A DNA stretch of 64,000 bases from Tichowtungia aerotolerans (GTDB lineage Bacteria; Verrucomicrobiota; Kiritimatiellia; Kiritimatiellales; Tichowtungiaceae). The position numbers were made by a program, and so were the translations under genes. The notes below the pieces were generated by a model, which ran no database searches, was not told the origin of the DNA, and was given only the letters and a program-made list of their open reading frames with translations. Positions 1-64,000 of this stretch are shown piece by piece; within the stretch, counting starts at the first letter, position 1; each line of letters starts with the position of its first letter. The DNA lies in contig NZ_CP047593.1 in the NCBI RefSeq assembly GCF_009905215.1, positions 3,166,900 through 3,230,899 of the forward strand. The letters run 5' to 3'.

Positions 1-624
1 AAGCTGAAGTTGCGCATTACCCGCGACCTGCATGATGAGGTCGGAAGTAATCTTGGCAGCATTACGCTGGCGGCGAAACGGATGGAGGATGCGGGGTCCT
101 CTCCGGAAGATCTTTCAGAGTTGTCGCTAATGGCTCGGGAAGCTTCTGCTTCTTTGCGCGATGTGGTTTGGCTGACCGATCAATCAGTTATTCGTCTGCC
201 GGCGCTGCTGCAGAAATTAGCCGAGCGAGCCGAGCGTATTCTCAGCGGTGTTGAACTGTCGATCGATCTGGCTCCGGATTGTCCCGGCCGGATTGTTCCA
301 TTAACGTTCAAACGTCATTTAATCCTGTTTTTTAAGGAGGCTGTGCATAACTGTGCAAGACATTCCCATGCAACGTGGGTTCGAATTGTTATTGCCGCCG
401 GAGAAGAGCAGTTGACCCTTTCAGTGCAGGACAACGGATGCGGTTTTGATCCGTCACAAAAATCAGATGGGTGGGGTGTGGACAGCATGCAGAAGCGTGC
501 GCATGAGCTGGGGGGGACAATGGTCCTGCAGTCGACACCGGGAAATGGAACCACTGTATCGCTGACAATCCCTTTGAGTACGCTGATGAAAAAAACAGAT
601 TATTTGTATAAAACCTCTAACTGA
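1..624 (+). CDS. Sensor histidine kinase, C-terminal part (cut by window start)
   Basis: The reading frame is open from base 1, so this is the C-terminal 207 residues of a NarL/DesK-type histidine kinase. The HisKA_3 dimerisation/phosphoacceptor helix is visible at once (RDLHDEVGSNLG, with the phosphorylated His). The HATPase_c domain follows: an N-box around KEAVHNCARH, a G1 box DNGCGFD and a G2-like GWGVDSM. It autophosphorylates and passes the phosphate to a response regulator, whose gene starts 2 bases after this stop, so the two form an operon. The visible part is closely similar to the kinase at 22353-24536, so the missing N-terminus is probably a signal peptide, periplasmic discoidin-like domains and one membrane segment (inference). 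The TTG at base 10 is internal and not the start. Confidence 0.9.
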   Translation, partial: KLKLRITRDLHDEVGSNLGSITLAAKRMEDAGSSPEDLSELSLMAREASASLRDVVWLTDQSVIRLPALLQKLAERAERILSGVELSIDLAPDCPGRIVPLTFKRHLILFFKEAVHNCARHSHATWVRIVIAAGEEQLTLSVQDNGCGFDPSQKSDGWGVDSMQKRAHELGGTMVLQSTPGNGTTVSLTIPLSTLMKKTDYLYKTSN

Positions 625-626
625 TA

Positions 627-1262
627 ATGATTCCGATTAATATATGGCTGGTGGAAGACGATGCCGGGTATCGCCGCAACCTGCGGCTGTCTCTGGATCG
701 TGAAGAGCATATTACATGCAGTTGCGTGTTTCCGTCGTGTATTGAATTCTTTGAGGCGCTGCAGGAGGATGTTCCGCCTGATGTGGTCTTGATGGACCTG
801 GGGCTGCCCGGAATGAGTGGACTGGAAGGAATTCGCCGGCTTGCCCAGGAGTTTCCGGACGTCGCCGTGGTTGTGCTTACCGTTTTTAAGGATAAAGAAA
901 AAGTTCTGCAGGCGTTGGATGCCGGTGCGGCAGGGTATCTGCTTAAAGAATCCACCGGGCCGGAAATTGTTCAGGGGCTTCAGCAGGTTTTTTTCGGCGG
1001 TTCTGCGCTGAGTCCTTCGGTGGCCAAGATAGTGGTTGAAGAGCTTCGCAAACCGTCTCCGGCTGAAGATTTCAAGCTGTCCCGACGGGAAGTTGAAGTG
1101 CTTGAAAAACTGGCGGAAGGACTGGCGGTTAAAGAAATTGCTGCGGCCCTTGATATCAGCATTGGAACCGCCGGGTTTCATCTTACCAATATTTACAAAA
1201 AACTGCAGGTGCAGTCACAGACCGGGGCCGTGGCCAAGGCGCTTCGGTCCGGCATTATCTGA
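627..1262 (+). CDS. NarL/FixJ-family response regulator
   Basis: This is a 211-residue two-component regulator. The receiver domain spans roughly residues 4-120, with the acidic pair D11/D12, the phosphoacceptor D57 (in VLMDLGLPG), the switch Thr in VVVLTVF and the conserved Lys in GYLLKES. A LuxR-type helix-turn-helix follows at about 147-207 (LSRREVEVLEKLAEGLAVKEIA). It should be phosphorylated by the kinase whose stop codon lies 2 bases upstream and then bind DNA. It is strongly similar over its whole length to the regulator at 24563-25198, so both belong to duplicated kinase-regulator modules. Its nearest downstream genes encode a secreted glycoside hydrolase and an accessory protein, which are its likely targets (inference from position). 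Confidence 0.93.
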   Translation: MIPINIWLVEDDAGYRRNLRLSLDREEHITCSCVFPSCIEFFEALQEDVPPDVVLMDLGLPGMSGLEGIRRLAQEFPDVAVVVLTVFKDKEKVLQALDAGAAGYLLKESTGPEIVQGLQQVFFGGSALSPSVAKIVVEELRKPSPAEDFKLSRREVEVLEKLAEGLAVKEIAAALDISIGTAGFHLTNIYKKLQVQSQTGAVAKALRSGII

Positions 1263-1268
1263 TGTCAG

Positions 1269-1549
1269 ATGATGAGTAAACAGCTAATACGGTTAGCAGG
1301 GATGATGGGGGGCTGGTTTTGGCATCCGCTGTTTTCGCTGAATCGGTGGATCCCTGTTCTCCTGCTCAGTGGCACGCCCGCCAGACAGCGGAAAGAGAAC
1401 CTCTGAAGCACTGGCTTCCGTCCCGCATCCGACAGCTGGAATCGGAGCGCACGCGTATTCTTGAAGAGTCTGATATTGCGTGCCGTTTGCATCTGTTGCG
1501 GGTGAAAATGAATTCTTTTACCCCGAAAGATCTCAGTTCGGAGACCTAG
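1269..1549 (+). pseudogene. Relic of a sensor histidine kinase N-terminus
   Basis: A broken copy of the start of a kinase like the one at 22353. The ATG at 1269 opens with a signal-peptide-like run (MSKQLIRLAGMMGG). The matching frame then shifts near the G-run at 1307-1312, because the conserved part continues in another frame from about 1319: SVDPCSPAQWHARQ and then RIRQLESER. The intact kinase has PVDPCFPAQRHARQ and RIRQLEKER in the same order. Similarity fades after about 1465 and the frame stops at 1549. Sensor, membrane and catalytic domains are absent. I read this as a deletion scar of a former extra kinase gene between the regulator and the hydrolase at 1617. It could still be a short expressed ORF, but it has no good start in the conserved frame. 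Confidence 0.7.
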
Positions 1550-1564
1550 AGATTTCACCAGTAG
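1545..1564 (+). repeat. 20-bp direct repeat, copy A
   Basis: Copy of a family with consensus CCTAGAGGTTTCACCAGTAG; this copy has A for G at position 8. It overlaps the stop of the kinase relic and lies about 50 bases before the next gene. Copies B-D are at 6158, 13950 and 29889, all in the same orientation. Copies A and B also share AGTTCGG just upstream. Function unknown. Confidence 0.7.
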
Positions 1565-1616
1565 TCGGAATCCAGCTCCCTGCGATATTATTTATCTGTA
1601 ATACGGAGAAATTAGC

Positions 1617-4421
1617 TTGGATCTGCGGACTTGTTTCGTGCGTAACGCTATGAAAATAAAGGTGATTTCAATATTTATAGCAGTGGGAGTGGCTTTTTTG
1701 GGATACTCGGATGCTGTCAGCAACCGAATTGCAGACGCCGGATTTGAGGTCCTTGCCGGTAATGAACCGAATGTAGCCACCGCTCCATGGTTTACTTCCG
1801 GAGAAGGCGGAGACGAAAGCTTTATAACGGATACCAACCGGGCACATAGTGGCAGTCAGTCGGGACTGTTTAAATTCTACTATGACAACGGAGCGTTTGT
1901 TCAAAACCTGAATATTCAGGTCGATCCTTCCAGGGAGTATGAGGCATCCATCTGGATGCTGACCGGCGAGCCGAGCAGCAATTCCACTCATACCAATGCT
2001 CCGACGCTCAATGCGACGATCTATACGGCAGCTTCACCCGCGGGACCGTACACCTATCGAAAGGGTTTTTTCTGGGGGGGGCAGAACCGCGAACAGGGAG
2101 TGTGGGAAAAGTTTTCCGGGGTAGTGATCGGTTCGGAGATGGCCGAATGGGCCGGCGAATATATCCAGATTCGTTTTGCCAAGCCGAATGTATCTGTTTC
2201 CCACCGGATTTGGATTGACGACGCTTTTTTTGGAGAGATTCCGGAAGCGGATGCCGCGGTGTCCGTGGATGTTTCGGCAGGAGAGCATGTGGTCACAAAA
2301 ATGGCGATGGGCACCGGGCTGGTCTATTCCTGGTATGCCGACTCCATGTTTTCCGATGGAGAAGTCGCACACATTATTAAGGATATCGGTCTGGGTGCAC
2401 TGCGCTGGCCGGGCGGGGCGGTGGTTACGTTTTATCACTGGAACGATCTGAACGGTCAGGGATGGATGGATCACTGGAATCCGGCTTACGACACAGCCAA
2501 TGATCAGCCGCCGGAAAACTTCATGGATCTGGATGAGTATTTGGCGCTGATTGATGAAACCGGTGCGGAAATCATGCTAGGGGTGAATATGAGCTCCGGG
2601 ATTGAGTGGGGGCGTGAAGCAGAGGCGATTGCAGAGGCGAGCAACCTGATGGTTTATTGCCAGTCTCGCGGATATGACGTGAAATATATCTATTTCGATA
2701 ATGAAAACTTTCAGTCCGGGAATAATTACAACTACGATTCGGACGGCGATGGAGAGGCATGGAATGCGGCACTCTATGCGCAGCAGTTCAACCTGTATGC
2801 GGCGGCAGTTAAGGCCACATTTCCAGATGCGAAACTGATTGCCAATGCGCGCAACAATGTAACCGGTCCGGCATTCCTTTCCGATATGCAGACAATGTTG
2901 AGCATTGCCGGTACGAATATTGATTTTGTTGATCTCCATTACTACTGGGAGTGGAACACAGCATCATGGGATTCCTGGAAGTCGCAGCTGCCGATGACAC
3001 GTGCCGGAGCGCAGACGTATCAGGAGTCGATCGAATACGCCAATGCGTTGTTTGCATCTGAAGGATATCCAAACATTCGCGCCGCTGTGCTGGAGTGGAA
3101 TATCGGCCCGGGGCCCTGGATGACAGATCCCGGCCACAACAACTTTAAGACGGCGTTAATGCAGTCCGAAATGCAGATGCAGTTTCTGTCTGCCGGACTG
3201 GATATCGGTCTGCTCTATACCTTGGAAAGCACAAATGTAGATCCTTTGAATGATAAACATGTCATCCACAATAGTGATCCCAATGCGACAGCTCTTTGGA
3301 TGTGGCTTTTTTCGAAAACGGTCGGAAAAACGGTAGTTCAGTCCTCTTCGCCGACTGCCGGAATCTACATGGTGGCACTGAAAGGGGATGACGGAGAGCT
3401 CGCGGTATATCTACTCAATAAAACCGATCAGGAGTTGAATGTGGAATTTGACCTTGGCGGGTATGTTGTGAATGAGGTCAGTGAAGCTTGGCGTTTCCAC
3501 GATGGTGGAACGGGGCGAGGCGAACTGCAGCGTATCGGGCTTTGGGAGATGGGCGGCAATCATCGCACTACGCTGAAGTCAGATTCGATGAATATGGTTC
3601 TTTTTAACGGTCCGGCTGCTGTTGCGCCGGCCCGGCCGACCCTGGACGCCCGAATTGTTCAGCCGGTCTCCGACGGTCTTCTCGTCGGCTGGTACACGAC
3701 AGCGGGAAAACCTGATACGTCTGTATCAGGCGTTTCCGGCTCGCTGATGACCAGCCGCCTGTATGATGTGGACGACAGCGCCGGGTCAGACGATGGCACG
3801 TTCGGGACTGTATTATCCGGAGCATCGACGGATCTGACGGCGTATGCGGTTCAGGCAACCAATGGGTCGGACACGGTTGTTTTTTCTATTGAAAATCAGT
3901 CAGGTCTTCCTTTGCGACTCGATGCGGTCTGTTTTGATTATTCAAGGTGGTGGCAGAGTTCTCCGAAAGATATAGCACTGGTTTATGAATCCGGCGACTT
4001 TTCGGGGGTTTCCAACGGAACTGTTATTCAGTCTGCCGTCGATCTTCCAAACATTGGAAAAACCGGCGACTGGTCCGATTTCGAGTGGGGACTTACCAAC
4101 CTGAATGACCGGGTTCTGGACCATGGCGAAGAAGTCCTTTTCAGTCTGAATGTGTTCAATGCTGATGCAATATGGGCAAACGGGGCGTTTGACAATATTG
4201 CGATTACTGGCGGAACGGCTTCAAATGCTGTCGATTCGCTGCTGGTGGCATGGCGGGCCGAGACGGCCAAAGAATATACCGTGATGCATGCGTCCAGCCT
4301 GTTGTCAAACAGCTGGGAGGAAGTTTCTGAGCCGGTCAGCGGAATCCCGGCGGATATGTCTGTATCGGTTCCTGTTGAAGCGTCGGGATTTTACCGTCTG
4401 CAGGTGAGTCCCTCCAATTAA
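1617..4421 (+). CDS. Secreted modular glycoside hydrolase (clan-A-like, GH39/51/79 type)
   Basis: A 934-residue exported enzyme with a signal peptide. A carbohydrate-binding-like jelly-roll module occupies about residues 35-205 (GFEVLAGNEPN ... SSNSTHTN). A TIM-barrel catalytic domain covers about 215-560 (LRWPGG; NFMDLDEYLALI). Candidate acid/base is E363 in YFDNENF and candidate nucleophile E493 in LEWNIGPG, the spacing expected of clan-A retaining enzymes; an Asp replaces the usual Gly before NE. An acidic DSDGDGEAW loop follows E363 and may bind calcium. After a beta-sandwich comes a GAFDNIA module (about 690-870) and a short C-terminal domain ending FYRLQVSPSN. It is a paralogue of 26986-29787. 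TTG at 1617 has GGAG 8 bases upstream; ATG at 1650 is the alternative start but lacks a ribosome site. The substrate cannot be told. Confidence 0.85.
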   Translation: MDLRTCFVRNAMKIKVISIFIAVGVAFLGYSDAVSNRIADAGFEVLAGNEPNVATAPWFTSGEGGDESFITDTNRAHSGSQSGLFKFYYDNGAFVQNLNIQVDPSREYEASIWMLTGEPSSNSTHTNAPTLNATIYTAASPAGPYTYRKGFFWGGQNREQGVWEKFSGVVIGSEMAEWAGEYIQIRFAKPNVSVSHRIWIDDAFFGEIPEADAAVSVDVSAGEHVVTKMAMGTGLVYSWYADSMFSDGEVAHIIKDIGLGALRWPGGAVVTFYHWNDLNGQGWMDHWNPAYDTANDQPPENFMDLDEYLALIDETGAEIMLGVNMSSGIEWGREAEAIAEASNLMVYCQSRGYDVKYIYFDNENFQSGNNYNYDSDGDGEAWNAALYAQQFNLYAAAVKATFPDAKLIANARNNVTGPAFLSDMQTMLSIAGTNIDFVDLHYYWEWNTASWDSWKSQLPMTRAGAQTYQESIEYANALFASEGYPNIRAAVLEWNIGPGPWMTDPGHNNFKTALMQSEMQMQFLSAGLDIGLLYTLESTNVDPLNDKHVIHNSDPNATALWMWLFSKTVGKTVVQSSSPTAGIYMVALKGDDGELAVYLLNKTDQELNVEFDLGGYVVNEVSEAWRFHDGGTGRGELQRIGLWEMGGNHRTTLKSDSMNMVLFNGPAAVAPARPTLDARIVQPVSDGLLVGWYTTAGKPDTSVSGVSGSLMTSRLYDVDDSAGSDDGTFGTVLSGASTDLTAYAVQATNGSDTVVFSIENQSGLPLRLDAVCFDYSRWWQSSPKDIALVYESGDFSGVSNGTVIQSAVDLPNIGKTGDWSDFEWGLTNLNDRVLDHGEEVLFSLNVFNADAIWANGAFDNIAITGGTASNAVDSLLVAWRAETAKEYTVMHASSLLSNSWEEVSEPVSGIPADMSVSVPVEASGFYRLQVSPSN
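4045..4059 (+). repeat. Palindrome TTCCAA-ACA-TTGGAA
   Basis: A perfect 6-3-6 inverted repeat inside the hydrolase gene, read as LPNIGK. One of ten perfect members of the family. Confidence 0.9.
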
Positions 4422-4484
4422 GCCCGTATGAGAAAAGGTTCAGAAAATGATTGTTCAAGGTAAACTAAAAAAGAAGGAGGCAAT

Positions 4485-6083
4485 ATGAAGGCATATAAAT
4501 TTGCAGGCCTGTTTGTGATTCTGACAGGCTTCATGGCCAGCAGCTATTCCGCTGTGGTGACAAACTGGGTCCAGGATTCGGATTTCGAGCTTTTGTCATT
4601 AAGCACAGCACCGAATGTCAATACATCACCTTGGGTGGCGCAGGAGTCCAGTGCCTTTGGTGTGCAGCGGGAAGATGTGTTTGTACACAGTGGAACCAAT
4701 GCGGTGGCGTATCAGTATTACTTCAATACCGATCAGATTTATCAGTTTCTTCCGGAAGGATTAACGATTGACAGCAGCGTAATCTATGAAGCCCGTTTTT
4801 GGATGCGGCTGGATGAAAAATCAACCAATGTGGCTCATACCAATGAATCGCTGGTGCAGGTGATGATCAGCACTACAACAAACGGAGTTCATGGAAGCAC
4901 TTATGTGTGGAAAACTTCAGAATACGGACTGATTCCATCGGCTCCGTATCAATGGGAAGAAATGGTTGTGCATTTCCGGGGAAGCGATCTTTCGGATCGG
5001 GAGGGTGAGTATATCCGTCTGGCCATTAAAAACAGCAATGCAGGCTGTGAATACCGAGTGTTTATCGATGATGTTCAGTTTGGCGTTTATACGCCGGATA
5101 CTCCTGATTCCAATGTGTTGATTGGCTATTATGGGGCTGGTGGAGGAACAAATGATTATACGGCCGCAGGTATCGGCGGAGCGGTTTTTCTCGATAAAGC
5201 ATATCAGCTAAATGCAAATGGCGGATCTGACGATGGAACTTTCGGAAGTACCAATGTCGGCGCCTCTTTGGAATATTCTGCATATGAAGTAAGAATTGGC
5301 AGCGACCCGGTAAGCAACATAAACCAGCAGGTTGGATTCAAAATCGTGAATAATACCGGAGCCCCGCTTCAGCTTGATTCCATCAGCTTTGATTATGCCC
5401 CGTGGTGGGCGGAATCGCCTCAGGATGTTGACCTGCTCTATACCTGGGGATCTCTGGGCGGCATCTCAAATGACGCGGTGATCAACTCAACAAGCGGAAT
5501 GGTGAATCTGGGGGCCAATAAAGGGGACTATTACGATTTTGACTGGTCATTGACAGGCTTGCCGGATCGGGTTTTGGCTGACGGAGAAACCGCGGCATTT
5601 GCCCTGAAGGCATCCAATGCAAGTGGAATTTGGGCCAGTGGTGCATTCGACAATATTGCTATTCTGGGCGGCGCTTATGAAGGTGCCGGTTATGAAGCCT
5701 GGGCGGTTGAAAAGGATCTGATCGGTGGACCGACAGACGATGATGACGGGGACGGGATCGATAACCTGACGGAATATGCCCAGAACGGCGATCCGAACAA
5801 TGCCGCAGATACGGGGACCTCTCCCGCTATGGGAATGTCGCTGACGGCTGATGGCACAAACTGGATTGAGTATGTATACCTCAAGCGGGTGTCTTCCGAT
5901 AATGGTTTGACTTATGCTCTGGTCCAGAATCAGGATCTGGTGAGCGGAACATGGACGAATCATGGCGATATTGTTGAAGTGGGAGAAAGTGCTCCGGCCG
6001 GTGATTTTTCAACGGTCACCAATCATGTTCCAACTGACGGAAAGGCTCAGGAATTCATTCGTCTTTTGATTGAGGCGCAGTAA
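4485..6083 (+). CDS. Secreted accessory protein: binding module, GAFDNIA module, C-terminal cassette
   Basis: A 532-residue exported protein with signal peptide MKAYKFAGLFVILTGFMASS and a strong ribosome site (AAGGAGG) before ATG 4485. Modules in order: an N-terminal jelly-roll-like module (about 25-200, with the NVAHTN signature shared with its neighbours), a GAFDNIA module (about 205-395), a calcium-loop segment DDDDGDGIDNLTEYA at about 420, and a C-terminal beta domain ending EFIRLLIEAQ. No catalytic motif is visible. It follows the hydrolase by 63 bases and shares two of its modules, so it probably binds the same polysaccharide or the cell surface (inference). The protein at 25412-26929 has the same last three parts and likewise sits beside a copy of the hydrolase. 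Confidence 0.75.
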   Translation: MKAYKFAGLFVILTGFMASSYSAVVTNWVQDSDFELLSLSTAPNVNTSPWVAQESSAFGVQREDVFVHSGTNAVAYQYYFNTDQIYQFLPEGLTIDSSVIYEARFWMRLDEKSTNVAHTNESLVQVMISTTTNGVHGSTYVWKTSEYGLIPSAPYQWEEMVVHFRGSDLSDREGEYIRLAIKNSNAGCEYRVFIDDVQFGVYTPDTPDSNVLIGYYGAGGGTNDYTAAGIGGAVFLDKAYQLNANGGSDDGTFGSTNVGASLEYSAYEVRIGSDPVSNINQQVGFKIVNNTGAPLQLDSISFDYAPWWAESPQDVDLLYTWGSLGGISNDAVINSTSGMVNLGANKGDYYDFDWSLTGLPDRVLADGETAAFALKASNASGIWASGAFDNIAILGGAYEGAGYEAWAVEKDLIGGPTDDDDGDGIDNLTEYAQNGDPNNAADTGTSPAMGMSLTADGTNWIEYVYLKRVSSDNGLTYALVQNQDLVSGTWTNHGDIVEVGESAPAGDFSTVTNHVPTDGKAQEFIRLLIEAQ

Positions 6084-6102
6084 TCATCTTTTCTGCCCAG
6101 TA

Positions 6103-6147
6103 AACTGCAGAGCTGGCGGGAATTTAATTCCCGCCAGCTCTGCAGTT
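6103..6147 (+). terminator. Strong hairpin, 20-bp perfect stem, TTTAA loop
   Basis: Arms at 6103-6122 and 6128-6147 are exactly complementary, with a 5-base loop. It sits 20 bases after the stop of the accessory gene, where a transcript end is expected. There is no following T-run, so it may act as a processing or RNA-stability element instead. Confidence 0.6.
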
Positions 6148-6157
6148 GAGAGTTCGG

Positions 6158-6177
6158 CCTAGAGGTTTCACCAGTAG
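6158..6177 (+). repeat. 20-bp direct repeat, copy B
   Basis: Matches the family consensus CCTAGAGGTTTCACCAGTAG exactly. It lies 10 bases after the strong hairpin and 42 bases before the next start codon. Confidence 0.75.
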
Positions 6178-6219
6178 ACGCGGCAAACGAATCGGAGTAT
6201 TTCTTATAAGAGGGCAGAG

Positions 6220-9200
6220 ATGTATATCCAGAGTCCATCCGGCATTACGAAAGCTGTGGTCGCACTGTGTGCGGCAGGGTTGCTTGCGGCAGTTTGTAAT
6301 GCCGATGTGATCAGTAACTTTCTGGTTGATGCCGGTTTTGAGCTGCCGGATGGGGACTGGCCGGCCTATGAGCCTAACTCTTCAACATCTCCCTGGTTTA
6401 CTGCCGGCGAGAATGCTGACGGGAGTTTTAAAGCAACCGGGGCAGAGGCTTATAGTGGCAGTCAGTCTTTTTTGTTCGATTGGTATGGAGATGCAGGTGC
6501 TGTTGTTCAGAACACAGAAGAATCTGTGGATGTGTCAATGGTGTATGAGCTGTCTTTCTGGATGCTGAAAGCAGAACCCAGTTCCAACAGCAGTCATACC
6601 AATGTCCCGTCAATCAACATTGGGTTTTATACCAGCACAAACAACGGTGTTTCCTATGCTTACGCCTCCACATTGATTGCCGGGGCCCAGAATTCAGATA
6701 CGAATATCTGGGAACAGTTTTCTGCGGTTATCAGCGGAGCTTCTCTCGCTTTGTTTAACGGACAGAAGATTCAGCTTCGCATTAATAAACCGAATGAATC
6801 CGTTACGCATAAAATTTATGTCGATGATGTCGTTTTTGGCGAATATCAGCCCGAACCATCGACGGAGTTGCTGAAAGATCCTGGTTTTGAGGAGATTGTG
6901 GATAATGAACCGAACAGCAGTACCGCCCCGTGGGCGACGGTGGGCGAGGGACAGGATGGCAGTTTCGTAACAGGAATCGATCAGGCAAAGAGCGGTACGC
7001 AGTCTGCAACATTCACATTTTATTTTGACGATGGGGCGATTGTTCAAAATCTGACTAATCGGATTGATGCGACGATGGATTATGCAGCATCGGTTTGGAT
7101 GCTGACGGCGGAGCCCAGCAGCAATCCAAGTCATACCAATAGTCCATCCCTTGCCATCCAAATGTATTCCAGCCCTGCTTATGGCTCGGATTACACATAT
7201 CTCGGCACGTTCACAGCAGAAAATCAGAACAGTGATACAAATGTTTGGGAAGTGTTCAGCGGTGTGATTTCCGGTGGATTGCTGGCGGGGCGCGAGGGAG
7301 AATACATCCAGATCCGGTTTGCAAAGGAAAATATGAATGCGACCCATCGCATGTGGATTGATGATGCGTCTTTTACGGCCGTAGAGCATGTCCCGATGAC
7401 ATATTATCTGGATGCCGCTTCCGGCAGTGATACCAACAATGGACTCAGTACATTGACGCCGTGGCAGACGATGGAGCGCCTGAATGGTGAAACATTCGGA
7501 GCTGGCGATCAGATTCTCTTTAAACGTGGCCGGACCTTCACGGGACGCTTTGTTCTCAACGGCGGCGGCACGCCGGAGTCACCGCTGGTGATCGCGGCCT
7601 ACGGTTCTGGAAATAAACCGGTGCTGAACGGAGGAACCAACGATCGGGAAGTTATCTATGCCGAGGGCAGCAGCGGGTTCGAAGTGCGCAATCTGCAGAT
7701 CAGGAATTATCACCCAACGGGAGTGTACAGCAATCGATTCGGCGTTGTGCTGGATCCACCCGTCAATGCAGGCGACCTTCAGCATATCTGGTTTATAAAT
7801 GTGGATTTTTCGGCTATTCAGGGTGCTGGCGATTCCAATCCGGATGATGATCATGAAAGCCGGGGGATTCAGGCGGATATCAATAATACTGATAATCCGT
7901 CGGTACTGTCGCGCTGGAACGATTTCAGGATAGAACAATGCCTGTTTGAGAACATCGATGGACGCGGTGCTCAGGTGCGCGATTCATGCCACGATATTGC
8001 CGACTATCGTATTCGCGGCTATTCGTATTATCCTTCCATTGGTGTGGTGTTTCAGAACAACACCGGATCCAACTGCTACCGCAACCTGTTTCAGATCAAT
8101 GGAACCAAAGACGCATTGATTCAGTACAATACTATGGATGGGACGCAGGAAGGCAGTGCCTTCTGGCCTTTTGCCTGCGAGGGTACACTGGTTCAGTTCA
8201 ATGTGTTCAGAAATATTCTGAAAGACGGTGCCGACGCCTCCTGCTGCCATTTTGATTTCAATTGTGTCGACAGCCTGATGCAGTACAATCTCGGAATTAA
8301 CTGTCAGGGGAGTCTGATCCAGGTGCTGAATAATTCCAACGGCACCAACTTTCAGATCAATGCAGTGGCCCGTTATAATCTTGGGATCGACTGCGGCTGG
8401 CGCGACAGCAACAATTCCGCCGGTATTATGATCACCGGTGATTCTTCCGGCTCTAAAATATACAATAACACTGTTATTACCACCGATCTGCATCCGGCTT
8501 ATAAAGCCATTTCATTTGCCAACTGGGGGGGCGCGTGGCCGACTAATTCGTTTATAGCCAATAACCTGTTTTTTGCCGCCGGCAGCGCGTCCACCTATGC
8601 GAATACAGACTGGATGGTGCAGCGCGATAATGTGATCACGCATAATCTTTATGCCGGCAACCTGTCCGTTTGCAGTGCCGATATCAGTCCCGTTTCCGGT
8701 TATCCCGGTTTTGTGAATTCGACCGGCAGCACAGCTGAAGATTTTAGGATCACCTATGGATCGGCAGCGATTGGTGCAGGCGCTTTGATTCCTGATAACG
8801 GCGGGGTGGATTATTTCGGGAATCTGCTTACAAACATGTTTCCAACCATTGGCTTCCATGAATATCAGACCGATCCATCCATTGACTCCGATGGCGACCT
8901 GATTCCGGATTTCTGGGAACGCGTTAACGGATTGCTTCCTGCTGTCAATGATGCTTTTGCAGATGCTGATGGAGATCAAAAAACAAATCTGGATGAATAC
9001 GCTGCAAATACAGATCCGGCGGATCCAACATCATTCTTTGCCGTGCAGGTTCTATCGGTCCTGGGCCAGCTTGATTGGGATCAACGTCCGGACCGTTTGT
9101 ATCAGGTTTTCCAGGCATTGGAGCTTTCAGGTATCTGGGACCTGATCGAAAGCAATGCTGTACCGCCGGTTTCTGTGGATTTCGAAGAGCCTTCTCAATT

Positions 9201-9234
9201 CTATAAAATAGAAGTGAGTGTTCCCGGGTCATAG
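6220..9234 (+). CDS. Secreted right-handed beta-helix protein (possible polysaccharide lyase or hydrolase)
   Basis: A 1004-residue exported protein. A signal peptide (residues 1-28) is followed by two tandem copies of the binding-like module (about 30-210 and 215-388; each has EPNSST near its start and AEPSSN later). The region about 390-880 begins YYLDAASGSDTNNGLS, the usual opening of pectin-lyase-like parallel beta-helix proteins, and continues with Asn- and Gly-rich strands such as NNTGSNCYRN. Two calcium-type loops (DSDGDLIPD and DADGDQKTN) lead to a C-terminal domain ending FYKIEVSVPGS. The fold supports a role in polysaccharide cleavage, but I cannot point to catalytic residues or a PL/GH family. 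Tandem binding modules would hold it on its substrate. It belongs with the secreted proteins on both sides. Confidence 0.75.
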   Translation: MYIQSPSGITKAVVALCAAGLLAAVCNADVISNFLVDAGFELPDGDWPAYEPNSSTSPWFTAGENADGSFKATGAEAYSGSQSFLFDWYGDAGAVVQNTEESVDVSMVYELSFWMLKAEPSSNSSHTNVPSINIGFYTSTNNGVSYAYASTLIAGAQNSDTNIWEQFSAVISGASLALFNGQKIQLRINKPNESVTHKIYVDDVVFGEYQPEPSTELLKDPGFEEIVDNEPNSSTAPWATVGEGQDGSFVTGIDQAKSGTQSATFTFYFDDGAIVQNLTNRIDATMDYAASVWMLTAEPSSNPSHTNSPSLAIQMYSSPAYGSDYTYLGTFTAENQNSDTNVWEVFSGVISGGLLAGREGEYIQIRFAKENMNATHRMWIDDASFTAVEHVPMTYYLDAASGSDTNNGLSTLTPWQTMERLNGETFGAGDQILFKRGRTFTGRFVLNGGGTPESPLVIAAYGSGNKPVLNGGTNDREVIYAEGSSGFEVRNLQIRNYHPTGVYSNRFGVVLDPPVNAGDLQHIWFINVDFSAIQGAGDSNPDDDHESRGIQADINNTDNPSVLSRWNDFRIEQCLFENIDGRGAQVRDSCHDIADYRIRGYSYYPSIGVVFQNNTGSNCYRNLFQINGTKDALIQYNTMDGTQEGSAFWPFACEGTLVQFNVFRNILKDGADASCCHFDFNCVDSLMQYNLGINCQGSLIQVLNNSNGTNFQINAVARYNLGIDCGWRDSNNSAGIMITGDSSGSKIYNNTVITTDLHPAYKAISFANWGGAWPTNSFIANNLFFAAGSASTYANTDWMVQRDNVITHNLYAGNLSVCSADISPVSGYPGFVNSTGSTAEDFRITYGSAAIGAGALIPDNGGVDYFGNLLTNMFPTIGFHEYQTDPSIDSDGDLIPDFWERVNGLLPAVNDAFADADGDQKTNLDEYAANTDPADPTSFFAVQVLSVLGQLDWDQRPDRLYQVFQALELSGIWDLIESNAVPPVSVDFEEPSQFYKIEVSVPGS

Positions 9235-9288
9235 CTGTTCAGAAATGTAGAAATTAACTGTTCAGGATGTGGCTTCGTGGTTACACTT

Positions 9289-9342
9289 GGGAAAGAAGGG
9301 AAAGAAGGGAAAGAAGGGAAAGAAGGGAAAGAAGGGAAAGAA
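9289..9342 (+). repeat. Tandem 9-mer GGGAAAGAA, six perfect copies
   Basis: Six uninterrupted copies of a 9-base purine unit. A partial seventh merges into AAGGAG, the ribosome-binding site of ATG 9353. The unit is three codons long, so copy-number change would keep any overlapping frame while changing the leader length and the number of Shine-Dalgarno-like motifs. Confidence 0.9.
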
Positions 9343-9352
9343 GGAGTGCGCC

Positions 9353-11131
9353 ATGAAAAATAAGTTGCAGATATGTCTGTTGCTGATGGTGACGGCATTG
9401 GTAGTGAACCTTCAGGCGGATTATGTCACAGGAACTTCCGGGGGCTATCTGACCGACTCCAATAACTGGAGTAAAGGTGTGTTTGATAACACCGAGAATC
9501 CAGCGGCCGGGACTTCGACCGGTGCATCCAGCGATCTGCTGGCCGGAGACCGGACCATGATCATGGTCTCCGATTTTGCCACATTTGATGAGTTTTCGCT
9601 GGGATCTGACAACAATACGAGCGGTGGACATATTGATATGACCGGTGGAACGCTGAGCGCCACAAACCTGACGATCAATGTGAACAATACAAGCATTGCG
9701 AATGCGTGCTCCATTACACAAAGCGGAGGTAGCGTCATTGTCGCGAACGCTCTTAATATTGGTAAAATGGGTGCTGCAACGTACACGATCTCCGGAGGAT
9801 CACTCACCGTCGGTGGAAATGTTGCGTTTAACAGTGCTCTGGACGGTAATGAGCATACGCTGGTTATTGATGGGCAGGGAGCTTCGAGCATTACGGTCGG
9901 AGGAGGCTTTTTTGCCGGAGGAGGCTCCGCGTCGGGGTGTCAAAACCTCAAATTCAATCTGGGAGAAACAGGAATTACTCCGGTGGCAGTCTCTGGAGCT
10001 TTTTATGCAGATGAACAGACAGAAATCATTTTGGATGGTGCTGACTACACCGGCGGTGTTCAGACGATCACGCTGGCAACCTATGCCAACAATGAAGACG
10101 GCGCCGGGGTTGTTGAGACCTTTTTGAATTTTAATGATTATATTCCTTCACTGGTTTTCACCAACGGTGCACTGCTGGTGAACCTTGTGGAAAATCCGAT
10201 TCCTGAATTGCTGCTGGACGGAAGTTTTGAGGGGTTGAGTGTTGAAGATAAAGAGCCCAACTCTGCTACGTCCCCGTGGTTTACAAATGGAGAGGGCGCC
10301 AATGCCTCAATTATTCCGACGACGGACTCCGCATCGGTAAATGCCGGATTGCAGGCGGTTTACTTCAATTACTATTTTGATTCAGGAGCGATCGTTCAGA
10401 ACGTTGACAAAACGCTCGAGTCGTATGAGACCTATGAGTTTTCTGTCTGGAACCTGCTCGCGGAACCAAGCAGCAATAGCTCTCATACCAATGAAAGCTC
10501 CTTTAATCTGTCGGTCTGGACCAGTGATACGCTGGGGGGGACCTATATTTATCGCAAAGGTCTGTTCGGAAATCTGGCTGCGACAACCAATGAATATCAG
10601 CAGTTTACATTCAGTTTTTCGACTGCGGATATTGTGACTGAAGGTGCCAGTGTCGGCGACTATATTCAGGTTCGCATTGCCAAGGCCAATGAGAACTCAA
10701 CATATCGATTATTTTTTGATGATGCGTCTCTTAAAATGGTCGGAATTGTTCTGCCGGATCCGGGCTATCCCACATGGGCTGACAGCTATGGTGTTGGCGG
10801 GGAGCTGTGGGATGCGGACGCTGACGGATGGAATAATCTTACAGAATACGCATTGGGTGGAAATCCGACCAATGGCTTTATCGACGGCAATATTCCGGTG
10901 TTTGAGTCAGTAGATGGAGCCATGCTGTATGTTTATGCTCAGCGTACGGATGACACGAACCTGACTTACTATCTGGAAACGGATTCCGACCTTGTTGTTG
11001 CGCCTGGCTGGACCAATGCCGGGTACACGGTTGTGGCGACCAATGTAACCGGCGGAACATTTGATTTTGTAACCAACTCTGTTCCGATCATCGATCCCGT
11101 AAAATTTATCCGGTTGGTGATTGAGAAATAA
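9353..11131 (+). CDS. Secreted beta-rich modular protein with calcium-loop C-terminal cassette
   Basis: A 592-residue exported protein. I place the start at ATG 9353 because it follows AAGGAG by 6 bases and gives a clean signal peptide (MKNKLQICLLLMVTALVVNL). An upstream in-frame start at 9269 would translate the purine tandem repeat into GKKGKK and is unlikely. Residues about 25-280 are Gly/Asn/Thr-rich and begin with DSNNWSKG, typical of autotransporter-like beta-helix passengers. A binding-like module follows (about 290-470, with SSNSSHTN), then a calcium loop DADADGWNNLTEYA and the C-terminal domain ending KFIRLVIEK. No enzyme domain is seen. It probably displays the binding module at the surface (inference). 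A strong hairpin terminator follows. Confidence 0.75.
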   Translation: MKNKLQICLLLMVTALVVNLQADYVTGTSGGYLTDSNNWSKGVFDNTENPAAGTSTGASSDLLAGDRTMIMVSDFATFDEFSLGSDNNTSGGHIDMTGGTLSATNLTINVNNTSIANACSITQSGGSVIVANALNIGKMGAATYTISGGSLTVGGNVAFNSALDGNEHTLVIDGQGASSITVGGGFFAGGGSASGCQNLKFNLGETGITPVAVSGAFYADEQTEIILDGADYTGGVQTITLATYANNEDGAGVVETFLNFNDYIPSLVFTNGALLVNLVENPIPELLLDGSFEGLSVEDKEPNSATSPWFTNGEGANASIIPTTDSASVNAGLQAVYFNYYFDSGAIVQNVDKTLESYETYEFSVWNLLAEPSSNSSHTNESSFNLSVWTSDTLGGTYIYRKGLFGNLAATTNEYQQFTFSFSTADIVTEGASVGDYIQVRIAKANENSTYRLFFDDASLKMVGIVLPDPGYPTWADSYGVGGELWDADADGWNNLTEYALGGNPTNGFIDGNIPVFESVDGAMLYVYAQRTDDTNLTYYLETDSDLVVAPGWTNAGYTVVATNVTGGTFDFVTNSVPIIDPVKFIRLVIEK

Positions 11132-11156
11132 ACTGGTGCAGGTTCTGGAAGGGGGA

Positions 11157-11185
11157 AAACCCTGCCTTCCCTTGAGGCAGGGTTT
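11157..11185 (+). terminator. Intrinsic-type terminator hairpin
   Basis: An 11-bp perfect stem (AAACCCTGCCT / AGGCAGGGTTT) with a 7-base loop, 25 bases after the stop at 11131. The following tract is only weakly T-rich (CTAATTA). It separates the modular secreted proteins from the sulfatase cluster. Confidence 0.7.
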
Positions 11186-11216
11186 CTAATTAAAAAAGGA
11201 TGAGGTTGTTCCGGCG

Positions 11217-13061
11217 ATGTCAGTGAAAAAAATATGGTGCAGTCTGCTGATTTTGACTGTGACAGCTTTTGGTGAGCGGCCGAACCTGTTGATCATTCAC
11301 ACGGATGAACATAATTTTCGCACGCTTGGATGTTATCGGAACCTGATGAGTGAGGATCAGGCGTTTGTCTGGGGCGATGGGGTGGCGGTGGATACTCCGA
11401 ACATTGATTCCCTGGCCCGCGACGGCGCAATCTGTACGAGCTATTATGCGTCGTCTCCGGTGTGCACTCCGTCACGAGCCTCCTTTAATACCGGACTTTA
11501 TCCGATCAGTACCGGATCCCCGATCAACGATATGCCGATGGACGATGATGTGACCACATTTGCTGAAGTACTGCTGCGTCACGGCTATACCACGTCGTAT
11601 GTCGGGAAATGGCACCTCGACGGCGATGCCAAACCCGGGTTTGCTCCTTCGCGCCACTTTGGTTGGGAGGATAACCGTTATATGTACAATCGCGGGCACT
11701 GGAAGCTGCTTCAGCAGGAGGACAATTCCGCTGCCGTGATCGGTACATTTAATGAGAAGAACAATCAGTATAAGTTTGATATCACACAGGCGGATGAAAA
11801 ATCATTCACGACCGATTTTCTGGTCGACCGTACTCTTGATATTCTGGAACGGGATAAAGACAAACCGTTTTGTGTGATGCTTTCCATCCCCGACCCGCAC
11901 GGACCCAATCAGGTTCGAGCTCCATACAATACGATGTTTGAAAATATGACGTTTCAGCATCCTCGTACGATGACCGTGGACGAAAAGACCATGCCTGGAT
12001 GGGTCAATCTGCAGGGTAAGAATATGGTCAAAACGCTGAAGCAGGAGCAGATGCAGTGGTATTTCGGAATGGTCCAATGCATCGACGATAATGTAGGGCG
12101 TCTTTTGGATTTTCTCCGAAAAAACGGTCTCGATAAAAATACCATTGTTGTCTTTACCTCGGATCATGGCGATCTCATGGGGGAACATAAAAAACACAAC
12201 AAGGGCAATCCGTATGAAGCCTCGGCGAAAATCCCTTTCCTGATCCGCTGGCCGGGACATATCCCTTCAGGAAAGGTGCTGCGCGGTGCGCAGAGTAATG
12301 TTGATTTTGCCCCGATGATATTGTCCATGATGGGAGTATCAGACGGGCTGCCGGAGTTTCAGGGAACGGATACTTCTGGAGATTTTCTCAGTCCGGATAA
12401 AGAGGTCGCCGGTGATCGTGTGGTCTACATTACCAATGCAAACGGCCGCTGGGTGGCAGCTGTCAGCAGTCGTTACAAACTGGTGCTGTCCACGTCCGAT
12501 GATCCTTGGCTGTTCGACCTGCAGAAAGAGCCCGATGAGCTGACCAACGTTTACAATAATCCGGAGTATAAACCGGTCGCTGAAAAAATGAAGGCAGAGC
12601 TGGTTGCTCAAATGAAACGCTACGGCGAGCCTGCCTTGGAGGCTGGAAACCTGATCGATGGAACAGGGGAAAACGAACGGGGTTTGACCCGTCCTGTACT
12701 TGGAGCCAGTGAGGGATATGTGGTTGATACCGGCGGACAGTCCGTCAAAGGAAAACCTGGTCAGTGGAACCGGGCGCTCACAGTTCCTGCCGGAACATTT
12801 GAACCAAACAGCGCCTATGAGATGGAACTGGAGTGGGAATCAAAGGGGCTGAGTTCCGATGCCTCATTTTTTGTGAACTTTATTGCCGGAAAAAGTGATC
12901 GGGCGAACCGTCAGGTTGAGCTGTGGCCGGGTGATACCGGAGAAACCGGTGTAATTAAAAAGATTCTAACTACAACAGATTCCCGGGACTGGGTCCTGCA
13001 TGTCGGCGTACGCGGCGGCGGAGAACTGGTGATTAAGAAAATCCGCATCAAAAAGAAGTGA
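11217..13061 (+). CDS. Secreted S1-family sulfatase
   Basis: A 614-residue alkaline-phosphatase-fold sulfatase with a short signal peptide. The formylglycine motif is C83-TPSR in SPVCTPSRAS; the Cys must be oxidised to formylglycine to hydrolyse sulfate esters, and no maturase gene is in the window. Metal-site elements are visible: the N-terminal HTDEH, the VGKWHLDG motif around residue 130 and FTSDHGDLMGEH at about residue 310. The last 130 or so residues, after the sulfatase fold, form an extra beta-rich domain. It is the first gene of the cluster, between a terminator and an esterase 27 bases downstream. Which sugar position it desulfates cannot be read from the sequence. Confidence 0.93.
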   Translation: MSVKKIWCSLLILTVTAFGERPNLLIIHTDEHNFRTLGCYRNLMSEDQAFVWGDGVAVDTPNIDSLARDGAICTSYYASSPVCTPSRASFNTGLYPISTGSPINDMPMDDDVTTFAEVLLRHGYTTSYVGKWHLDGDAKPGFAPSRHFGWEDNRYMYNRGHWKLLQQEDNSAAVIGTFNEKNNQYKFDITQADEKSFTTDFLVDRTLDILERDKDKPFCVMLSIPDPHGPNQVRAPYNTMFENMTFQHPRTMTVDEKTMPGWVNLQGKNMVKTLKQEQMQWYFGMVQCIDDNVGRLLDFLRKNGLDKNTIVVFTSDHGDLMGEHKKHNKGNPYEASAKIPFLIRWPGHIPSGKVLRGAQSNVDFAPMILSMMGVSDGLPEFQGTDTSGDFLSPDKEVAGDRVVYITNANGRWVAAVSSRYKLVLSTSDDPWLFDLQKEPDELTNVYNNPEYKPVAEKMKAELVAQMKRYGEPALEAGNLIDGTGENERGLTRPVLGASEGYVVDTGGQSVKGKPGQWNRALTVPAGTFEPNSAYEMELEWESKGLSSDASFFVNFIAGKSDRANRQVELWPGDTGETGVIKKILTTTDSRDWVLHVGVRGGGELVIKKIRIKKK

Positions 13062-13088
13062 GACTGCCGGAGCGAAAACCTGATAAGT

Positions 13089-13925
13089 ATGAGAGTTGAT
13101 ATGAAAAAGATGATTTGTATCGTTGCTGCGCTTGCGGCACTAAACAGTCCCGGTGCGGAAAAACTGCCGCAACCGGATCAAACCGTTGTCTATAAAACAA
13201 CTCCGCAGGGGGAACTGAAACTGCATTTCTTTTTTCCGCCGGAATACAATAAGGATAAAAAAACGCCGTCCATTGTGTTTTTTCATGGCGGCGGATGGCA
13301 GACTGGCGGGCCGTCGCAGTTCTACCGGCAGAGTCGTCATTTTGCAGATCGCGGAATGATTGCGGTTTCAGCGGAATACCGGTTGGGAAAAAAGCATCAG
13401 ACGACTCCTGTCGAATGCGTTCAGGACGGCAAATCCGCTGTGCGCTGGCTGCGGGCGCATTCAGAGGAATGGGGGATCGACCCCGACCATCTGGCCGCCG
13501 GCGGAGGATCTGCTGGTGGACATGTTGCCGCCGCCACCGCTATGCTGACCGAATTTGACGATCCGTCCGTCAGTTGTCGCCCCGATGCACTGGTTTTGTT
13601 CAATCCGGTGATCAACAACGGGCCCGGTGGGTATGGGCACGGACGGGTTTCCAATGTTTGGAAAGATTTTTCACCGTTGCACAACATTCGCAAAAACAGC
13701 CCGCCCGCCATTTTTATGCTGGGTACCAAAGATAAATTGATTCCTGTTTCGACCGGAAAAAAGTTTAAACAACTCATGGAGGAATCCGGTTCTTCCTGTG
13801 AATTAATTCTTTATGAAGGGCAGGAGCACAGCTTTTTCAATAAAGCAAAATTTGAGGAAACCCTGCAAGCCGCGGACCGTTTCCTGACCTCTCTCGGGTA
13901 TCTTCCGAAGCCGCCACAACCTTAA
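13089..13925 (+). CDS. Secreted alpha/beta-hydrolase carbohydrate esterase
   Basis: A 278-residue exported esterase of the BD-FAE/acetyl-xylan-esterase-like (HSL) type. The oxyanion motif is HGGGW (from H66), the nucleophile S141 lies in GGGSAGGH, the likely acid is the Asp in GTKDKLIP and the catalytic His is in GQEHSF. It should remove acyl groups, probably acetate, from sugars. ATG 13101 gives a clean signal peptide starting MKKMICIV with GAGAG-like spacing from GAGAG at 13092; ATG 13089 adds four residues. It sits 27 bases after a sulfatase and probably shares its transcript. A second, longer esterase of the same fold is at 17104-18429. Confidence 0.88.
   Translation: MRVDMKKMICIVAALAALNSPGAEKLPQPDQTVVYKTTPQGELKLHFFFPPEYNKDKKTPSIVFFHGGGWQTGGPSQFYRQSRHFADRGMIAVSAEYRLGKKHQTTPVECVQDGKSAVRWLRAHSEEWGIDPDHLAAGGGSAGGHVAAATAMLTEFDDPSVSCRPDALVLFNPVINNGPGGYGHGRVSNVWKDFSPLHNIRKNSPPAIFMLGTKDKLIPVSTGKKFKQLMEESGSSCELILYEGQEHSFFNKAKFEETLQAADRFLTSLGYLPKPPQP
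13649..13663 (+). repeat. Palindrome TTCCAA-TGT-TTGGAA
   Basis: A perfect 6-3-6 inverted repeat inside the esterase gene, read as SNVWK. Confidence 0.9.
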
Positions 13926-13949
13926 AAATGCATTTCGAGAGGAATCCTA

Positions 13950-13969
13950 CCTAGAGGTTTGGCTAGTAG
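13950..13969 (+). repeat. 20-bp direct repeat, divergent copy C
   Basis: CCTAGAGGTTT is identical to the consensus; the second half differs (GGCTAGTAG for CACCAGTAG). It lies between the esterase stop and the next sulfatase start. AATACGGAG follows at 13973, as it does downstream of copy A. Confidence 0.55.
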
Positions 13970-14013
13970 AACAATACGGAGCGAAGTGTGTACATTACTT
14001 AACGTCAGTCCGG

Positions 14014-15669
14014 ATGAGGACTGTTCAGATAACCGAAATGAGACTGCTGATGAAAAAAACAATTTCCAGTGCATTGCTGACGGCCGCATTGTGTGTGCAG
14101 GCGGATCAGCCCAACCTGATCGTGATTATGTGCGACGACCTTGGTTATGCGGATGTCGGGTTTAACGGATGCAAAGACATTTCGACGCCCAATATCGACC
14201 GCATTGCGCAGGGGGGAGTGCGCTGTACCAGCGGCTACGCAACCTATTCGGTCTGCGGTCCGAGCCGCGCCGGCTTCATGACCGGTCGCTATGAACAGCG
14301 CTTCGGTTTTGAACGCAACCCCCAGTATCAACCCGGAGATCCAAATATGGGTCTCCCCAAGGACGAACGAACCATCGCTGAAACACTCAAACCGGTCGGA
14401 TACACCTCCGGCGTTATCGGTAAATGGCATCTGGGCGCGCACCCGGGCAATCATCCGCTCAATCGCGGGTTCGACTTCTTTTATGGACATCTCGGCGGCG
14501 GGCACCGCTATTTCCCGGAAGAGCTGACGCTTCAGGACAGCTATGCTGCAAAAAATGAAGAGGAGAGCTATAAAACATGGATTCTTAGAAATCACGAGCC
14601 GGTGCCGCCGGAAAAATATCTTACCGATGCTTTTTCCGATGCGGCAGTTGAATTTGTAACAGAAAACCAAAAGCAGCCGTTTTTCCTCTTCCTTTCCTAC
14701 AACGCGCCGCACAACCCGTTGCAGGCGACCGAAAAATATTTGTCGCGTTTTCCAAACATTGAAAATGAAAAACGAAAAACCTATGCCGCCATGATCAGCG
14801 CCGTTGACGATGGTGTGGGGCGGGTGCTCGACACGCTTGAGGATCGGAATCTCAGTAAAAAGACGATTGTTTTCTTTCTGTCGGATAACGGCGGCCCTGA
14901 AAGCAAAAATGCATCGGACAACGGCGCGCTGCGCGGCGGAAAAGGGGATGCCTGGGAAGGCGGTTTTCGCGTTCCGTATGCCGTCATGTGGACGGGTACT
15001 GTTCCGGACGGGACTGTTTATGATCAGCCGGTCAGTTCGCTGGACGTTCTGGCAACGATTGCCGACCTGTCCGGTGCGCCGGAAGATTCCTCCCGCCCGC
15101 TCGATGGGACAAACCTGATTCCTTACCTGACCGGGAAAAATACCGGAGCTCCGCATGAAGCCATTTATCTGCGCAAGTTCGATGGCGGTCAATACACGGT
15201 GCGCAGCGGCGACTATAAAATGCTTATCCCGTGGCAGGGAGCAGCTGCCCAGCTTTACAATCTGGAGAAAGACATCGGAGAAGAGCAAAATATTGCCGCG
15301 CAGCATCCCGAAACGCTTCAGGAGCTGGAAACGCTTCGCCGCAAATGGGACAGCCAGCTGGTTGAGCCGCGCTTTCTTGGACTGATCCATACCGACGCAT
15401 GGCAGAAAAAACTCAAGCGCCAAGACGCCGCCAAACAGAAATCAAAAACCGAATCCAAATCGAAATGGGACTGGTTCGCGGCGCTCGATAAAAACAAAGA
15501 CGGAAACGTCACTGAAAACGAGTGGGTCGACTGGTCCATGCATGAGGCCCGGCGGAGGGGGCGCAGTACGACAGAAAAACAGCAGAAACAGTATTTTTCA
15601 AATCGTGATCTGAATGGCGATGGCGTGATTCCGCGCGAAGAATTTGAAGCAGGGATGGAAAAGAAGTAA
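14014..15669 (+). CDS. Secreted S1 sulfatase with C-terminal EF-hand tail
   Basis: A 551-residue sulfatase. The formylglycine Cys is C81 in SVCGPSRAGF. Other family elements are IMCDDLGYADVG near the N-terminus, GKWHLG and FLSDNGGPESK. After the sulfatase fold a Lys-rich linker and WDWFAALDKNKDGNVTENEW begin a tail with two EF-hand loops (DKNKDGNVTENE and DLNGDGVIPREE). The same tail occurs on the sulfatase at 20298, and a relic of one lies at 29998. The tail may bind calcium for stability or surface attachment (inference). The start could be 14014, 14038 or 14050; the last gives the shortest signal peptide (MKKTISSALLTAALCVQA). The stop overlaps the next start (TAATG), so translation is probably coupled. 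An imperfect palindrome (TTCCAAACATTGAAA) is at 14750. Confidence 0.92.
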   Translation: MRTVQITEMRLLMKKTISSALLTAALCVQADQPNLIVIMCDDLGYADVGFNGCKDISTPNIDRIAQGGVRCTSGYATYSVCGPSRAGFMTGRYEQRFGFERNPQYQPGDPNMGLPKDERTIAETLKPVGYTSGVIGKWHLGAHPGNHPLNRGFDFFYGHLGGGHRYFPEELTLQDSYAAKNEEESYKTWILRNHEPVPPEKYLTDAFSDAAVEFVTENQKQPFFLFLSYNAPHNPLQATEKYLSRFPNIENEKRKTYAAMISAVDDGVGRVLDTLEDRNLSKKTIVFFLSDNGGPESKNASDNGALRGGKGDAWEGGFRVPYAVMWTGTVPDGTVYDQPVSSLDVLATIADLSGAPEDSSRPLDGTNLIPYLTGKNTGAPHEAIYLRKFDGGQYTVRSGDYKMLIPWQGAAAQLYNLEKDIGEEQNIAAQHPETLQELETLRRKWDSQLVEPRFLGLIHTDAWQKKLKRQDAAKQKSKTESKSKWDWFAALDKNKDGNVTENEWVDWSMHEARRRGRSTTEKQQKQYFSNRDLNGDGVIPREEFEAGMEKK

Positions 15670-17099
15670 TGAAACGGTTTTTCCTCATCTGTGTGTGTTG
15701 TGTTGTGGTTGCTTCCTATGCGGATGAAACGTCACGCCCCCCGAACATCCTGTTCATTGCCATTGATGACATGAATGACTGGACCGGTTTTCTGGGAGGC
15801 CATCCGCAGGTGCAGACGCCGAATCTGGATCGACTGGCGCGGCGCGGCGTTAATTTTACGAACGCGCACTGCTCTGCGCCCGGTTGTTCCCCGAGCCGCA
15901 ACGCACTGCTTTACGGAGTGGAGCCGTTTCACTCGGGACTCTATGCGTTTTACGATCAGGATCAATTTCCAGAGCAGGTTCTTGATAGGTACGTGTCCCT
16001 GCCGGAGTTTTTCAAAAAGAATGGCTACGAAACCTTTGGCTCCGGCAAGATTCATCACCGTCGCGAGCCGACGCCGCAGGAGTGGACCGAGTTCTTTACT
16101 CCGCCGAAAACCGATCCGTTCCGGTTTGATGAGACCGACGGGTACCGGCAGGGTAAATCAGGAAAAATGAACTTTTCTCCTACACTGAATCCGTTTGAGG
16201 ATCATACGGACTGGCAGAATGCCACTTTCGGTGTGGATGTGCTGTCGCGCAAACACGACAAGCCGTTTTTTCTCGCGGTCGGCATCATCAAGCCGCATCT
16301 GCCGTTCATCTGTCCGAAACAGTTTTTTGATCTGTATCCTGCAGAGGTCGATCCGCCGCGGATCAAAGAAAACGATCTCAATGATGTTCCAAAGGTTGGA
16401 AAAGCAATGGCAAAGATCGGCGACGATCGGCGGTTTAAAAAAGACGAGGCATGGAATAAAGTCCGCCGCGCGTATCTGGCCTGCATTTCCTGGGCGGATT
16501 ACAACATCGGACGGCTGATCGATGCGCTCGAGGCCGGTCCGTATGCAGACAGCACGGTGATTGTGCTTTGGTCGGATCACGGTTTCGCTCTGGGTGAGAA
16601 AAATCATTTCCGCAAGTTTGCTCTGTGGGAGGAAACCACACGCACGCCGTTTATTATTCTGGATTTGCGCGACCAACCGGCTCCCGAAGGGCGCACGGTT
16701 TCCAATGCCGTTTCTCTGATCAATATTTACCGCACTCTCGCTGATTTGGCTGGACTCAAGGCGCCGGAGACCATTGCCGGAACCAGCCTCGTTCCGCAAC
16801 TGAATAATCCGGATGCACCGCTTGTTCAGCCCGCGGTCTGCACGTGGGGCCGCGGCAATTACACGGTGCGCGACCGCGACTGGCGCTACACCCGCTACTA
16901 TGACGATGGCGAAGAACTCTATGATCACCGTAAAGACCCCGACGAGTGGACCAACCTTGCCGCGAATCCGGAATACGCTTCTGTCAAAGAGCGGCTGGCC
17001 CGGTTTCTTCCTGAGCGCGAAGCTCCGTTGATCGAAGAAGGAATCGAAACGTGGAGCGTTCCGTTCAGTGCAGACAGGCTGCTGGAACAGAAAAAGTAA
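15669..17099 (+). CDS. Secreted iduronate-2-sulfatase-like S1 sulfatase
   Basis: A 476-residue exported sulfatase, compact and without extra domains. The formylglycine motif is C73-SPSR in APGCSPSRNALL. The IDDMNDW opening, GSGKIHHR and the closing pattern of LYDHRKDPDEWTNLA are the pattern of the iduronate-2-sulfatase-like subgroup, to which the gene at 20298 also belongs. It begins inside the stop of the previous sulfatase (TAATG) and is followed 4 bases later by an esterase, so it sits in the core of the operon. The subgroup name does not prove a uronate substrate. Confidence 0.93.
   Translation: MKRFFLICVCCVVVASYADETSRPPNILFIAIDDMNDWTGFLGGHPQVQTPNLDRLARRGVNFTNAHCSAPGCSPSRNALLYGVEPFHSGLYAFYDQDQFPEQVLDRYVSLPEFFKKNGYETFGSGKIHHRREPTPQEWTEFFTPPKTDPFRFDETDGYRQGKSGKMNFSPTLNPFEDHTDWQNATFGVDVLSRKHDKPFFLAVGIIKPHLPFICPKQFFDLYPAEVDPPRIKENDLNDVPKVGKAMAKIGDDRRFKKDEAWNKVRRAYLACISWADYNIGRLIDALEAGPYADSTVIVLWSDHGFALGEKNHFRKFALWEETTRTPFIILDLRDQPAPEGRTVSNAVSLINIYRTLADLAGLKAPETIAGTSLVPQLNNPDAPLVQPAVCTWGRGNYTVRDRDWRYTRYYDDGEELYDHRKDPDEWTNLAANPEYASVKERLARFLPEREAPLIEEGIETWSVPFSADRLLEQKK
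16387..16401 (+). repeat. Palindrome TTCCAA-AGG-TTGGAA
   Basis: A perfect 6-3-6 inverted repeat inside the sulfatase gene, read as VPKVGK. Confidence 0.9.
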
Positions 17100-17103
17100 T
17101 TTG

Positions 17104-18429
17104 ATGAGAAAAATAAGATACAGTTTGATCAGTGCGACCCTGCTGGCCGGAATGGCGAGTGCAGGGCAGAACCTCGTTGCGGACAACCTGCAGGATTGGA
17201 AACTGTCATGGAAGGGCGAGGAGGTCATGTCGGTAACGGATGGCGTGCTGACCTATGAGCAGGCTCCGAAAGACAAAATGCAAAACGCTTTTTTTGAGCA
17301 GACTATTACGCTTGAGCCGGATCAGTTCTATGAGCTCTCGATGGAATACCGCTCCGAAGACGGCCTGACTCCGGTCGTTGCGGTTGCGCACGCCGATGCC
17401 AAAGATGCAGGCAAGCCGATTCGGTTGTTTCGCATGCCGCCTTCCAGAGATTGGAAAACCTATACCACGAAGACGTCCTTGGGATCGCGCAAAGGAAACT
17501 TCCGCATCCGGATCTGTCCGGCGGCTAAACCGAACCGGATTTTCAGAAACAAGGAAAAGGTGCGCTCCGACCATCCGGGAAAAGCGCAGTTCCGGAATGT
17601 TCGATTGGTGAAGTCGGACTTTTCCGTGCCGGAGGTGGTTCGTCCACCCAAGGCATTTGAAACCGAAACCTATGTGTACAAAACCGTCGGTGATCTGGAA
17701 CTGGTGTTGAAAATCGACCGGCCGCTCAATGTCGACGGTCCGGTGCCGGTGATCTTCTGGGTGCATGGAGGCGGCTGGTCGGTCGGCAGTCCGGACAACA
17801 TGCTGTGGGGATCGGCCATGCATGCATCGCAGGGCGTGGCCGGTGCGCGGGTGCAGTATCGCCTGATCAAACAGGGCGGGACGTTTAAGAAAACCTTCGG
17901 TGACCTGCTCGATGCTGTCGAGTGGCTTCGCCAGCATGCGGAAGAACTGAACATCGACATGAGCCGCCTGATTATGGCCGGCGGCTCCGCGGGCGGGCAT
18001 CTCTCATCCATTCTTGCTCAGAAAACGCCGGAGTGCATCGGCTACATCGGATTCTGTGGAATGTACGACCTGACCGATGTCGGCGAAAGCCGTTTCGCCT
18101 ATCAGCCGAAAGGGTTTATGGTGTCGCTGGATTTCGACACATTGGCCACCGGTTCGGCCATTCATAATATCCGAGACAATCCTCCGCAGACACTTCTGAT
18201 GCACGGTGATGCGGATGCCACAATTGACTGTGATGTTGCGGTTCGGTTTGCCGAAGCGCTTCGCGCCAAAGGCGGCAAAGTGAAGCTTGTGCTGATGCCC
18301 GGAGGAGGGCATGACATGCTCTATCCCTACCGCCAGCAGAAAGAGATTCACGGCTTGCTTCATGATTTGGGGATCTACACCAATGATTTTGAAACCTCGC
18401 AACGTAAATGGGCGGAACGCGCAGAATAA
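17104..18429 (+). CDS. Secreted alpha/beta-hydrolase esterase with N-terminal beta domain
   Basis: A 441-residue exported protein. ATG 17104, 4 bases after the sulfatase stop, gives the signal peptide MRKIRYSLISATLLAGMASA; an in-frame start at 17068 would overlap the sulfatase and bury the signal. Residues about 22-180 form a beta-rich, possibly carbohydrate-binding domain. The C-terminal hydrolase has HGGGW, the nucleophile S295 in GGSAGGH, the acid in HGDADATID and the His in GGGHDML. It differs from the shorter esterase at 13089 by its extra N-terminal domain. A probable role is removing acyl or ester substituents so that the neighbouring sulfatases and hydrolases can act. An imperfect palindrome (TTCCAGAGATTGGAA) is at 17442. 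Confidence 0.88.
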   Translation: MRKIRYSLISATLLAGMASAGQNLVADNLQDWKLSWKGEEVMSVTDGVLTYEQAPKDKMQNAFFEQTITLEPDQFYELSMEYRSEDGLTPVVAVAHADAKDAGKPIRLFRMPPSRDWKTYTTKTSLGSRKGNFRIRICPAAKPNRIFRNKEKVRSDHPGKAQFRNVRLVKSDFSVPEVVRPPKAFETETYVYKTVGDLELVLKIDRPLNVDGPVPVIFWVHGGGWSVGSPDNMLWGSAMHASQGVAGARVQYRLIKQGGTFKKTFGDLLDAVEWLRQHAEELNIDMSRLIMAGGSAGGHLSSILAQKTPECIGYIGFCGMYDLTDVGESRFAYQPKGFMVSLDFDTLATGSAIHNIRDNPPQTLLMHGDADATIDCDVAVRFAEALRAKGGKVKLVLMPGGGHDMLYPYRQQKEIHGLLHDLGIYTNDFETSQRKWAERAE

Positions 18430-20294
18430 TGACGCGGCAAATTTCCAGTTTCTTTTTTCTTATAGTCTGTGCCGCATTTGCGGTGCAGGACCGGCCCAAT
18501 ATTGTCTGGCTGACAACAGAAGATAACTCCGCCTGCTGGTATCGGCTGTATAATCCGGAACACGGCGCTCCCATGCCGAATGTGGAGCGGCTGGCGAAGG
18601 ATGGTTTGGTTTTTAACAATGCCTATTCCTGCGGGCCGGTCTGCTCCGTGGCGCGCAGTACGATCATTTCCGGCTGTTACAGTCCGCGCACCGGAGCGCA
18701 GTATCACCGTAATCAGGTGCCGGTGGCGATGCCGTCCGGCCTGCGCATGTTTCCGTATTATCTCCGGCAGGCCGGTTATTACACCACGAACAACAAAAAA
18801 GAAGACTACAACTATCGAACGGAAGATAAGGAAGGCGTCTGGGATGAGTCATCCGGCAAAGCCACCTACCGGAACCGTCAGTCCAATCAGCCGTTCTTTC
18901 ATGTCCAGAATTATATGCGGACCCATGAGAGCCGCCTGTTCGGAAATTTGCCAAAAGAGACGGAATATGTGACCGATCCGGCAGGTGTAAAGCTGTTCCC
19001 GTACCATCCGGACACACTGCTGTTCCGAAAGAAATACGCACAGTATCTGACCCTGAACGCCGTAGTGGATGCCGAAATGGGAACATTGATCCGGCAACTC
19101 GAAGAAGACGGTTTGCTCGACGATACTTTTATCTTTCACTACGGCGACCACGGTGGAGTCCTGCCGGGAGGAAAAGCGTATGCGCACAACGACGGCCTGC
19201 AGGTTGCCATGGTGGTGTATGTGCCGAAAAACTGGCAGCACCTTGTGCCGGCGGAGCGCGGGTCCCGCATCGACGGGTTTGTTGAGTTTGTCGATTTGTC
19301 CGCCACTGTACTGAACCTTGCCGGGGTTGATATTCCGGAAGGCATCGACGGAAAACCGTTTCTTGGAAAAGGCATTACATTTGATGATCTGAACAAACGC
19401 GACACCGCATTTGGTTATGCCGAACGTTTCGACGAGAAGTACGACATGGTTCGTTTTTTGCGCAAGGGAAAGTACACGTATTGGCGCAGTTACCAGCCGT
19501 TTAACTTTGACGGCCTGCATGCTTTTTATCGCTACAAACAGCCGGCTTTTCGCGAGTGGCGCGATCTGGCCAACGCCGGAAAACTCAATGCCGTCCAGTC
19601 GGCCTTTTATAAAGCCCGCCCGCCGGAAGAGCTGTTTGATCTCGAAAAAGATCCGCATGAGGTTAACAACCTTGCCAACGATCCCTCTTATGCTGATGTG
19701 CTGATTGAAATGCGCCGTGCGCTTCAGCAGAAAGAGAAAGCTTTGCCGGATGTCGGCTTTTTCCCGGAACCGGTTGTGCTTTCCGAGAGCGATGGCAATG
19801 CCGTTGAGTTCGGGCGGAAGAATAAAGAAAGAATTGAAGCGCTGATCGATATCGCCGATCTGCAGCTGCGTCCATTTCCTGAAGCGATGCCGGCTCTTGA
19901 AAAAGCACTGAACTCCGCTGTGCCGGCTGAGCGGTACTGGGGGCTGATCACCTGCAGTGCGTTTGGAAAACAGGCGCTTTCGCTGAGTAAAGAGATTGAG
20001 GCGATTTCCGCGAGCGATCCGGACCGCTTTGTGCGCACCCGGGCCGCCGAATTTCTCGGGTTGACCGGCGCTGCCGACCCGGTTCCCGTTCTGATGGATG
20101 TGCTTCGTCACAGTACGGATCCCATCGAGGTCAATCTGATCCTCAACACGGTGGTGCTGCTGCGCGACGGTGCCGGCATACAGTTTGATCTGTCGAATGT
20201 TGGGAATGCGGCGTGGATGAAAATGGGCGGTTTGGTTCCGCATCGGGTGAATTATCTGGAAGGCGGAACCGGTGAACTGCCTAAGAAAAAATAA
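18429..20294 (+). CDS. Secreted S1-type sulfatase with CxAxR active site and HEAT-like C-terminus
   Basis: A 621-residue exported sulfatase. The ATG at 18429 overlaps the esterase stop (TAATG). The active-site sequence is C72-SVAR in CGPVCSVARSTI, so Ala replaces the usual Pro of CxPSR and the Ser before Arg is also changed. CxAxR variants are known in some bacterial sulfatases, but maturation may differ. HYGDHGGVLPGGK is the metal-binding region. After the fold, residues about 475-600 look like HEAT/armadillo helices (VPAERYWGLITCSAFG; RTRAAEFLGLTGAADPVPVL), a scaffold usually used for protein contacts. It may be a sulfatase of different specificity or one held in a complex (inference). The next sulfatase starts 4 bases after the stop. 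Confidence 0.9.
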   Translation: MTRQISSFFFLIVCAAFAVQDRPNIVWLTTEDNSACWYRLYNPEHGAPMPNVERLAKDGLVFNNAYSCGPVCSVARSTIISGCYSPRTGAQYHRNQVPVAMPSGLRMFPYYLRQAGYYTTNNKKEDYNYRTEDKEGVWDESSGKATYRNRQSNQPFFHVQNYMRTHESRLFGNLPKETEYVTDPAGVKLFPYHPDTLLFRKKYAQYLTLNAVVDAEMGTLIRQLEEDGLLDDTFIFHYGDHGGVLPGGKAYAHNDGLQVAMVVYVPKNWQHLVPAERGSRIDGFVEFVDLSATVLNLAGVDIPEGIDGKPFLGKGITFDDLNKRDTAFGYAERFDEKYDMVRFLRKGKYTYWRSYQPFNFDGLHAFYRYKQPAFREWRDLANAGKLNAVQSAFYKARPPEELFDLEKDPHEVNNLANDPSYADVLIEMRRALQQKEKALPDVGFFPEPVVLSESDGNAVEFGRKNKERIEALIDIADLQLRPFPEAMPALEKALNSAVPAERYWGLITCSAFGKQALSLSKEIEAISASDPDRFVRTRAAEFLGLTGAADPVPVLMDVLRHSTDPIEVNLILNTVVLLRDGAGIQFDLSNVGNAAWMKMGGLVPHRVNYLEGGTGELPKKK

Positions 20295-20297
20295 ACG

Positions 20298-22151
20298 ATG
20301 AAAAACATGCTGAAAAAAACAGTGTTGGCCGTTGGCGCAGCTGGTGCAGTCTGTGCATCAGGCAAACCAAACGTTGTGCTGATCGTTTGCGATGATCTGA
20401 ATGATTACATCACCGGAATTCCCGGAGACAAAGGCCATCCGCAGTCCATCACGCCGAATGTTGAAAAGCTGGCTCAATCCGGGGTTGCCTTCCGGCGGGC
20501 CTACAGCAACAATCCCGTTTGTGCGCCGTCGCGATCCAGTTTTTTGACGGGGATCTATCCGCATACCTCTGGCAACTTTTTCTGGAACAAATGGTTCACC
20601 AATCCGGTGCTGAAAAACTCACACAGTCTGATGGATTACTTTCGCAAGAATGGCTACTACACGGCCGGTTCCGGAAAGCTGATGCATCATGGTAAACCCG
20701 ATGAGTGGAATGAGTTTAAGCATAAAGCAGACTACGGGCCGTCCGTTTTTGATGGCGAAAAACGGATTGCTCATCCGTGTGTGCCGGATCCGTTTCGACA
20801 GATCGGCGGCGTAGACGGATCGTGGGGGATGCTGGAGGATATTCCGTTTGCAGACGACGATAATCCGCAGAGCGGCTGGATTTATAGCGACTGGAGCAAA
20901 GTGACACCGTTCCGTTCGGGCATTGATCCGACGCCGGATGAGCGCAACGCCGCCTGGGCCGCTGCACGGATCAAACAGTTTGCCGATGAGAAAAACGATC
21001 AGCCGTTTTTCCTCGGCGTGGGCTTTATCCGTCCGCATACCCCGCTGCACGTGTCGAAAAAATATTACGACATGTTTCCGCTGGATGACATTGAGCTTCC
21101 GGTGATCAAGGATGGGGATGCCGCCGATACGCATTATCAGAAGCTTTTTGATCCGAGCCAGAAAGGCTTGCGCTATTACCGTATGCTGCTTGAATCTTTC
21201 GACGGGGATAAGGCACTGGCCATTAAAACATTTGCCCGGGCATACCTTGCCTGTGTAGCTGCCGTCGACGAATGTATCGGGCAGGTTGTGGACGCGGTTG
21301 ATAACAGTCCGTTTAAAGACAATACCATCATTGTGCTGACTGCGGATCACGGCTGGCAGATGGGACAGAAAGATTATCTGTTTAAAAACTCCCCCTGGGA
21401 GGAAAGCTGCCGCATTCCGTTTGTGGTGCGCGCACCGGGCGTAACGAATCCCGGTGGCGTAGCCGAACATCCGATTTCGCTGATTGATCTTTATCCGACG
21501 CTGGCGGACCTGTGCGGCCTTTCCGGAGACACCCGCAAAAATGATCAGGGGGCGATATTGGACGGACACAGTGTGCGCCCGTTCCTTGAAGATCCGCAAA
21601 GCCGTGAATGGGCCGGACCTGACGGCGCTCTTTCCATGATCTACGTCGGTGATTCAAAAAAAACCTTCACGCCGGAAGAAAAAAACGATCTGGCCAACCA
21701 GCACTGGAGCTGGCGCACCGAGCGCTGGCGCTACATCCGCTACAACGACGGGACCGAAGAACTCTATGATCATCAGAAAGATCCGCGCGAGTGGACCAAT
21801 TTGGCGGACCTGCCGGAATACAAAACCATCAAGGAACAGCTGAATCAGGATATGTCTGAAGTGATCGGCCCGATGCAGCAGTTCGCTGCCGACAAGCCGA
21901 AGGCTAATGTTTCTGTGCGCACACAAGCCAAGCGCGAAGCTAAGAAACCGAAATGGGACTGGTTCACCGCGCTTGATCAAAACAAGGACAATGAGGTGAC
22001 GGAAGCCGAGTGGCTGGCGTGGGCGAAACAGTCGCAGAAGAAAAAGGGAGAGTCGTACAACGAAGAAAATCACCGAACCTATTTTAAAAAGCGTGATGCA
22101 AACGGCGATGGCATCATGACCCGGGAAGAGCTGGAGGCGAGTAAACAGTAA
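20298..22151 (+). CDS. Secreted iduronate-2-sulfatase-like sulfatase with EF-hand tail
   Basis: A 617-residue exported sulfatase. The formylglycine Cys is C75 in NPVCAPSRSSFL. CDDLNDY, GSGKLMHHG and LYDHQKDPREWTNLADL place it with the iduronate-2-sulfatase-like group. From about residue 550 a tail starts with KWDWFTALDQNKDNEVTEAE and ends with the second EF-hand DANGDGIMTREELEASKQ, closely resembling the tail on 14014-15669. The last residues also match a relic at 29998-30057. It is the last gene of the sulfatase/esterase operon; about 200 bases without a clear gene separate it from the next kinase. Confidence 0.93.
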   Translation: MKNMLKKTVLAVGAAGAVCASGKPNVVLIVCDDLNDYITGIPGDKGHPQSITPNVEKLAQSGVAFRRAYSNNPVCAPSRSSFLTGIYPHTSGNFFWNKWFTNPVLKNSHSLMDYFRKNGYYTAGSGKLMHHGKPDEWNEFKHKADYGPSVFDGEKRIAHPCVPDPFRQIGGVDGSWGMLEDIPFADDDNPQSGWIYSDWSKVTPFRSGIDPTPDERNAAWAAARIKQFADEKNDQPFFLGVGFIRPHTPLHVSKKYYDMFPLDDIELPVIKDGDAADTHYQKLFDPSQKGLRYYRMLLESFDGDKALAIKTFARAYLACVAAVDECIGQVVDAVDNSPFKDNTIIVLTADHGWQMGQKDYLFKNSPWEESCRIPFVVRAPGVTNPGGVAEHPISLIDLYPTLADLCGLSGDTRKNDQGAILDGHSVRPFLEDPQSREWAGPDGALSMIYVGDSKKTFTPEEKNDLANQHWSWRTERWRYIRYNDGTEELYDHQKDPREWTNLADLPEYKTIKEQLNQDMSEVIGPMQQFAADKPKANVSVRTQAKREAKKPKWDWFTALDQNKDNEVTEAEWLAWAKQSQKKKGESYNEENHRTYFKKRDANGDGIMTREELEASKQ

Positions 22152-22352
22152 AGCATGTATGGTTTTCCATTGTAATGATTGTTGAGCCCAAAAGGGCAGG
22201 TGTGGGTTTGTTCTTTCATATTTTAGATTCTAGTGGATATTGAGAATGACGACAGTGCTCCGGGCTATAAACACCGTTTTGGACGAATGCTGTCGGCACA
22301 ACTGGCGGAATTAAACCTGAAACGGATACTTCCTCCATAGAAAGGAATCGAG

Positions 22353-24536
22353 TTGCGCTGCAAAAAGGTGTATGTTTTATTCATGAAGATGAATCACTTG
22401 CGGCAAATGCAATTCGCCTGGGTGAGTGGATGCCTGATTTCAGCTGTTTTGGCCTGTGCGGAGCCGGTAGACCCATGCTTTCCTGCACAGAGGCATGCGC
22501 GACAGATAGCAGATAGCAGGTCGTTGAAACGTTGGCCGCCTTTGCGAATCAGACAGTTGGAAAAAGAGCGGGATGAGCTTTTGGAAAAGATCTCCAAGCT
22601 TCCGCATCATAATCCTGTTCAACTGTCTGATCATCTGGGCTGGCATTCTTTGCCGGTTGATCTGGATTCTGATGGGGAGGTGTCATCTCAAGTGATTGAT
22701 GTTAAATTTGACTTTGATGTTCAACTTGATTCAATTGCCTTGGTACCGGTTTCTTTTCCTGATAATTCCAAGTTCGGAGCTTATGCTTTTCCCAAACGTT
22801 TTAAGATCGAAGTTCTCGAAAGTGGAGGCTATTGGGTTGGCGATGAAAACGGGCAGTGGATCTTGCCTCCACCTCCATATAAATGGGTGGAAATGGTGAA
22901 CTGGATGGATGAGGATTTCCCTGATCCGGGATCCTATCCGGTATTCTTTGGTGGAAACGGCCGACCTGTATATCAGGTTCGTATAACGATTCCTCAGGGG
23001 GTCGGAAAATACCGGCGATATCATGCCATTAATGAACTATATTTGTTTCGCCGACAGTCCCTCGGTCATATTGGAGATAATATGATGGTCTGGGGTGATA
23101 CGGTTGAGGTTGAGGTTTCTAACTCGCTTTCGGAACCTCCATTATGGAACGCTGAATATCTGTATGACGGAGTGGTGGATCTAGGTATGCCGCTTAGCGA
23201 GGAGGTTTCTGAGGTGGATGACCTGATGGTCATCTGGAATCAAAACGATATTATGGATCACTCCGTCCAGATCACATTGGATCTAGGGAAAGCCCGGCAG
23301 GTCGGTCGAGTTCAGCTGTGGCCCGCTGAAGCACCGTATGGGATGGAGGTTCCTTTGTTTGGTTTTCCTGACAAGGTAACGGTTGAATTGTCAACCAATT
23401 CGGAATTCAGCAGTCCCGAGGTGATAACGATCGAAAATCCCCGGGAAAAAGTATACCACAATAATTTGTTGAATATCGTGACCGGAGCAATCCGGGGAAT
23501 TCGCTATGTTCGTTTAACTTTTTCCGATTTGGGAGAGTATAAAGGACGCCGAATTTTAGGATTGGGGGAAATCCGTGTTTCCGAATTTGACAAAAATTGG
23601 TCGCTTAACTGTCAGGTAAGAGCTGCTGGAATTCCTGAACGATATCAGGGGAAATTGTCCTGTCTGGTGGATGGGTATAGTCGTCATCGTCGTATTCTGC
23701 AAGAATCGGAATGGATCAAAGGTTTGGCGATGCGTCGTCCACTGGATCATCGGCTGGCGGTGGTGAATCGAAAACTGTCGGAGTCTCATGAGGCGTTGCG
23801 TCAGCTTCAGTTCCGTTTCAGTGTGGTCGGGGGAATTGTGCTTTTGATGTCTATGATCGCAGGAGGGTGGTTTCTGCATAAAAAGCGGCGGAAGGAATTA
23901 AGTAGGCTGAAGATGCGTATTACCCGCGACCTGCATGATGAAGTCGGCAGCAGTCTGGGGGGGATTTCTCTGATGACGGAAGAACTTCAGCTGGTTGCAA
24001 AACAGACCAAAATCAGCGACGAGTTGGAGGAATTATCACTGATGGCCAGGGAAGCCTATTCGTCTTTGAAGGAAGTGATCTGGGTGACGGATCAGGACAG
24101 TATCCGTCTTCCGGCATTGGTCGAAAAGTTGGTCGAACGGGCCGGGCGGGTTTTTCGCGAAATGGAGCTTTCTGTTGAAACGCCGGAGTATTGCCCGAAT
24201 ACTGAAGTGTCATTGACTTTCAAACGACACCTGTTCATGTTTTTTAGAGAGGCTTTACATAACTGTGCACGTCATGCTGGTGCAACACAGGTGTGGGTGA
24301 AAATCATAGTAGACGACAAATTCTTTTCGATATCAATTCGGGATAACGGGTGCGGGTTTGATCCGGCAGAAAAAACAGATGGCTGGGGCCTGGACAGCAT
24401 GAAAAAAAGGGCGGAGGAGCTTCGAGGTGCGCTGGAAATTGATTCCACTCCCGAAGAGGGAACTTCTGTGGTATTGAAACTTCCCTATGAGGGGATATCT
24501 AAAGATCCCTGTCGATCCTATCAAACTTCTAATTGA
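22353..24536 (+). CDS. Sensor histidine kinase with periplasmic discoidin-like sensor domains
   Basis: A 727-residue kinase. A signal peptide or anchor is followed by VDPCFPAQRHARQ, a short coiled-coil-like stretch (RIRQLEKERDELLEK) and about 400 residues of beta-rich sequence that read as two discoidin/F5-8C-like domains (VSSQVIDVKFDFDVQLDSI; QITLDLGKARQVGRVQLWP). A single membrane span lies at about 490-508 (VVGGIVLLMSMIAGGWF). The cytoplasmic part has the HisKA_3 helix with phosphoacceptor H528 in RDLHDEVGSSLGG, an N-box near N637 and DNGCGFD. Discoidin-like folds often bind sugars, so it may sense polysaccharide fragments (inference). TTG 22353 has AAAGGA 6 bases upstream; ATG 22383 is an alternative start. 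The regulator gene follows at 24563. Confidence 0.88.
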   Translation: MRCKKVYVLFMKMNHLRQMQFAWVSGCLISAVLACAEPVDPCFPAQRHARQIADSRSLKRWPPLRIRQLEKERDELLEKISKLPHHNPVQLSDHLGWHSLPVDLDSDGEVSSQVIDVKFDFDVQLDSIALVPVSFPDNSKFGAYAFPKRFKIEVLESGGYWVGDENGQWILPPPPYKWVEMVNWMDEDFPDPGSYPVFFGGNGRPVYQVRITIPQGVGKYRRYHAINELYLFRRQSLGHIGDNMMVWGDTVEVEVSNSLSEPPLWNAEYLYDGVVDLGMPLSEEVSEVDDLMVIWNQNDIMDHSVQITLDLGKARQVGRVQLWPAEAPYGMEVPLFGFPDKVTVELSTNSEFSSPEVITIENPREKVYHNNLLNIVTGAIRGIRYVRLTFSDLGEYKGRRILGLGEIRVSEFDKNWSLNCQVRAAGIPERYQGKLSCLVDGYSRHRRILQESEWIKGLAMRRPLDHRLAVVNRKLSESHEALRQLQFRFSVVGGIVLLMSMIAGGWFLHKKRRKELSRLKMRITRDLHDEVGSSLGGISLMTEELQLVAKQTKISDELEELSLMAREAYSSLKEVIWVTDQDSIRLPALVEKLVERAGRVFREMELSVETPEYCPNTEVSLTFKRHLFMFFREALHNCARHAGATQVWVKIIVDDKFFSISIRDNGCGFDPAEKTDGWGLDSMKKRAEELRGALEIDSTPEEGTSVVLKLPYEGISKDPCRSYQTSN

Positions 24537-24562
24537 ATGTGTGGGAAAGGAAGAGTGCCGGT

Positions 24563-25198
24563 ATGATTCCGATTACGTTATGGATTGTTGAAGACGATAC
24601 AACTTATCGCCGCACCCTGCAGCGTTTGCTGAACCGAACTGGTCATATTACCTGCAGCCGTATCTTTCCGTCGTGTATCGAATTTCTTGATGCGATTCAA
24701 ACCAATCCCCAACCGGATTTAGTGCTGATGGATCTCGGTCTGCCGGGAATGGGCGGGGTCGAAGGGATTCAGCAGCTCAAGGTGCTTGCTCCGGATGTAA
24801 CGGTTATCGTGCTGACGGTCTCTGCAGAAAAAAAGAAGGTGCTTCAGGCGCTGGATGCAGGCGCGGCGGGATATTTGCTGAAGGAGTCCTCCGGACCGGA
24901 GATTGTCAATGGACTCCAGCAGGTATTTTATGGCGGAGCTGCGCTGAGCCCATCTGTTGCAAAGATCGTGGTTGAAGAACTTCGCAATCCCGCTCCGGCA
25001 GATATGTTTGATCTTTCCGTTCGGGAAATTGAAGTGCTCGAAAAACTGGCCGCGGGACTGGCGGTTAAGGAGATTGCTTCAGCGCTTAATATCAGCGTAG
25101 CCACTGCCCGGTTTCATTTGACCAATATCTATAGAAAACTACAGGTGCCGTCACAGACAGGTGCTGTGGCTAAGGCTCTGCGCGCCGGTATTATCTGA
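24563..25198 (+). CDS. NarL/FixJ-family response regulator (paralogue of 627-1262)
   Basis: A 211-residue receiver plus LuxR helix-turn-helix regulator. The acidic pair is D11/D12, the phosphoacceptor D57 in VLMDLGLPG and the conserved Lys in GYLLKES; the HTH is LSVREIEVLEKLAAGLAVKEIA. ATG 24563 is chosen because it has AAGGAAGAG upstream and begins MIPITLWIVEDD, exactly parallel to MIPINIWLVEDD in the first copy; an upstream TTG frame overlaps the kinase stop. It lies 26 bases after its kinase. The next genes are the accessory protein and the hydrolase paralogue, which are its likely targets (inference). Confidence 0.94.
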   Translation: MIPITLWIVEDDTTYRRTLQRLLNRTGHITCSRIFPSCIEFLDAIQTNPQPDLVLMDLGLPGMGGVEGIQQLKVLAPDVTVIVLTVSAEKKKVLQALDAGAAGYLLKESSGPEIVNGLQQVFYGGAALSPSVAKIVVEELRNPAPADMFDLSVREIEVLEKLAAGLAVKEIASALNISVATARFHLTNIYRKLQVPSQTGAVAKALRAGII

Positions 25199-25411
25199 TG
25201 AGGGCATGTTCGGGCCTTCATATTACCTATTCATATGACTAGTTGTGCCGAACTACGACACTCTCTATTGTTAACTACTATGTGGGGCATTTATTCCTAT
25301 TTGGATTTTAAACGCATGCGCATAAGCAGGTGACTCATGAGTCAGCAGTGACGATTTTTATATCTGATTGGTGTTATTGAACTGATGGTGAAAACTAAAA
25401 AAGGAGAAGTG

Positions 25412-26929
25412 ATGAAAAGAACAGTTGTTATATTGTATGCATTGGCTGCCATGGTTCTTTCTGTGCAGGCCACAACGATCTCTGATCCTGCGGAAGCTTC
25501 GGGGTGGACGACAATCTCGGGAGGATACTGGGCGTCCACGGCCGGGGAGCTGTTACCGGTGGAGAGCAATCAATTCTTCACGGCCGGCGGCTTTGGCGGC
25601 AGCAACCGGGGAACATGGAAGTTATTCGGTGAAACATTCACTGAAGAGATTTTGCAGGTTTCCTTTTGGATGGGAGAATATACCACGACCACCGGCTTCC
25701 CCGACACTGTGACGGCCACTCTTTTTGCGGATGTGAATGCCAACGGTTTATGGGAATTCGACGAACAAATCCTTCCCCATGTCAGCTCTAATCCGATTCC
25801 TTCCGATGCATGGGAGCAATGGGTGAATCTTTACAATATAACTGCTGACACTAAGACGACCGGCGGAAGCAATGTTCTAGGCAGTGCCATTGGGTTTTAT
25901 GTTCGTGTTGCAGGCGATGGTGCCGGAAAAAGCTTTGCTTTTGATTCTCTGAACATCGAAACGACGGAGTTGACGCCGAGTGATAACCTGCTGATTGCAT
26001 GGGATGGAGGAATTCTTACAAATACCGCGTATGTCGCCGACGGCCTAAGCGGAACCCTGTTCGCAAATCTAATTTATTCGGCAGATGCCTCGGCCGGATC
26101 AACCGATTGGACCTTCGGCAGCAGCACCCTGGGTGCAGATCCATCGCCTGCTGCCTACGCGGTTCGAACCGCTAATTTAGGCAGTAACAACACTGTTTCG
26201 GTTCAGATTCACAATACGTCTACAGAAGTCGTGCAACTGGATACCCTTTCTTTTGACTATAGTCCGTGGTTCTCAGATGGCCCGACAACTGTAACGATGA
26301 GTTATGCTTACGGGGACCTGAGCGGGGTTCCGGCAGAAACAGTTCTTAACAGTGCCGGCGGGATTGCCGCGACCGGAAAGTTTGCAGACTATAGCGACTT
26401 TGATTGGTCGTTAGCCGGTTTGGCAGACCGCAGGTTGGCTCCCGGTGAACGGGCAACGTTCACGCTGGTTGCCACGGAGGCCACCGGGGCTTATGTGAAC
26501 GGTGCGTTTGACAACATCGCATTGTTTGGTTCGGTGGAGGTCGTTGGGTATGATGCGTGGGCTGAAGGATGGGGGGGCAACCTCGGATCGGCTACTGACG
26601 ACTACGATGGCGACGGACTGAACAATCTTGGCGAGTATGGATTGGGGGGCGATCCAACTGATGGTTCTGATCGGGGGATTGCGCCAGAAGTGGGCGTTGA
26701 AACAGTTGATGGAACCGACTGGTTTGGTTACGTGTATCCCAAACGTGCCGATCTGGATAGCGGCCTGTCGTATCGTCTGGAACTCTGTACAAACCTAGTC
26801 TACGGAGCATGGACCAATACCGGATATGCCGTGCTAGGAACCAATATTACAGGTGGAGAGTTTGACTATGTCACTAACGTTACAGACATGGTGAACAGTG
26901 AGAAATTCATTCGACTGATTGTTGAGTAA
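25412..26929 (+). CDS. Secreted accessory protein with GAFDNIA module and C-terminal cassette
   Basis: A 505-residue exported protein; ATG 25412 follows AAGGAGAAGT directly and opens the signal peptide MKRTVVILYALAAMVLSVQA. Residues about 22-185 are a beta-sandwich-like region different from the N-terminal module of the 4485 protein. Residues about 190-375 are a GAFDNIA module (NGAFDNIALFG). A calcium loop DDYDGDGLNNLGEYG follows and the protein closes with the C-terminal domain ending KFIRLIVE. No catalytic motif is seen. It lies 56 bases before the hydrolase paralogue at 26986, mirroring the 1617/4485 pair in reverse order, so it is probably a partner protein for binding or display. Confidence 0.75.
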   Translation: MKRTVVILYALAAMVLSVQATTISDPAEASGWTTISGGYWASTAGELLPVESNQFFTAGGFGGSNRGTWKLFGETFTEEILQVSFWMGEYTTTTGFPDTVTATLFADVNANGLWEFDEQILPHVSSNPIPSDAWEQWVNLYNITADTKTTGGSNVLGSAIGFYVRVAGDGAGKSFAFDSLNIETTELTPSDNLLIAWDGGILTNTAYVADGLSGTLFANLIYSADASAGSTDWTFGSSTLGADPSPAAYAVRTANLGSNNTVSVQIHNTSTEVVQLDTLSFDYSPWFSDGPTTVTMSYAYGDLSGVPAETVLNSAGGIAATGKFADYSDFDWSLAGLADRRLAPGERATFTLVATEATGAYVNGAFDNIALFGSVEVVGYDAWAEGWGGNLGSATDDYDGDGLNNLGEYGLGGDPTDGSDRGIAPEVGVETVDGTDWFGYVYPKRADLDSGLSYRLELCTNLVYGAWTNTGYAVLGTNITGGEFDYVTNVTDMVNSEKFIRLIVE

Positions 26930-26985
26930 GCGGAAAAGACCGTGATGCTTGGATAGGACGTGGCTGCCCGGCTCATTGAGATCAT

Positions 26986-29787
26986 ATGTTGAAGACTGTC
27001 ATTATTCTGGTGTGTTTGATGTGCTGGCCGGCCGCGTTGTTTGCGGCAGAACCCTTGATTGGATGGGAGGGAGGACGAGGAACCAATACTGCCATTCAGG
27101 TGGATGGGATTAACGGTTTTCTTTTTACAGGCAAACTGTACGCTGTGGACAGTGCCGTAGGGTCTTTGGATGGAACATTCGGCGCTTCAATTTATGGAGC
27201 ATCGACAAACCCATCGGCCTACAACGTGAGAACGGTATTTCTGGGTGAAAAAAACACGGTTGGGATTCAGATCCAGAACAATACGGGAGGGAACCTTCAG
27301 CTGACATCTATCTCTTTCGACTATCTTGCGTGGTTCTCAAATTCCCCTAAAACCATTACACTGACTTATGCTTACGGAGACTTGGATGATCCCGACAATA
27401 CGGTACTCCAGTCTGTTGGGGGCCTGGGGCATGATGCAAGCTGGCTTTCGGATTATCCAGACTTTGACTGGACGCTTGAAAACCTCTCCGACTATGTTCT
27501 GGCCGATGGAGAAAGAGCAACCTTTGAACTGACCGCAACTGATGCTGCAGATGAAAACACCAGCGGGGCATTCGATAATATTGCTGTTAGCGGTCAGCGA
27601 GGGAATCCACCTCCTTTCGCTGCCATAGAGACTGGCGTGGAGAAGTCTGAAGTGACGAAAATGATGTCGGGAGCCGGGTTGATCTACCTCTGGTGTCCCG
27701 ATGCCTTCTATGCCGACGGGGAAATTGCCGATATCGCGAAAAACGTAGGCATTGGTGCCCTGCGTTGGCCGGGCGGTACGGTTGTTACGGTTTCTCACTG
27801 GGATGCCTTTACCGGAGCATGGACTGACAGCTGGAATCCAACGTACGACATTGCCTCTGGTCAGCCGCCGGAAAACTTCATGGATCTTGATGAATACCTC
27901 GCACTCATTGACCAAACCGGTGCGGAAATCATGCTTGGCATCAATATGAGCTCAGGCAAGGAATGGCAGCGCGAGACCGAAGGCGTCGCCGAGGCTCGTG
28001 CTCTGGTACAGGCCTGCAAGGACCGTGGATATAATGTGAAATATATCTATTTCGACAACGAGAGTTATCATTCCGGGAACGGCTATAACCGCGATCTTGA
28101 TGGCGATGGAGAAAGCTGGACTCCGGCCAGCTATGCCGAATCGTTTAATCTCTACGCAGAGGCCATCAAGGAAGTCTTTCCTGATGCAAAACTAATCGCT
28201 AATTGGATCAATAATGTTACGGGATCCGCCTTTCAGTCGGCCATGGAAACCATGCTTGGAATTGCTGGAACCAATATCGACTACGTGGATATTCACTGGT
28301 ATTGGGAATGGGATAATGCGTCATGGCCCTTGTGGAAATCCGAACTGCCGATGTCGCGCACGTCGAGTTCTTTCTCATACAAAGATTCGATTCTCTACGC
28401 CAACAACCTGTTTGCCAGTCTTGGCTATCCGAACATTCGGATGGTGGTGCTGGAGTGGAATTTAGGCCCCGGTCCATGGCAAACCGATCTGGCCCACTCC
28501 AATTTTAAAACAGCCTTGATGCAGACCGAAATGCAAATGCAGTTTCTGCAGGCCGGGCTCGATATCGGCCTGATTTTTGCCCTGCACAATGCGCCAGGGG
28601 GAAACCCGGCCCTCGAAAATCATGTTGTGCGCAGTGGCGGTTCAACCTCTACTGCGCTTTGGATGTGGCTTTTTTCAAAAGCCGTCGGGAAGACTGTTGT
28701 TCAGGCATCTGCATCCATCGACGGCATATACATTGTTGCTGTCAAAGGCCGTCAAGGGGAACTGGTCGCGTATTTACTGAATAAAACTGACAGCGATAGA
28801 CCGATAGAATTCATAATTCCCGGCTATCAAATTGATGAAATTGACGAGGCGTGGCGTTTCAAGGATGACGGCAACGGTCAGGGGTCCCTGCAGAAAATCG
28901 GTTTGTGGGATGTCAATGGCAGGAAGAGAACAACCCTTTTGGCGAACAGCCTGAATATGATTGGCTTCAACTATTTATCAAATGATGTGCCGAACCGTCC
29001 CGTCATCCAGGTTGAGCGTACCAGGGCCATTTCTGAGAGCCTTCTGGCGGGCTGGCATTCCGCCATGGGCATCGGTGGAGATATCTCTGCCGCAGGCATT
29101 AACGCTCTGCTTTGGGACAGTGACAGCTATGGGTTCGATGAAACCGTTGGTTCAACCGATGGTTCCTATGGTTCCGCTGATTTTGGAGCTTCGTCAGCTG
29201 CCGGTGCCTTTGTTGTACGTGCAACCAACGGGATGGATGAGGTAGGCTTCCAAATTGAGAACGAGACCGGCTTGCCGCTGTGTCTTGAAATGGTTCATTT
29301 CGACTATGCCCCGTGGTGGACCAGTTCGCCACAGGATGTTGCGCTCTATTACACCTTCGGGAACTTGTCCGGCGTTACAAACCGCACGCTGATCAATTCG
29401 GTTTCCGGGCTTTCAAGTTCAGGAAACAAGCTTGCAGATTATCACGATTTTGATTGGTCACTTTCTGTCCTGCCTGATCAGGTTCTGGAGCACGGAGAGA
29501 AAGCCAGCTTTATCTTGAGGGCGTCCAATGCCACAGAGATTTGGTCGAATGGGGCGTTCGATAATATTGCCGTCTCGGGCAGTACGGTTTCGGATGCTTC
29601 CGATTCGCTTGTGGTTTCCTGGCGTGCCGAAACGGCAAGAAAATATACGGTTGTTCAGTCATCCAGCCTGCTTTCGAATGAATGGAATACGGTTTCGCCG
29701 ATTATAAACGGCATCCCGGGAGATATGTCGTTATCTGTTCTACTGGAATCTCCCGGGTTTTACCGGTTACAGGTGGAGAATCCGTAA
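26986..29787 (+). CDS. Secreted modular glycoside hydrolase, paralogue of the 1617 gene
   Basis: A 933-residue exported enzyme. In place of the jelly-roll module of its paralogue it carries a GAFDNIA module at the N-terminus (about 20-205), then the same catalytic domain (about 215-560; GALRWPGGTVVTVSHW), a beta-sandwich, a second GAFDNIA module (about 690-865) and a C-terminal domain ending FYRLQVENP. The candidate acid/base is E359 in YFDNESY and the nucleophile E490 in LEWNLGPG; an acidic loop DLDGDGESW follows E359 as in the paralogue. The different N-terminal module on the same catalytic core suggests module shuffling after duplication. The clan-A assignment rests on motif spacing; the precise family and substrate are unknown. 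Confidence 0.85.
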   Translation: MLKTVIILVCLMCWPAALFAAEPLIGWEGGRGTNTAIQVDGINGFLFTGKLYAVDSAVGSLDGTFGASIYGASTNPSAYNVRTVFLGEKNTVGIQIQNNTGGNLQLTSISFDYLAWFSNSPKTITLTYAYGDLDDPDNTVLQSVGGLGHDASWLSDYPDFDWTLENLSDYVLADGERATFELTATDAADENTSGAFDNIAVSGQRGNPPPFAAIETGVEKSEVTKMMSGAGLIYLWCPDAFYADGEIADIAKNVGIGALRWPGGTVVTVSHWDAFTGAWTDSWNPTYDIASGQPPENFMDLDEYLALIDQTGAEIMLGINMSSGKEWQRETEGVAEARALVQACKDRGYNVKYIYFDNESYHSGNGYNRDLDGDGESWTPASYAESFNLYAEAIKEVFPDAKLIANWINNVTGSAFQSAMETMLGIAGTNIDYVDIHWYWEWDNASWPLWKSELPMSRTSSSFSYKDSILYANNLFASLGYPNIRMVVLEWNLGPGPWQTDLAHSNFKTALMQTEMQMQFLQAGLDIGLIFALHNAPGGNPALENHVVRSGGSTSTALWMWLFSKAVGKTVVQASASIDGIYIVAVKGRQGELVAYLLNKTDSDRPIEFIIPGYQIDEIDEAWRFKDDGNGQGSLQKIGLWDVNGRKRTTLLANSLNMIGFNYLSNDVPNRPVIQVERTRAISESLLAGWHSAMGIGGDISAAGINALLWDSDSYGFDETVGSTDGSYGSADFGASSAAGAFVVRATNGMDEVGFQIENETGLPLCLEMVHFDYAPWWTSSPQDVALYYTFGNLSGVTNRTLINSVSGLSSSGNKLADYHDFDWSLSVLPDQVLEHGEKASFILRASNATEIWSNGAFDNIAVSGSTVSDASDSLVVSWRAETARKYTVVQSSSLLSNEWNTVSPIINGIPGDMSLSVLLESPGFYRLQVENP

Positions 29788-29888
29788 TGTGGGTGTGCAG
29801 GGAAACGATTTGTCTGGAGTCTGTTCGGCAATTCCGGTTTCGCCGGGAGCGTCGTTTGATCGCTGTGATGTTTATGCGGCGGCTTCGA

Positions 29889-29907
29889 CCTAGAGGTTTC
29901 ACCAGTA
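29889..29907 (+). repeat. 20-bp direct repeat, copy D (19 bases matching)
   Basis: CCTAGAGGTTTCACCAGTA is identical to copy B, then diverges. It lies in the 269-base gap after the hydrolase and about 90 bases before the sulfatase-tail relic. Confidence 0.7.
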
Positions 29908-29997
29908 TCTGTTCCATTTGCGTTTTATGTATATTGTGCACGATTTGATGCCCTGAAAATGAATCCCAATTTGATAACAAAGACAGTCCCTTTAAAC

Positions 29998-30057
29998 CGC
30001 GAAGCAAATGATGTTGGTCTCATGACGCGGGAAGATTTGGAGAAGAGTAAACAGTAA
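29998..30057 (+). pseudogene. Relic of a sulfatase EF-hand tail (last 19 codons)
   Basis: Nineteen codons and a stop read REANDVGLMTREDLEKSKQ. The sulfatase at 20298 ends RDANGDGIMTREELEASKQ. The match covers the second EF-hand and the exact C-terminus. No sulfatase body precedes it: upstream is non-coding sequence holding repeat copy D. The stop overlaps the next start (TAATG), the coupling used elsewhere in these clusters. The simplest reading is that a sulfatase gene once preceded the GH50-like gene and was deleted, leaving its 3' end. Confidence 0.75.
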
Positions 30058-31997
30058 TGCGATGGATTTTGTACATAGCAGTTGCGGCTGTGCTGTCTGG
30101 ATATGCAGAGCGTAATCAGCATCCGCTGAAAGATCGCCGACCGCTGGAACTGGAGATGCGGGAACGGCAGGTGGAGGTGACGTCCGCAGGGAAGTCTGCC
30201 TCCGCTGTGCTGACTCCCGCGGACAAGGTCTGGGACTGCTCGTCCAAACTTTGGATGCTGGTTGATATTGAAAACAATGGTCGAGCCCCTGTGATGGTTC
30301 GGGCCAATGTGACGGCAAAAAACAGTGAGAGCTGGAAAAAAGTCACCGGCGGAATTTCGGTGCCGGGAGGGAAAAGCGCCACGCTGCCGGTGCTGATTCT
30401 ACACCAAGAAGATGACGCTGCACTGCGACAGGTTTTCGGAGAGATGCGTGGATATCCGGGCGGATATCAGTATTCGGGCTGGCGGCAGATCCCGGCATCG
30501 AAAATTAATCGCATCAAGCTCGATTTTTTTACAGATGGCGACGAAGTGGACTGTGACGTTTCCAATTTGCGCGCGGCCGTCGATTTTGAGTTTCCAACCA
30601 TTGGAAACCTGAAAGAGAATTATGTGCCTGTCACCGATGAGTTCGGGCAGAACCGTCATGCCGACTGGCCGGAAAAGATACACAGCGAAACGAATCTGGT
30701 TCAGGCGCTTCAGCGGGAAACCGCCGAGCTGCAAAAGTTCCAACCCTTGGAAAATCGCAGCCGCTGGGGCGGCTGGACAGGAGGGGAACGCTTTGACGCT
30801 TCCGGACATTTCCAAACCTTGGAAAGAGACGATGTTTGGTGTCTGGTGGATCCGGATGGATATCCTTTTTGGTCGCTCGGAATTGATTGTCTGAATCTGG
30901 ATGCCGGCAAAACGAAAACACCCGGTGTGGGCAAATGGAATCCGCGACTGAAAAATCTACAGAAAAAGTACGGGGATAACTGGCGGGCGGAATCGGTCGA
31001 TTTTATGCATCGCCGATTGCATGTCTGGGGCGTGAATACGCTTGGCAACTGGAGCTCTGCGGATTTTTATCAGGTTGGACGGACTCCGTATACAGTGGCA
31101 GTACATTTTTGGCGGAATGTGATTCCTGAAAAAGGTGGAGATGCCAGTAAGGCGCTGCCGGATGTGTTTCATCCTGATTTTTCGAAGCATGTTTTTGATG
31201 CGGTCCGGAAGTTCCAGACCGAAGCGACCGATCCGTGGTGCATCGGCTTTTTTATTGATAACGAACTGTCATTTGCTCAGCCGGTTTCACCAGCAGCAAA
31301 AGCGCTGAATGCGCCGGAAGACTGTTTTACGCGTCAGGAATTTATTCGTCAGCTTCAGGAAAAATATGGCGATTTTGCAACGCTGAAGGCGGCCTGGGGA
31401 TCGGAGGCGTCCAGCTGGGCAGAGCTGAGGGCCGGCGGCAAAGGTTCATGGCGCGATCTGCAGGATCTCAGCGAAATGTGGTATCGAAAATATTTTGGAA
31501 CCTGTCGCGATTCCATGCGTGAGCTTGCTCCGCACAAGCTGTATCTCGGAAGCCGAATCAACCATACCGGCAATAAGACCGCACTGTCCATCTGCGCAGA
31601 ATTTGCAGACGTGGTGAGCATCAATTTGTATGACTACACGCCGGATGTTTTACAGGTTCCGAACGGGTTCAACGCACCGGTCATGATTGGTGAATTTCAT
31701 TTCGGAACCATCACGGAACGCGGAGTCTGGGGATGCGGCCTTTGTACAGCGATGGATATCGAGCATGCCGCCGACCTGTTTGAAGTCTACATGACTGCCG
31801 CGATGAAAAATCCGCTGATTGTCGGTGCGCACTGGTTCCAGATGTTTGACCAGCCGCTGACGGGGCGCGGTGACGGCGAGAATTATCGCATCGGTTTTGT
31901 GGATGGAACGGATACGCCGTATCCGGACATGGTGAACGCCTGTCGCCGGACGGCAGAACAACTTTATTTACTGAGGGAGAGTCTGAATGAACATTAA
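30057..31997 (+). CDS. Secreted GH50-like (beta-agarase-type) glycoside hydrolase
   Basis: A 646-residue exported protein. An N-terminal beta domain (about 20-230) precedes a TIM-barrel catalytic region opening with LVDPDGYPFWSLGIDCL, a pattern typical of beta-agarase-like GH50 proteins. Candidate acid/base is E403 in FFIDNELSF and nucleophile E546 in MIGEFHFGT. GH50 enzymes cleave beta-1,4 bonds in agar-type galactans. The family call is from memory of motifs and should be checked against GH86 and other clan-A families. Its start overlaps the stop of a sulfatase-tail relic and its end overlaps the next GH2 gene by 11 bases. Three copies of the TTCCAANNNTTGGAA palindrome lie within 233 bases of this gene. 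Confidence 0.72.
   Translation: MRWILYIAVAAVLSGYAERNQHPLKDRRPLELEMRERQVEVTSAGKSASAVLTPADKVWDCSSKLWMLVDIENNGRAPVMVRANVTAKNSESWKKVTGGISVPGGKSATLPVLILHQEDDAALRQVFGEMRGYPGGYQYSGWRQIPASKINRIKLDFFTDGDEVDCDVSNLRAAVDFEFPTIGNLKENYVPVTDEFGQNRHADWPEKIHSETNLVQALQRETAELQKFQPLENRSRWGGWTGGERFDASGHFQTLERDDVWCLVDPDGYPFWSLGIDCLNLDAGKTKTPGVGKWNPRLKNLQKKYGDNWRAESVDFMHRRLHVWGVNTLGNWSSADFYQVGRTPYTVAVHFWRNVIPEKGGDASKALPDVFHPDFSKHVFDAVRKFQTEATDPWCIGFFIDNELSFAQPVSPAAKALNAPEDCFTRQEFIRQLQEKYGDFATLKAAWGSEASSWAELRAGGKGSWRDLQDLSEMWYRKYFGTCRDSMRELAPHKLYLGSRINHTGNKTALSICAEFADVVSINLYDYTPDVLQVPNGFNAPVMIGEFHFGTITERGVWGCGLCTAMDIEHAADLFEVYMTAAMKNPLIVGAHWFQMFDQPLTGRGDGENYRIGFVDGTDTPYPDMVNACRRTAEQLYLLRESLNEH
30592..30606 (+). repeat. 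Palindrome TTCCAA-CCA-TTGGAA
   Basis: A perfect 6-3-6 inverted repeat in the GH50-like gene, read as FPTIGN. Confidence 0.9.
30738..30752 (+). repeat. Palindrome TTCCAA-CCC-TTGGAA
   Basis: A perfect 6-3-6 inverted repeat in the GH50-like gene, read as FQPLEN, in a different frame from the copy at 30592. Confidence 0.9.
30810..30824 (+). repeat. Palindrome TTCCAA-ACC-TTGGAA
   Basis: The third perfect copy in the GH50-like gene, read as FQTLER. Confidence 0.9.
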
Positions 31998-34398
31998 ACA
32001 AAACGTATTGCTGGGGCTGGCATTGCTTAGCCTGAATGCCGCTGCTGAGCGGGAAGTTATGAATTTTAATGAAGCCTGGCGCTTCCAGAAAGCTGATGTG
32101 GAAGCATCGTCTCCAGAGTTGGATGATTCACAATGGCGCACGCTTAATTTGCCGCACGACTGGGGCATTGAAGGGCCGTTTGATCCCGAACTCCCGAACC
32201 GTACCGGCAAGCTGCCGTGGGCGGGAATCGGCTGGTACCGCAAACATTTCCAATGTTCGGGAAACGATCTGCTGAAAAAAGTATTTATCGATTTTGACGG
32301 GGCGATGTCCGACAGCACAGTGTGGCTGAACGGCAAGCTCGTTGGCGGCTGGCCGTATGGCTACTCATCGTTTCGGCTGGAGCTGACCCCGTACCTCAAA
32401 AAAGGCGACAACGTTCTGGCGGTGAAGCTGGATAACAAAGAAGAGTCGTCGCGCTGGTATCCGGGCGGCGGCATTTACCGCAATGTGCGCTTGGTGAAAA
32501 CGGACGCGGTGCATGTGGACCACTGGGGCATTTCGGTGACAAAGCCGAATGTGTCAGAGACATCCGCAACCGTCGTCGTGACAACAGATGTAGTTGGTGC
32601 CGATGATCACACGCAGGTGTTTCATGAGATTGTTGGAGCAGGAATCAGCGGTAGCGGCACAGACTGTTCTCTGACGGTTTCTTCGCCCAAGCTGTGGAGT
32701 TTGGAAGCGCCGAATCTTTATACGCTCAAAACCGTTATCAAACAGGACGGGAACGTTGTCGATACGGTGGAAACTGTTTTTGGAATTCGATCGATTGAAT
32801 ACACGAAAGACGGGTTTTTCCTGAACGGGCAACAGGTGCGCATGAAAGGGGTGTGTCAGCATCACGACCTCGGACCGCTGGGCACTACCGTGAATAAGCG
32901 CGCACTGGAGCGCCAGATTGAAATCCTTCAGGAAATGGGCTGCAACGCCATCCGCACCTCACACAATCCGCCGGCGCCTGAGCTGCTGGAGCTTTGCGAC
33001 CGTATGGGTATGCTGGTGCAGGTCGAGGCATTCGACTGCTGGAAGGCGTCAAAAACCCCAAATGACTACGGCCGCTTTTTTCCAGAGTGGCACGAAAAAG
33101 ATCTGCGCGCGATGATCCATCGTGATCGCAACCATCCATGCGTGGTAATGTGGAGTACTGGTAACGAAGTGAAGGAAATGCGCAATAAAGAAGGTATTTT
33201 GGTTTCCCAAATGTTGGCCGATATTGTCCATAAACTGGACCCGACCCGCCCAGTAACAACCGGATGTAATCATGCAGTGGCCGGGTTCAACGGATTTGAA
33301 AAAACAGTTGATGTATTCGGCTTTAATTATAAGGCCAAGGACAATGCCGCTGTTTACCGGCGGTTCATGAAAGAACATCCCGATCAGCCTTTTTACGGGA
33401 GCGAAACGGCGTCGTGCATCAGTTCGCGCGGCGAATATTTTTTCCCGGTTTTGGATGACAAGGCGATGGGACAGGGCGGACACTTTCAGGTCAGCAGCTA
33501 TGATCTTTTTGCTCCGCCGTGGGCGTATAAACCGGATGTGGAGTTTGAGGCGCTGGACCGGTATCCGGCCATTTTCGGGGAGTTTGTCTGGACCGGTTTC
33601 GATTATATCGGCGAGCCGACGCCTTATAACAAGGACAACACCAATCTGCTCAACTTTACCGATCCGGATGAGCGCAAGCATATGGAAGAGCAGCTTGCCA
33701 AGCTGGGCGGAAACATTCCGCCGCGAAGTTCCTATTTTGGAATTGTCGATTTGTGCGGATTCAAAAAAGACCGTTTCTATATTTATCAGGCGCGCTGGCG
33801 GCCGGAGCTGCCGATGGCGCACATTCTGCCTCACTGGAACTGGCCGGAGCGCGTAGGTGAAGTCACTCCGGTACACGTTTATACCTCCGGCGACGAAGTC
33901 GAACTGTTCCTGAACGGGAAATCACTCGGACGGAAAAAGAAAGGCGAATACGAATACCGGCTGCGCTGGGATGATGTGGTTTACGAGTCCGGCGAGCTGA
34001 AAGCGGTAGCTTATAAAAACGGAAAGCCGTGGGCCGAGGATGTTGTGAAAACGACAGGGACTGCCGCGAAGCTGGAACTGACCGCAGATCGCGCACAGAT
34101 CAGCGCAGATGGCACTGATCTGTCCTTCGTAACCCTTCAGGTTTCGGATGGTGAAGGACTGCTGGTGCCGCGCACACATAACCGGTTTAAGCTCAGTATC
34201 GACGGTCCCGGTGAAATTATTGCTGTTGGTAACGGTGATCCGACCAATCTGGAGTCGTTCCAATCATTGGACAGAAACGTATTCAATGGATTGGCGCTGG
34301 TTGTTGTGCGTTCGAAAAAAAGTGAGCCCGGTACGATTCGACTGACGGCACAGTGTGACGGACTGCAAGACGCAACCATTCAGATTCAAGCGAAGTAA
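31987..34398 (+). CDS. Secreted GH2 glycoside hydrolase (beta-galactosidase type)
   Basis: An 803-residue exported GH2 enzyme. The signal peptide is MNIKQNVLLGLALLSLNAAA. A sugar-binding jelly-roll with LPHDWGIEGPF and WYRKHF comes first, then an immunoglobulin-like domain. The TIM barrel begins near MKGVCQHHDLGPLG; acid/base is E394 in WSTGNEVKEM and nucleophile E473 in YGSETAS. C-terminal beta domains follow. It should remove beta-linked galactose or a related sugar from chain ends. It overlaps the GH50-like gene by 11 bases and the next gene by TAATG, so the three are probably translationally coupled. An imperfect palindrome (last base changed) is at 34258. The actual sugar (galactose, glucuronate or mannose) is not certain within GH2. 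Confidence 0.9.
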   Translation: MNIKQNVLLGLALLSLNAAAEREVMNFNEAWRFQKADVEASSPELDDSQWRTLNLPHDWGIEGPFDPELPNRTGKLPWAGIGWYRKHFQCSGNDLLKKVFIDFDGAMSDSTVWLNGKLVGGWPYGYSSFRLELTPYLKKGDNVLAVKLDNKEESSRWYPGGGIYRNVRLVKTDAVHVDHWGISVTKPNVSETSATVVVTTDVVGADDHTQVFHEIVGAGISGSGTDCSLTVSSPKLWSLEAPNLYTLKTVIKQDGNVVDTVETVFGIRSIEYTKDGFFLNGQQVRMKGVCQHHDLGPLGTTVNKRALERQIEILQEMGCNAIRTSHNPPAPELLELCDRMGMLVQVEAFDCWKASKTPNDYGRFFPEWHEKDLRAMIHRDRNHPCVVMWSTGNEVKEMRNKEGILVSQMLADIVHKLDPTRPVTTGCNHAVAGFNGFEKTVDVFGFNYKAKDNAAVYRRFMKEHPDQPFYGSETASCISSRGEYFFPVLDDKAMGQGGHFQVSSYDLFAPPWAYKPDVEFEALDRYPAIFGEFVWTGFDYIGEPTPYNKDNTNLLNFTDPDERKHMEEQLAKLGGNIPPRSSYFGIVDLCGFKKDRFYIYQARWRPELPMAHILPHWNWPERVGEVTPVHVYTSGDEVELFLNGKSLGRKKKGEYEYRLRWDDVVYESGELKAVAYKNGKPWAEDVVKTTGTAAKLELTADRAQISADGTDLSFVTLQVSDGEGLLVPRTHNRFKLSIDGPGEIIAVGNGDPTNLESFQSLDRNVFNGLALVVVRSKKSEPGTIRLTAQCDGLQDATIQIQAK

Positions 34399-35759
34399 TG
34401 ATAAAACGTATACAGATTATAAAGTTCACAGCAGTGAGCTGGGCAGTGCTCCTGCTGTTCCTGGGCGGCGCGGGCGCAGATGCCGTTGAGATTACGGTTC
34501 AGGCGGACCGTGTGGCCAGTAGCTATCCGGTCCATCCGTTCGGCATGAATCTGAATTATCTGCGTGATGTCGACTCGCTGTGGCCAGTGCGGACTCGGAG
34601 TGTTGAAGCGGCGCTGAAAGACATGAAGGTGCGCTGGCTGCGTTACCCCGGCGGCGAGAAGTCGGATCATGTCCGTTTTGCGTCGCCGCCGTATACAAAT
34701 GCAGCGCCGGTTGTTTTCGATTACTGTGAAAAATCACAGCGGGACGACCTGCTGGATTTTGATGAGTTCATCGCTCTTTGCCGCCGCCTCGGAGCCGAAC
34801 CTTGGGTCGTGGTCCCATATGACACCTCTGCCCGAACGAAACGGTACGGAGATTTTCTAGAACATGCTGTCGCCTGGGTGACCTATGCCAACCGGATACG
34901 CGGTTATGGAGTGAAATACTGGGAAATCGGCAATGAGAACTGGAGCTCGCAGAGCCGGAATCCCAACCCGAAGCGGAGTCTTGATATTCTTCAAATCGCA
35001 CAGTCTATGAAACAAGCCGACCCGTCCATTCGCATTGCTGCGAGCGGTGTTGATCCTGCTGTTGTGAAGGATACGGTGAATATTCTTTCTCTCAGCGGTT
35101 ATGTCGGGACATGGGAAAAGAGTGACTGGAAAGAGACGTTTGATTCTTTACAGGGAGATGCTCTTTTGAGCCCGAGCTGGAAAAAGGAAAAGAGAGTCAT
35201 TAAAAAGTCCGGTCGTGATTATCTGCTGGCGGTCGTGGAATGGAGCTTTAAATACGACAAGAAACGCAATGATCTGATCAGTGCTATCGGTGCGCTGGAT
35301 GTCGCCGGCAGACAGTACCGTTATGGCGACGGAATGATCAATCACATGTATTGGACGACACGATACATGGATTTGGAGCAGGCCGATGCTGTTTTCTGTA
35401 CTCTGGATACCCGGAACGAACTGACGGCTACCGGGCGGGCGGCCTGGATCATCGGTAATTTTTTCACTCGACAGCCAGTGGCCTGTACGTCGGATTTTCC
35501 TCAAAACGTCCATGCTTACGCATTTATTGATGATGAACAGAAACGTGTCAATGTGCTGCTCATCAATCATACGGATCAGAATCAATCGGTTCGGGTGACA
35601 TTTGAGGGAATGTCCGGGGTGTCGCTGTGTTCAGTTTTTCAGTTTTCCGGTACAGGCCCGCTCGACACGAAGCCGGTTTGGAAAGAGCTGAATATGCTGC
35701 CTGAGCAGCTTGTCCCTTACAGTGCGATTATTATCCAGTCGGAAAAAGATCACCGTTAA
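34398..35759 (+). CDS. Secreted GH51/GH39-like glycoside hydrolase
   Basis: A 453-residue exported clan-A enzyme. After the signal peptide it reads like an alpha-L-arabinofuranosidase-type barrel: HPFGMNLNYL and LRYPGG near the start, acid/base E180 in WEIGNENW, candidate nucleophile E281 in VVEWSFKY, and a C-terminal beta-sandwich carrying NVLLINHTDQNQSV. GNE plus EW is the clan-A signature. Members of such families act on arabinofuranosides, xylosides or galactan-derived sugars. The start overlaps the GH2 stop (TAATG). The protein is shorter than many GH51 enzymes, so the family is tentative. Confidence 0.78.
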   Translation: MIKRIQIIKFTAVSWAVLLLFLGGAGADAVEITVQADRVASSYPVHPFGMNLNYLRDVDSLWPVRTRSVEAALKDMKVRWLRYPGGEKSDHVRFASPPYTNAAPVVFDYCEKSQRDDLLDFDEFIALCRRLGAEPWVVVPYDTSARTKRYGDFLEHAVAWVTYANRIRGYGVKYWEIGNENWSSQSRNPNPKRSLDILQIAQSMKQADPSIRIAASGVDPAVVKDTVNILSLSGYVGTWEKSDWKETFDSLQGDALLSPSWKKEKRVIKKSGRDYLLAVVEWSFKYDKKRNDLISAIGALDVAGRQYRYGDGMINHMYWTTRYMDLEQADAVFCTLDTRNELTATGRAAWIIGNFFTRQPVACTSDFPQNVHAYAFIDDEQKRVNVLLINHTDQNQSVRVTFEGMSGVSLCSVFQFSGTGPLDTKPVWKELNMLPEQLVPYSAIIIQSEKDHR

Positions 35760-35785
35760 CCAGTGAATTAGAAAGAGAGAGGTTT

Positions 35786-37594
35786 ATGAATTTAAAATTA
35801 GGAGTTAAATGGTTGCTTCCCAGAACGATCATGCTGTTGCTCTGCAGTCAGAAGGTTTGTGCGGTCGGGGAAGTTTTGGTCGAAGCGGAGACTTTCGCCG
35901 ATAAGGGGGGCTGGGTCGTGGATCAGCAGTTTATGGATATTATGGGCTCTTCCTACTTGTTGGCTCATGGGCTGGGAAAGCCGGTGGAGCCTGCCCGGAC
36001 AACCGTTTCTTTTCCGGAGACCGGCAGTTACCGGCTGTGGGTTCGGACGAAAAACTGGGTGCCAGGGAACTGGGATGCGCCGGGACGATTTAAGGTAAGC
36101 ATTGAAGACCGGGTCGTCGATACGGTTTTCGGGACACAGGATGGCTGGGCCTGGCAGGATGGCGGTGTGGTTGAGATCTCCGATTCCTCTGTGTCTCTTG
36201 CATTACTGGATATGACTGGATTCGACGGGCGATGTGATGCTCTCTATTTCACCCGGGATGTTGATGCTGTCCCCCCGAACGACCTGAAGGAGCTTGCTGC
36301 GTGGCGGAATCGTTTGGCGGGAATTGCGGAAACACCATCTGCCGCGGTGACCTGCGACCTAGTCGTCGTGGGGGGAGGGATCGCGGGCTGTGCTGCCGCT
36401 GTTGCTGCCGGAGAGCAGGGGCTGAATGTTGCACTGATTCATGATCGACCGGTGTTTGGTGGAAATGCCAGTCAGGAGGTGCGTGTTCATACGTTAGGTA
36501 TCTATGGGGCGGGCACCCGGATTTTAAAAGGGCTGGATACGGAAAAATGGAAGAACGGTTCGGCACAGGCCGTCGGCGATAATGAAAAACGGGATGCCTT
36601 TATGCGCAATGCCATGAACGTACAGGCATTCCTGTCGTACAGAGCATATGCTGTACAGGCGGACGGCTCCCGGATTCAGTCTGTAGATGCTCGGCATATT
36701 GAGACTGGAGAAACCATCCGGTTCTCCGCTCCGCTGTTTATCGACTGCACCGGCGATGGCTGGATCGGGTACTGGGCCGGTGCAGATTTCCGTTACGGCC
36801 GGGAAAGCGCGGATACCTATAATGAGGGAGATCCGGCGGAAGGTGATCGCTGGTCACCGGCGGTCGCGGATCGGATGACCATGGGATCTTCCCTGCTTTG
36901 GAATTCCGAACACTCAGGCAGCCTGCAGGATTTTCCGGCGGTGCCATGGGCAATGGATGTGGCGAAGCAGTATGCGGCTGTTGAAGGCGACTGGGAATGG
37001 GAGTTTGCGCGGGAGGATCTGCATCAGGTGGATGATGCAGAAGAAATCAGGGATCATCTTCTGCGGGCTGTTTGCGGTTCATTTTATAATGCCAAGCAGA
37101 ATCCGGAAAACGGGGATGTTGCCTTGAAATGGGTAGGATATCTTCTTGGGAAGAGGGAGTCCCGGAGATTGATGGGCGACTATATCTATACGCTGGATGA
37201 CATGCTTTCCTGCCGGAAATTCGAGGATGCCGTGGTCGAGGAAAAACGCTCTGTGGATGTACATTATCAGCTGGAATCCGGCGGGTTCCTTTCTGAGGCA
37301 ATTTTCCATAAGCCGCAGGATTCGTATTATGTTCCATTTCGCAGCCTTTATTCACGTAATATTGAAAACCTGATGATGGCCGGCCGCTGTTTCAGCTGTT
37401 CTCATATCGGACTCGGCGGACCCCGGGTGATGCGGACGACCGGCCAAATGGGAATTGCAACAGGTTATGCGGCTTTTCTGTGCCTGAATTATCAAACAAC
37501 CCCGCGTGGAGTATATCAGGGTCATATTGAAGAGTTGCAATCACTGATCGGCCTGACGGCTCAGTTGGAAGGACTTCAGGTAGCAAATCCTTGA
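35786..37594 (+). CDS. Secreted FAD-dependent oxidoreductase with N-terminal binding-like domain
   Basis: A 602-residue protein. A signal peptide is followed by a beta-sandwich domain (about 25-155; VEAETFADKGGW and SYRLWVRTKNW), which resembles sugar-binding or golvesin-like modules. From about residue 190 an FAD-binding Rossmann motif appears (VVVGGGIAGCAAAVAAGEQG), then FGGNASQEVRVH, LFIDCTGDGWIGYWAGADFRYG and the closing MMAGRCFSCSHIGLGGPRVM typical of the FAD_oxidored family (PF12831 type). The substrate is unknown. Its place between hydrolases and a sulfatase suggests it oxidises a sugar or polysaccharide end. An exported flavoprotein is notable and may need export folded or FAD loading outside. 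A ribosome site (AGAGAGAGG) precedes ATG 35786. Confidence 0.82.
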   Translation: MNLKLGVKWLLPRTIMLLLCSQKVCAVGEVLVEAETFADKGGWVVDQQFMDIMGSSYLLAHGLGKPVEPARTTVSFPETGSYRLWVRTKNWVPGNWDAPGRFKVSIEDRVVDTVFGTQDGWAWQDGGVVEISDSSVSLALLDMTGFDGRCDALYFTRDVDAVPPNDLKELAAWRNRLAGIAETPSAAVTCDLVVVGGGIAGCAAAVAAGEQGLNVALIHDRPVFGGNASQEVRVHTLGIYGAGTRILKGLDTEKWKNGSAQAVGDNEKRDAFMRNAMNVQAFLSYRAYAVQADGSRIQSVDARHIETGETIRFSAPLFIDCTGDGWIGYWAGADFRYGRESADTYNEGDPAEGDRWSPAVADRMTMGSSLLWNSEHSGSLQDFPAVPWAMDVAKQYAAVEGDWEWEFAREDLHQVDDAEEIRDHLLRAVCGSFYNAKQNPENGDVALKWVGYLLGKRESRRLMGDYIYTLDDMLSCRKFEDAVVEEKRSVDVHYQLESGGFLSEAIFHKPQDSYYVPFRSLYSRNIENLMMAGRCFSCSHIGLGGPRVMRTTGQMGIATGYAAFLCLNYQTTPRGVYQGHIEELQSLIGLTAQLEGLQVANP

Positions 37595-37605
37595 ATTAAC
37601 GGGGA

Positions 37606-39171
37606 ATGATGATGAAAACGTTTTGGATCAATCTGATTTTGTTGTCGGCAGCGCTTCCCTTGCTGTCAGCGCCTCAGCGTAACTTTCTGTTTATCCTGGT
37701 CGATGATCTGGGGTGCCGGGATCTGGGATATACGGGCAGCACGTTTTATGAAACGCCGCATATCGACGGGCTGGCCGCATCCGGTATGCGGTTCGATCAA
37801 GGCTATGCCGCCTGCCAGGTGTGCAGTCCGTCGCGCGCGAGCATCATGCTCGGCAAGACGCCGGCACGCCACGGCATCACACAGTGGATCGGCGATCCGT
37901 CCGGGCTGGGCTGGGATAAGGGCGATCCGGTGATGAATGCGGAATATGTTCACAACCTGCCGCAGCAGGATGTCACAATTGCTGAAGCAATGCAGGAAGC
38001 GGGCTATACCACTTTTTTTGCCGGCAAATGGCACCTGGGTTCCGAAGGTTCCTGGCCGGAAAATCATGGATTCATGATCAACAAAGGAGGTTGGACCGTC
38101 GGGTCACCCAAGGGGGGGTATTTTGCTCCGTGGAACAATCCAAAACTGGAGAATGGCCCGGACGGCGAATCGCTTACGTTGCGCCTCGCCCGTGAAACGG
38201 CATCCTTTCTGGGATCAGAACATGACAAACCGTTTTTTGCGTTCCTTTCGTTCTATTCGGTTCACGGACCGATCCAGACCACCGAAGCGCTTTGTGAAAA
38301 GTATCGCAAGAAAGCGGAAGCGATGGGGCTGGTCGGCGATAAAGAGCGGTTTGAATTTGATCGCCGTCTGCCGGTCCGTCAGGTGCAGGACAATCCGGTT
38401 TATGCCGGGATGATGGAGCTGCTTGACGATGCGGTCGGTATTGTGCTCGATAAACTGAAAGAAACCGGACTGGATAAAAACACCGTGGTGATTTTTACCT
38501 CGGACAACGGCGGCGTTTCCTCCGGCGATTCTTTTTCGACCAGTCTTTTGCCGTATCGCGGTGGCAAGGGTCGTCAGTGGGAGGGTGGAATTCGCGAGCC
38601 GCTGATCATTCATGTGCCCGGAATGACCCAGCCGGATTCATCGACGGACACTCCGGCTATCGGCATGGACTTTTATCCGACGATTCTGGATCTGGCCGGT
38701 TTGCCGCTGATGCCGAAACAGCATGTGGATGGAGTCAGCCTGCTTCCGGTGCTGAAGGGCGAAGCTCTCGGGCCGCGCGATCTGTTCTGGCATTATCCGC
38801 ATTACGGCAATCAGGGCGGAGAGCCATCGTCCATTATTCGTTCCAAGGATTGGAAACTTATCTATTACCACGAGGACGGCCGCTGCGAGCTGTATAATCT
38901 GGCCAGCGATATCGGAGAACAGAATGATCTTTCCGCATTGCAACCCGAAAAGACCGCTGAACTGAAAAAGCGGCTGGATGCCTGGCTGGCGGACACGCAA
39001 GCCGTCATGCCGAAACCCGACCCCCGTTTTTCGAAGGAACGGTTTGATGCCCGGCTGAAAAACGCCCGGACCGTTGTGAAGGATAAACAGGAAAAGCGGG
39101 CGGCTCATTATTTAAAAGAAAATTGGACCCCGAACTCGGACTGGTGGGGCAGTTCTGTGACAAACGATTGA
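37606..39171 (+). CDS. Secreted S1-family sulfatase
   Basis: A 521-residue exported sulfatase of arylsulfatase-A type. The formylglycine Cys is C73 in CQVCSPSRASIML. LVDDLGCRDLG, AGKWHLGS, FTSDNGGVSSG and RSKDWKLIYYHEDG are the expected family blocks. It carries no extra domain apart from a charged C-terminal tail. The gene starts at one of three consecutive ATGs (37606/37609/37612) after GGGGA, 11 bases beyond the oxidoreductase stop, and is followed directly by the phosphoesterase gene. A perfect palindrome at 38841 encodes the SKDWK block, so in this copy protein constraint may contribute to the sequence. Confidence 0.93.
   Translation: MMMKTFWINLILLSAALPLLSAPQRNFLFILVDDLGCRDLGYTGSTFYETPHIDGLAASGMRFDQGYAACQVCSPSRASIMLGKTPARHGITQWIGDPSGLGWDKGDPVMNAEYVHNLPQQDVTIAEAMQEAGYTTFFAGKWHLGSEGSWPENHGFMINKGGWTVGSPKGGYFAPWNNPKLENGPDGESLTLRLARETASFLGSEHDKPFFAFLSFYSVHGPIQTTEALCEKYRKKAEAMGLVGDKERFEFDRRLPVRQVQDNPVYAGMMELLDDAVGIVLDKLKETGLDKNTVVIFTSDNGGVSSGDSFSTSLLPYRGGKGRQWEGGIREPLIIHVPGMTQPDSSTDTPAIGMDFYPTILDLAGLPLMPKQHVDGVSLLPVLKGEALGPRDLFWHYPHYGNQGGEPSSIIRSKDWKLIYYHEDGRCELYNLASDIGEQNDLSALQPEKTAELKKRLDAWLADTQAVMPKPDPRFSKERFDARLKNARTVVKDKQEKRAAHYLKENWTPNSDWWGSSVTND
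38841..38855 (+). repeat. Palindrome TTCCAA-GGA-TTGGAA
   Basis: A perfect 6-3-6 inverted repeat in the sulfatase gene, read as SKDWK, a position where sulfatases often have a conserved W-K. Confidence 0.85.
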
Positions 39172-39181
39172 GGTGAAAATT

Positions 39182-41050
39182 ATGAAAACTGTAAAAATTA
39201 TGGCAATGACCCTGTGTGTGTGCGGACTGATTCGGGCGGAAGAACCGTGGCGGTTCCTGCTGCTGGCGGACTGGCACTGGGCGGAAAAATATACACAGAC
39301 TGAAAAAAATCCTTCATGGATGGCCGAGGCGGTAGCGGACGATGTCGCCGCGGTCAAAATGCTGAAGGACAATTACGGCGGCGAACTGATGCTGCTGCCG
39401 GGCGACAGCAACACCGGCCATTGGGATGAGTCCGGCTTTATCAAAAGCAATTTTCCCGGAGGTACTCCGGCAGAGTCGATCCTACAAGCTGGGAAACTCT
39501 GCTACGAAGGCATGATTGACTCTTTCAAAAAGGGCGGCTATTCAAAACTGATTATGGCGGTTGGCGATCATGAAATGGGGGATAATCCTTGGCCGGCTGG
39601 TTCTGCAGTCTCCCGTTGCCAGCCGCAGTTCCGCGAGGCCTTTGCTAAAGCGTTTAACACGAACCCGGACGGCGGAGGTTTTCGGTATGACCAGCCGACA
39701 GGAAAGGCCGCGTCCCGTCCGCTCGGAACCAAATACGAAACCACTTCGTATGCATATCGCTATAAAAACGTGCTTTTTGTGACGATTGATGCTTTCCACC
39801 AGGAAGATCCGGACAGAAAGATCGGCGATGAAGGCTCGGTGACCGGTACCGTGACCGGGCCGCATCTCGCATGGCTGGAGAACGTTCTTTCCGAGGCTCG
39901 GAAAGATCCGGGCATCAAACATATTTTTGTGCAGGCGCACCTGCCGGTGATTTATCCGGTTCGCAAAGTCAGCAGCAGCGGCATGATGATGGATGATGGC
40001 TCAGAGAGTTCTTTCTGGCAGGCGCTTCGCAAGTATGACGTCGATATCTACTTTGCCGGTGAAGTTCATGCCAACACGGTGACTAAAGACTCGGAATCAG
40101 ACCTGATCCAGCTGGTGAGCCGCGGCAACTTTTTCAACAATTTCCAGACATTGGATATTTCCGATGATCGCATCGAAGTGGTCTGTTATGAGCAGCAGGT
40201 CGGCACGCTGCCGCAGGATGGTAAATACAGTGTTTCCGGGAAACTGGTGATTGATAAATCCGGTGACGCAACCCGCATCGACGGATCGGGCGAGCTGGCG
40301 CTGCTTGATGTGAATGGTCGCCATTTTCACTTCACTTTCGAAGAAAAGCCGCCGCTGTGGAACTACCCAATTATGGGGCTGTCCGGACGGGAAAAAATGG
40401 AAAAAGACAAAATACTTCGCGGCGTGACCTGCAAAGACATTTTTCCAAACCTTGGAACGTTTGGAGAACACTACAGCGCTTTGACGGCTAATGTGGAGTT
40501 GACGGACGGCCCGCAGGGCAAAGCCGGGCAGTTTTCAGCAGACAGCCGCATGGGCGTTTTTGCCATGGGGCCGCTTCATAGTGGTCACACCGTGTCCTAT
40601 GCACTGTGGATGAAAACACAGTCGCCGGAAAACCAGATCCTGATCAATACCGGATCTATCTGGAGCAAAGCCCTGAAGAACTTCCTGAATCTGCACCTGA
40701 ACGACGGCGTGCCGGAAGCGGTGATTTCCGATTCGCAGAGGCTTGCGGCTGTTGGAGCGAAACTCAATGACGGCAAATGGCACCAGATTGCTGTTTCCAT
40801 GCCGCACGACGGTTGCCTGCTTTCGGAGGTCGAAATTTTTGTCGATGGAAAGAAGTCAGAAACCCGTCTGAACGGTTCAGATAGAAAACTTCATTTTAAT
40901 CAGGCGGTTCGGGTTGGAATCGGAGGCTTGAACTACAGCCACAAAGGCTTTGATCAATTGCCGGTCAAACCGTTTGTCGGCGCGATGGATGAAGTATCCA
41001 TCTGGACCCGGCCTTTGACTGCTGCGGATGTGAAAGCGGCATACAACTGA
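39182..41050 (+). CDS. Secreted metallophosphoesterase with C-terminal LamG-like domain
   Basis: A 622-residue exported protein. ATG 39182 follows GAGGTG by 6 bases and gives signal peptide MKTVKIMAMTLCVCGLIRA; an in-frame GTG at 39173 is less likely. The calcineurin-like phosphoesterase part has the first metal ligands in LLADWHW, then LPGDSN, VGDHE, FVQAHLPV and GEVHANT. The last 190 or so residues are a LamG/concanavalin-like domain (SYALWMKTQ; DGKWHQIAVSM; GAMDEVSIWTRPLTAADV). Its role in a polysaccharide cluster could be to remove phosphate esters or act as a nuclease-like or other phosphodiesterase; the substrate cannot be told. It sits between a sulfatase and a LacZ-like gene. Confidence 0.82.
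   Translation: MKTVKIMAMTLCVCGLIRAEEPWRFLLLADWHWAEKYTQTEKNPSWMAEAVADDVAAVKMLKDNYGGELMLLPGDSNTGHWDESGFIKSNFPGGTPAESILQAGKLCYEGMIDSFKKGGYSKLIMAVGDHEMGDNPWPAGSAVSRCQPQFREAFAKAFNTNPDGGGFRYDQPTGKAASRPLGTKYETTSYAYRYKNVLFVTIDAFHQEDPDRKIGDEGSVTGTVTGPHLAWLENVLSEARKDPGIKHIFVQAHLPVIYPVRKVSSSGMMMDDGSESSFWQALRKYDVDIYFAGEVHANTVTKDSESDLIQLVSRGNFFNNFQTLDISDDRIEVVCYEQQVGTLPQDGKYSVSGKLVIDKSGDATRIDGSGELALLDVNGRHFHFTFEEKPPLWNYPIMGLSGREKMEKDKILRGVTCKDIFPNLGTFGEHYSALTANVELTDGPQGKAGQFSADSRMGVFAMGPLHSGHTVSYALWMKTQSPENQILINTGSIWSKALKNFLNLHLNDGVPEAVISDSQRLAAVGAKLNDGKWHQIAVSMPHDGCLLSEVEIFVDGKKSETRLNGSDRKLHFNQAVRVGIGGLNYSHKGFDQLPVKPFVGAMDEVSIWTRPLTAADVKAAYN
40443..40457 (+). repeat. Palindrome TTCCAA-ACC-TTGGAA
   Basis: A perfect 6-3-6 inverted repeat in the phosphoesterase gene, read as FPNLGT, at the start of the LamG-side region. 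Confidence 0.9.
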
Positions 41051-44152
<3,102 letters not shown>

Positions 44153-44164
44153 TCTGGAAGAGAA

Positions 44165-45718
44165 ATGAGAAGAAGAAAGCGAATTTTATTGAGTGGAACG
44201 CTGGGGCTGGGGGCGGGACTTGTTTTTGCCTCTACGCAGGTGCCGGAGGCGAACCGTCCGAATGTGGTGATCATTTACGGAGATGATGTCGGTTTCGGTG
44301 ATATTGGTGTGAACGGTTCCAAAATGATTCCGACACCGAATATCGACCGGCTGGCGTTGGAAGGACTGAACTTTACGGATGCACATTGTTCTGCGGCAAC
44401 CTGTACGCCGTCGCGCTTTTCACTGCTGACCGGTGTTCATGCATTCCGGTATGGGGCCCGCGTGCTTCCGCCCGATGCGCCGCTGCTGATTCCGACCGAT
44501 ATTCTGACGTTGCCGAAGCTGTTCAAGAAGGCCGGTTACAGCACGGGAGTGGTCGGCAAGTGGCATCTCGGTATTGGGGATGGAGAAAACAAGGTGGACT
44601 GGAATGGCGATGTGAAGCCGGGGCCGTTGGAGGTCGGGTTTGATGATTCCTTCCTTTTGCCGTCCACCAACGATCGTGTGCCGTGTGTCTTTTTGCGAAA
44701 TCATCGGGTCGTGAATTTAGACCCGAATGATCCGCTGTATGTCGGGAAAACGTTGAAGTCGGTTCTGGTTGCTGGCAGCACTCAGTATCCCGATGGAAAG
44801 AAAAATCCCGAAGCGATGACGTTTTATCGCAGCACGCATGATCATAACGGCAGTGTGATTAACGGTATCGGCCGCATCGGCTATCAGTCCGGCGGAAAGT
44901 CCGCCCTTTGGAAGGAAGAGGATATTACCGATGAATTTGTGAAAGAGGCCGAGGCGTATATTGCCCGACACAGGAATGAACCGTTCTTTCTCTATTACGC
45001 ATCACATAACATTCATGTGCCGCGTGCGCCGCATCCGAGATTTCAGGGTAAAACAGATCTCGGATATCGCGGGGATGCCATGGTGGCATTTGATTGGGCG
45101 GTTGGGAAGATCCTGAAAACTCTCGAGGAGAATGGCCTGGCAGAGAACACGATTGTGATTTTTTCGAGCGATAACGGCCCGGTCTACGATGACGGCTACG
45201 AAGATGGGACAACGGTATACTGTTCGATGGAGGAAGCGGATCGCGGACACGATGGTTCGGGAATCTGGCGCGGAGGTAAATATCAGATTTATGAGGGCGG
45301 AACTCGTGTGCCGTTTATTATTCGGTGGCCGGGCGTCATTGACCCTGGCGTATCTGATGCCATGGTGAACCAGACCGATCTGCTGGCATCTTTTGCGGAG
45401 CTGTTAGATGTTGAATTGGAAGATGGCGAGGCGGTCGACAGCCGCAGTTCTCTGGCGGCATTTACCGGTCAATCAACAGTCGGTCATGAATTTATGATCG
45501 AGGAGTCGTTTGCGTTGGCTTTGCGGCAGGGAAACTGGAAATACATTGAGCCGGCCAGCCCCCGGTGGCCAAAGGGGCGCCCGGATGTTCCGGAAAGCCT
45601 TTATAACCTGGAGGATGATCCATCGGAGCAAAATAACCTGATTTTAAGTTGTCCGGAAAAAGCACAGGCAATGGCCCGGGTGTTGAAAGAGATGGAATTA
45701 TCTGATGGTATTCGATAA
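44165..45718 (+). CDS. Secreted S1-family sulfatase
   Basis: A 517-residue exported sulfatase of arylsulfatase-A type. The formylglycine Cys is C80 in AATCTPSRFSLL. IYGDDVGFGDIG, VGKWHLGIG, FSSDNGPVYDDG and GGKYQIYEGGTRVPFIIRWP are the family blocks. The N-terminus MRRRKRILLSGTLGLGAGL is unusually basic; it resembles but does not meet the twin-arginine consensus. It is the last enzyme gene of the 30057-45718 run, with GGAAGAG before the start codon. The gap to the symporter is 85 bases and shows no clear terminator. Confidence 0.93.
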   Translation: MRRRKRILLSGTLGLGAGLVFASTQVPEANRPNVVIIYGDDVGFGDIGVNGSKMIPTPNIDRLALEGLNFTDAHCSAATCTPSRFSLLTGVHAFRYGARVLPPDAPLLIPTDILTLPKLFKKAGYSTGVVGKWHLGIGDGENKVDWNGDVKPGPLEVGFDDSFLLPSTNDRVPCVFLRNHRVVNLDPNDPLYVGKTLKSVLVAGSTQYPDGKKNPEAMTFYRSTHDHNGSVINGIGRIGYQSGGKSALWKEEDITDEFVKEAEAYIARHRNEPFFLYYASHNIHVPRAPHPRFQGKTDLGYRGDAMVAFDWAVGKILKTLEENGLAENTIVIFSSDNGPVYDDGYEDGTTVYCSMEEADRGHDGSGIWRGGKYQIYEGGTRVPFIIRWPGVIDPGVSDAMVNQTDLLASFAELLDVELEDGEAVDSRSSLAAFTGQSTVGHEFMIEESFALALRQGNWKYIEPASPRWPKGRPDVPESLYNLEDDPSEQNNLILSCPEKAQAMARVLKEMELSDGIR

Positions 45719-45803
45719 GTTTTTACGGCTTGAAAAGTGTTGAACTTTAATTTTCCAAGGAATGGGAAACAACTTTTGATAAAAAAAATATAAGGAGAAC
45801 GAA

Positions 45804-47615
45804 ATGGGAATCGTAGACATTATCGTATTCGTCGGATTTATCGCGGCAGTTTTGTTTGTCGGCTTGTATAAGTCCAAGGGCGAGGATACGCATGGGGAGC
45901 AGGGGGCTTCGGACTACTTTCTGGCAGGTCGCGGGCTGACCTGGTGGCTGATCGGCTTTTCGCTGATTGCTGCCAATATTTCTGCTGAACAGTTTGTCGG
46001 CATGAGCGGGCAGGGTGCCGGGCTCTACGGACTGTCGGTATCAAGCTGGGAATGGATCGCGGCTATTACGCTGGTGGTGGTTGCTTTTGTACTTCTTCCG
46101 TACTTCCTGCGCTCCGGCATCACTACCATTCCTGAGTTTTTAGAGATTCGATACAACCATTGGGCGCGTTTGCTCATGACGGTGTCCATGATGCTGATTC
46201 TTATTGGTGTCAGTTTGATCGGTGTGATTTATGCCGGAGCATTGACCCTCAAACAGCTGATGTTTGAGTTCGACGTCAATCTCTCTCTGGCCGGCTGCTG
46301 CTGGGCGCTGGGAGCCATGGCCGCGATCTATGTGGCGGTTGGCGGACTTAAAGCCTGTGCATGGGCCGACCTGCTGCAGGGTTCCGCTCTGATTATCGGC
46401 GGCGGTGTCATTACGTATTTCGCCTTCAATGCTCTGAGCGCCACCGATCTGGGCCAGATGGTTTCGGCGACCGGGACCGCAGCCGCTATTGATCAGGGAG
46501 CCGGTGTCATTGAAAAGTTCAATGAACTCAACAGTTCTGCCATGCATATGGGAAGCAATCCGACGATGCCTTGGCTAATTCTCCTTCTCGGTATCTGGAT
46601 CCCGAACTTTTACTACTGGGGGCTCAACCAGTATATTACCCAACGCATTCTCGGCTCCGCTTCTCTGGCCGAAGGACAGAAAGGTCTTGTGTTGGCAGGT
46701 TTCCTGAAACTGATCGTTCCGTTCGTGATCGTGATTCCGGGTATCATTGCATTCAATCTCTACCACAATGAAATGGAAGAAAACGCCGGAGATCATCTTG
46801 CTGTTTACGAGCAGGCCGCTGCTAATCCGGCCGCGGCAGTTCAGGTGTTCCAAATGGATCCGCGCTGGGAAAATGCGCATCCGGCCAAAGCGGCTGAAAT
46901 CACTGCCTACAACACAGCGGTTACTGCTCGTGTAGGTGCTGACGCGGTGGAAACCGTTGAACTCAACCAGTACAAATATGACTCCGCCCTTGGCTTGCTG
47001 ATCACCCGACTGATTCCGAAAAACAAAGGCATCCTCGGGTTTGTGATTGCCGCGCTGCTCGGAGCCATTGTTTCCTCTCTGGCTGCGGTGCTCAATGCAG
47101 CGTCCACACTGCTGACCATGGACGTCTATCAGCGCTACATTGACCGCAAAGCCTCTCAGTTTAAACTGGTGACAATGGGACGTGTTTTTATCGGGGTTTT
47201 TGTAGTAATCGGATGTGTTGTTTCTCCACTGCTGGCGAATAACAGCAGTGTCTTTGAGTTTATTCAGAAGTTCCAGGGCTATGTGTCTACCGGTATTCTG
47301 GCGGTCTTTATCTATGGCCTGATTTTCCGTCGGTCTGCCCGCTGGATCGGAGTTGTTGGCTTGTGCGCCAACCCGGTCTTCTACCACGTCCTGGTTTCCG
47401 AATGGCTGTTTCCTGAAAAACACTTCCTTTACAGCATGTCCTGGTCACTGCTTGCCGTGCTGGCTTTGATGTGGGTGCTGGGGCTGATCTTCCGCGGTGA
47501 AAAAGTGGAATTTTCCCATAATACTACGATGGATCTGACCTGTTCCAAGGGCGCTCTGATTTTCGGGCTGATTGTCTGCGTGATGACCGTGTCGCTTTAT
47601 GTGATTTTCTGGTAG
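45804..47615 (+). CDS. Sodium/solute symporter (SSS family)
   Basis: A 603-residue inner-membrane protein with about 13-14 hydrophobic spans and the SSS/SGLT pattern: FFLAG-type DYFLAGRGLTWWLIGFSLI after the first helix, GMSGQGAGLYG, a helix with VAVGGLKACAWADLLQG, then ITRLIPKNKGILGFVIAALLGAIVSSLAAVLNAASTLLTMD near helix 9. It should couple sodium entry to uptake of a sugar or other small solute, probably a product of the enzymes encoded just upstream (inference). The ribosome site AAGGAG lies 8 bases before ATG 45804. An imperfect TTCCAA dyad is in the leader at about 45753. A good terminator follows the stop. Confidence 0.93.
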   Translation: MGIVDIIVFVGFIAAVLFVGLYKSKGEDTHGEQGASDYFLAGRGLTWWLIGFSLIAANISAEQFVGMSGQGAGLYGLSVSSWEWIAAITLVVVAFVLLPYFLRSGITTIPEFLEIRYNHWARLLMTVSMMLILIGVSLIGVIYAGALTLKQLMFEFDVNLSLAGCCWALGAMAAIYVAVGGLKACAWADLLQGSALIIGGGVITYFAFNALSATDLGQMVSATGTAAAIDQGAGVIEKFNELNSSAMHMGSNPTMPWLILLLGIWIPNFYYWGLNQYITQRILGSASLAEGQKGLVLAGFLKLIVPFVIVIPGIIAFNLYHNEMEENAGDHLAVYEQAAANPAAAVQVFQMDPRWENAHPAKAAEITAYNTAVTARVGADAVETVELNQYKYDSALGLLITRLIPKNKGILGFVIAALLGAIVSSLAAVLNAASTLLTMDVYQRYIDRKASQFKLVTMGRVFIGVFVVIGCVVSPLLANNSSVFEFIQKFQGYVSTGILAVFIYGLIFRRSARWIGVVGLCANPVFYHVLVSEWLFPEKHFLYSMSWSLLAVLALMWVLGLIFRGEKVEFSHNTTMDLTCSKGALIFGLIVCVMTVSLYVIFW

Positions 47616-47636
47616 AGAGTTCACTCGAAGGGCAGG

Positions 47637-47664
47637 AAAGGGATCGGGTTCCGGTCCCTTTTTT
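47637..47664 (+). terminator. Rho-independent terminator after the symporter gene
   Basis: An 11-bp stem (AAAGGGATCGG with CCGGTCCCTTT, one G-U pair), GTT loop and a T-run, 22 bases after the stop codon. Confidence 0.85.
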
Positions 47665-47705
47665 CGTATGGGCTCTAAAGTAAGTCATTATCCGGTCATG
47701 GATAA

Positions 47706-47782
47706 TGGTGCCCCGGAGAGGGTTCGAACCTCCGACCTATGGATTAGGAATCCATTGCTCTGTCCAGCTGAGCTACCGGGGC
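47706..47782 (-). tRNA. tRNA-Arg, anticodon CCT
   Basis: Read on the minus strand, the gene has a GCCCCGG/CCGGGGC acceptor stem, a D-arm with GTAGCTCAGCTGGACAGAGC, an anticodon stem ATGGA/TCCAT with loop TTCCTAA, a T-arm with GGTTCGAACC and an encoded CCA end (TGG at 47706-47708 on the plus strand). The anticodon CCT reads AGG. It is the only minus-strand gene I can support here and marks the border between the polysaccharide run and the ribokinase. A small inverted repeat (CATTATCC/GGATAATG, 47686-47707) lies just past its 3' end. Confidence 0.96.
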
Positions 47783-48338
47783 GAAAAAACGCCAGTAAAA
47801 ACGTATTTTTCTGAAAAACGTTTATGATTATAAATCACTCGTCTAGTGACGATGCGCGACGTTTTTCAGATTTAAAGGCAGGGATTCTGCATGGTGGGTT
47901 GGAGATGGTCAAGCATGTGTTTTTCGACCAGATGATAGTGAGGTCCGTTTCTTTAGTTGAGGGCTCAGGCATAGCGTGTTGCCTGCCCGACGGCTTTACA
48001 GAATTTTTCCTCAAAGACAGGGAGAAAACGGATTTTTATTGATTACACAGGACTCGTTCTTCAAGAAGGCGTCCCATTACCCGTAATCGGGAATTGTTAA
48101 GGTTTCTGAATCCGCAGGCTCTTTTCTGACTCATTTTCCGCTTGGTCTGGTCTTCTTCTGTGATGCCGCTGTTCTGGCAATGCTTAACAGTCAGGGTCGT
48201 CTTGAATGAAAAGCTGGTGTATTCTCCTTGCCCCTGTTTTCTCTCTATTTTGCAGAGTTTTGAAATGTGCAGTTTTATACCCGTTTGTTCTATTGTTAGG
48301 TCGCCGTTTTTTCTGTAGATTCTTTCTCTTTAAATTTT
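47783..48338. other. 556-base gap before the ribokinase gene
   Basis: I see no convincing gene. A 72-codon open frame at 47824-48042 lacks a ribosome site and family features. The region must hold the promoter of the minus-strand tRNA at its left side and that of the ribokinase gene at its right. The ribosome site GAGGAG at 48339-48344 fixes the ribokinase start. Confidence 0.5.
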
Positions 48339-48349
48339 GAGGAGCATTT

Positions 48350-49258
48350 ATGAAACCGATCGTTGTTGTGGGAAGTTCGAATACTGACTTGGTTGCCAAT
48401 GTGGAACGTTTGCCGGGCGAAGGGGAAACTGTGATGGGGACCAGTATGAGTAAATTTGCCGGGGGAAAAGGAGCCAACCAGGCCGTTGCCGCAGTTCGTA
48501 CTGGAGCCAAGGTTGCTTTTGTCGGAGCGGTGGGTACTGATGCTTTTGGTGACGAAACCGTGCAGGCCTTTGAAGAAGACGGTCTGGATCTCCGTTTTCT
48601 GAAGCGTACAGAAGAGGCCCCTTCCGGCACTGCTCTGATCTGTGTCGACCAGAACGGAAGAAACCAGATTGTGGTTGTTCCGGGCGCGAACGGACTGGTT
48701 GGGACGGAGCAGATTGATTCGGTTGATTTTTCAGAGTTCGGCATTGCGGTTTTTCAACACGAAATTCCGCATGAAGCCGTTTGGCATGGCCTTAAGAAGG
48801 CCCATGCCGCCGGATGCATTACCATTTTAAATCCTGCGCCGGCGGCTGAGGTGCCGGCTGAAATTCTGACCATGCTTGATTATCTGGTTCCCAATGAGCA
48901 TGAACTGAAAATCATTTCAGAAAAAGGTGGGTCCTTTGAGGAGATGGTGGAAGAAATGCTCAGCAAAGGTGTGAAAAACCTGATTGTTACGCTTGGGGCT
49001 GAAGGGGCTGCCTGCTTCAGTCGGGACGGGAACGTTGCGGTCCCGGCTCCGGATGTTGCGGTGAAAGATACGGTTGGTGCCGGTGATTGTTTTGTCGGAG
49101 TTTTTGCTGCGTCCTTATATAAAGGCTGTGATTTAGAACAGAGTCTCCGTTATGCTGCCGCGGGAGCATCTCTTTCGGTTACAAAGGTTGGTGCTCAGGC
49201 ATCTTATGTCGGCTGGGACGAAATCGAAATATTAGCTGCTCGCGCGGTCGTTTCCTGA
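48350..49258 (+). CDS. rbsK: Ribokinase (PfkB family)
   Basis: A 302-residue cytoplasmic PfkB-family sugar kinase of normal ribokinase length. Signatures: GSSNTDLVANVERLPGEGET at the N-terminus, AGGKGANQAVAA (first PfkB signature), NPAPAAEVP, VTLGAEGA and DTVGAGDCFVG (second signature) with catalytic base D246. It phosphorylates D-ribose or a related sugar using ATP. ATG 48350 follows GAGGAG by 5 bases. It stands alone between a tRNA and a long gap, so its link to the polysaccharide genes is only positional. Substrate specificity is not proven by the motifs. Confidence 0.93.
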   Translation: MKPIVVVGSSNTDLVANVERLPGEGETVMGTSMSKFAGGKGANQAVAAVRTGAKVAFVGAVGTDAFGDETVQAFEEDGLDLRFLKRTEEAPSGTALICVDQNGRNQIVVVPGANGLVGTEQIDSVDFSEFGIAVFQHEIPHEAVWHGLKKAHAAGCITILNPAPAAEVPAEILTMLDYLVPNEHELKIISEKGGSFEEMVEEMLSKGVKNLIVTLGAEGAACFSRDGNVAVPAPDVAVKDTVGAGDCFVGVFAASLYKGCDLEQSLRYAAAGASLSVTKVGAQASYVGWDEIEILAARAVVS

Positions 49259-49310
49259 AATCAGTCAATGCTGTTGGTGTATTCTGCTGGCAGTTATTAA
49301 ATTGGTGTCG

Positions 49311-49339
49311 CAGGGTGCTGACAGCCGTTCAGCATCCTG
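49311..49339 (+). terminator. Probable terminator hairpin after ribokinase
   Basis: An 11-bp stem with one G-U pair (CAGGGTGCTGA / TCAGCATCCTG) and a 7-base loop, 52 bases after the stop. T-rich sequence follows only further on, so efficiency is uncertain. Confidence 0.5.
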
Positions 49340-49649
49340 TGCTGCTTTCTGTATTGCTGGGCTTTTTGTGATTATACGAATCCGACGTTCGGTTGGCTTC
49401 GGGATAAGCTGGATAAGTCTATGGTAAAGGTGCTGTCAGCGCCGGTGGGCAATTCCATTGGTGGTGTTGCGGTATATCTTTGCAATCATACACGGCTGCG
49501 CGCTTCGTATGCTGTCAAAAGCTGAGTGCTGTGAAGCTTTTTCATTGATAAATGGTCGCCGTAGGCTTTGCCAACGCGTAGACGAAATGTATGCCGTTTT
49601 CATAAACGACTTTCAATTGACTTGCTGAATACGGTTATTTTGTGTTTTT

Positions 49650-49679
49650 ATATTTTGTGCATAAAATATTGTACAATGT
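49650..49679. promoter_or_regulatory. Overlapping dyads, operator-like
   Basis: ATATTTT-gtgcat-AAAATAT (49650-49669) overlaps the perfect 10-bp palindrome ATTGTACAAT (49668-49677). ATTGTACA also occurs (in reverse) at 58995-59006 before the KDG-kinase-like gene. Such dyads are typical of transcription-factor sites; no regulator gene is adjacent. Confidence 0.4.
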
Positions 49680-49915
49680 TGCGATTATGGGGCGGGTTTA
49701 TGACGGGTAGAAAGTTCCATTTGGAAATGGGTGGTGTCAGTATTTCTGATCATTAATTCAGATGTTGAATCGAATAAAAATTTCTCTTTGGAGACTTTAT
49801 AAATCCGACTGAGTAATAGCTTTATATCCGGTTTCTACAGTTTTAACTGTGCACGTTTAGTTAATTATATTCTTGATGAATCAACTGTTTATGCGCGATA
49901 TTGTGTTTGTGTGGA

Positions 49916-49929
49916 TTATACATTGTGTA
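49916..49929. promoter_or_regulatory. TTATACATTGTGTA element, copy 1
   Basis: This 14-base sequence is identical to 54776-54789. It contains TATACA, a possible -10 box, and most of the dyad ATACA-TTG-TGTAT. It ends 56 bases before the start of the Nramp-like fusion gene. A matching -35 box is poor here, so an activator may be needed. Confidence 0.4.
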
Positions 49930-49985
49930 GTTGTTCCAGAGTTTGAAAGCGGAGTTTTGTTTAGCTAAAGGCAATAAGGAGAGTA

Positions 49986-52343
49986 ATGAAACAGGTCGCA
50001 GGAAAATTAGTGAAGCTTTTACTCGCAGTTGGTCCCGGTATTTTTGCAATTGGCTATACGGTCGGAACCGGCAGTGTTACCGCCATGGCCAAAGCCGGCA
50101 GCCAATTCGGGATGAAGCTGCTTTGGGTATTGGCTCTGAGCTGCATTTTTTCGTGGGTTCTGATGGAGGCTGCTGGACGATTTGCCCTTGTAAGTGGTGA
50201 AACTGCAGTGAATGGTTGCCGTAAACACTTGCCGGGCGGTAAGGGACTGGCTCTGTTGATGGTAATTGGTGTGGTTACAGGCCAGTGGTGCTGCCTTTCC
50301 GGTCTTGTCGGGCTTTCCTCCAGTGCCCTCTATGAAGGACTGCGTCTGTTCATTCCGTCGCTCACTGAGAACACCTATTGGCCGGTGCTGGGAATTGCGG
50401 CTACGCTGATGGTTCTTATGTATGCATTGCTTTGGCATGGCGGCTATTCCTTCTTTGAAAAGATCCTTGTCATTTTTGTGACAATCCTTGGGCTTTCTTT
50501 TATTGTTTCCATGTTTGTTGTTCTGCCTCCTGCTGGGGAAATTGCTGGAGGACTGGTTCCCCGTATTCCTAATGTGCCGGGAGCCGCCCTGATGGTCGCT
50601 GCATTTGTCGGGACGACAATGGCCGCGCCGACCTTTGTTGTACGTCCTCTTCTGCTCAAAGCCAAAGGGTGGGGAAGAGACGATGTGAAGCAGCAATCAG
50701 TTGATGCGTTTGCGGGCGCATTCCTCATGTTCATTGTCAGTGGTGCTGTTATGGCGTGTGCTGCCGGGGCGTTGTTCAGCCGTGGTCTCGAGGTGAATCA
50801 TGTGCTTGATATGGTTCACACTCTGGAACCGGTTGCCGGGAAATATGCTGTTTCTCTCTTTCTGGTCGGAACGCTCAGCGCGGGACTTTCGTCTGTTTTT
50901 CCAATCTGCATGGTTGCGCCACTGCTGATCAGCGACTATCGCAAAGGGGAATTTGACAGTCGTTCAAAACTTTTTCGGATTCTATGCGCTGTTGCCTGCC
51001 TGATCGGGCTGACAATTCCGATTCTCGGAGCCAATCCGATTGCCGCGCAGATTGCCACGCAGGTTTCTCAGGTTTTCATTCTTCCGCTGGTTATTGCTGT
51101 TCTGTTTGTTTTAGCCAACAAACGCGATCTGATGGGTTCTCATCGCGCGGGTCCGTTGCTCAATACAGGAATGATCGTGGCATTCGCTTTTTCGCTGGTG
51201 ATGTCGTTTCTGGCCGTCAAAGGACTGATTGGTTTTTTTAAACCATTGGAAAACGCGTCAACAGAACCGAAGTGGATGGTTTGCGTGACTGACCAGCGCT
51301 ACACGCAGGTTGATGGGGATGAACATGTCTATGAAGATGCCCAAGCCGGTGCGCTGGTTACGATGGATGTTTCGAGCGTCCCGCCAAAATCTTTCCAAAC
51401 ATTGGAAAATGTTCCCGCCAGCCTGATCGGCCCGCCGGTATCGGTTGCCGTTGCTCCGAACCAGAAGTTTGCTCTGGTGACTGGTGCCATGAAAGTGAAC
51501 CCGGAGAATTCAGCGGAGCAGATTCCAGATACAGTGCTCAGCGTAGTTCGGTTGATGCCCGGAGCTCCGGAAATTATTCAGCAGATCGAACTGGGTCTTC
51601 AGCCGTCCGGAGTGGAAATCAGCCGCGACGGAACGCGGGCGCTGGTCGCCAACCGCGCTGCGGGAAGCGTTTCTCTGCTGTCTCTCACTCCGGCCGGTCA
51701 AGCGGAGCTGCTCGATACTTTTGCGGTTGCTCCGCCGGAAAGCAGTGTGTCGCACGCGGCGTTTTCACCAGATGGAACCCGTGTGCTGGTGACGCTGAAC
51801 AAGGCAGGAAAAGTTCTCTTCTGTTCTTTGGAAAATGATCAGATGAAGGTTCTGCAGCAAGTGACCTGTGGCGACGGTCCGTATTGCGCGGAGTTTGCTC
51901 CGGACGGAAAGAGTGCGGTTATCGGAAATGTATACGGAGGAACCCTGAGCTTATTGAAGATCAGTGATCAGACTGCTGATGTTGTTGATACGATTCCGGT
52001 CGGAATTCTTGCTGAAGGAATTGATATCAGTCCGGATGGGCTGTGGTTGGTGGTGAACTGTCTGGAAAACACCAACATGACATCAGATAATCCGGCTCAT
52101 CGGGAGTCTGCGATGGTTGTTCTGTTCCAAAAACAGGGCGCAACTTTTGTGACGATGGATTCCATTCGTGTTGATGGCATTCCGCAGGCGGCAGTGTTTA
52201 CTCCGGATGGACAGTATGTGGCGGTCGCCAGCAACGAAAAACAGGCGATCCGGTTTTATAAACTGGAAACTGCTCAGTTGAAGGAAACGAATATAGAAGT
52301 TTCGACCTCCGGCGGTCCGGCCGCCGTGCGGGTTTCTATGTAA
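49986..52343 (+). CDS. Nramp-like membrane transporter fused to a seven-bladed beta-propeller
   Basis: A 785-residue single ORF. Residues about 1-420 have 11 hydrophobic spans in the Nramp (APC-fold) arrangement. The canonical helix-1 DPGN and helix-6 MPH metal motifs are absent: the equivalent places read GYTVGTGSVT and GTTMAAPTFV. From about residue 425 (KWMVCVTDQRY) a YncE/lactonase-like propeller begins, with repeated PDG blade motifs (ISRDGTRALVAN, FSPDGTRVLVTL, FAPDGKSAVIG, ISPDGLWLVVN, FTPDGQYVAVAS). With 11 spans the propeller should lie on the opposite side from the N-terminus, probably in the periplasm (inference). The substrate is unknown; metal transport should not be assumed. Good ribosome site AAGGAG. 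Confidence 0.82.
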   Translation: MKQVAGKLVKLLLAVGPGIFAIGYTVGTGSVTAMAKAGSQFGMKLLWVLALSCIFSWVLMEAAGRFALVSGETAVNGCRKHLPGGKGLALLMVIGVVTGQWCCLSGLVGLSSSALYEGLRLFIPSLTENTYWPVLGIAATLMVLMYALLWHGGYSFFEKILVIFVTILGLSFIVSMFVVLPPAGEIAGGLVPRIPNVPGAALMVAAFVGTTMAAPTFVVRPLLLKAKGWGRDDVKQQSVDAFAGAFLMFIVSGAVMACAAGALFSRGLEVNHVLDMVHTLEPVAGKYAVSLFLVGTLSAGLSSVFPICMVAPLLISDYRKGEFDSRSKLFRILCAVACLIGLTIPILGANPIAAQIATQVSQVFILPLVIAVLFVLANKRDLMGSHRAGPLLNTGMIVAFAFSLVMSFLAVKGLIGFFKPLENASTEPKWMVCVTDQRYTQVDGDEHVYEDAQAGALVTMDVSSVPPKSFQTLENVPASLIGPPVSVAVAPNQKFALVTGAMKVNPENSAEQIPDTVLSVVRLMPGAPEIIQQIELGLQPSGVEISRDGTRALVANRAAGSVSLLSLTPAGQAELLDTFAVAPPESSVSHAAFSPDGTRVLVTLNKAGKVLFCSLENDQMKVLQQVTCGDGPYCAEFAPDGKSAVIGNVYGGTLSLLKISDQTADVVDTIPVGILAEGIDISPDGLWLVVNCLENTNMTSDNPAHRESAMVVLFQKQGATFVTMDSIRVDGIPQAAVFTPDGQYVAVASNEKQAIRFYKLETAQLKETNIEVSTSGGPAAVRVSM
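51393..51407 (+). repeat. Palindrome TTCCAA-ACA-TTGGAA
   Basis: A perfect 6-3-6 inverted repeat near the start of the propeller part of the fusion gene, read as FQTLEN. A degenerate copy (TTTAAACCATTGGAA, 51237) lies at the transporter/propeller junction. Confidence 0.9.
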
Positions 52344-52485
52344 CGTCCAGTAGTATTTCTTGCCGATCTCGGGGTGCTATCACTTTTGGAGAGCGGTTTT
52401 TGTTGTTGTATTTGTATGTTTAGAATGCCTGCTTTTAAAAAATGAATATCGTTCTGTCTTTTTGTGCGTTTAGATCGGGTAGGGT

Positions 52486-54486
52486 ATGAACATTAAATTT
52501 TTTGAGATATTGATTGTTCTGCTGATGACCTTTTCCGCTGTAGCGGAGACATGGCTGCCGGCAGTGTTTTCAGATCACATGATTTTTCAGGCGGATCAGC
52601 CGATCCATATTTGGGGAACGGCTTCTCCAAATGAGCGGATTGCTGTGAAGTTTGATGAACAGCACGCAGAAACCATTGCGGACAAAGACGGCGCCTGGTC
52701 CATTTATTTAGATGCTCAGCCCGCATCTTCTATCCCGTCGGAATTGGAAGTGCGCTCGCTTTCCAATGATTGGAAAAAAACGTTCAGCGACGTGCTGGTC
52801 GGCGAAGTGTGGATGGCCTCCGGGCAATCGAATATGCAATTCACCTTCCGAATGCTGGATCGGCTAAACGAAGCGGTTGCGCAGCCGGAAAACAAGATGC
52901 TTCGTCTGTTCAACACGCCGCGCGCGGTTTCGGCAAAGGTTAAAGACGATACCGGTGGACAGTGGGAAATTTCCTGTCCGGCCGCGCTGATGGATTTTTC
53001 GGCGGTGGCCTATTATTTTGGCAGTCGTCTCCAGCAGGATCTCGATGTGCCTGTTGGCATCATCGTCAGTGCCTGGGGCGGAACGAAAGTGGAAACATGG
53101 ATGCCGATGGAGGATCTGAAGCAGGTTCCGGAATTGCATGACGGATTGGTGCAGTACGAACGACTGGTTTCTGATCCGTTTGCGAAAGCCAAACTGACCG
53201 CACAGCAGGCGGCGTGGCAGAATCTGGGCTATCAGGACCCGGGCAACCATGGCTATCTTTACGGATACGCCGATCCGGATGCCGATCTCTCCGGGTGGAA
53301 GCCGGTTTCTGTGCCGACGTCGATCGAGTCGGTTTTGGAAGAATCGAAAGACGGTGCGTTCTGGTTTCGCCGGACAGTCCGGATTCCCGACGAATGGATC
53401 GGACAGCCGCTTACGCTGAAGCTGGGCGTACTTGATGATATGGACCAGACGTATGTGAACGGGATTCCGGTTGGTTCCACCGGGCAGGAGACGGCCGGGT
53501 TCTGGATGACGCCGCGGTCGTATTCCGTTCCGGAATATGTTGTGGCTGGTAATGAGCTGACCGTGGCCGTTCGCGTATTTGATATGGCCGGTCAGGGCGG
53601 ATTTCTTTCAGGCCCGGACTTGTTGAAAATTGCTCTGGTGGGTCAGGAGCAGAATGCGGTGTCGCTGGCCGGAAATTGGCAGTTTAAAGCCGAGTATGTT
53701 TTTAACGATGATGATCCGCTGCGCCGGCAGTTTAATCAGCGTTGGGGCGTTCCGAATACGCCGCGCGGGCCTGCGAACCTGTACAATGCAATGATAGCGC
53801 CGTTTCTTCCGTTTTCGCTGAAGGGTGTCATCTGGTATCAGGGCGAATCCAACGCCAGTGAACCGGAACTCTATTCCTGTTTGTTCCCCGGCATGATCGA
53901 GTCTTGGCGCCGTAAATGGAATCAGCCGGAGATGCCGTTTATTTATGTGGAACTGGCTTCATTCATGGCCGCTCAGACTCAGCCGTCTGAAGAAGATGGC
54001 TGGGCCTGGCAGCGCGAAGCACAGCAGTCGGCACTGGCGCTGTCGAACACCGCGGTGGCCACCGCCTTGGATGTTGGCGATGCAACCAACATTCATCCCG
54101 AAGATAAAGCGACGGTTGGGGATCGGTTGGCACTGGCTGCGAATGGACTGGTGTATGGCCGTTCCGGTCTTTGTCAGAGTCCGCGATATGCGAGTTCTGC
54201 CGTCAGAAAGGATCGGGTCTATCTTTCGTTTAAGGATGTAGAAGGCGGGTTTGAACTGCGCAGTGGAACAGAGCCGCAGAGTTTTGCAATCTGCGGAAAA
54301 GACCGTGTCTGGCACTGGGCCGAAGCAAAGATCGACAGAGAGCAGATTGTTGTGTGGAGTCCGGATGTTCCGGAGCCGGTTGCAGTGCGTTATGCATGGG
54401 CCAACAATCCGAATATTAATGTCTACAGCCGGGCAGGACTGCCGTTGCTGCCGTTCCGGACGGATCGATTTCCGCGGGGCCGATAG
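52486..54486 (+). CDS. Secreted sialate O-acetylesterase-like SGNH esterase
   Basis: A 666-residue exported protein of the sialate O-acetylesterase family. After the signal peptide the N-terminal beta domain has LPAVFSDHMIFQ. The SGNH nucleophile is S115 in ASGQSNMQF; further blocks are VSAWGGTKVETWMP, IWYQGESNA and the catalytic Asp/His region DVGDATNIHPEDK. A jelly-roll insertion (about 270-400, with GAFWFRRTV and DDMDQTYVNG) interrupts the hydrolase as in family members. It removes O-acetyl groups from sugars; in this setting the substrate is more likely an acetylated polysaccharide than sialic acid. It follows the Nramp-like gene by 142 bases without a clear terminator. Confidence 0.9.
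   Translation: MNIKFFEILIVLLMTFSAVAETWLPAVFSDHMIFQADQPIHIWGTASPNERIAVKFDEQHAETIADKDGAWSIYLDAQPASSIPSELEVRSLSNDWKKTFSDVLVGEVWMASGQSNMQFTFRMLDRLNEAVAQPENKMLRLFNTPRAVSAKVKDDTGGQWEISCPAALMDFSAVAYYFGSRLQQDLDVPVGIIVSAWGGTKVETWMPMEDLKQVPELHDGLVQYERLVSDPFAKAKLTAQQAAWQNLGYQDPGNHGYLYGYADPDADLSGWKPVSVPTSIESVLEESKDGAFWFRRTVRIPDEWIGQPLTLKLGVLDDMDQTYVNGIPVGSTGQETAGFWMTPRSYSVPEYVVAGNELTVAVRVFDMAGQGGFLSGPDLLKIALVGQEQNAVSLAGNWQFKAEYVFNDDDPLRRQFNQRWGVPNTPRGPANLYNAMIAPFLPFSLKGVIWYQGESNASEPELYSCLFPGMIESWRRKWNQPEMPFIYVELASFMAAQTQPSEEDGWAWQREAQQSALALSNTAVATALDVGDATNIHPEDKATVGDRLALAANGLVYGRSGLCQSPRYASSAVRKDRVYLSFKDVEGGFELRSGTEPQSFAICGKDRVWHWAEAKIDREQIVVWSPDVPEPVAVRYAWANNPNINVYSRAGLPLLPFRTDRFPRGR
52761..52775 (+). 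repeat. Palindrome TTCCAA-TGA-TTGGAA
   Basis: A perfect 6-3-6 inverted repeat in the esterase gene, read as SNDWK. Confidence 0.9.
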
Positions 54487-54753
54487 AGATCGTTTTCTCT
54501 GTTCGGTGGTCGAGTATCCATAGACTTTCCGTGGATAAACCCTATGGTACCGTTCTCGTGTCGCTGTCGGTTGAAACAGCTGTTAACTGGTACTGTTGCG
54601 AAAAAACTCTTGTTTTGGCTGGATATCTATACATTTAGGCAATCGGATTGTATGTGAGATTTCCTTTTTATTTAAAATGAAAAGATAAGTAGCCGCGCGG
54701 GATACATTCTATTTGTTTTGTTTGGGCTTGCTTTTTTTGCACGCTGGCGTTAT
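54487..54753. other. Left part of a 331-base intergenic region
   Basis: No gene is seen. A weak inverted repeat TATCCA/TGGATA (54515-54537) follows the esterase stop and may help end transcription. The rest is unremarkable up to the promoter at 54754. Confidence 0.4.
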
Positions 54754-54790
54754 TTGCATACTGTTATTTACAGTTTTATACATTGTGTAT
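54754..54790 (+). promoter_or_regulatory. Putative sigma-70-type promoter with overlapping dyad
   Basis: TTGCAT (54754-54759), a 17-base spacer and TATACA (54777-54782) match a housekeeping promoter moderately well. The perfect 5-3-5 dyad ATACA-TTG-TGTAT (54778-54790) covers the -10 box, where a repressor would block RNA polymerase. TTATACATTGTGTA is shared with 49916-49929. The gene starts at 54818 with AAAGGAGAGG before it. Confidence 0.5.
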
Positions 54791-54817
54791 TCGTGTTTTT
54801 TGTAAAGGAGAGGCTGA

Positions 54818-57800
54818 ATGAGACGTTTTATTATTGCCGGGTTACTTGTTGGTTTATGTCCTGCGGCGAGATCAGCCGATATTTACAAGGCGAATAACAC
54901 AACGGCACTGGATCAGTCCGGAAGCTGGACCGGCGGGGCTGTTCCCGGCTCGACGGATACCGCGGTTTATACAGGACTTGGCGCTCTTTCGACGGCGATG
55001 GGGTCGGATCTGTCATGGTACGGAATTTCTTCGACCGATAACTCCGGAATATGGACCATCACGGGCAGCGAAACGCTGACGATCGGAGCAGGAGGAATTA
55101 CAACCGGCGGCGGCACATCCGGAGGAGTGAAAGTGAATGCGAACATCCATCAGGTGGCCGACGGAGAGTACAATCTGGGGACGGGTCGCAACTTTACTTT
55201 GAACGGCTCCTTATCCGGCTCTAGTGCGATTGAAAAGACCGGAAACGGGGCCTTGATCCTTGTCGGTGATAACTCGTCGTATTCCGGAACGATGACTCTT
55301 TCTTCCGGCATCATTGCTGTGCGCAGTGGTACGGCTCTGGGGTCAAGCTCGCTGATTTTGAATGGAGGATTGCTGAATGCTTATGCCTCCAGCCAAACGC
55401 TGGCGAATGACATGACGCTTTCTGCCGACAGTATCGTGCAGGCGGTCAATGACAGCCGGAACCTGACTCTCACCGGTACTATTGATGGTTCCTCTGCGCT
55501 GACGGTGCGCGGTGCGGGCGTTGTGACCCTGTCCGGAAACAATACGTATGCCGGTGGCGTCAGTATGGGAACCGATATTGGAACAACGTTGGTGGTTGGT
55601 AACAACGGTGCTCTGGGAAGCGGCGTTCTGACGGTGAGCGGGAATGGCGGAATCATTGGCGCGTCGACCGGGACAACTCTAGCTAATGATGTGACTCTGG
55701 ACGCTGATTTGGAAGTAACCGATGCGGGCGCGAATCTGTTTTTTACGGGAACACTCAGCGGCAGCGGCTCACTGACGAAAAACGGAATCAGAGCGTTACT
55801 TCTGGCTGGGGATAATACCGGTTTTTCGGGAGGGATCACTCACAATACCGGAGTGCTTTCCGTAGGGAACAATAACGGGCTTGGAAGCGGTGTGCTGACG
55901 TTGAACGGCGGAACGCTGAATGCCTATGCAACCGACCGGGAACTGGCAAATGATATGGTTGTGACAGCAGACAGCAAGCTGGAGGCGGTCAACAGCAGTC
56001 GCGACTTAACGCTTTCCGGGACTATCAGCGGTTCGGGCGCTGTCATCAAATCCGGAGCGGGAACCGTAACCCTGAGTGGTGTCTGCACCTACACGAATTC
56101 GACCACAGTCAGTGACGGAACCCTGCAGATTGACGGGACCGTTGTCAGCCCGGTTACGGTTACGTCCGCCACAACTCTCAGCGGAAGCGGTCTGGTGGAT
56201 TCAGTGACTCTGCAGAGCGGGGCGACATTGGATGTCGGTACGTTGACGGTTAACGACTCGCTGGTTCTGGAAGCCGGTTCCTGTGCAATGGTGGAGATTG
56301 CCGGAGCATCCGGCTATGACGTGCTGACGGGCAGCGGGGCTGTGCTGAACGTTGCAGGTGATTTTATTTTTGATTTCTCCGGGAACACCACGGTTCAGGC
56401 AGGCGACTCGTTTACAGTTCTGCAGGGGTGGGCATCGGTGTTGGATAACGGATTGTCTGCAGCCACAATGGGGCTGGATGAAAACCTGACGATTGATATT
56501 TCCGCGCTGGCATCCAACGGACAAATTACCGTTGTTGCGAACGACGCCGGAAAGGTTGTCAAAGCAACCGGGCTGCTGTATGCGGGGCTGTATACCGGAA
56601 CCGACATGGCGACCGGAATCTATACGTTCACGGACCCGACCCGTCCGGTGGAAACCGCCGAGAGAATCGGGACCATTTCTTCTCCGGCGCTGACGTACCG
56701 GAATGCCGGGTTTGACGGCGAGCAGTATCTGATGGTCGACCGCGCCGGCGGCAAGCTGTATGAGACGACCGGAACCTCGCCGCTCTTCAAGCTGCTCAGC
56801 GGAAGCTACAGCTATGCATCGTGGCACGGCATTGACCGCTGCAACGGCGTGTATTACGGAATTTATGACGGCGACGGCATGGAGGGCGCAGGGCTGTATG
56901 TGTTTGCCGATCCGGCCGATCCGGAGGGGACCAGCGTGAAGCTGTGCACCAACCAGGTGTTTTCTTCCGAGGTTTGGAAAGATGTTGCCTTTGACGGCGA
57001 ACGCTACCTGTTTGTGCGCTCGGATGCCGAAGGCGGAACGCCGGGGATCTATCAGTATGATCCGGAAACCGATCAGTTTACACTGCTCAGTGGCGCGGAG
57101 ACTTATTCCGACTGGGAAGGGCTGGCGGTGTTCGATTCGGACATTGCGCCGCTGCGCAACCGCAAAGTGTATCTGCTCCTGTTCGGCGGGCAGTCCAATG
57201 CGCTGGGCTGGGGATATCACCAGTATCTTCAGGACCAGAATGATCCGCTGCAGTTTGTCCAGGAAGACATCGATTTTCTCTATCACAAACCGTACAGCAG
57301 TGCGGGTATGCTGCCGGAAAATACACTGTTGAAGCTTCAGTCCGGCAACTCAAACACGCAGGTGAAACAGCCCGGCGAATACCCGGCTCTGACCAACGCG
57401 CCGATCAGCCGCTTCGGTCCCGAGATGAGTTTTGCTCGGGTTGTGCGCGACCGGATTGCGGTTCCCGACGCCAACGTGGCGGTCATGAAATATGCATACG
57501 GCGGGTCCGGGCTGTACACAACCGATCAGTGGTGGCCTGACGGGACCGCCGACCGCTCTGCCGACGGAACACTGTATCAGATTTTCCAGCAGACGGTCTG
57601 GCGGACCGTGGCTGCGCTGAAAAATAAATATCCTTATTCGGACGTTGAGATCCTCGGCATGGGCTGGGTGCAGGGTGAGTCGGATGCGATGAACGGCGCT
57701 GCCGACAGCTATGAGGAAAACCTGACCCGCTTCATTGAGGATGTGCGTGGTACGTTTAATACAAACCTGACGTTTGTTCTCAATAAGCTGTCGCCGAACC

Positions 57801-58390
57801 AGTATCAGAACGATACGAACAGTGGCTCTTATGCCAGCTGGACGGTCGTGCGTGCGGCGCAGCAGGCGGTTGCCGATGCGGATCCGAACGTGGGCGCAAC
57901 CGAAACGATTGGCGATAACTACCTGACATCGGTCGGCCTTTCGGAAGGAGTGCTTCACTATAAAACTCCGTCATTGCTGCAGATTGGCGAAGATCTCGGT
58001 AATGCGCTGTTTGATCTGTGCGGACTGGATTCAGATGAAGACGGTCTGCCGGATGCGTGGGAATCTGAACGCTTCGGTGATCTGAGCACGTCCGACGGAA
58101 CCGGCGACACAGACGGGGATGGCGTGAGTGATCGGGACGAGTATGGTGCAGGAACGGATCCGGCCGATGCATCTGATTATCTGAACCTTTCGCTCAGCTC
58201 TTCTTTTTCTGCGAGCTGGCCGGCTCAAAAAGATATTCGCTATCAAATGATGAAGTCCACGAATCTGCTTTCGTGGACAGAAATTGGTGATCCTGTTTTG
58301 TTTCGTAAAACCAATGGGATTGCCGATTTCGATTTTTCTGAATATGCCCAGACCAATCCGGCCGGGTTCTTCCGCATTGTGGCGAATTGA
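54818..58390 (+). CDS. Secreted beta-helix passenger protein carrying a SASA acetylesterase domain
   Basis: A 1190-residue exported protein. After the signal peptide about 530 residues are autotransporter-type strand repeats (SGSGSLTKNG, GAGTVTLSGVCTYTNSTTV, LNGGTLNAYATD). Residues about 590-780 resemble propeller or Kelch-like strands (FDGEQYLMVDRAGG, FDGERYLFVRSD). At about 785-1080 lies an SGNH/SASA esterase: nucleophile S793 in GGQSNALGWG, with MGWVQGESDAM further on. Two calcium-type loops (DSDEDGLPDAW, DTDGDGVSDRDEY) and a C-terminal domain ending FFRIVAN close the protein. No beta-barrel domain follows, so it is not a classical autotransporter. It probably displays a deacetylase at the cell surface (inference). 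The gene has its own likely promoter. Confidence 0.82.
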   Translation: MRRFIIAGLLVGLCPAARSADIYKANNTTALDQSGSWTGGAVPGSTDTAVYTGLGALSTAMGSDLSWYGISSTDNSGIWTITGSETLTIGAGGITTGGGTSGGVKVNANIHQVADGEYNLGTGRNFTLNGSLSGSSAIEKTGNGALILVGDNSSYSGTMTLSSGIIAVRSGTALGSSSLILNGGLLNAYASSQTLANDMTLSADSIVQAVNDSRNLTLTGTIDGSSALTVRGAGVVTLSGNNTYAGGVSMGTDIGTTLVVGNNGALGSGVLTVSGNGGIIGASTGTTLANDVTLDADLEVTDAGANLFFTGTLSGSGSLTKNGIRALLLAGDNTGFSGGITHNTGVLSVGNNNGLGSGVLTLNGGTLNAYATDRELANDMVVTADSKLEAVNSSRDLTLSGTISGSGAVIKSGAGTVTLSGVCTYTNSTTVSDGTLQIDGTVVSPVTVTSATTLSGSGLVDSVTLQSGATLDVGTLTVNDSLVLEAGSCAMVEIAGASGYDVLTGSGAVLNVAGDFIFDFSGNTTVQAGDSFTVLQGWASVLDNGLSAATMGLDENLTIDISALASNGQITVVANDAGKVVKATGLLYAGLYTGTDMATGIYTFTDPTRPVETAERIGTISSPALTYRNAGFDGEQYLMVDRAGGKLYETTGTSPLFKLLSGSYSYASWHGIDRCNGVYYGIYDGDGMEGAGLYVFADPADPEGTSVKLCTNQVFSSEVWKDVAFDGERYLFVRSDAEGGTPGIYQYDPETDQFTLLSGAETYSDWEGLAVFDSDIAPLRNRKVYLLLFGGQSNALGWGYHQYLQDQNDPLQFVQEDIDFLYHKPYSSAGMLPENTLLKLQSGNSNTQVKQPGEYPALTNAPISRFGPEMSFARVVRDRIAVPDANVAVMKYAYGGSGLYTTDQWWPDGTADRSADGTLYQIFQQTVWRTVAALKNKYPYSDVEILGMGWVQGESDAMNGAADSYEENLTRFIEDVRGTFNTNLTFVLNKLSPNQYQNDTNSGSYASWTVVRAAQQAVADADPNVGATETIGDNYLTSVGLSEGVLHYKTPSLLQIGEDLGNALFDLCGLDSDEDGLPDAWESERFGDLSTSDGTGDTDGDGVSDRDEYGAGTDPADASDYLNLSLSSSFSASWPAQKDIRYQMMKSTNLLSWTEIGDPVLFRKTNGIADFDFSEYAQTNPAGFFRIVAN

Positions 58391-58545
58391 CGTTGCGGAG
58401 GAACTTGATCGCGACGTTTTCCAATGTCTGGAAAAATGTCTCCGAAAAGTTCCAATGATTGAAAACCGCTTTCCGTCTGCGGCGGTTAAGCGGTTTCTGC
58501 ATTACAGCGTTTGACGCAGCGATTGTTTGTCTAGAAGGAGAAGCG
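58391..58545. repeat. Cluster of degenerate palindromes after the passenger gene
   Basis: Two near-perfect members of the TTCCAANNNTTGGAA family (58419-58433 with one mismatch; 58450-58464 with one mismatch) and an AACCGC/GCGGTT inverted repeat (58464-58487) lie within 70 bases after the stop. Together they may serve as a transcript end; no T-run is present. Confidence 0.5.
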
Positions 58546-58683
58546 ATGCGGTTGTTATATCCTGGCGAACAGACGGAGCGCCGTGTGCGCACGATTGCCG
58601 ATTGTATTCCAGTCTGCCTGACGGATCTCATCGCTTTGGTGAGCCATGAGCTGCCGAGCGGAATAATCCGTAAGTTCAGATAG
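58546..58683 (+). CDS. Possible small protein, 45 residues
   Basis: ATG 58546 is preceded by AGAAGGAGAAGCG, as good a ribosome site as any in the window, and opens a 45-codon frame (MRLLYPGEQTERRVRTIADC and on to IIRKFR). It has no signal peptide or membrane span and I do not recognise it. It may be a real small protein, or the start of a gene lost by deletion, like the relics at 1269 and 29998. The strong ribosome site is the only positive evidence. Confidence 0.3.
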   Translation: MRLLYPGEQTERRVRTIADCIPVCLTDLIALVSHELPSGIIRKFR

Positions 58684-59044
58684 CTGTATGGTGCAGTCAT
58701 CCTGCAAAGGTGGGGCAGGCCGCCAGAGATTTCCGCCGGGAGGCACGGCAAAGGCGGCTTCGTTGTTTTTTCAAAGACCCGGTCAGGTAGAAACTGTGCA
58801 TTGGATGACGAAAGTTCAAGGTCGTTTGAAATATCCTTTAAACGCATGTCTTGTGGATGGGGCGTGACATTCTGAAGCATTCGTATGCGTTTTAGAAATT
58901 AAGGTAAAATGTGAAATATTTTTATTTTTATTTTTCCTTTTATCTTGCATATGTCGCCGCTGCTGATTATCAATATTGTATGTCGATAGGTTGCATAATG
59001 TACAATCTTTCCGTTTGGGTGTGAGTTTTAGAAAGTAAGCGGAT
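58684..59044. other. 361-base AT-rich gap before the KDG-kinase-like gene
   Basis: No gene is seen. The dyad-like ATAATGTACAAT (58995-59006) lies 39 bases before the start codon and shares ATTGTACA (on the other strand) with the palindrome at 49668. A T/A-rich tract (58910-58950) precedes it. This is the likely promoter and operator region of the kinase gene. Confidence 0.45.
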
Positions 59045-60151
59045 ATGAGAGAAAATAAAAAAAACGGCCGGGTGGTAACGTTTGGTGAGGTGATGTGCCG
59101 GTTTTGTCCTCCGGACCATTTGCGGTTTGAGCAGGTGTCGCCAGGACCCTGGGATCTGACTTTTGGAGGGGCAGAAAGCAGTGTGGCTGCTTCGGTGGCA
59201 AGATTCGGAGGAACGTCGGAGTTTGTTACGGCATTGCCGGATCATGCAATCGCCGACAGCTGTCTTCGTCAGTTGACTTCTCTGGGCGTGGAGACTCGGC
59301 ATGTTTTTCATGCGTTGAACAGTCGGATGGGCGTTTATTTTGTGGAACGTGGTGCCAACCAGCGAGCCAGTCAGGTGATTTATGACCGAACCCCCTCGGC
59401 TTTCTCGCAAGTCAGCGGTGATGAATTTGACTGGGCCGAAATTTTTGAAGGGGCTTCCTGGTTTCATACAACCGGGATCACGGCTGCGGTTTCTGAAGGG
59501 GCGGCCCAGGCCGCCTGCCTTGCGGTTCGCAAAGCGAAAGAGGCCGGCTTGACCGTTTCTGTGGACCTGAACTTCCGGGCCAAGCTGTGGAAGTGGAAAG
59601 TCGGACGGACAGCTGAAGAGCTGGCTCAGGAAATTATGCCGAAAATACTGCAGTTTACGGATGTGGTGATCGGTAATGAGGAGGATGCTCAGAAGACGCT
59701 GGGTATTTCTGCTGAAAATATAGATGTGGAGTCGGCCAATCTGAATGCTGACGGGTTTGCATCTGTCGCCGAAGAAATTATGCGGCGGTTTCCAAGCATC
59801 GGAGCGGTTGCTACGACACTGCGCGAGAGTATTTCTGCAACCCATAATAACTGGGGCGCTGTCCTATCGGTTCGCAACAGCGATCCGGTGTTTTCCCCCA
59901 TGAAAAACGGAGATTATACGCCGTATGAAATCCATTCTATTGTGGATCGTGTGGGAGGAGGAGACGCCTTTGCCGGTGGGCTGATTTATGCGCTGAATTT
60001 CGGCGAGTTCGGCAACGAGCAGGCCGTTCTGGATTTTGCTTCTGCCGCTTCCTGTCTGGCACATTCAATCAGCGGAGATTTTAACTTTTCAACTCGTGAA
60101 GAAGTTGAACGCCTGGCTGACGGCATCGGCAATGGGCGGGTTGTGCGGTGA
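59045..60151 (+). CDS. kdgK: PfkB-family sugar kinase, 2-dehydro-3-deoxygluconokinase-like
   Basis: A 368-residue cytoplasmic kinase. The N-terminus VVTFGEVMCRF and FGGAESSVAASVARFGG are the first half of the PfkB fold in the KDG-kinase group; SVDLNFRAKLW and the active-site DRVGGGDAFAGGL with catalytic D307 complete it. KDG kinases phosphorylate 2-keto-3-deoxygluconate or -galactonate, intermediates of uronate and 3,6-anhydrogalactose breakdown. That would suit a pathway fed by alginate, pectin or agar/carrageenan-type polymers. No KDPG aldolase lies within the window. It stands alone with an AT-rich upstream region and a shared dyad element. Other PfkB substrates cannot be excluded. Confidence 0.85.
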   Translation: MRENKKNGRVVTFGEVMCRFCPPDHLRFEQVSPGPWDLTFGGAESSVAASVARFGGTSEFVTALPDHAIADSCLRQLTSLGVETRHVFHALNSRMGVYFVERGANQRASQVIYDRTPSAFSQVSGDEFDWAEIFEGASWFHTTGITAAVSEGAAQAACLAVRKAKEAGLTVSVDLNFRAKLWKWKVGRTAEELAQEIMPKILQFTDVVIGNEEDAQKTLGISAENIDVESANLNADGFASVAEEIMRRFPSIGAVATTLRESISATHNNWGAVLSVRNSDPVFSPMKNGDYTPYEIHSIVDRVGGGDAFAGGLIYALNFGEFGNEQAVLDFASAASCLAHSISGDFNFSTREEVERLADGIGNGRVVR

Positions 60152-60220
60152 AATGTATGGGCGTATCAAAAATGAGAACGATCTTACGTGCGTGCGAAAT
60201 AAACCAGAAAGGAAAAGAGG

Positions 60221-62707
60221 ATGAAGGCAATAAGAGTCTTGCAGATTATCATAGTCGGTACCGTGGCGTTGGTTGCTTCTGCTCAGGCTGATACGGCATG
60301 GAATGCCGATGTTTCCATCGATGCAGCATGGAGTGTCGCTGGCAACTGGAGTGCCGGAGTTCCGGATTCCAATGATGTGGCATATTTTACAAACACACAG
60401 GCCACGACGTATAGTGTAGATGTGGACAGCGCGGCTCAGGCGCATAAACTGCATGTTACACAGGGGTACACTTTTGACGGGGCCGGTTCGCTTACTCTGA
60501 TCCGTAACGATGCGTCCAGTCTGAATCAGACACTGGGGAATTATTCTCCATCCACGACCTTAACCATTAATACAGACGTAACCATCAACCAGCTGGGTGC
60601 CGGAGTGGCTGAGGTTTACAACCAGTACGCCGGTGGAAACTTGATCCTGAACGGCAGTTTTACGCAGACCGGAAATAACTACATTAACTTGTCCGGCCTG
60701 GGAACGATTGAGCTGAATGGCGATATTACGTTGGTTGACCGTTTTCGGTTTGGAAAAGATGGGCTGAACGTTGTCATCGGCGGCAGTGGAACAACTACCT
60801 CATCGGCGGCCTGGACGTTTGCGCGGGCAGCCAACCTGTATCTGAACAGAACCGGTGCTTACACCACGGCTGCTGAGTATCTGTATATGGAGAGAGCGAT
60901 GCTTTTCCTCGGTGCGGATAATGCCCTCGCAGCCGGAACGGATGTTCGAATGAAAGCCAATTATGGAACAGGAGGAATTACCGCACAGGGATTCGACCAG
61001 GCATTTGGCTGGCTGGATGTGGATGCAGACGCGTTTTTTGATCTGGGAGGAACGGACTCAGTGTGGACTTTTGAAGATTCATCGCTGGCGATTTCCGACT
61101 GGGCATCTGGGGTTGTTCTGTACATTACCAATGCCCCGAGTGCGACCATTCGGTTTGCGATAGACAGTGGTTCCGGTGGAACCGGACTGACTGAAATCCA
61201 GATCGGAAAAATCTCGTTGGATGGAGTCGTGCTGACTTCGAATGACACCACGGTTGCTGATGGGTATCTTTATATTACCCCTTTGCCGGCAGCCGCTGAA
61301 ACATCATGGAACAGTGATGTGTCTGAAGGCGCGGCCTGGGAGACTGCCGGGAACTGGAGCGATGGGGTTCCGGGCAGCGGCAGCGTGGCGTATTTTACAA
61401 ATACGCAATCGACGACATATACTGTGACGGTAGACAGTGCCGCTATGGCCAATCAGCTGTATGCGGACCAGGCATATACATTTGATGGAGCGGGATCCAT
61501 TACCCTGATTCGTAATGATGCGGCCAGTATCAATCAGGCTCTTGGAAATTATTCGTTGTCCACCACGTTAACATTGAATACGGATGTGACGATCAATGAG
61601 CTCGGTGCCGGAGTTGCCGAAATTTATAGTCAGTATGCGGGAGGACGTCTGGTCTTGAACGGCAGCCTGACCCATACCGGTAATAACTATATGAACCTGT
61701 CCGGGGATGGAACGATTGAGCTGAATGGAGACATCGATTTGGTGGACCGTTTCCGGTTCGGAAAAGACGGACTGAATGTTGTCATTGGCGGAAGCGGAAC
61801 GACGGCTTCGTCGACTGCATGGACCTTTGCGCGGGCGGCAAATCTGTATTTGAACCGGACGGGAGCCTATACGACCGATCAGCAGTATTTGTATATGGAA
61901 AAGGCAATGGTAACTCTCGGAGCGGATCAGGCATTGGCAGAAGGCACCGATGTCCGTATGAAAAACAGCGTCGGAACCGGCGGAATTACCGCACAGGGAT
62001 ATGACCAGAACTTTGGATGGCTGGATGTGGATTATGATGCCTTCTTTGACTTCGCCGGCAGCGATTCAGTCTGGACGTTCGAGGATTCTTCTCTGGCTGA
62101 ATCCGCGTGGGCTACCGATGTTGTTCTGTATATTACCAATGCGCAGAATGCGACCATTCGGTTTGCCATCGACAGCGGTTCAGGCGGAACCGGTCTGAGT
62201 GACTCGCAGATCGAAAAGATTTCACTAAACGGCACCCTGCTGACGACAAACGATACGAGCGTGAGCGATGGATATTTGTACATTGCGAACGGAGCAGGAT
62301 CAGAGGCTCTGTATAACATGTGGGCTGGTGAGTATGAGCTCACTTCGCCGGAGTCGGATTTGTTGTCTGACCCGGACGGGGACGGCGCAAACAATCTGCT
62401 CGAGTATGCTCTGGGCGGCAATCCGACCAACTCGGATGCATCCGCAATTCTTCCGGTATATTCTGTTACCAATCAGAATGGAACGAACTGGCTGGAATAT
62501 GTCTATTTTCGTCGTCTGGATGCTGCAGATCGCGGCATCAACTATACGGTTGAAAAAAACAGTAATCTGCTGTCGGTTGAGTCATGGAGCACCAATGGTA
62601 TTGCTGAAACAAGTGCGCCTGTGGATGCCGAATTTGAATCCGTTACCAACCGGGTTTCAACAGGAGAGGCTAATGCTCAGTTTATGAAGCTGAATGTGGA
62701 GTTTTAA
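60221..62707 (+). CDS. Secreted two-repeat beta-helix-like protein with C-terminal cassette
   Basis: An 828-residue exported protein; AAAGAGG-type ribosome site and signal peptide precede two copies of a repeat of about 330 residues (about 25-355 and 356-690). Each starts with TxWNxDVSxxAAW and has GNWSxGVP, DGLNVVIGGSGTT, ARAANLYLNRTGAYTT and FEDSSLA in the same order; the copies are close enough to suggest recent internal duplication. A calcium loop DPDGDGANNLLEYALGG and a C-terminal domain ending FMKLNVEF follow. No catalytic residues are recognised; the repeats resemble autotransporter-like or S-layer-like strands, so binding or a surface structure is likelier than catalysis (inference). 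The next gene has the same layout. Confidence 0.75.
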   Translation: MKAIRVLQIIIVGTVALVASAQADTAWNADVSIDAAWSVAGNWSAGVPDSNDVAYFTNTQATTYSVDVDSAAQAHKLHVTQGYTFDGAGSLTLIRNDASSLNQTLGNYSPSTTLTINTDVTINQLGAGVAEVYNQYAGGNLILNGSFTQTGNNYINLSGLGTIELNGDITLVDRFRFGKDGLNVVIGGSGTTTSSAAWTFARAANLYLNRTGAYTTAAEYLYMERAMLFLGADNALAAGTDVRMKANYGTGGITAQGFDQAFGWLDVDADAFFDLGGTDSVWTFEDSSLAISDWASGVVLYITNAPSATIRFAIDSGSGGTGLTEIQIGKISLDGVVLTSNDTTVADGYLYITPLPAAAETSWNSDVSEGAAWETAGNWSDGVPGSGSVAYFTNTQSTTYTVTVDSAAMANQLYADQAYTFDGAGSITLIRNDAASINQALGNYSLSTTLTLNTDVTINELGAGVAEIYSQYAGGRLVLNGSLTHTGNNYMNLSGDGTIELNGDIDLVDRFRFGKDGLNVVIGGSGTTASSTAWTFARAANLYLNRTGAYTTDQQYLYMEKAMVTLGADQALAEGTDVRMKNSVGTGGITAQGYDQNFGWLDVDYDAFFDFAGSDSVWTFEDSSLAESAWATDVVLYITNAQNATIRFAIDSGSGGTGLSDSQIEKISLNGTLLTTNDTSVSDGYLYIANGAGSEALYNMWAGEYELTSPESDLLSDPDGDGANNLLEYALGGNPTNSDASAILPVYSVTNQNGTNWLEYVYFRRLDAADRGINYTVEKNSNLLSVESWSTNGIAETSAPVDAEFESVTNRVSTGEANAQFMKLNVEF

Positions 62708-62746
62708 CAGTCTGGTCTGCTGAAGGACAGTGAAAGGAGAGAGGCA

Positions 62747-64000
62747 ATGAAAAAAAGAATACAGCTAATGAGCTCTGTTTTGTTTGTCGGTCAGATTCTC
62801 GGCCTGACGGCAGTTGCGGATTCATTCTGGTCGGTGGATCGTCCCGCCGGGGCGGTGTGGAGTGACGTGAGCAACTGGTCGACCGGGATTCCGGACACGG
62901 AAGATCGTGCTAATTTTGTGAACACACAGGCTACTACCTATGATGTCGATGTGGACACGAACGCAGTATTCAAAAAGATTCTGGTGTCTCAGGATTATAA
63001 CTTTACAGGTACCGGGACTATTGAGCTCCAGCCGGCATCGGCGGCTCACTGGGATAAAGTAATTGAGGTGAATCAGGGCGGCGTTTCTCCGGTCTTTAAT
63101 GTGGATGTGATGATCCATCAGACAACAGATTTCGTTCCCCGTATCGCTGTTTATCCGTCATCTGTGATTACATTTAATGAAACACTGACGCTTACAAACT
63201 CAGCCAATGCGTCCCGGCAGACGGACTTTAATGCGGCAGCTGCCACAGGAAGCATTGTGATGAACGGGGATCTTTATAACCACTGCGGAATGCGGTTCGG
63301 AAGCAGCGGTTTGACGACTGTGATCGGCGGCAGCGGAACAACCTATGGTCGAACAGACTCAGGTGCTGCAATTCTTGTAGCCGGGCGGCTGGAATTGAAT
63401 CGTCCTCAGGCCCTGATTAACAGTGTTTTAAAACTGGAAGGAACAACCGTGGTGCTGGGTGCAGATGAGGCGGTGGCGTCCGGGGCGAATGTGGAATTCC
63501 GGGGCGGAACTGTTGTCGCTCAGGGATATGATCAGACGTTCGGACAATTGGATGTGTTCTCTGCCAATGTTGGTATTGATATGGATAGGTCGGATTCTAT
63601 CTGGACGTTTGATGACTCATCGGCTGTCGCCTGGGACGGAGGAACGTTGTCGATCAGCAATGCCGGGAATGCCATTGTGCGTTTTGAGATTGGAAGCGGA
63701 AGCGGTTTGACGGAATCGCAGATCGGGCAGATTAACCTGAACGGAAGTACCTTGTCTTTGGGCGATACAACTGTGTCGAACGGATATCTGTATGTCGCTA
63801 AACCGTACGTTGCAACCGGGGACACTTTCTGGAAAAGCGATGTGGCTTCCGGTGCTGCATGGAGTGACTTTGGAAACTGGACGGCTGGACGCGCGAGCAC
63901 AGCCGGACGTGCCAACTTTGTCAACGATCAGAGTGCGAGCTATGATGTAGATGTCGACATGGATGCCGTAATTAAGAAAATTCTGGTTTCTACTAATTAT
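62747..64000 (+). CDS. Paralogous two-repeat secreted protein, cut by the window end
   Basis: ATG 62747 follows AAAGGAGAGAGG and opens a frame that stays open to base 64000 (418 codons). A signal peptide (MKKRIQLM-like basic start, then SSVLFVGQILGLTAVA) precedes a first repeat (about 25-350) with SVDRPAGAVWSDVSNWSTGIP, GGSGTTYGRTDSG and FDDSSAVAWDGG. A second repeat starts at about 352 with FWKSDVASGAAWSDFGNW. It is clearly related to the 60221 protein but more diverged, so the two genes arose by tandem duplication. The C-terminus, perhaps with the calcium loop and cassette, lies beyond the window. Confidence 0.78.
   Translation, partial: MKKRIQLMSSVLFVGQILGLTAVADSFWSVDRPAGAVWSDVSNWSTGIPDTEDRANFVNTQATTYDVDVDTNAVFKKILVSQDYNFTGTGTIELQPASAAHWDKVIEVNQGGVSPVFNVDVMIHQTTDFVPRIAVYPSSVITFNETLTLTNSANASRQTDFNAAAATGSIVMNGDLYNHCGMRFGSSGLTTVIGGSGTTYGRTDSGAAILVAGRLELNRPQALINSVLKLEGTTVVLGADEAVASGANVEFRGGTVVAQGYDQTFGQLDVFSANVGIDMDRSDSIWTFDDSSAVAWDGGTLSISNAGNAIVRFEIGSGSGLTESQIGQINLNGSTLSLGDTTVSNGYLYVAKPYVATGDTFWKSDVASGAAWSDFGNWTAGRASTAGRANFVNDQSASYDVDVDMDAVIKKILVSTNY

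Follow-up and report, generated by a model that had tools for sequence, protein, structure and literature searches.

An Nramp-fold carrier fused to a beta-propeller belongs to an Nramp branch probably linked to sugar-acid use

The window is the whole stretch of Tichowtungia aerotolerans DNA that was analysed (64,000 nucleotides). Positions 49986–52343 of its + strand form a single open reading frame of 785 residues with no internal stop codons, which encodes an Nramp-like carrier with a C-terminal beta-propeller. The Nramp-fold membrane domain (residues 1–418, 49986–51239) contains a match to Pfam Nramp, PF01566, at residues 31–389 (E 1.9e-62, 211.8 bits against a cut-off of 29.8). The lactonase-type propeller domain (residues 430–785, 51273–52340) contains a match to Pfam Lactonase, PF10282, at residues 532–773 (E 4.2e-9, 36.5 bits against a cut-off of 21.7). 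In the AlphaFold2 model of the full chain, the membrane domain has 11 helices, the last of which spans residues 390–418, and the strands of the propeller begin at residue 430. Confidence in the model is moderate (mean pLDDT 71.7), its alignment having comprised only 14 sequences; side-chain arguments were not drawn from the model, and the first propeller blade is badly modelled. Residues 6–421 superpose on the Nramp structures of DraNramp and EleNRMT with a Z score of about 40 over about 380 residues, and residues 424–785 superpose on seven-bladed lactonase/YVTN propellers with Z scores of 34–37. A preliminary description, made from the letters alone, had proposed an Nramp-type membrane half without the DPGN and MPH motifs and a seven-bladed propeller after helix 11; the Pfam match, the GTGS and AAP found in place of the two motifs, and the model agree with it. 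The sequence, motifs, clade, neighbourhoods, recurrent fusion and splitting, fold and predicted topology reported here were obtained by computation.

The carrier is predicted to adopt an N-in/C-out topology, which would place the propeller in the periplasm, as had also been suggested earlier. The predicted loops carry 13 lysine or arginine residues inside and 5 outside. Close free homologues of the propeller bear lipoprotein or Sec-type signals, which also supports a periplasmic location.

The next gene downstream on the same strand (52486–54486) encodes a SASA-type carbohydrate esterase of 666 residues (PF03629, E 1.3e-21). Three further genes on the + strand encode a 1190-residue protein with PATR repeats and a SASA esterase domain (54818–58390), a 2-keto-3-deoxygluconate (KDG) kinase of the pfkB family (59045–60151), and an 828-residue protein with no Pfam match (60221–62707). 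The kinase was assigned from KDG kinase models, including NCBIfam NF041633, which it matches with an E value of 1e-127 at a score below the cut-off of that model. It lies 6.7 kb downstream of the fusion gene, beyond the 6-kb cut used for the neighbourhood counts below. No KDPG aldolase gene occurs in the window; two are located elsewhere in the genome. Another pfkB gene, at 48350–49258, was considered as a KDG kinase and rejected, being a ribokinase (TIGR02152, above cut-off). Between this ribokinase-like gene and the fusion gene there is a weak terminator-like hairpin (49309–49341, + strand), and the hairpin count is not above chance. The region 11217–45718 encodes seven or more sulfatases, two GH2 enzymes and a number of large unknown proteins, indicating a sulfated polysaccharide.

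The fusion is real and recurrent, and was confirmed in three genomes. The search for other proteins with both domains, which had been proposed as a check, found full-length homologues at 65% identity in G164 (locus L056) and in a Coraliomargarita genome (L044, the same genome as G039); the full fusion was absent from the plasmid collection searched. In the window, the two domains are joined by the linker KPLENASTEPK (residues 419–429, 51240–51272), and standalone relatives of the carrier end at or near this point. A run of seven T residues (51233–51239) at the junction codons Phe417–Phe418 immediately precedes the linker, and a one-base error here would part the halves. The run is followed by AAA, and a −1 slip would produce IGFF and a stop codon, which gives exactly the carrier without the propeller. 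A programmed frameshift at this run was nevertheless treated as a coincidence, because the run is missing from the junctions of both other fusions. The linkers of L044 and L056 are unrelated to each other and to that of the window. A joining artefact was rejected because these two loci carry the same fusion.

The two halves also occur as separate genes. In L191, a locus of a Kiritimatiellales genome (that of L033), a same-strand cluster encodes both halves, as a free propeller and a standalone carrier, along with a KDG kinase, a 1191-residue SASA protein, a BNR protein and several proteins that are unknown or esterases. The preliminary description had advised a look for separate neighbouring transporter and propeller genes in relatives. 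The free propeller, which has a lipoprotein signal, is 75–76% identical to that of the window, the standalone carrier is 82% identical, and the KDG kinase is 72% identical. The 1190-residue protein of the window is 56% identical to the protein at 4919–8494 of L191, located there between the free propeller and the carrier, and the C-terminal 147 residues of the 828-residue protein are 52% identical to the product of 13403–15358. In G229, from the genus of G164, the carrier and the propeller are encoded on different contigs. Separate reading frames in relatives had been named in advance as evidence against the fusion; they were indeed seen in L191 and in L057/L058, but they do not undo a fusion that three genomes possess.

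A first propeller tree contained very long branches and was unresolved; in the tree rebuilt without those branches, the window copy forms a pair with the free copy of L191 (support 100/99), and the two remaining fused copies cluster with the free L058 copy (97/100). A single clade of fused propellers was rejected (p-AU 3e-36). The carrier–propeller pair was thus joined at least twice, or was joined once and split at least twice. On either history, the occurrence of separate genes and fusions among relatives shows that the two halves are functional partners.

The carrier half belongs to a clade in which the metal site of Nramps has been lost. Metal-transporting Nramps are characterized by DxxN in helix 1 together with A/CxxM in helix 6, NRMTs by DxxG with TxxA/T, and two His residues are conserved in helix 6b (PMC8806188). 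In the window protein, helix 1 carries GTGS (residues 27–30, 50064–50075, + strand), and this motif is found in all 64 clade members compared, whereas DPGN is found in all 18 canonical Nramps. The helix 6 motif is GTTMAAPTFVVR (residues 209–220, 50610–50645, + strand), with AAP at residues 213–215 in place of MPH. Its last residue, Arg220, occupies the position of the second helix-6b His; Arg is present here in 64/64 clade members and is absent from all 37 further Nramps in the comparison, and His is present in 18/18 canonical Nramps. Position 215, which is Pro in the window protein, is variable in the clade and is never His. Neither DxxN nor A/CxxM occurs in any of the 64 members, and equivalents of D56, N59 and M230 are absent from the clade. 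Helix 6 of the window protein fits the NRMT pattern TxxA (T210 and A213), but the helix-1 Asp is replaced by Gly and the fourth residue by Ser. The clade and the NRMTs lie on separate tree branches. In a tree of 62 Nramps, obtained by a quick search and with some long branches outside the clade, the 24 members then known fell on one side of a branch with an SH-aLRT of 99, apart from both canonical Nramps and NRMTs.

The missing DPGN, to which the preliminary description had drawn attention, is thus real, but it is not special on its own, because several unrelated Nramp branches of the phylum lack it as well. Loss of DPGN was therefore rejected as a unique hallmark of the clade; its true signature is the pair of Arg and GTGS. 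The other DPGN-less Nramp-like branches observed in the same phyla carry GAGS, GAGD, GVSH and similar sequences (L069–L074, L076 and L078).

Searches of genome collections located clade members in Kiritimatiellota, Verrucomicrobiota, Planctomycetota and Bacteroidota, including 52 of the 299 genomes sampled from Flavobacteriaceae, the family of G295. Among 5426 E. coli genomes searched at the DNA level, 546 (~10%) carry the E. coli member. RefSeq annotates members of the branch as divalent metal transporters, and the E. coli protein as an "Nramp family divalent metal transporter". In the literature searched, mostly papers outside subscription journals, there was no description of this clade or of an Nramp–propeller fusion.

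Genes for sugar-acid catabolism recur around the clade. A fixed set of probes (gluconokinase, 6PG dehydrogenase, KDG kinase, KDPG aldolase, UxaC and UxuA) was applied within a radius of 6 kb. At least one of these core enzymes, nearly always encoded on the same strand, was found near 25 of the 64 clade members and near 1 of 34 other Nramps (Fisher p 7e-5, which overstates the significance since the probes were partly picked from clade loci and related loci are not independent). The argument draws less on the count than on how varied the arrangements are. The arrangement KDPG aldolase–KDG kinase–carrier occurs in L056, L057, L035 and L165. Gluconokinase and 6PG dehydrogenase accompany the carrier in L037, L038, L041–L043, L158 and L159, and gluconokinase alone does so in L040. 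A glucuronate isomerase and a mannonate dehydratase-like protein are encoded in L143 and L144; the order in L143 is RraA-like protein, glucuronate isomerase, SDR, carrier and mannonate dehydratase-like protein, and L196 resembles it on sequence inspection. Mannonate dehydratase and mannonate oxidoreductase are found in L077, a KdgF-like cupin with alginate lyases in L161 and L166, and NanA-, NagA- and NagB-like proteins in L129. The earlier suggestion of a sugar-derived substrate is therefore well supported by the relatives, and the window itself contains the KDG kinase gene.

Several further loci were observed. A second kind of clade member occurs in a genome of the same order (G1482), within an SDR/UxuA-like/UxaC-like/RraA-like/carrier block at 6890–12100 of L196, in which the names were given by sequence inspection. 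In E. coli SK1144, the clade member WP_023141302.1 is part of a five-gene chromosomal block between dnaB and qorA (L047, 4277–11264). The block encodes a LacI regulator, a CoA-transferase, an enoyl-CoA hydratase, the Nramp-like carrier and a fumarate-reductase-like flavoprotein, and it looks like an organic-acid pathway. An 834-kb E. coli "plasmid" record (CP054241.1, L045), in which the Nramp-like gene is split by a frameshift, also contains dnaB, alr, dusA and a quinone oxidoreductase gene and is probably a piece of chromosome. In Winogradskyella eckloniae (G300:C24), an Nramp-like protein from outside the clade directly adjoins a PL6 alginate lyase (L080, 3200–6828). This could be another, independent instance of alginate use involving an Nramp-like protein, and the association of Nramps with alginate is therefore not exclusive to the clade.

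On these grounds, the branch is probably linked to sugar-acid use rather than to metals. For the window protein, we consider it fairly probable that it is an Nramp-fold importer of sugar-acid anions, not of metal, whose propeller, in the periplasm, would process that same ligand or present it. We infer the substrate class, the role of Arg220, the lactonase activity and the direction of transport as follows. The protein would be a secondary carrier of the inner membrane with the Nramp (LeuT-type) fold, importing a monomeric sugar-acid anion derived from polysaccharide, most likely 2-keto-3-deoxygluconate or a close aldonate or uronate. Products of polysaccharide breakdown would reach the periplasm, where the propeller would bind a sugar acid or its lactone and open or present it. 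Held over the entrance by helix 11, the propeller would most likely hydrolyse a lactone, so that the free acid is formed immediately before it is taken up. The GTGS break of helix 1 and the invariant helix-6b Arg may bind the carboxylate, the acidic and thioether metal ligands having gone, and the anion would then be taken up by alternating access, with GTGS and Arg220 replacing the metal site. Inside the cell, the KDG kinase of the window and a KDPG aldolase encoded elsewhere in the genome would complete catabolism.

Lactone hydrolysis by the propeller is possible, judging from the closest solved folds, which include 6-phosphogluconolactonases and the periplasmic gluconolactonase PpgL (Z 35–37). 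However, the propeller could instead bind or sense a ligand as a tethered domain, or act as a scaffold for partners in the outer membrane, and we regard this as a serious possibility. The nearest sequences are YVTN S-layer and hydrazine-synthase-beta propellers, followed by putative 6-phosphogluconolactonases, and no NCBIfam propeller model matches the domain above its cut-off. Canonical seven-bladed lactonases have an Arg–His pair; this pair was not evident in the window propeller. On the other hand, D436, R557, Y633, E677 and Q734, together with GPP, EG and PQ motifs, are conserved across 14 diverse homologues, which suggests that a ligand site has been kept. In addition, free homologues are encoded beside HpaI-type 2-keto-3-deoxy-acid aldolases, both in this genome (L059, assigned by NCBIfam) and in G010 (L066, by sequence inspection). 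A family of proteins of 540–560 residues, with no Pfam match in L059 (LLFGNDTTHITSC...), was also observed to recur beside the free propeller in two genomes (L059, 5918–9238; L205, 1800–3446; L206, 6484–8160).

It is unlikely that the carrier still imports a metal (Mn2+, Fe2+ or Mg2+) through a rebuilt site, lying in sugar-acid operons because divalent metals are required by enzymes such as mannonate dehydratase and alginate lyases, with the propeller as an accessory. The fold and family are those of Nramps, the NCBIfam Nramp_1 score of the fusion protein is 83 against a cut-off of 50, and the protein is the sole Nramp of this 3.88-Mb single-contig genome. Moreover, the rebuilt site of EleNRMT still moves Mg2+ (PMC8806188), and YcsG has been reported as a Mn importer (PMC10448178). 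However, NRMTs retain the helix-1 Asp, whereas the clade has Gly in 64/64 members and an added Arg. In at least one relative, the genome encodes a canonical DPGN Nramp as a separate gene (G290, L068), and further Nramp-like genes occur in most of the relatives' genomes. The recurring neighbours follow a pathway and not a metal need.

The carrier might also serve another organic anion, such as an acyl acid, sialic acid or an amino-sugar acid, the KDG and gluconate genes reflecting only part of the clade. In a Flavobacteriaceae subgroup (L127–L138), the carrier gene is flanked by NagA and NagB genes, and in L129 also accompanied by a NanA-like lyase gene, suggesting an amino-sugar acid or sialate as substrate there. 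The E. coli member lies between the enoyl-CoA hydratase and the fumarate-reductase-like flavoprotein, after the CoA-transferase, and the neighbours in the window include the SASA-type esterases, whose name derives from sialate. For the window protein we hold this to be quite unlikely, because its nearest relatives (L035, L056, L057, L165 and L191) share a KDG kinase, usually together with a KDPG aldolase. A sequencing or assembly error as the source of the fusion is very improbable: an additional T in the run, which lies exactly at the junction, would terminate the carrier at the point where its relatives end, but two other genomes contain the fusion with unrelated junctions, and, unlike its close free copies, the propeller of the window lacks a signal peptide.

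Across the clade, the substrate may be wider than sugar acids or specific to subgroups, because L063–L065 have no informative gene context and the E. coli member is encoded with CoA-ester enzymes. We put forward more tentatively that the whole branch, including the member found in about 10% of E. coli genomes, could import carboxylated sugars or organic acids through a GTGS/Arg site, and that in some members a built-in periplasmic lactonase would let a single polypeptide both open the lactone and take up the product. If the members are sugar-acid carriers, the present annotations are wrong in many genomes, and a missing importer for the use of uronate, KDG or gluconate would be found in degraders of alginate and algal glycans. 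The Nramp fold would also provide a test case for the change of a cation site into an anion site by few replacements (Asp to Gly, Met to Ala and His to Arg). In the fusion we would have a rare example of a carrier into which a periplasmic enzyme, or a domain presenting the ligand, has been built, and the existence of free and fused versions permits a direct experimental comparison.

The window protein shares the 11-helix fold and the Pfam Nramp family with canonical Nramp/MntH proteins (SLC11; DraNramp, MntH), but it differs from them in lacking DPGN and AxxM, in having Arg for the second helix-6b His, and in its sugar-acid neighbours. The best sequence match in the PDB is the NRMT EleNRMT (7qia, E 1.6e-19), which has the same fold and likewise has Thr for the Ala and Ala for the Met of AxxM; however, EleNRMT keeps the helix-1 Asp and has Asn at the position of the clade's Arg. 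Among NRAMP-family proteins, PxpT of C. glutamicum is required for growth on 5-oxoproline (PMC13274462), whereas its homologue YcsG, encoded in an organic-acid operon, is claimed to be a Mn importer (PMC10448178). PxpT and YcsG, which belong to 5-oxoprolinase operons, resemble the window protein as Nramp-family carriers encoded with organic-acid catabolism, but they have no propeller. A fold match to 9a52_A has a Z score of 39, whereas the PDB search gave no sequence match to them, and no pxp genes were seen around the clade members inspected. The only relevant paper on Nramps together with alginate, gluconate or uronate in the literature searched was PMC6431674, where alginolytic clusters of Alteromonas sp. 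76-1 contain an Nramp gene along with DehR and KdgF and the gene is labelled only as a metal-ion transporter. This likeness, an Nramp gene within alginate clusters, is one of gene context, clade membership aside. Among propellers, six-bladed Ca-lactonases are known from a Cu/Zn-SOD–propeller fusion (PMC12362111), a paper that supplied no active-site residues for the window propeller. The 6-phosphogluconolactonases of PF10282 and PpgL (6igb) share its seven-bladed fold, and PF10282 matches it above cut-off; in contrast to them, at 17–20% identity, the window propeller is nearer to the YVTN and hydrazine-synthase-beta propellers and is fused to a carrier.
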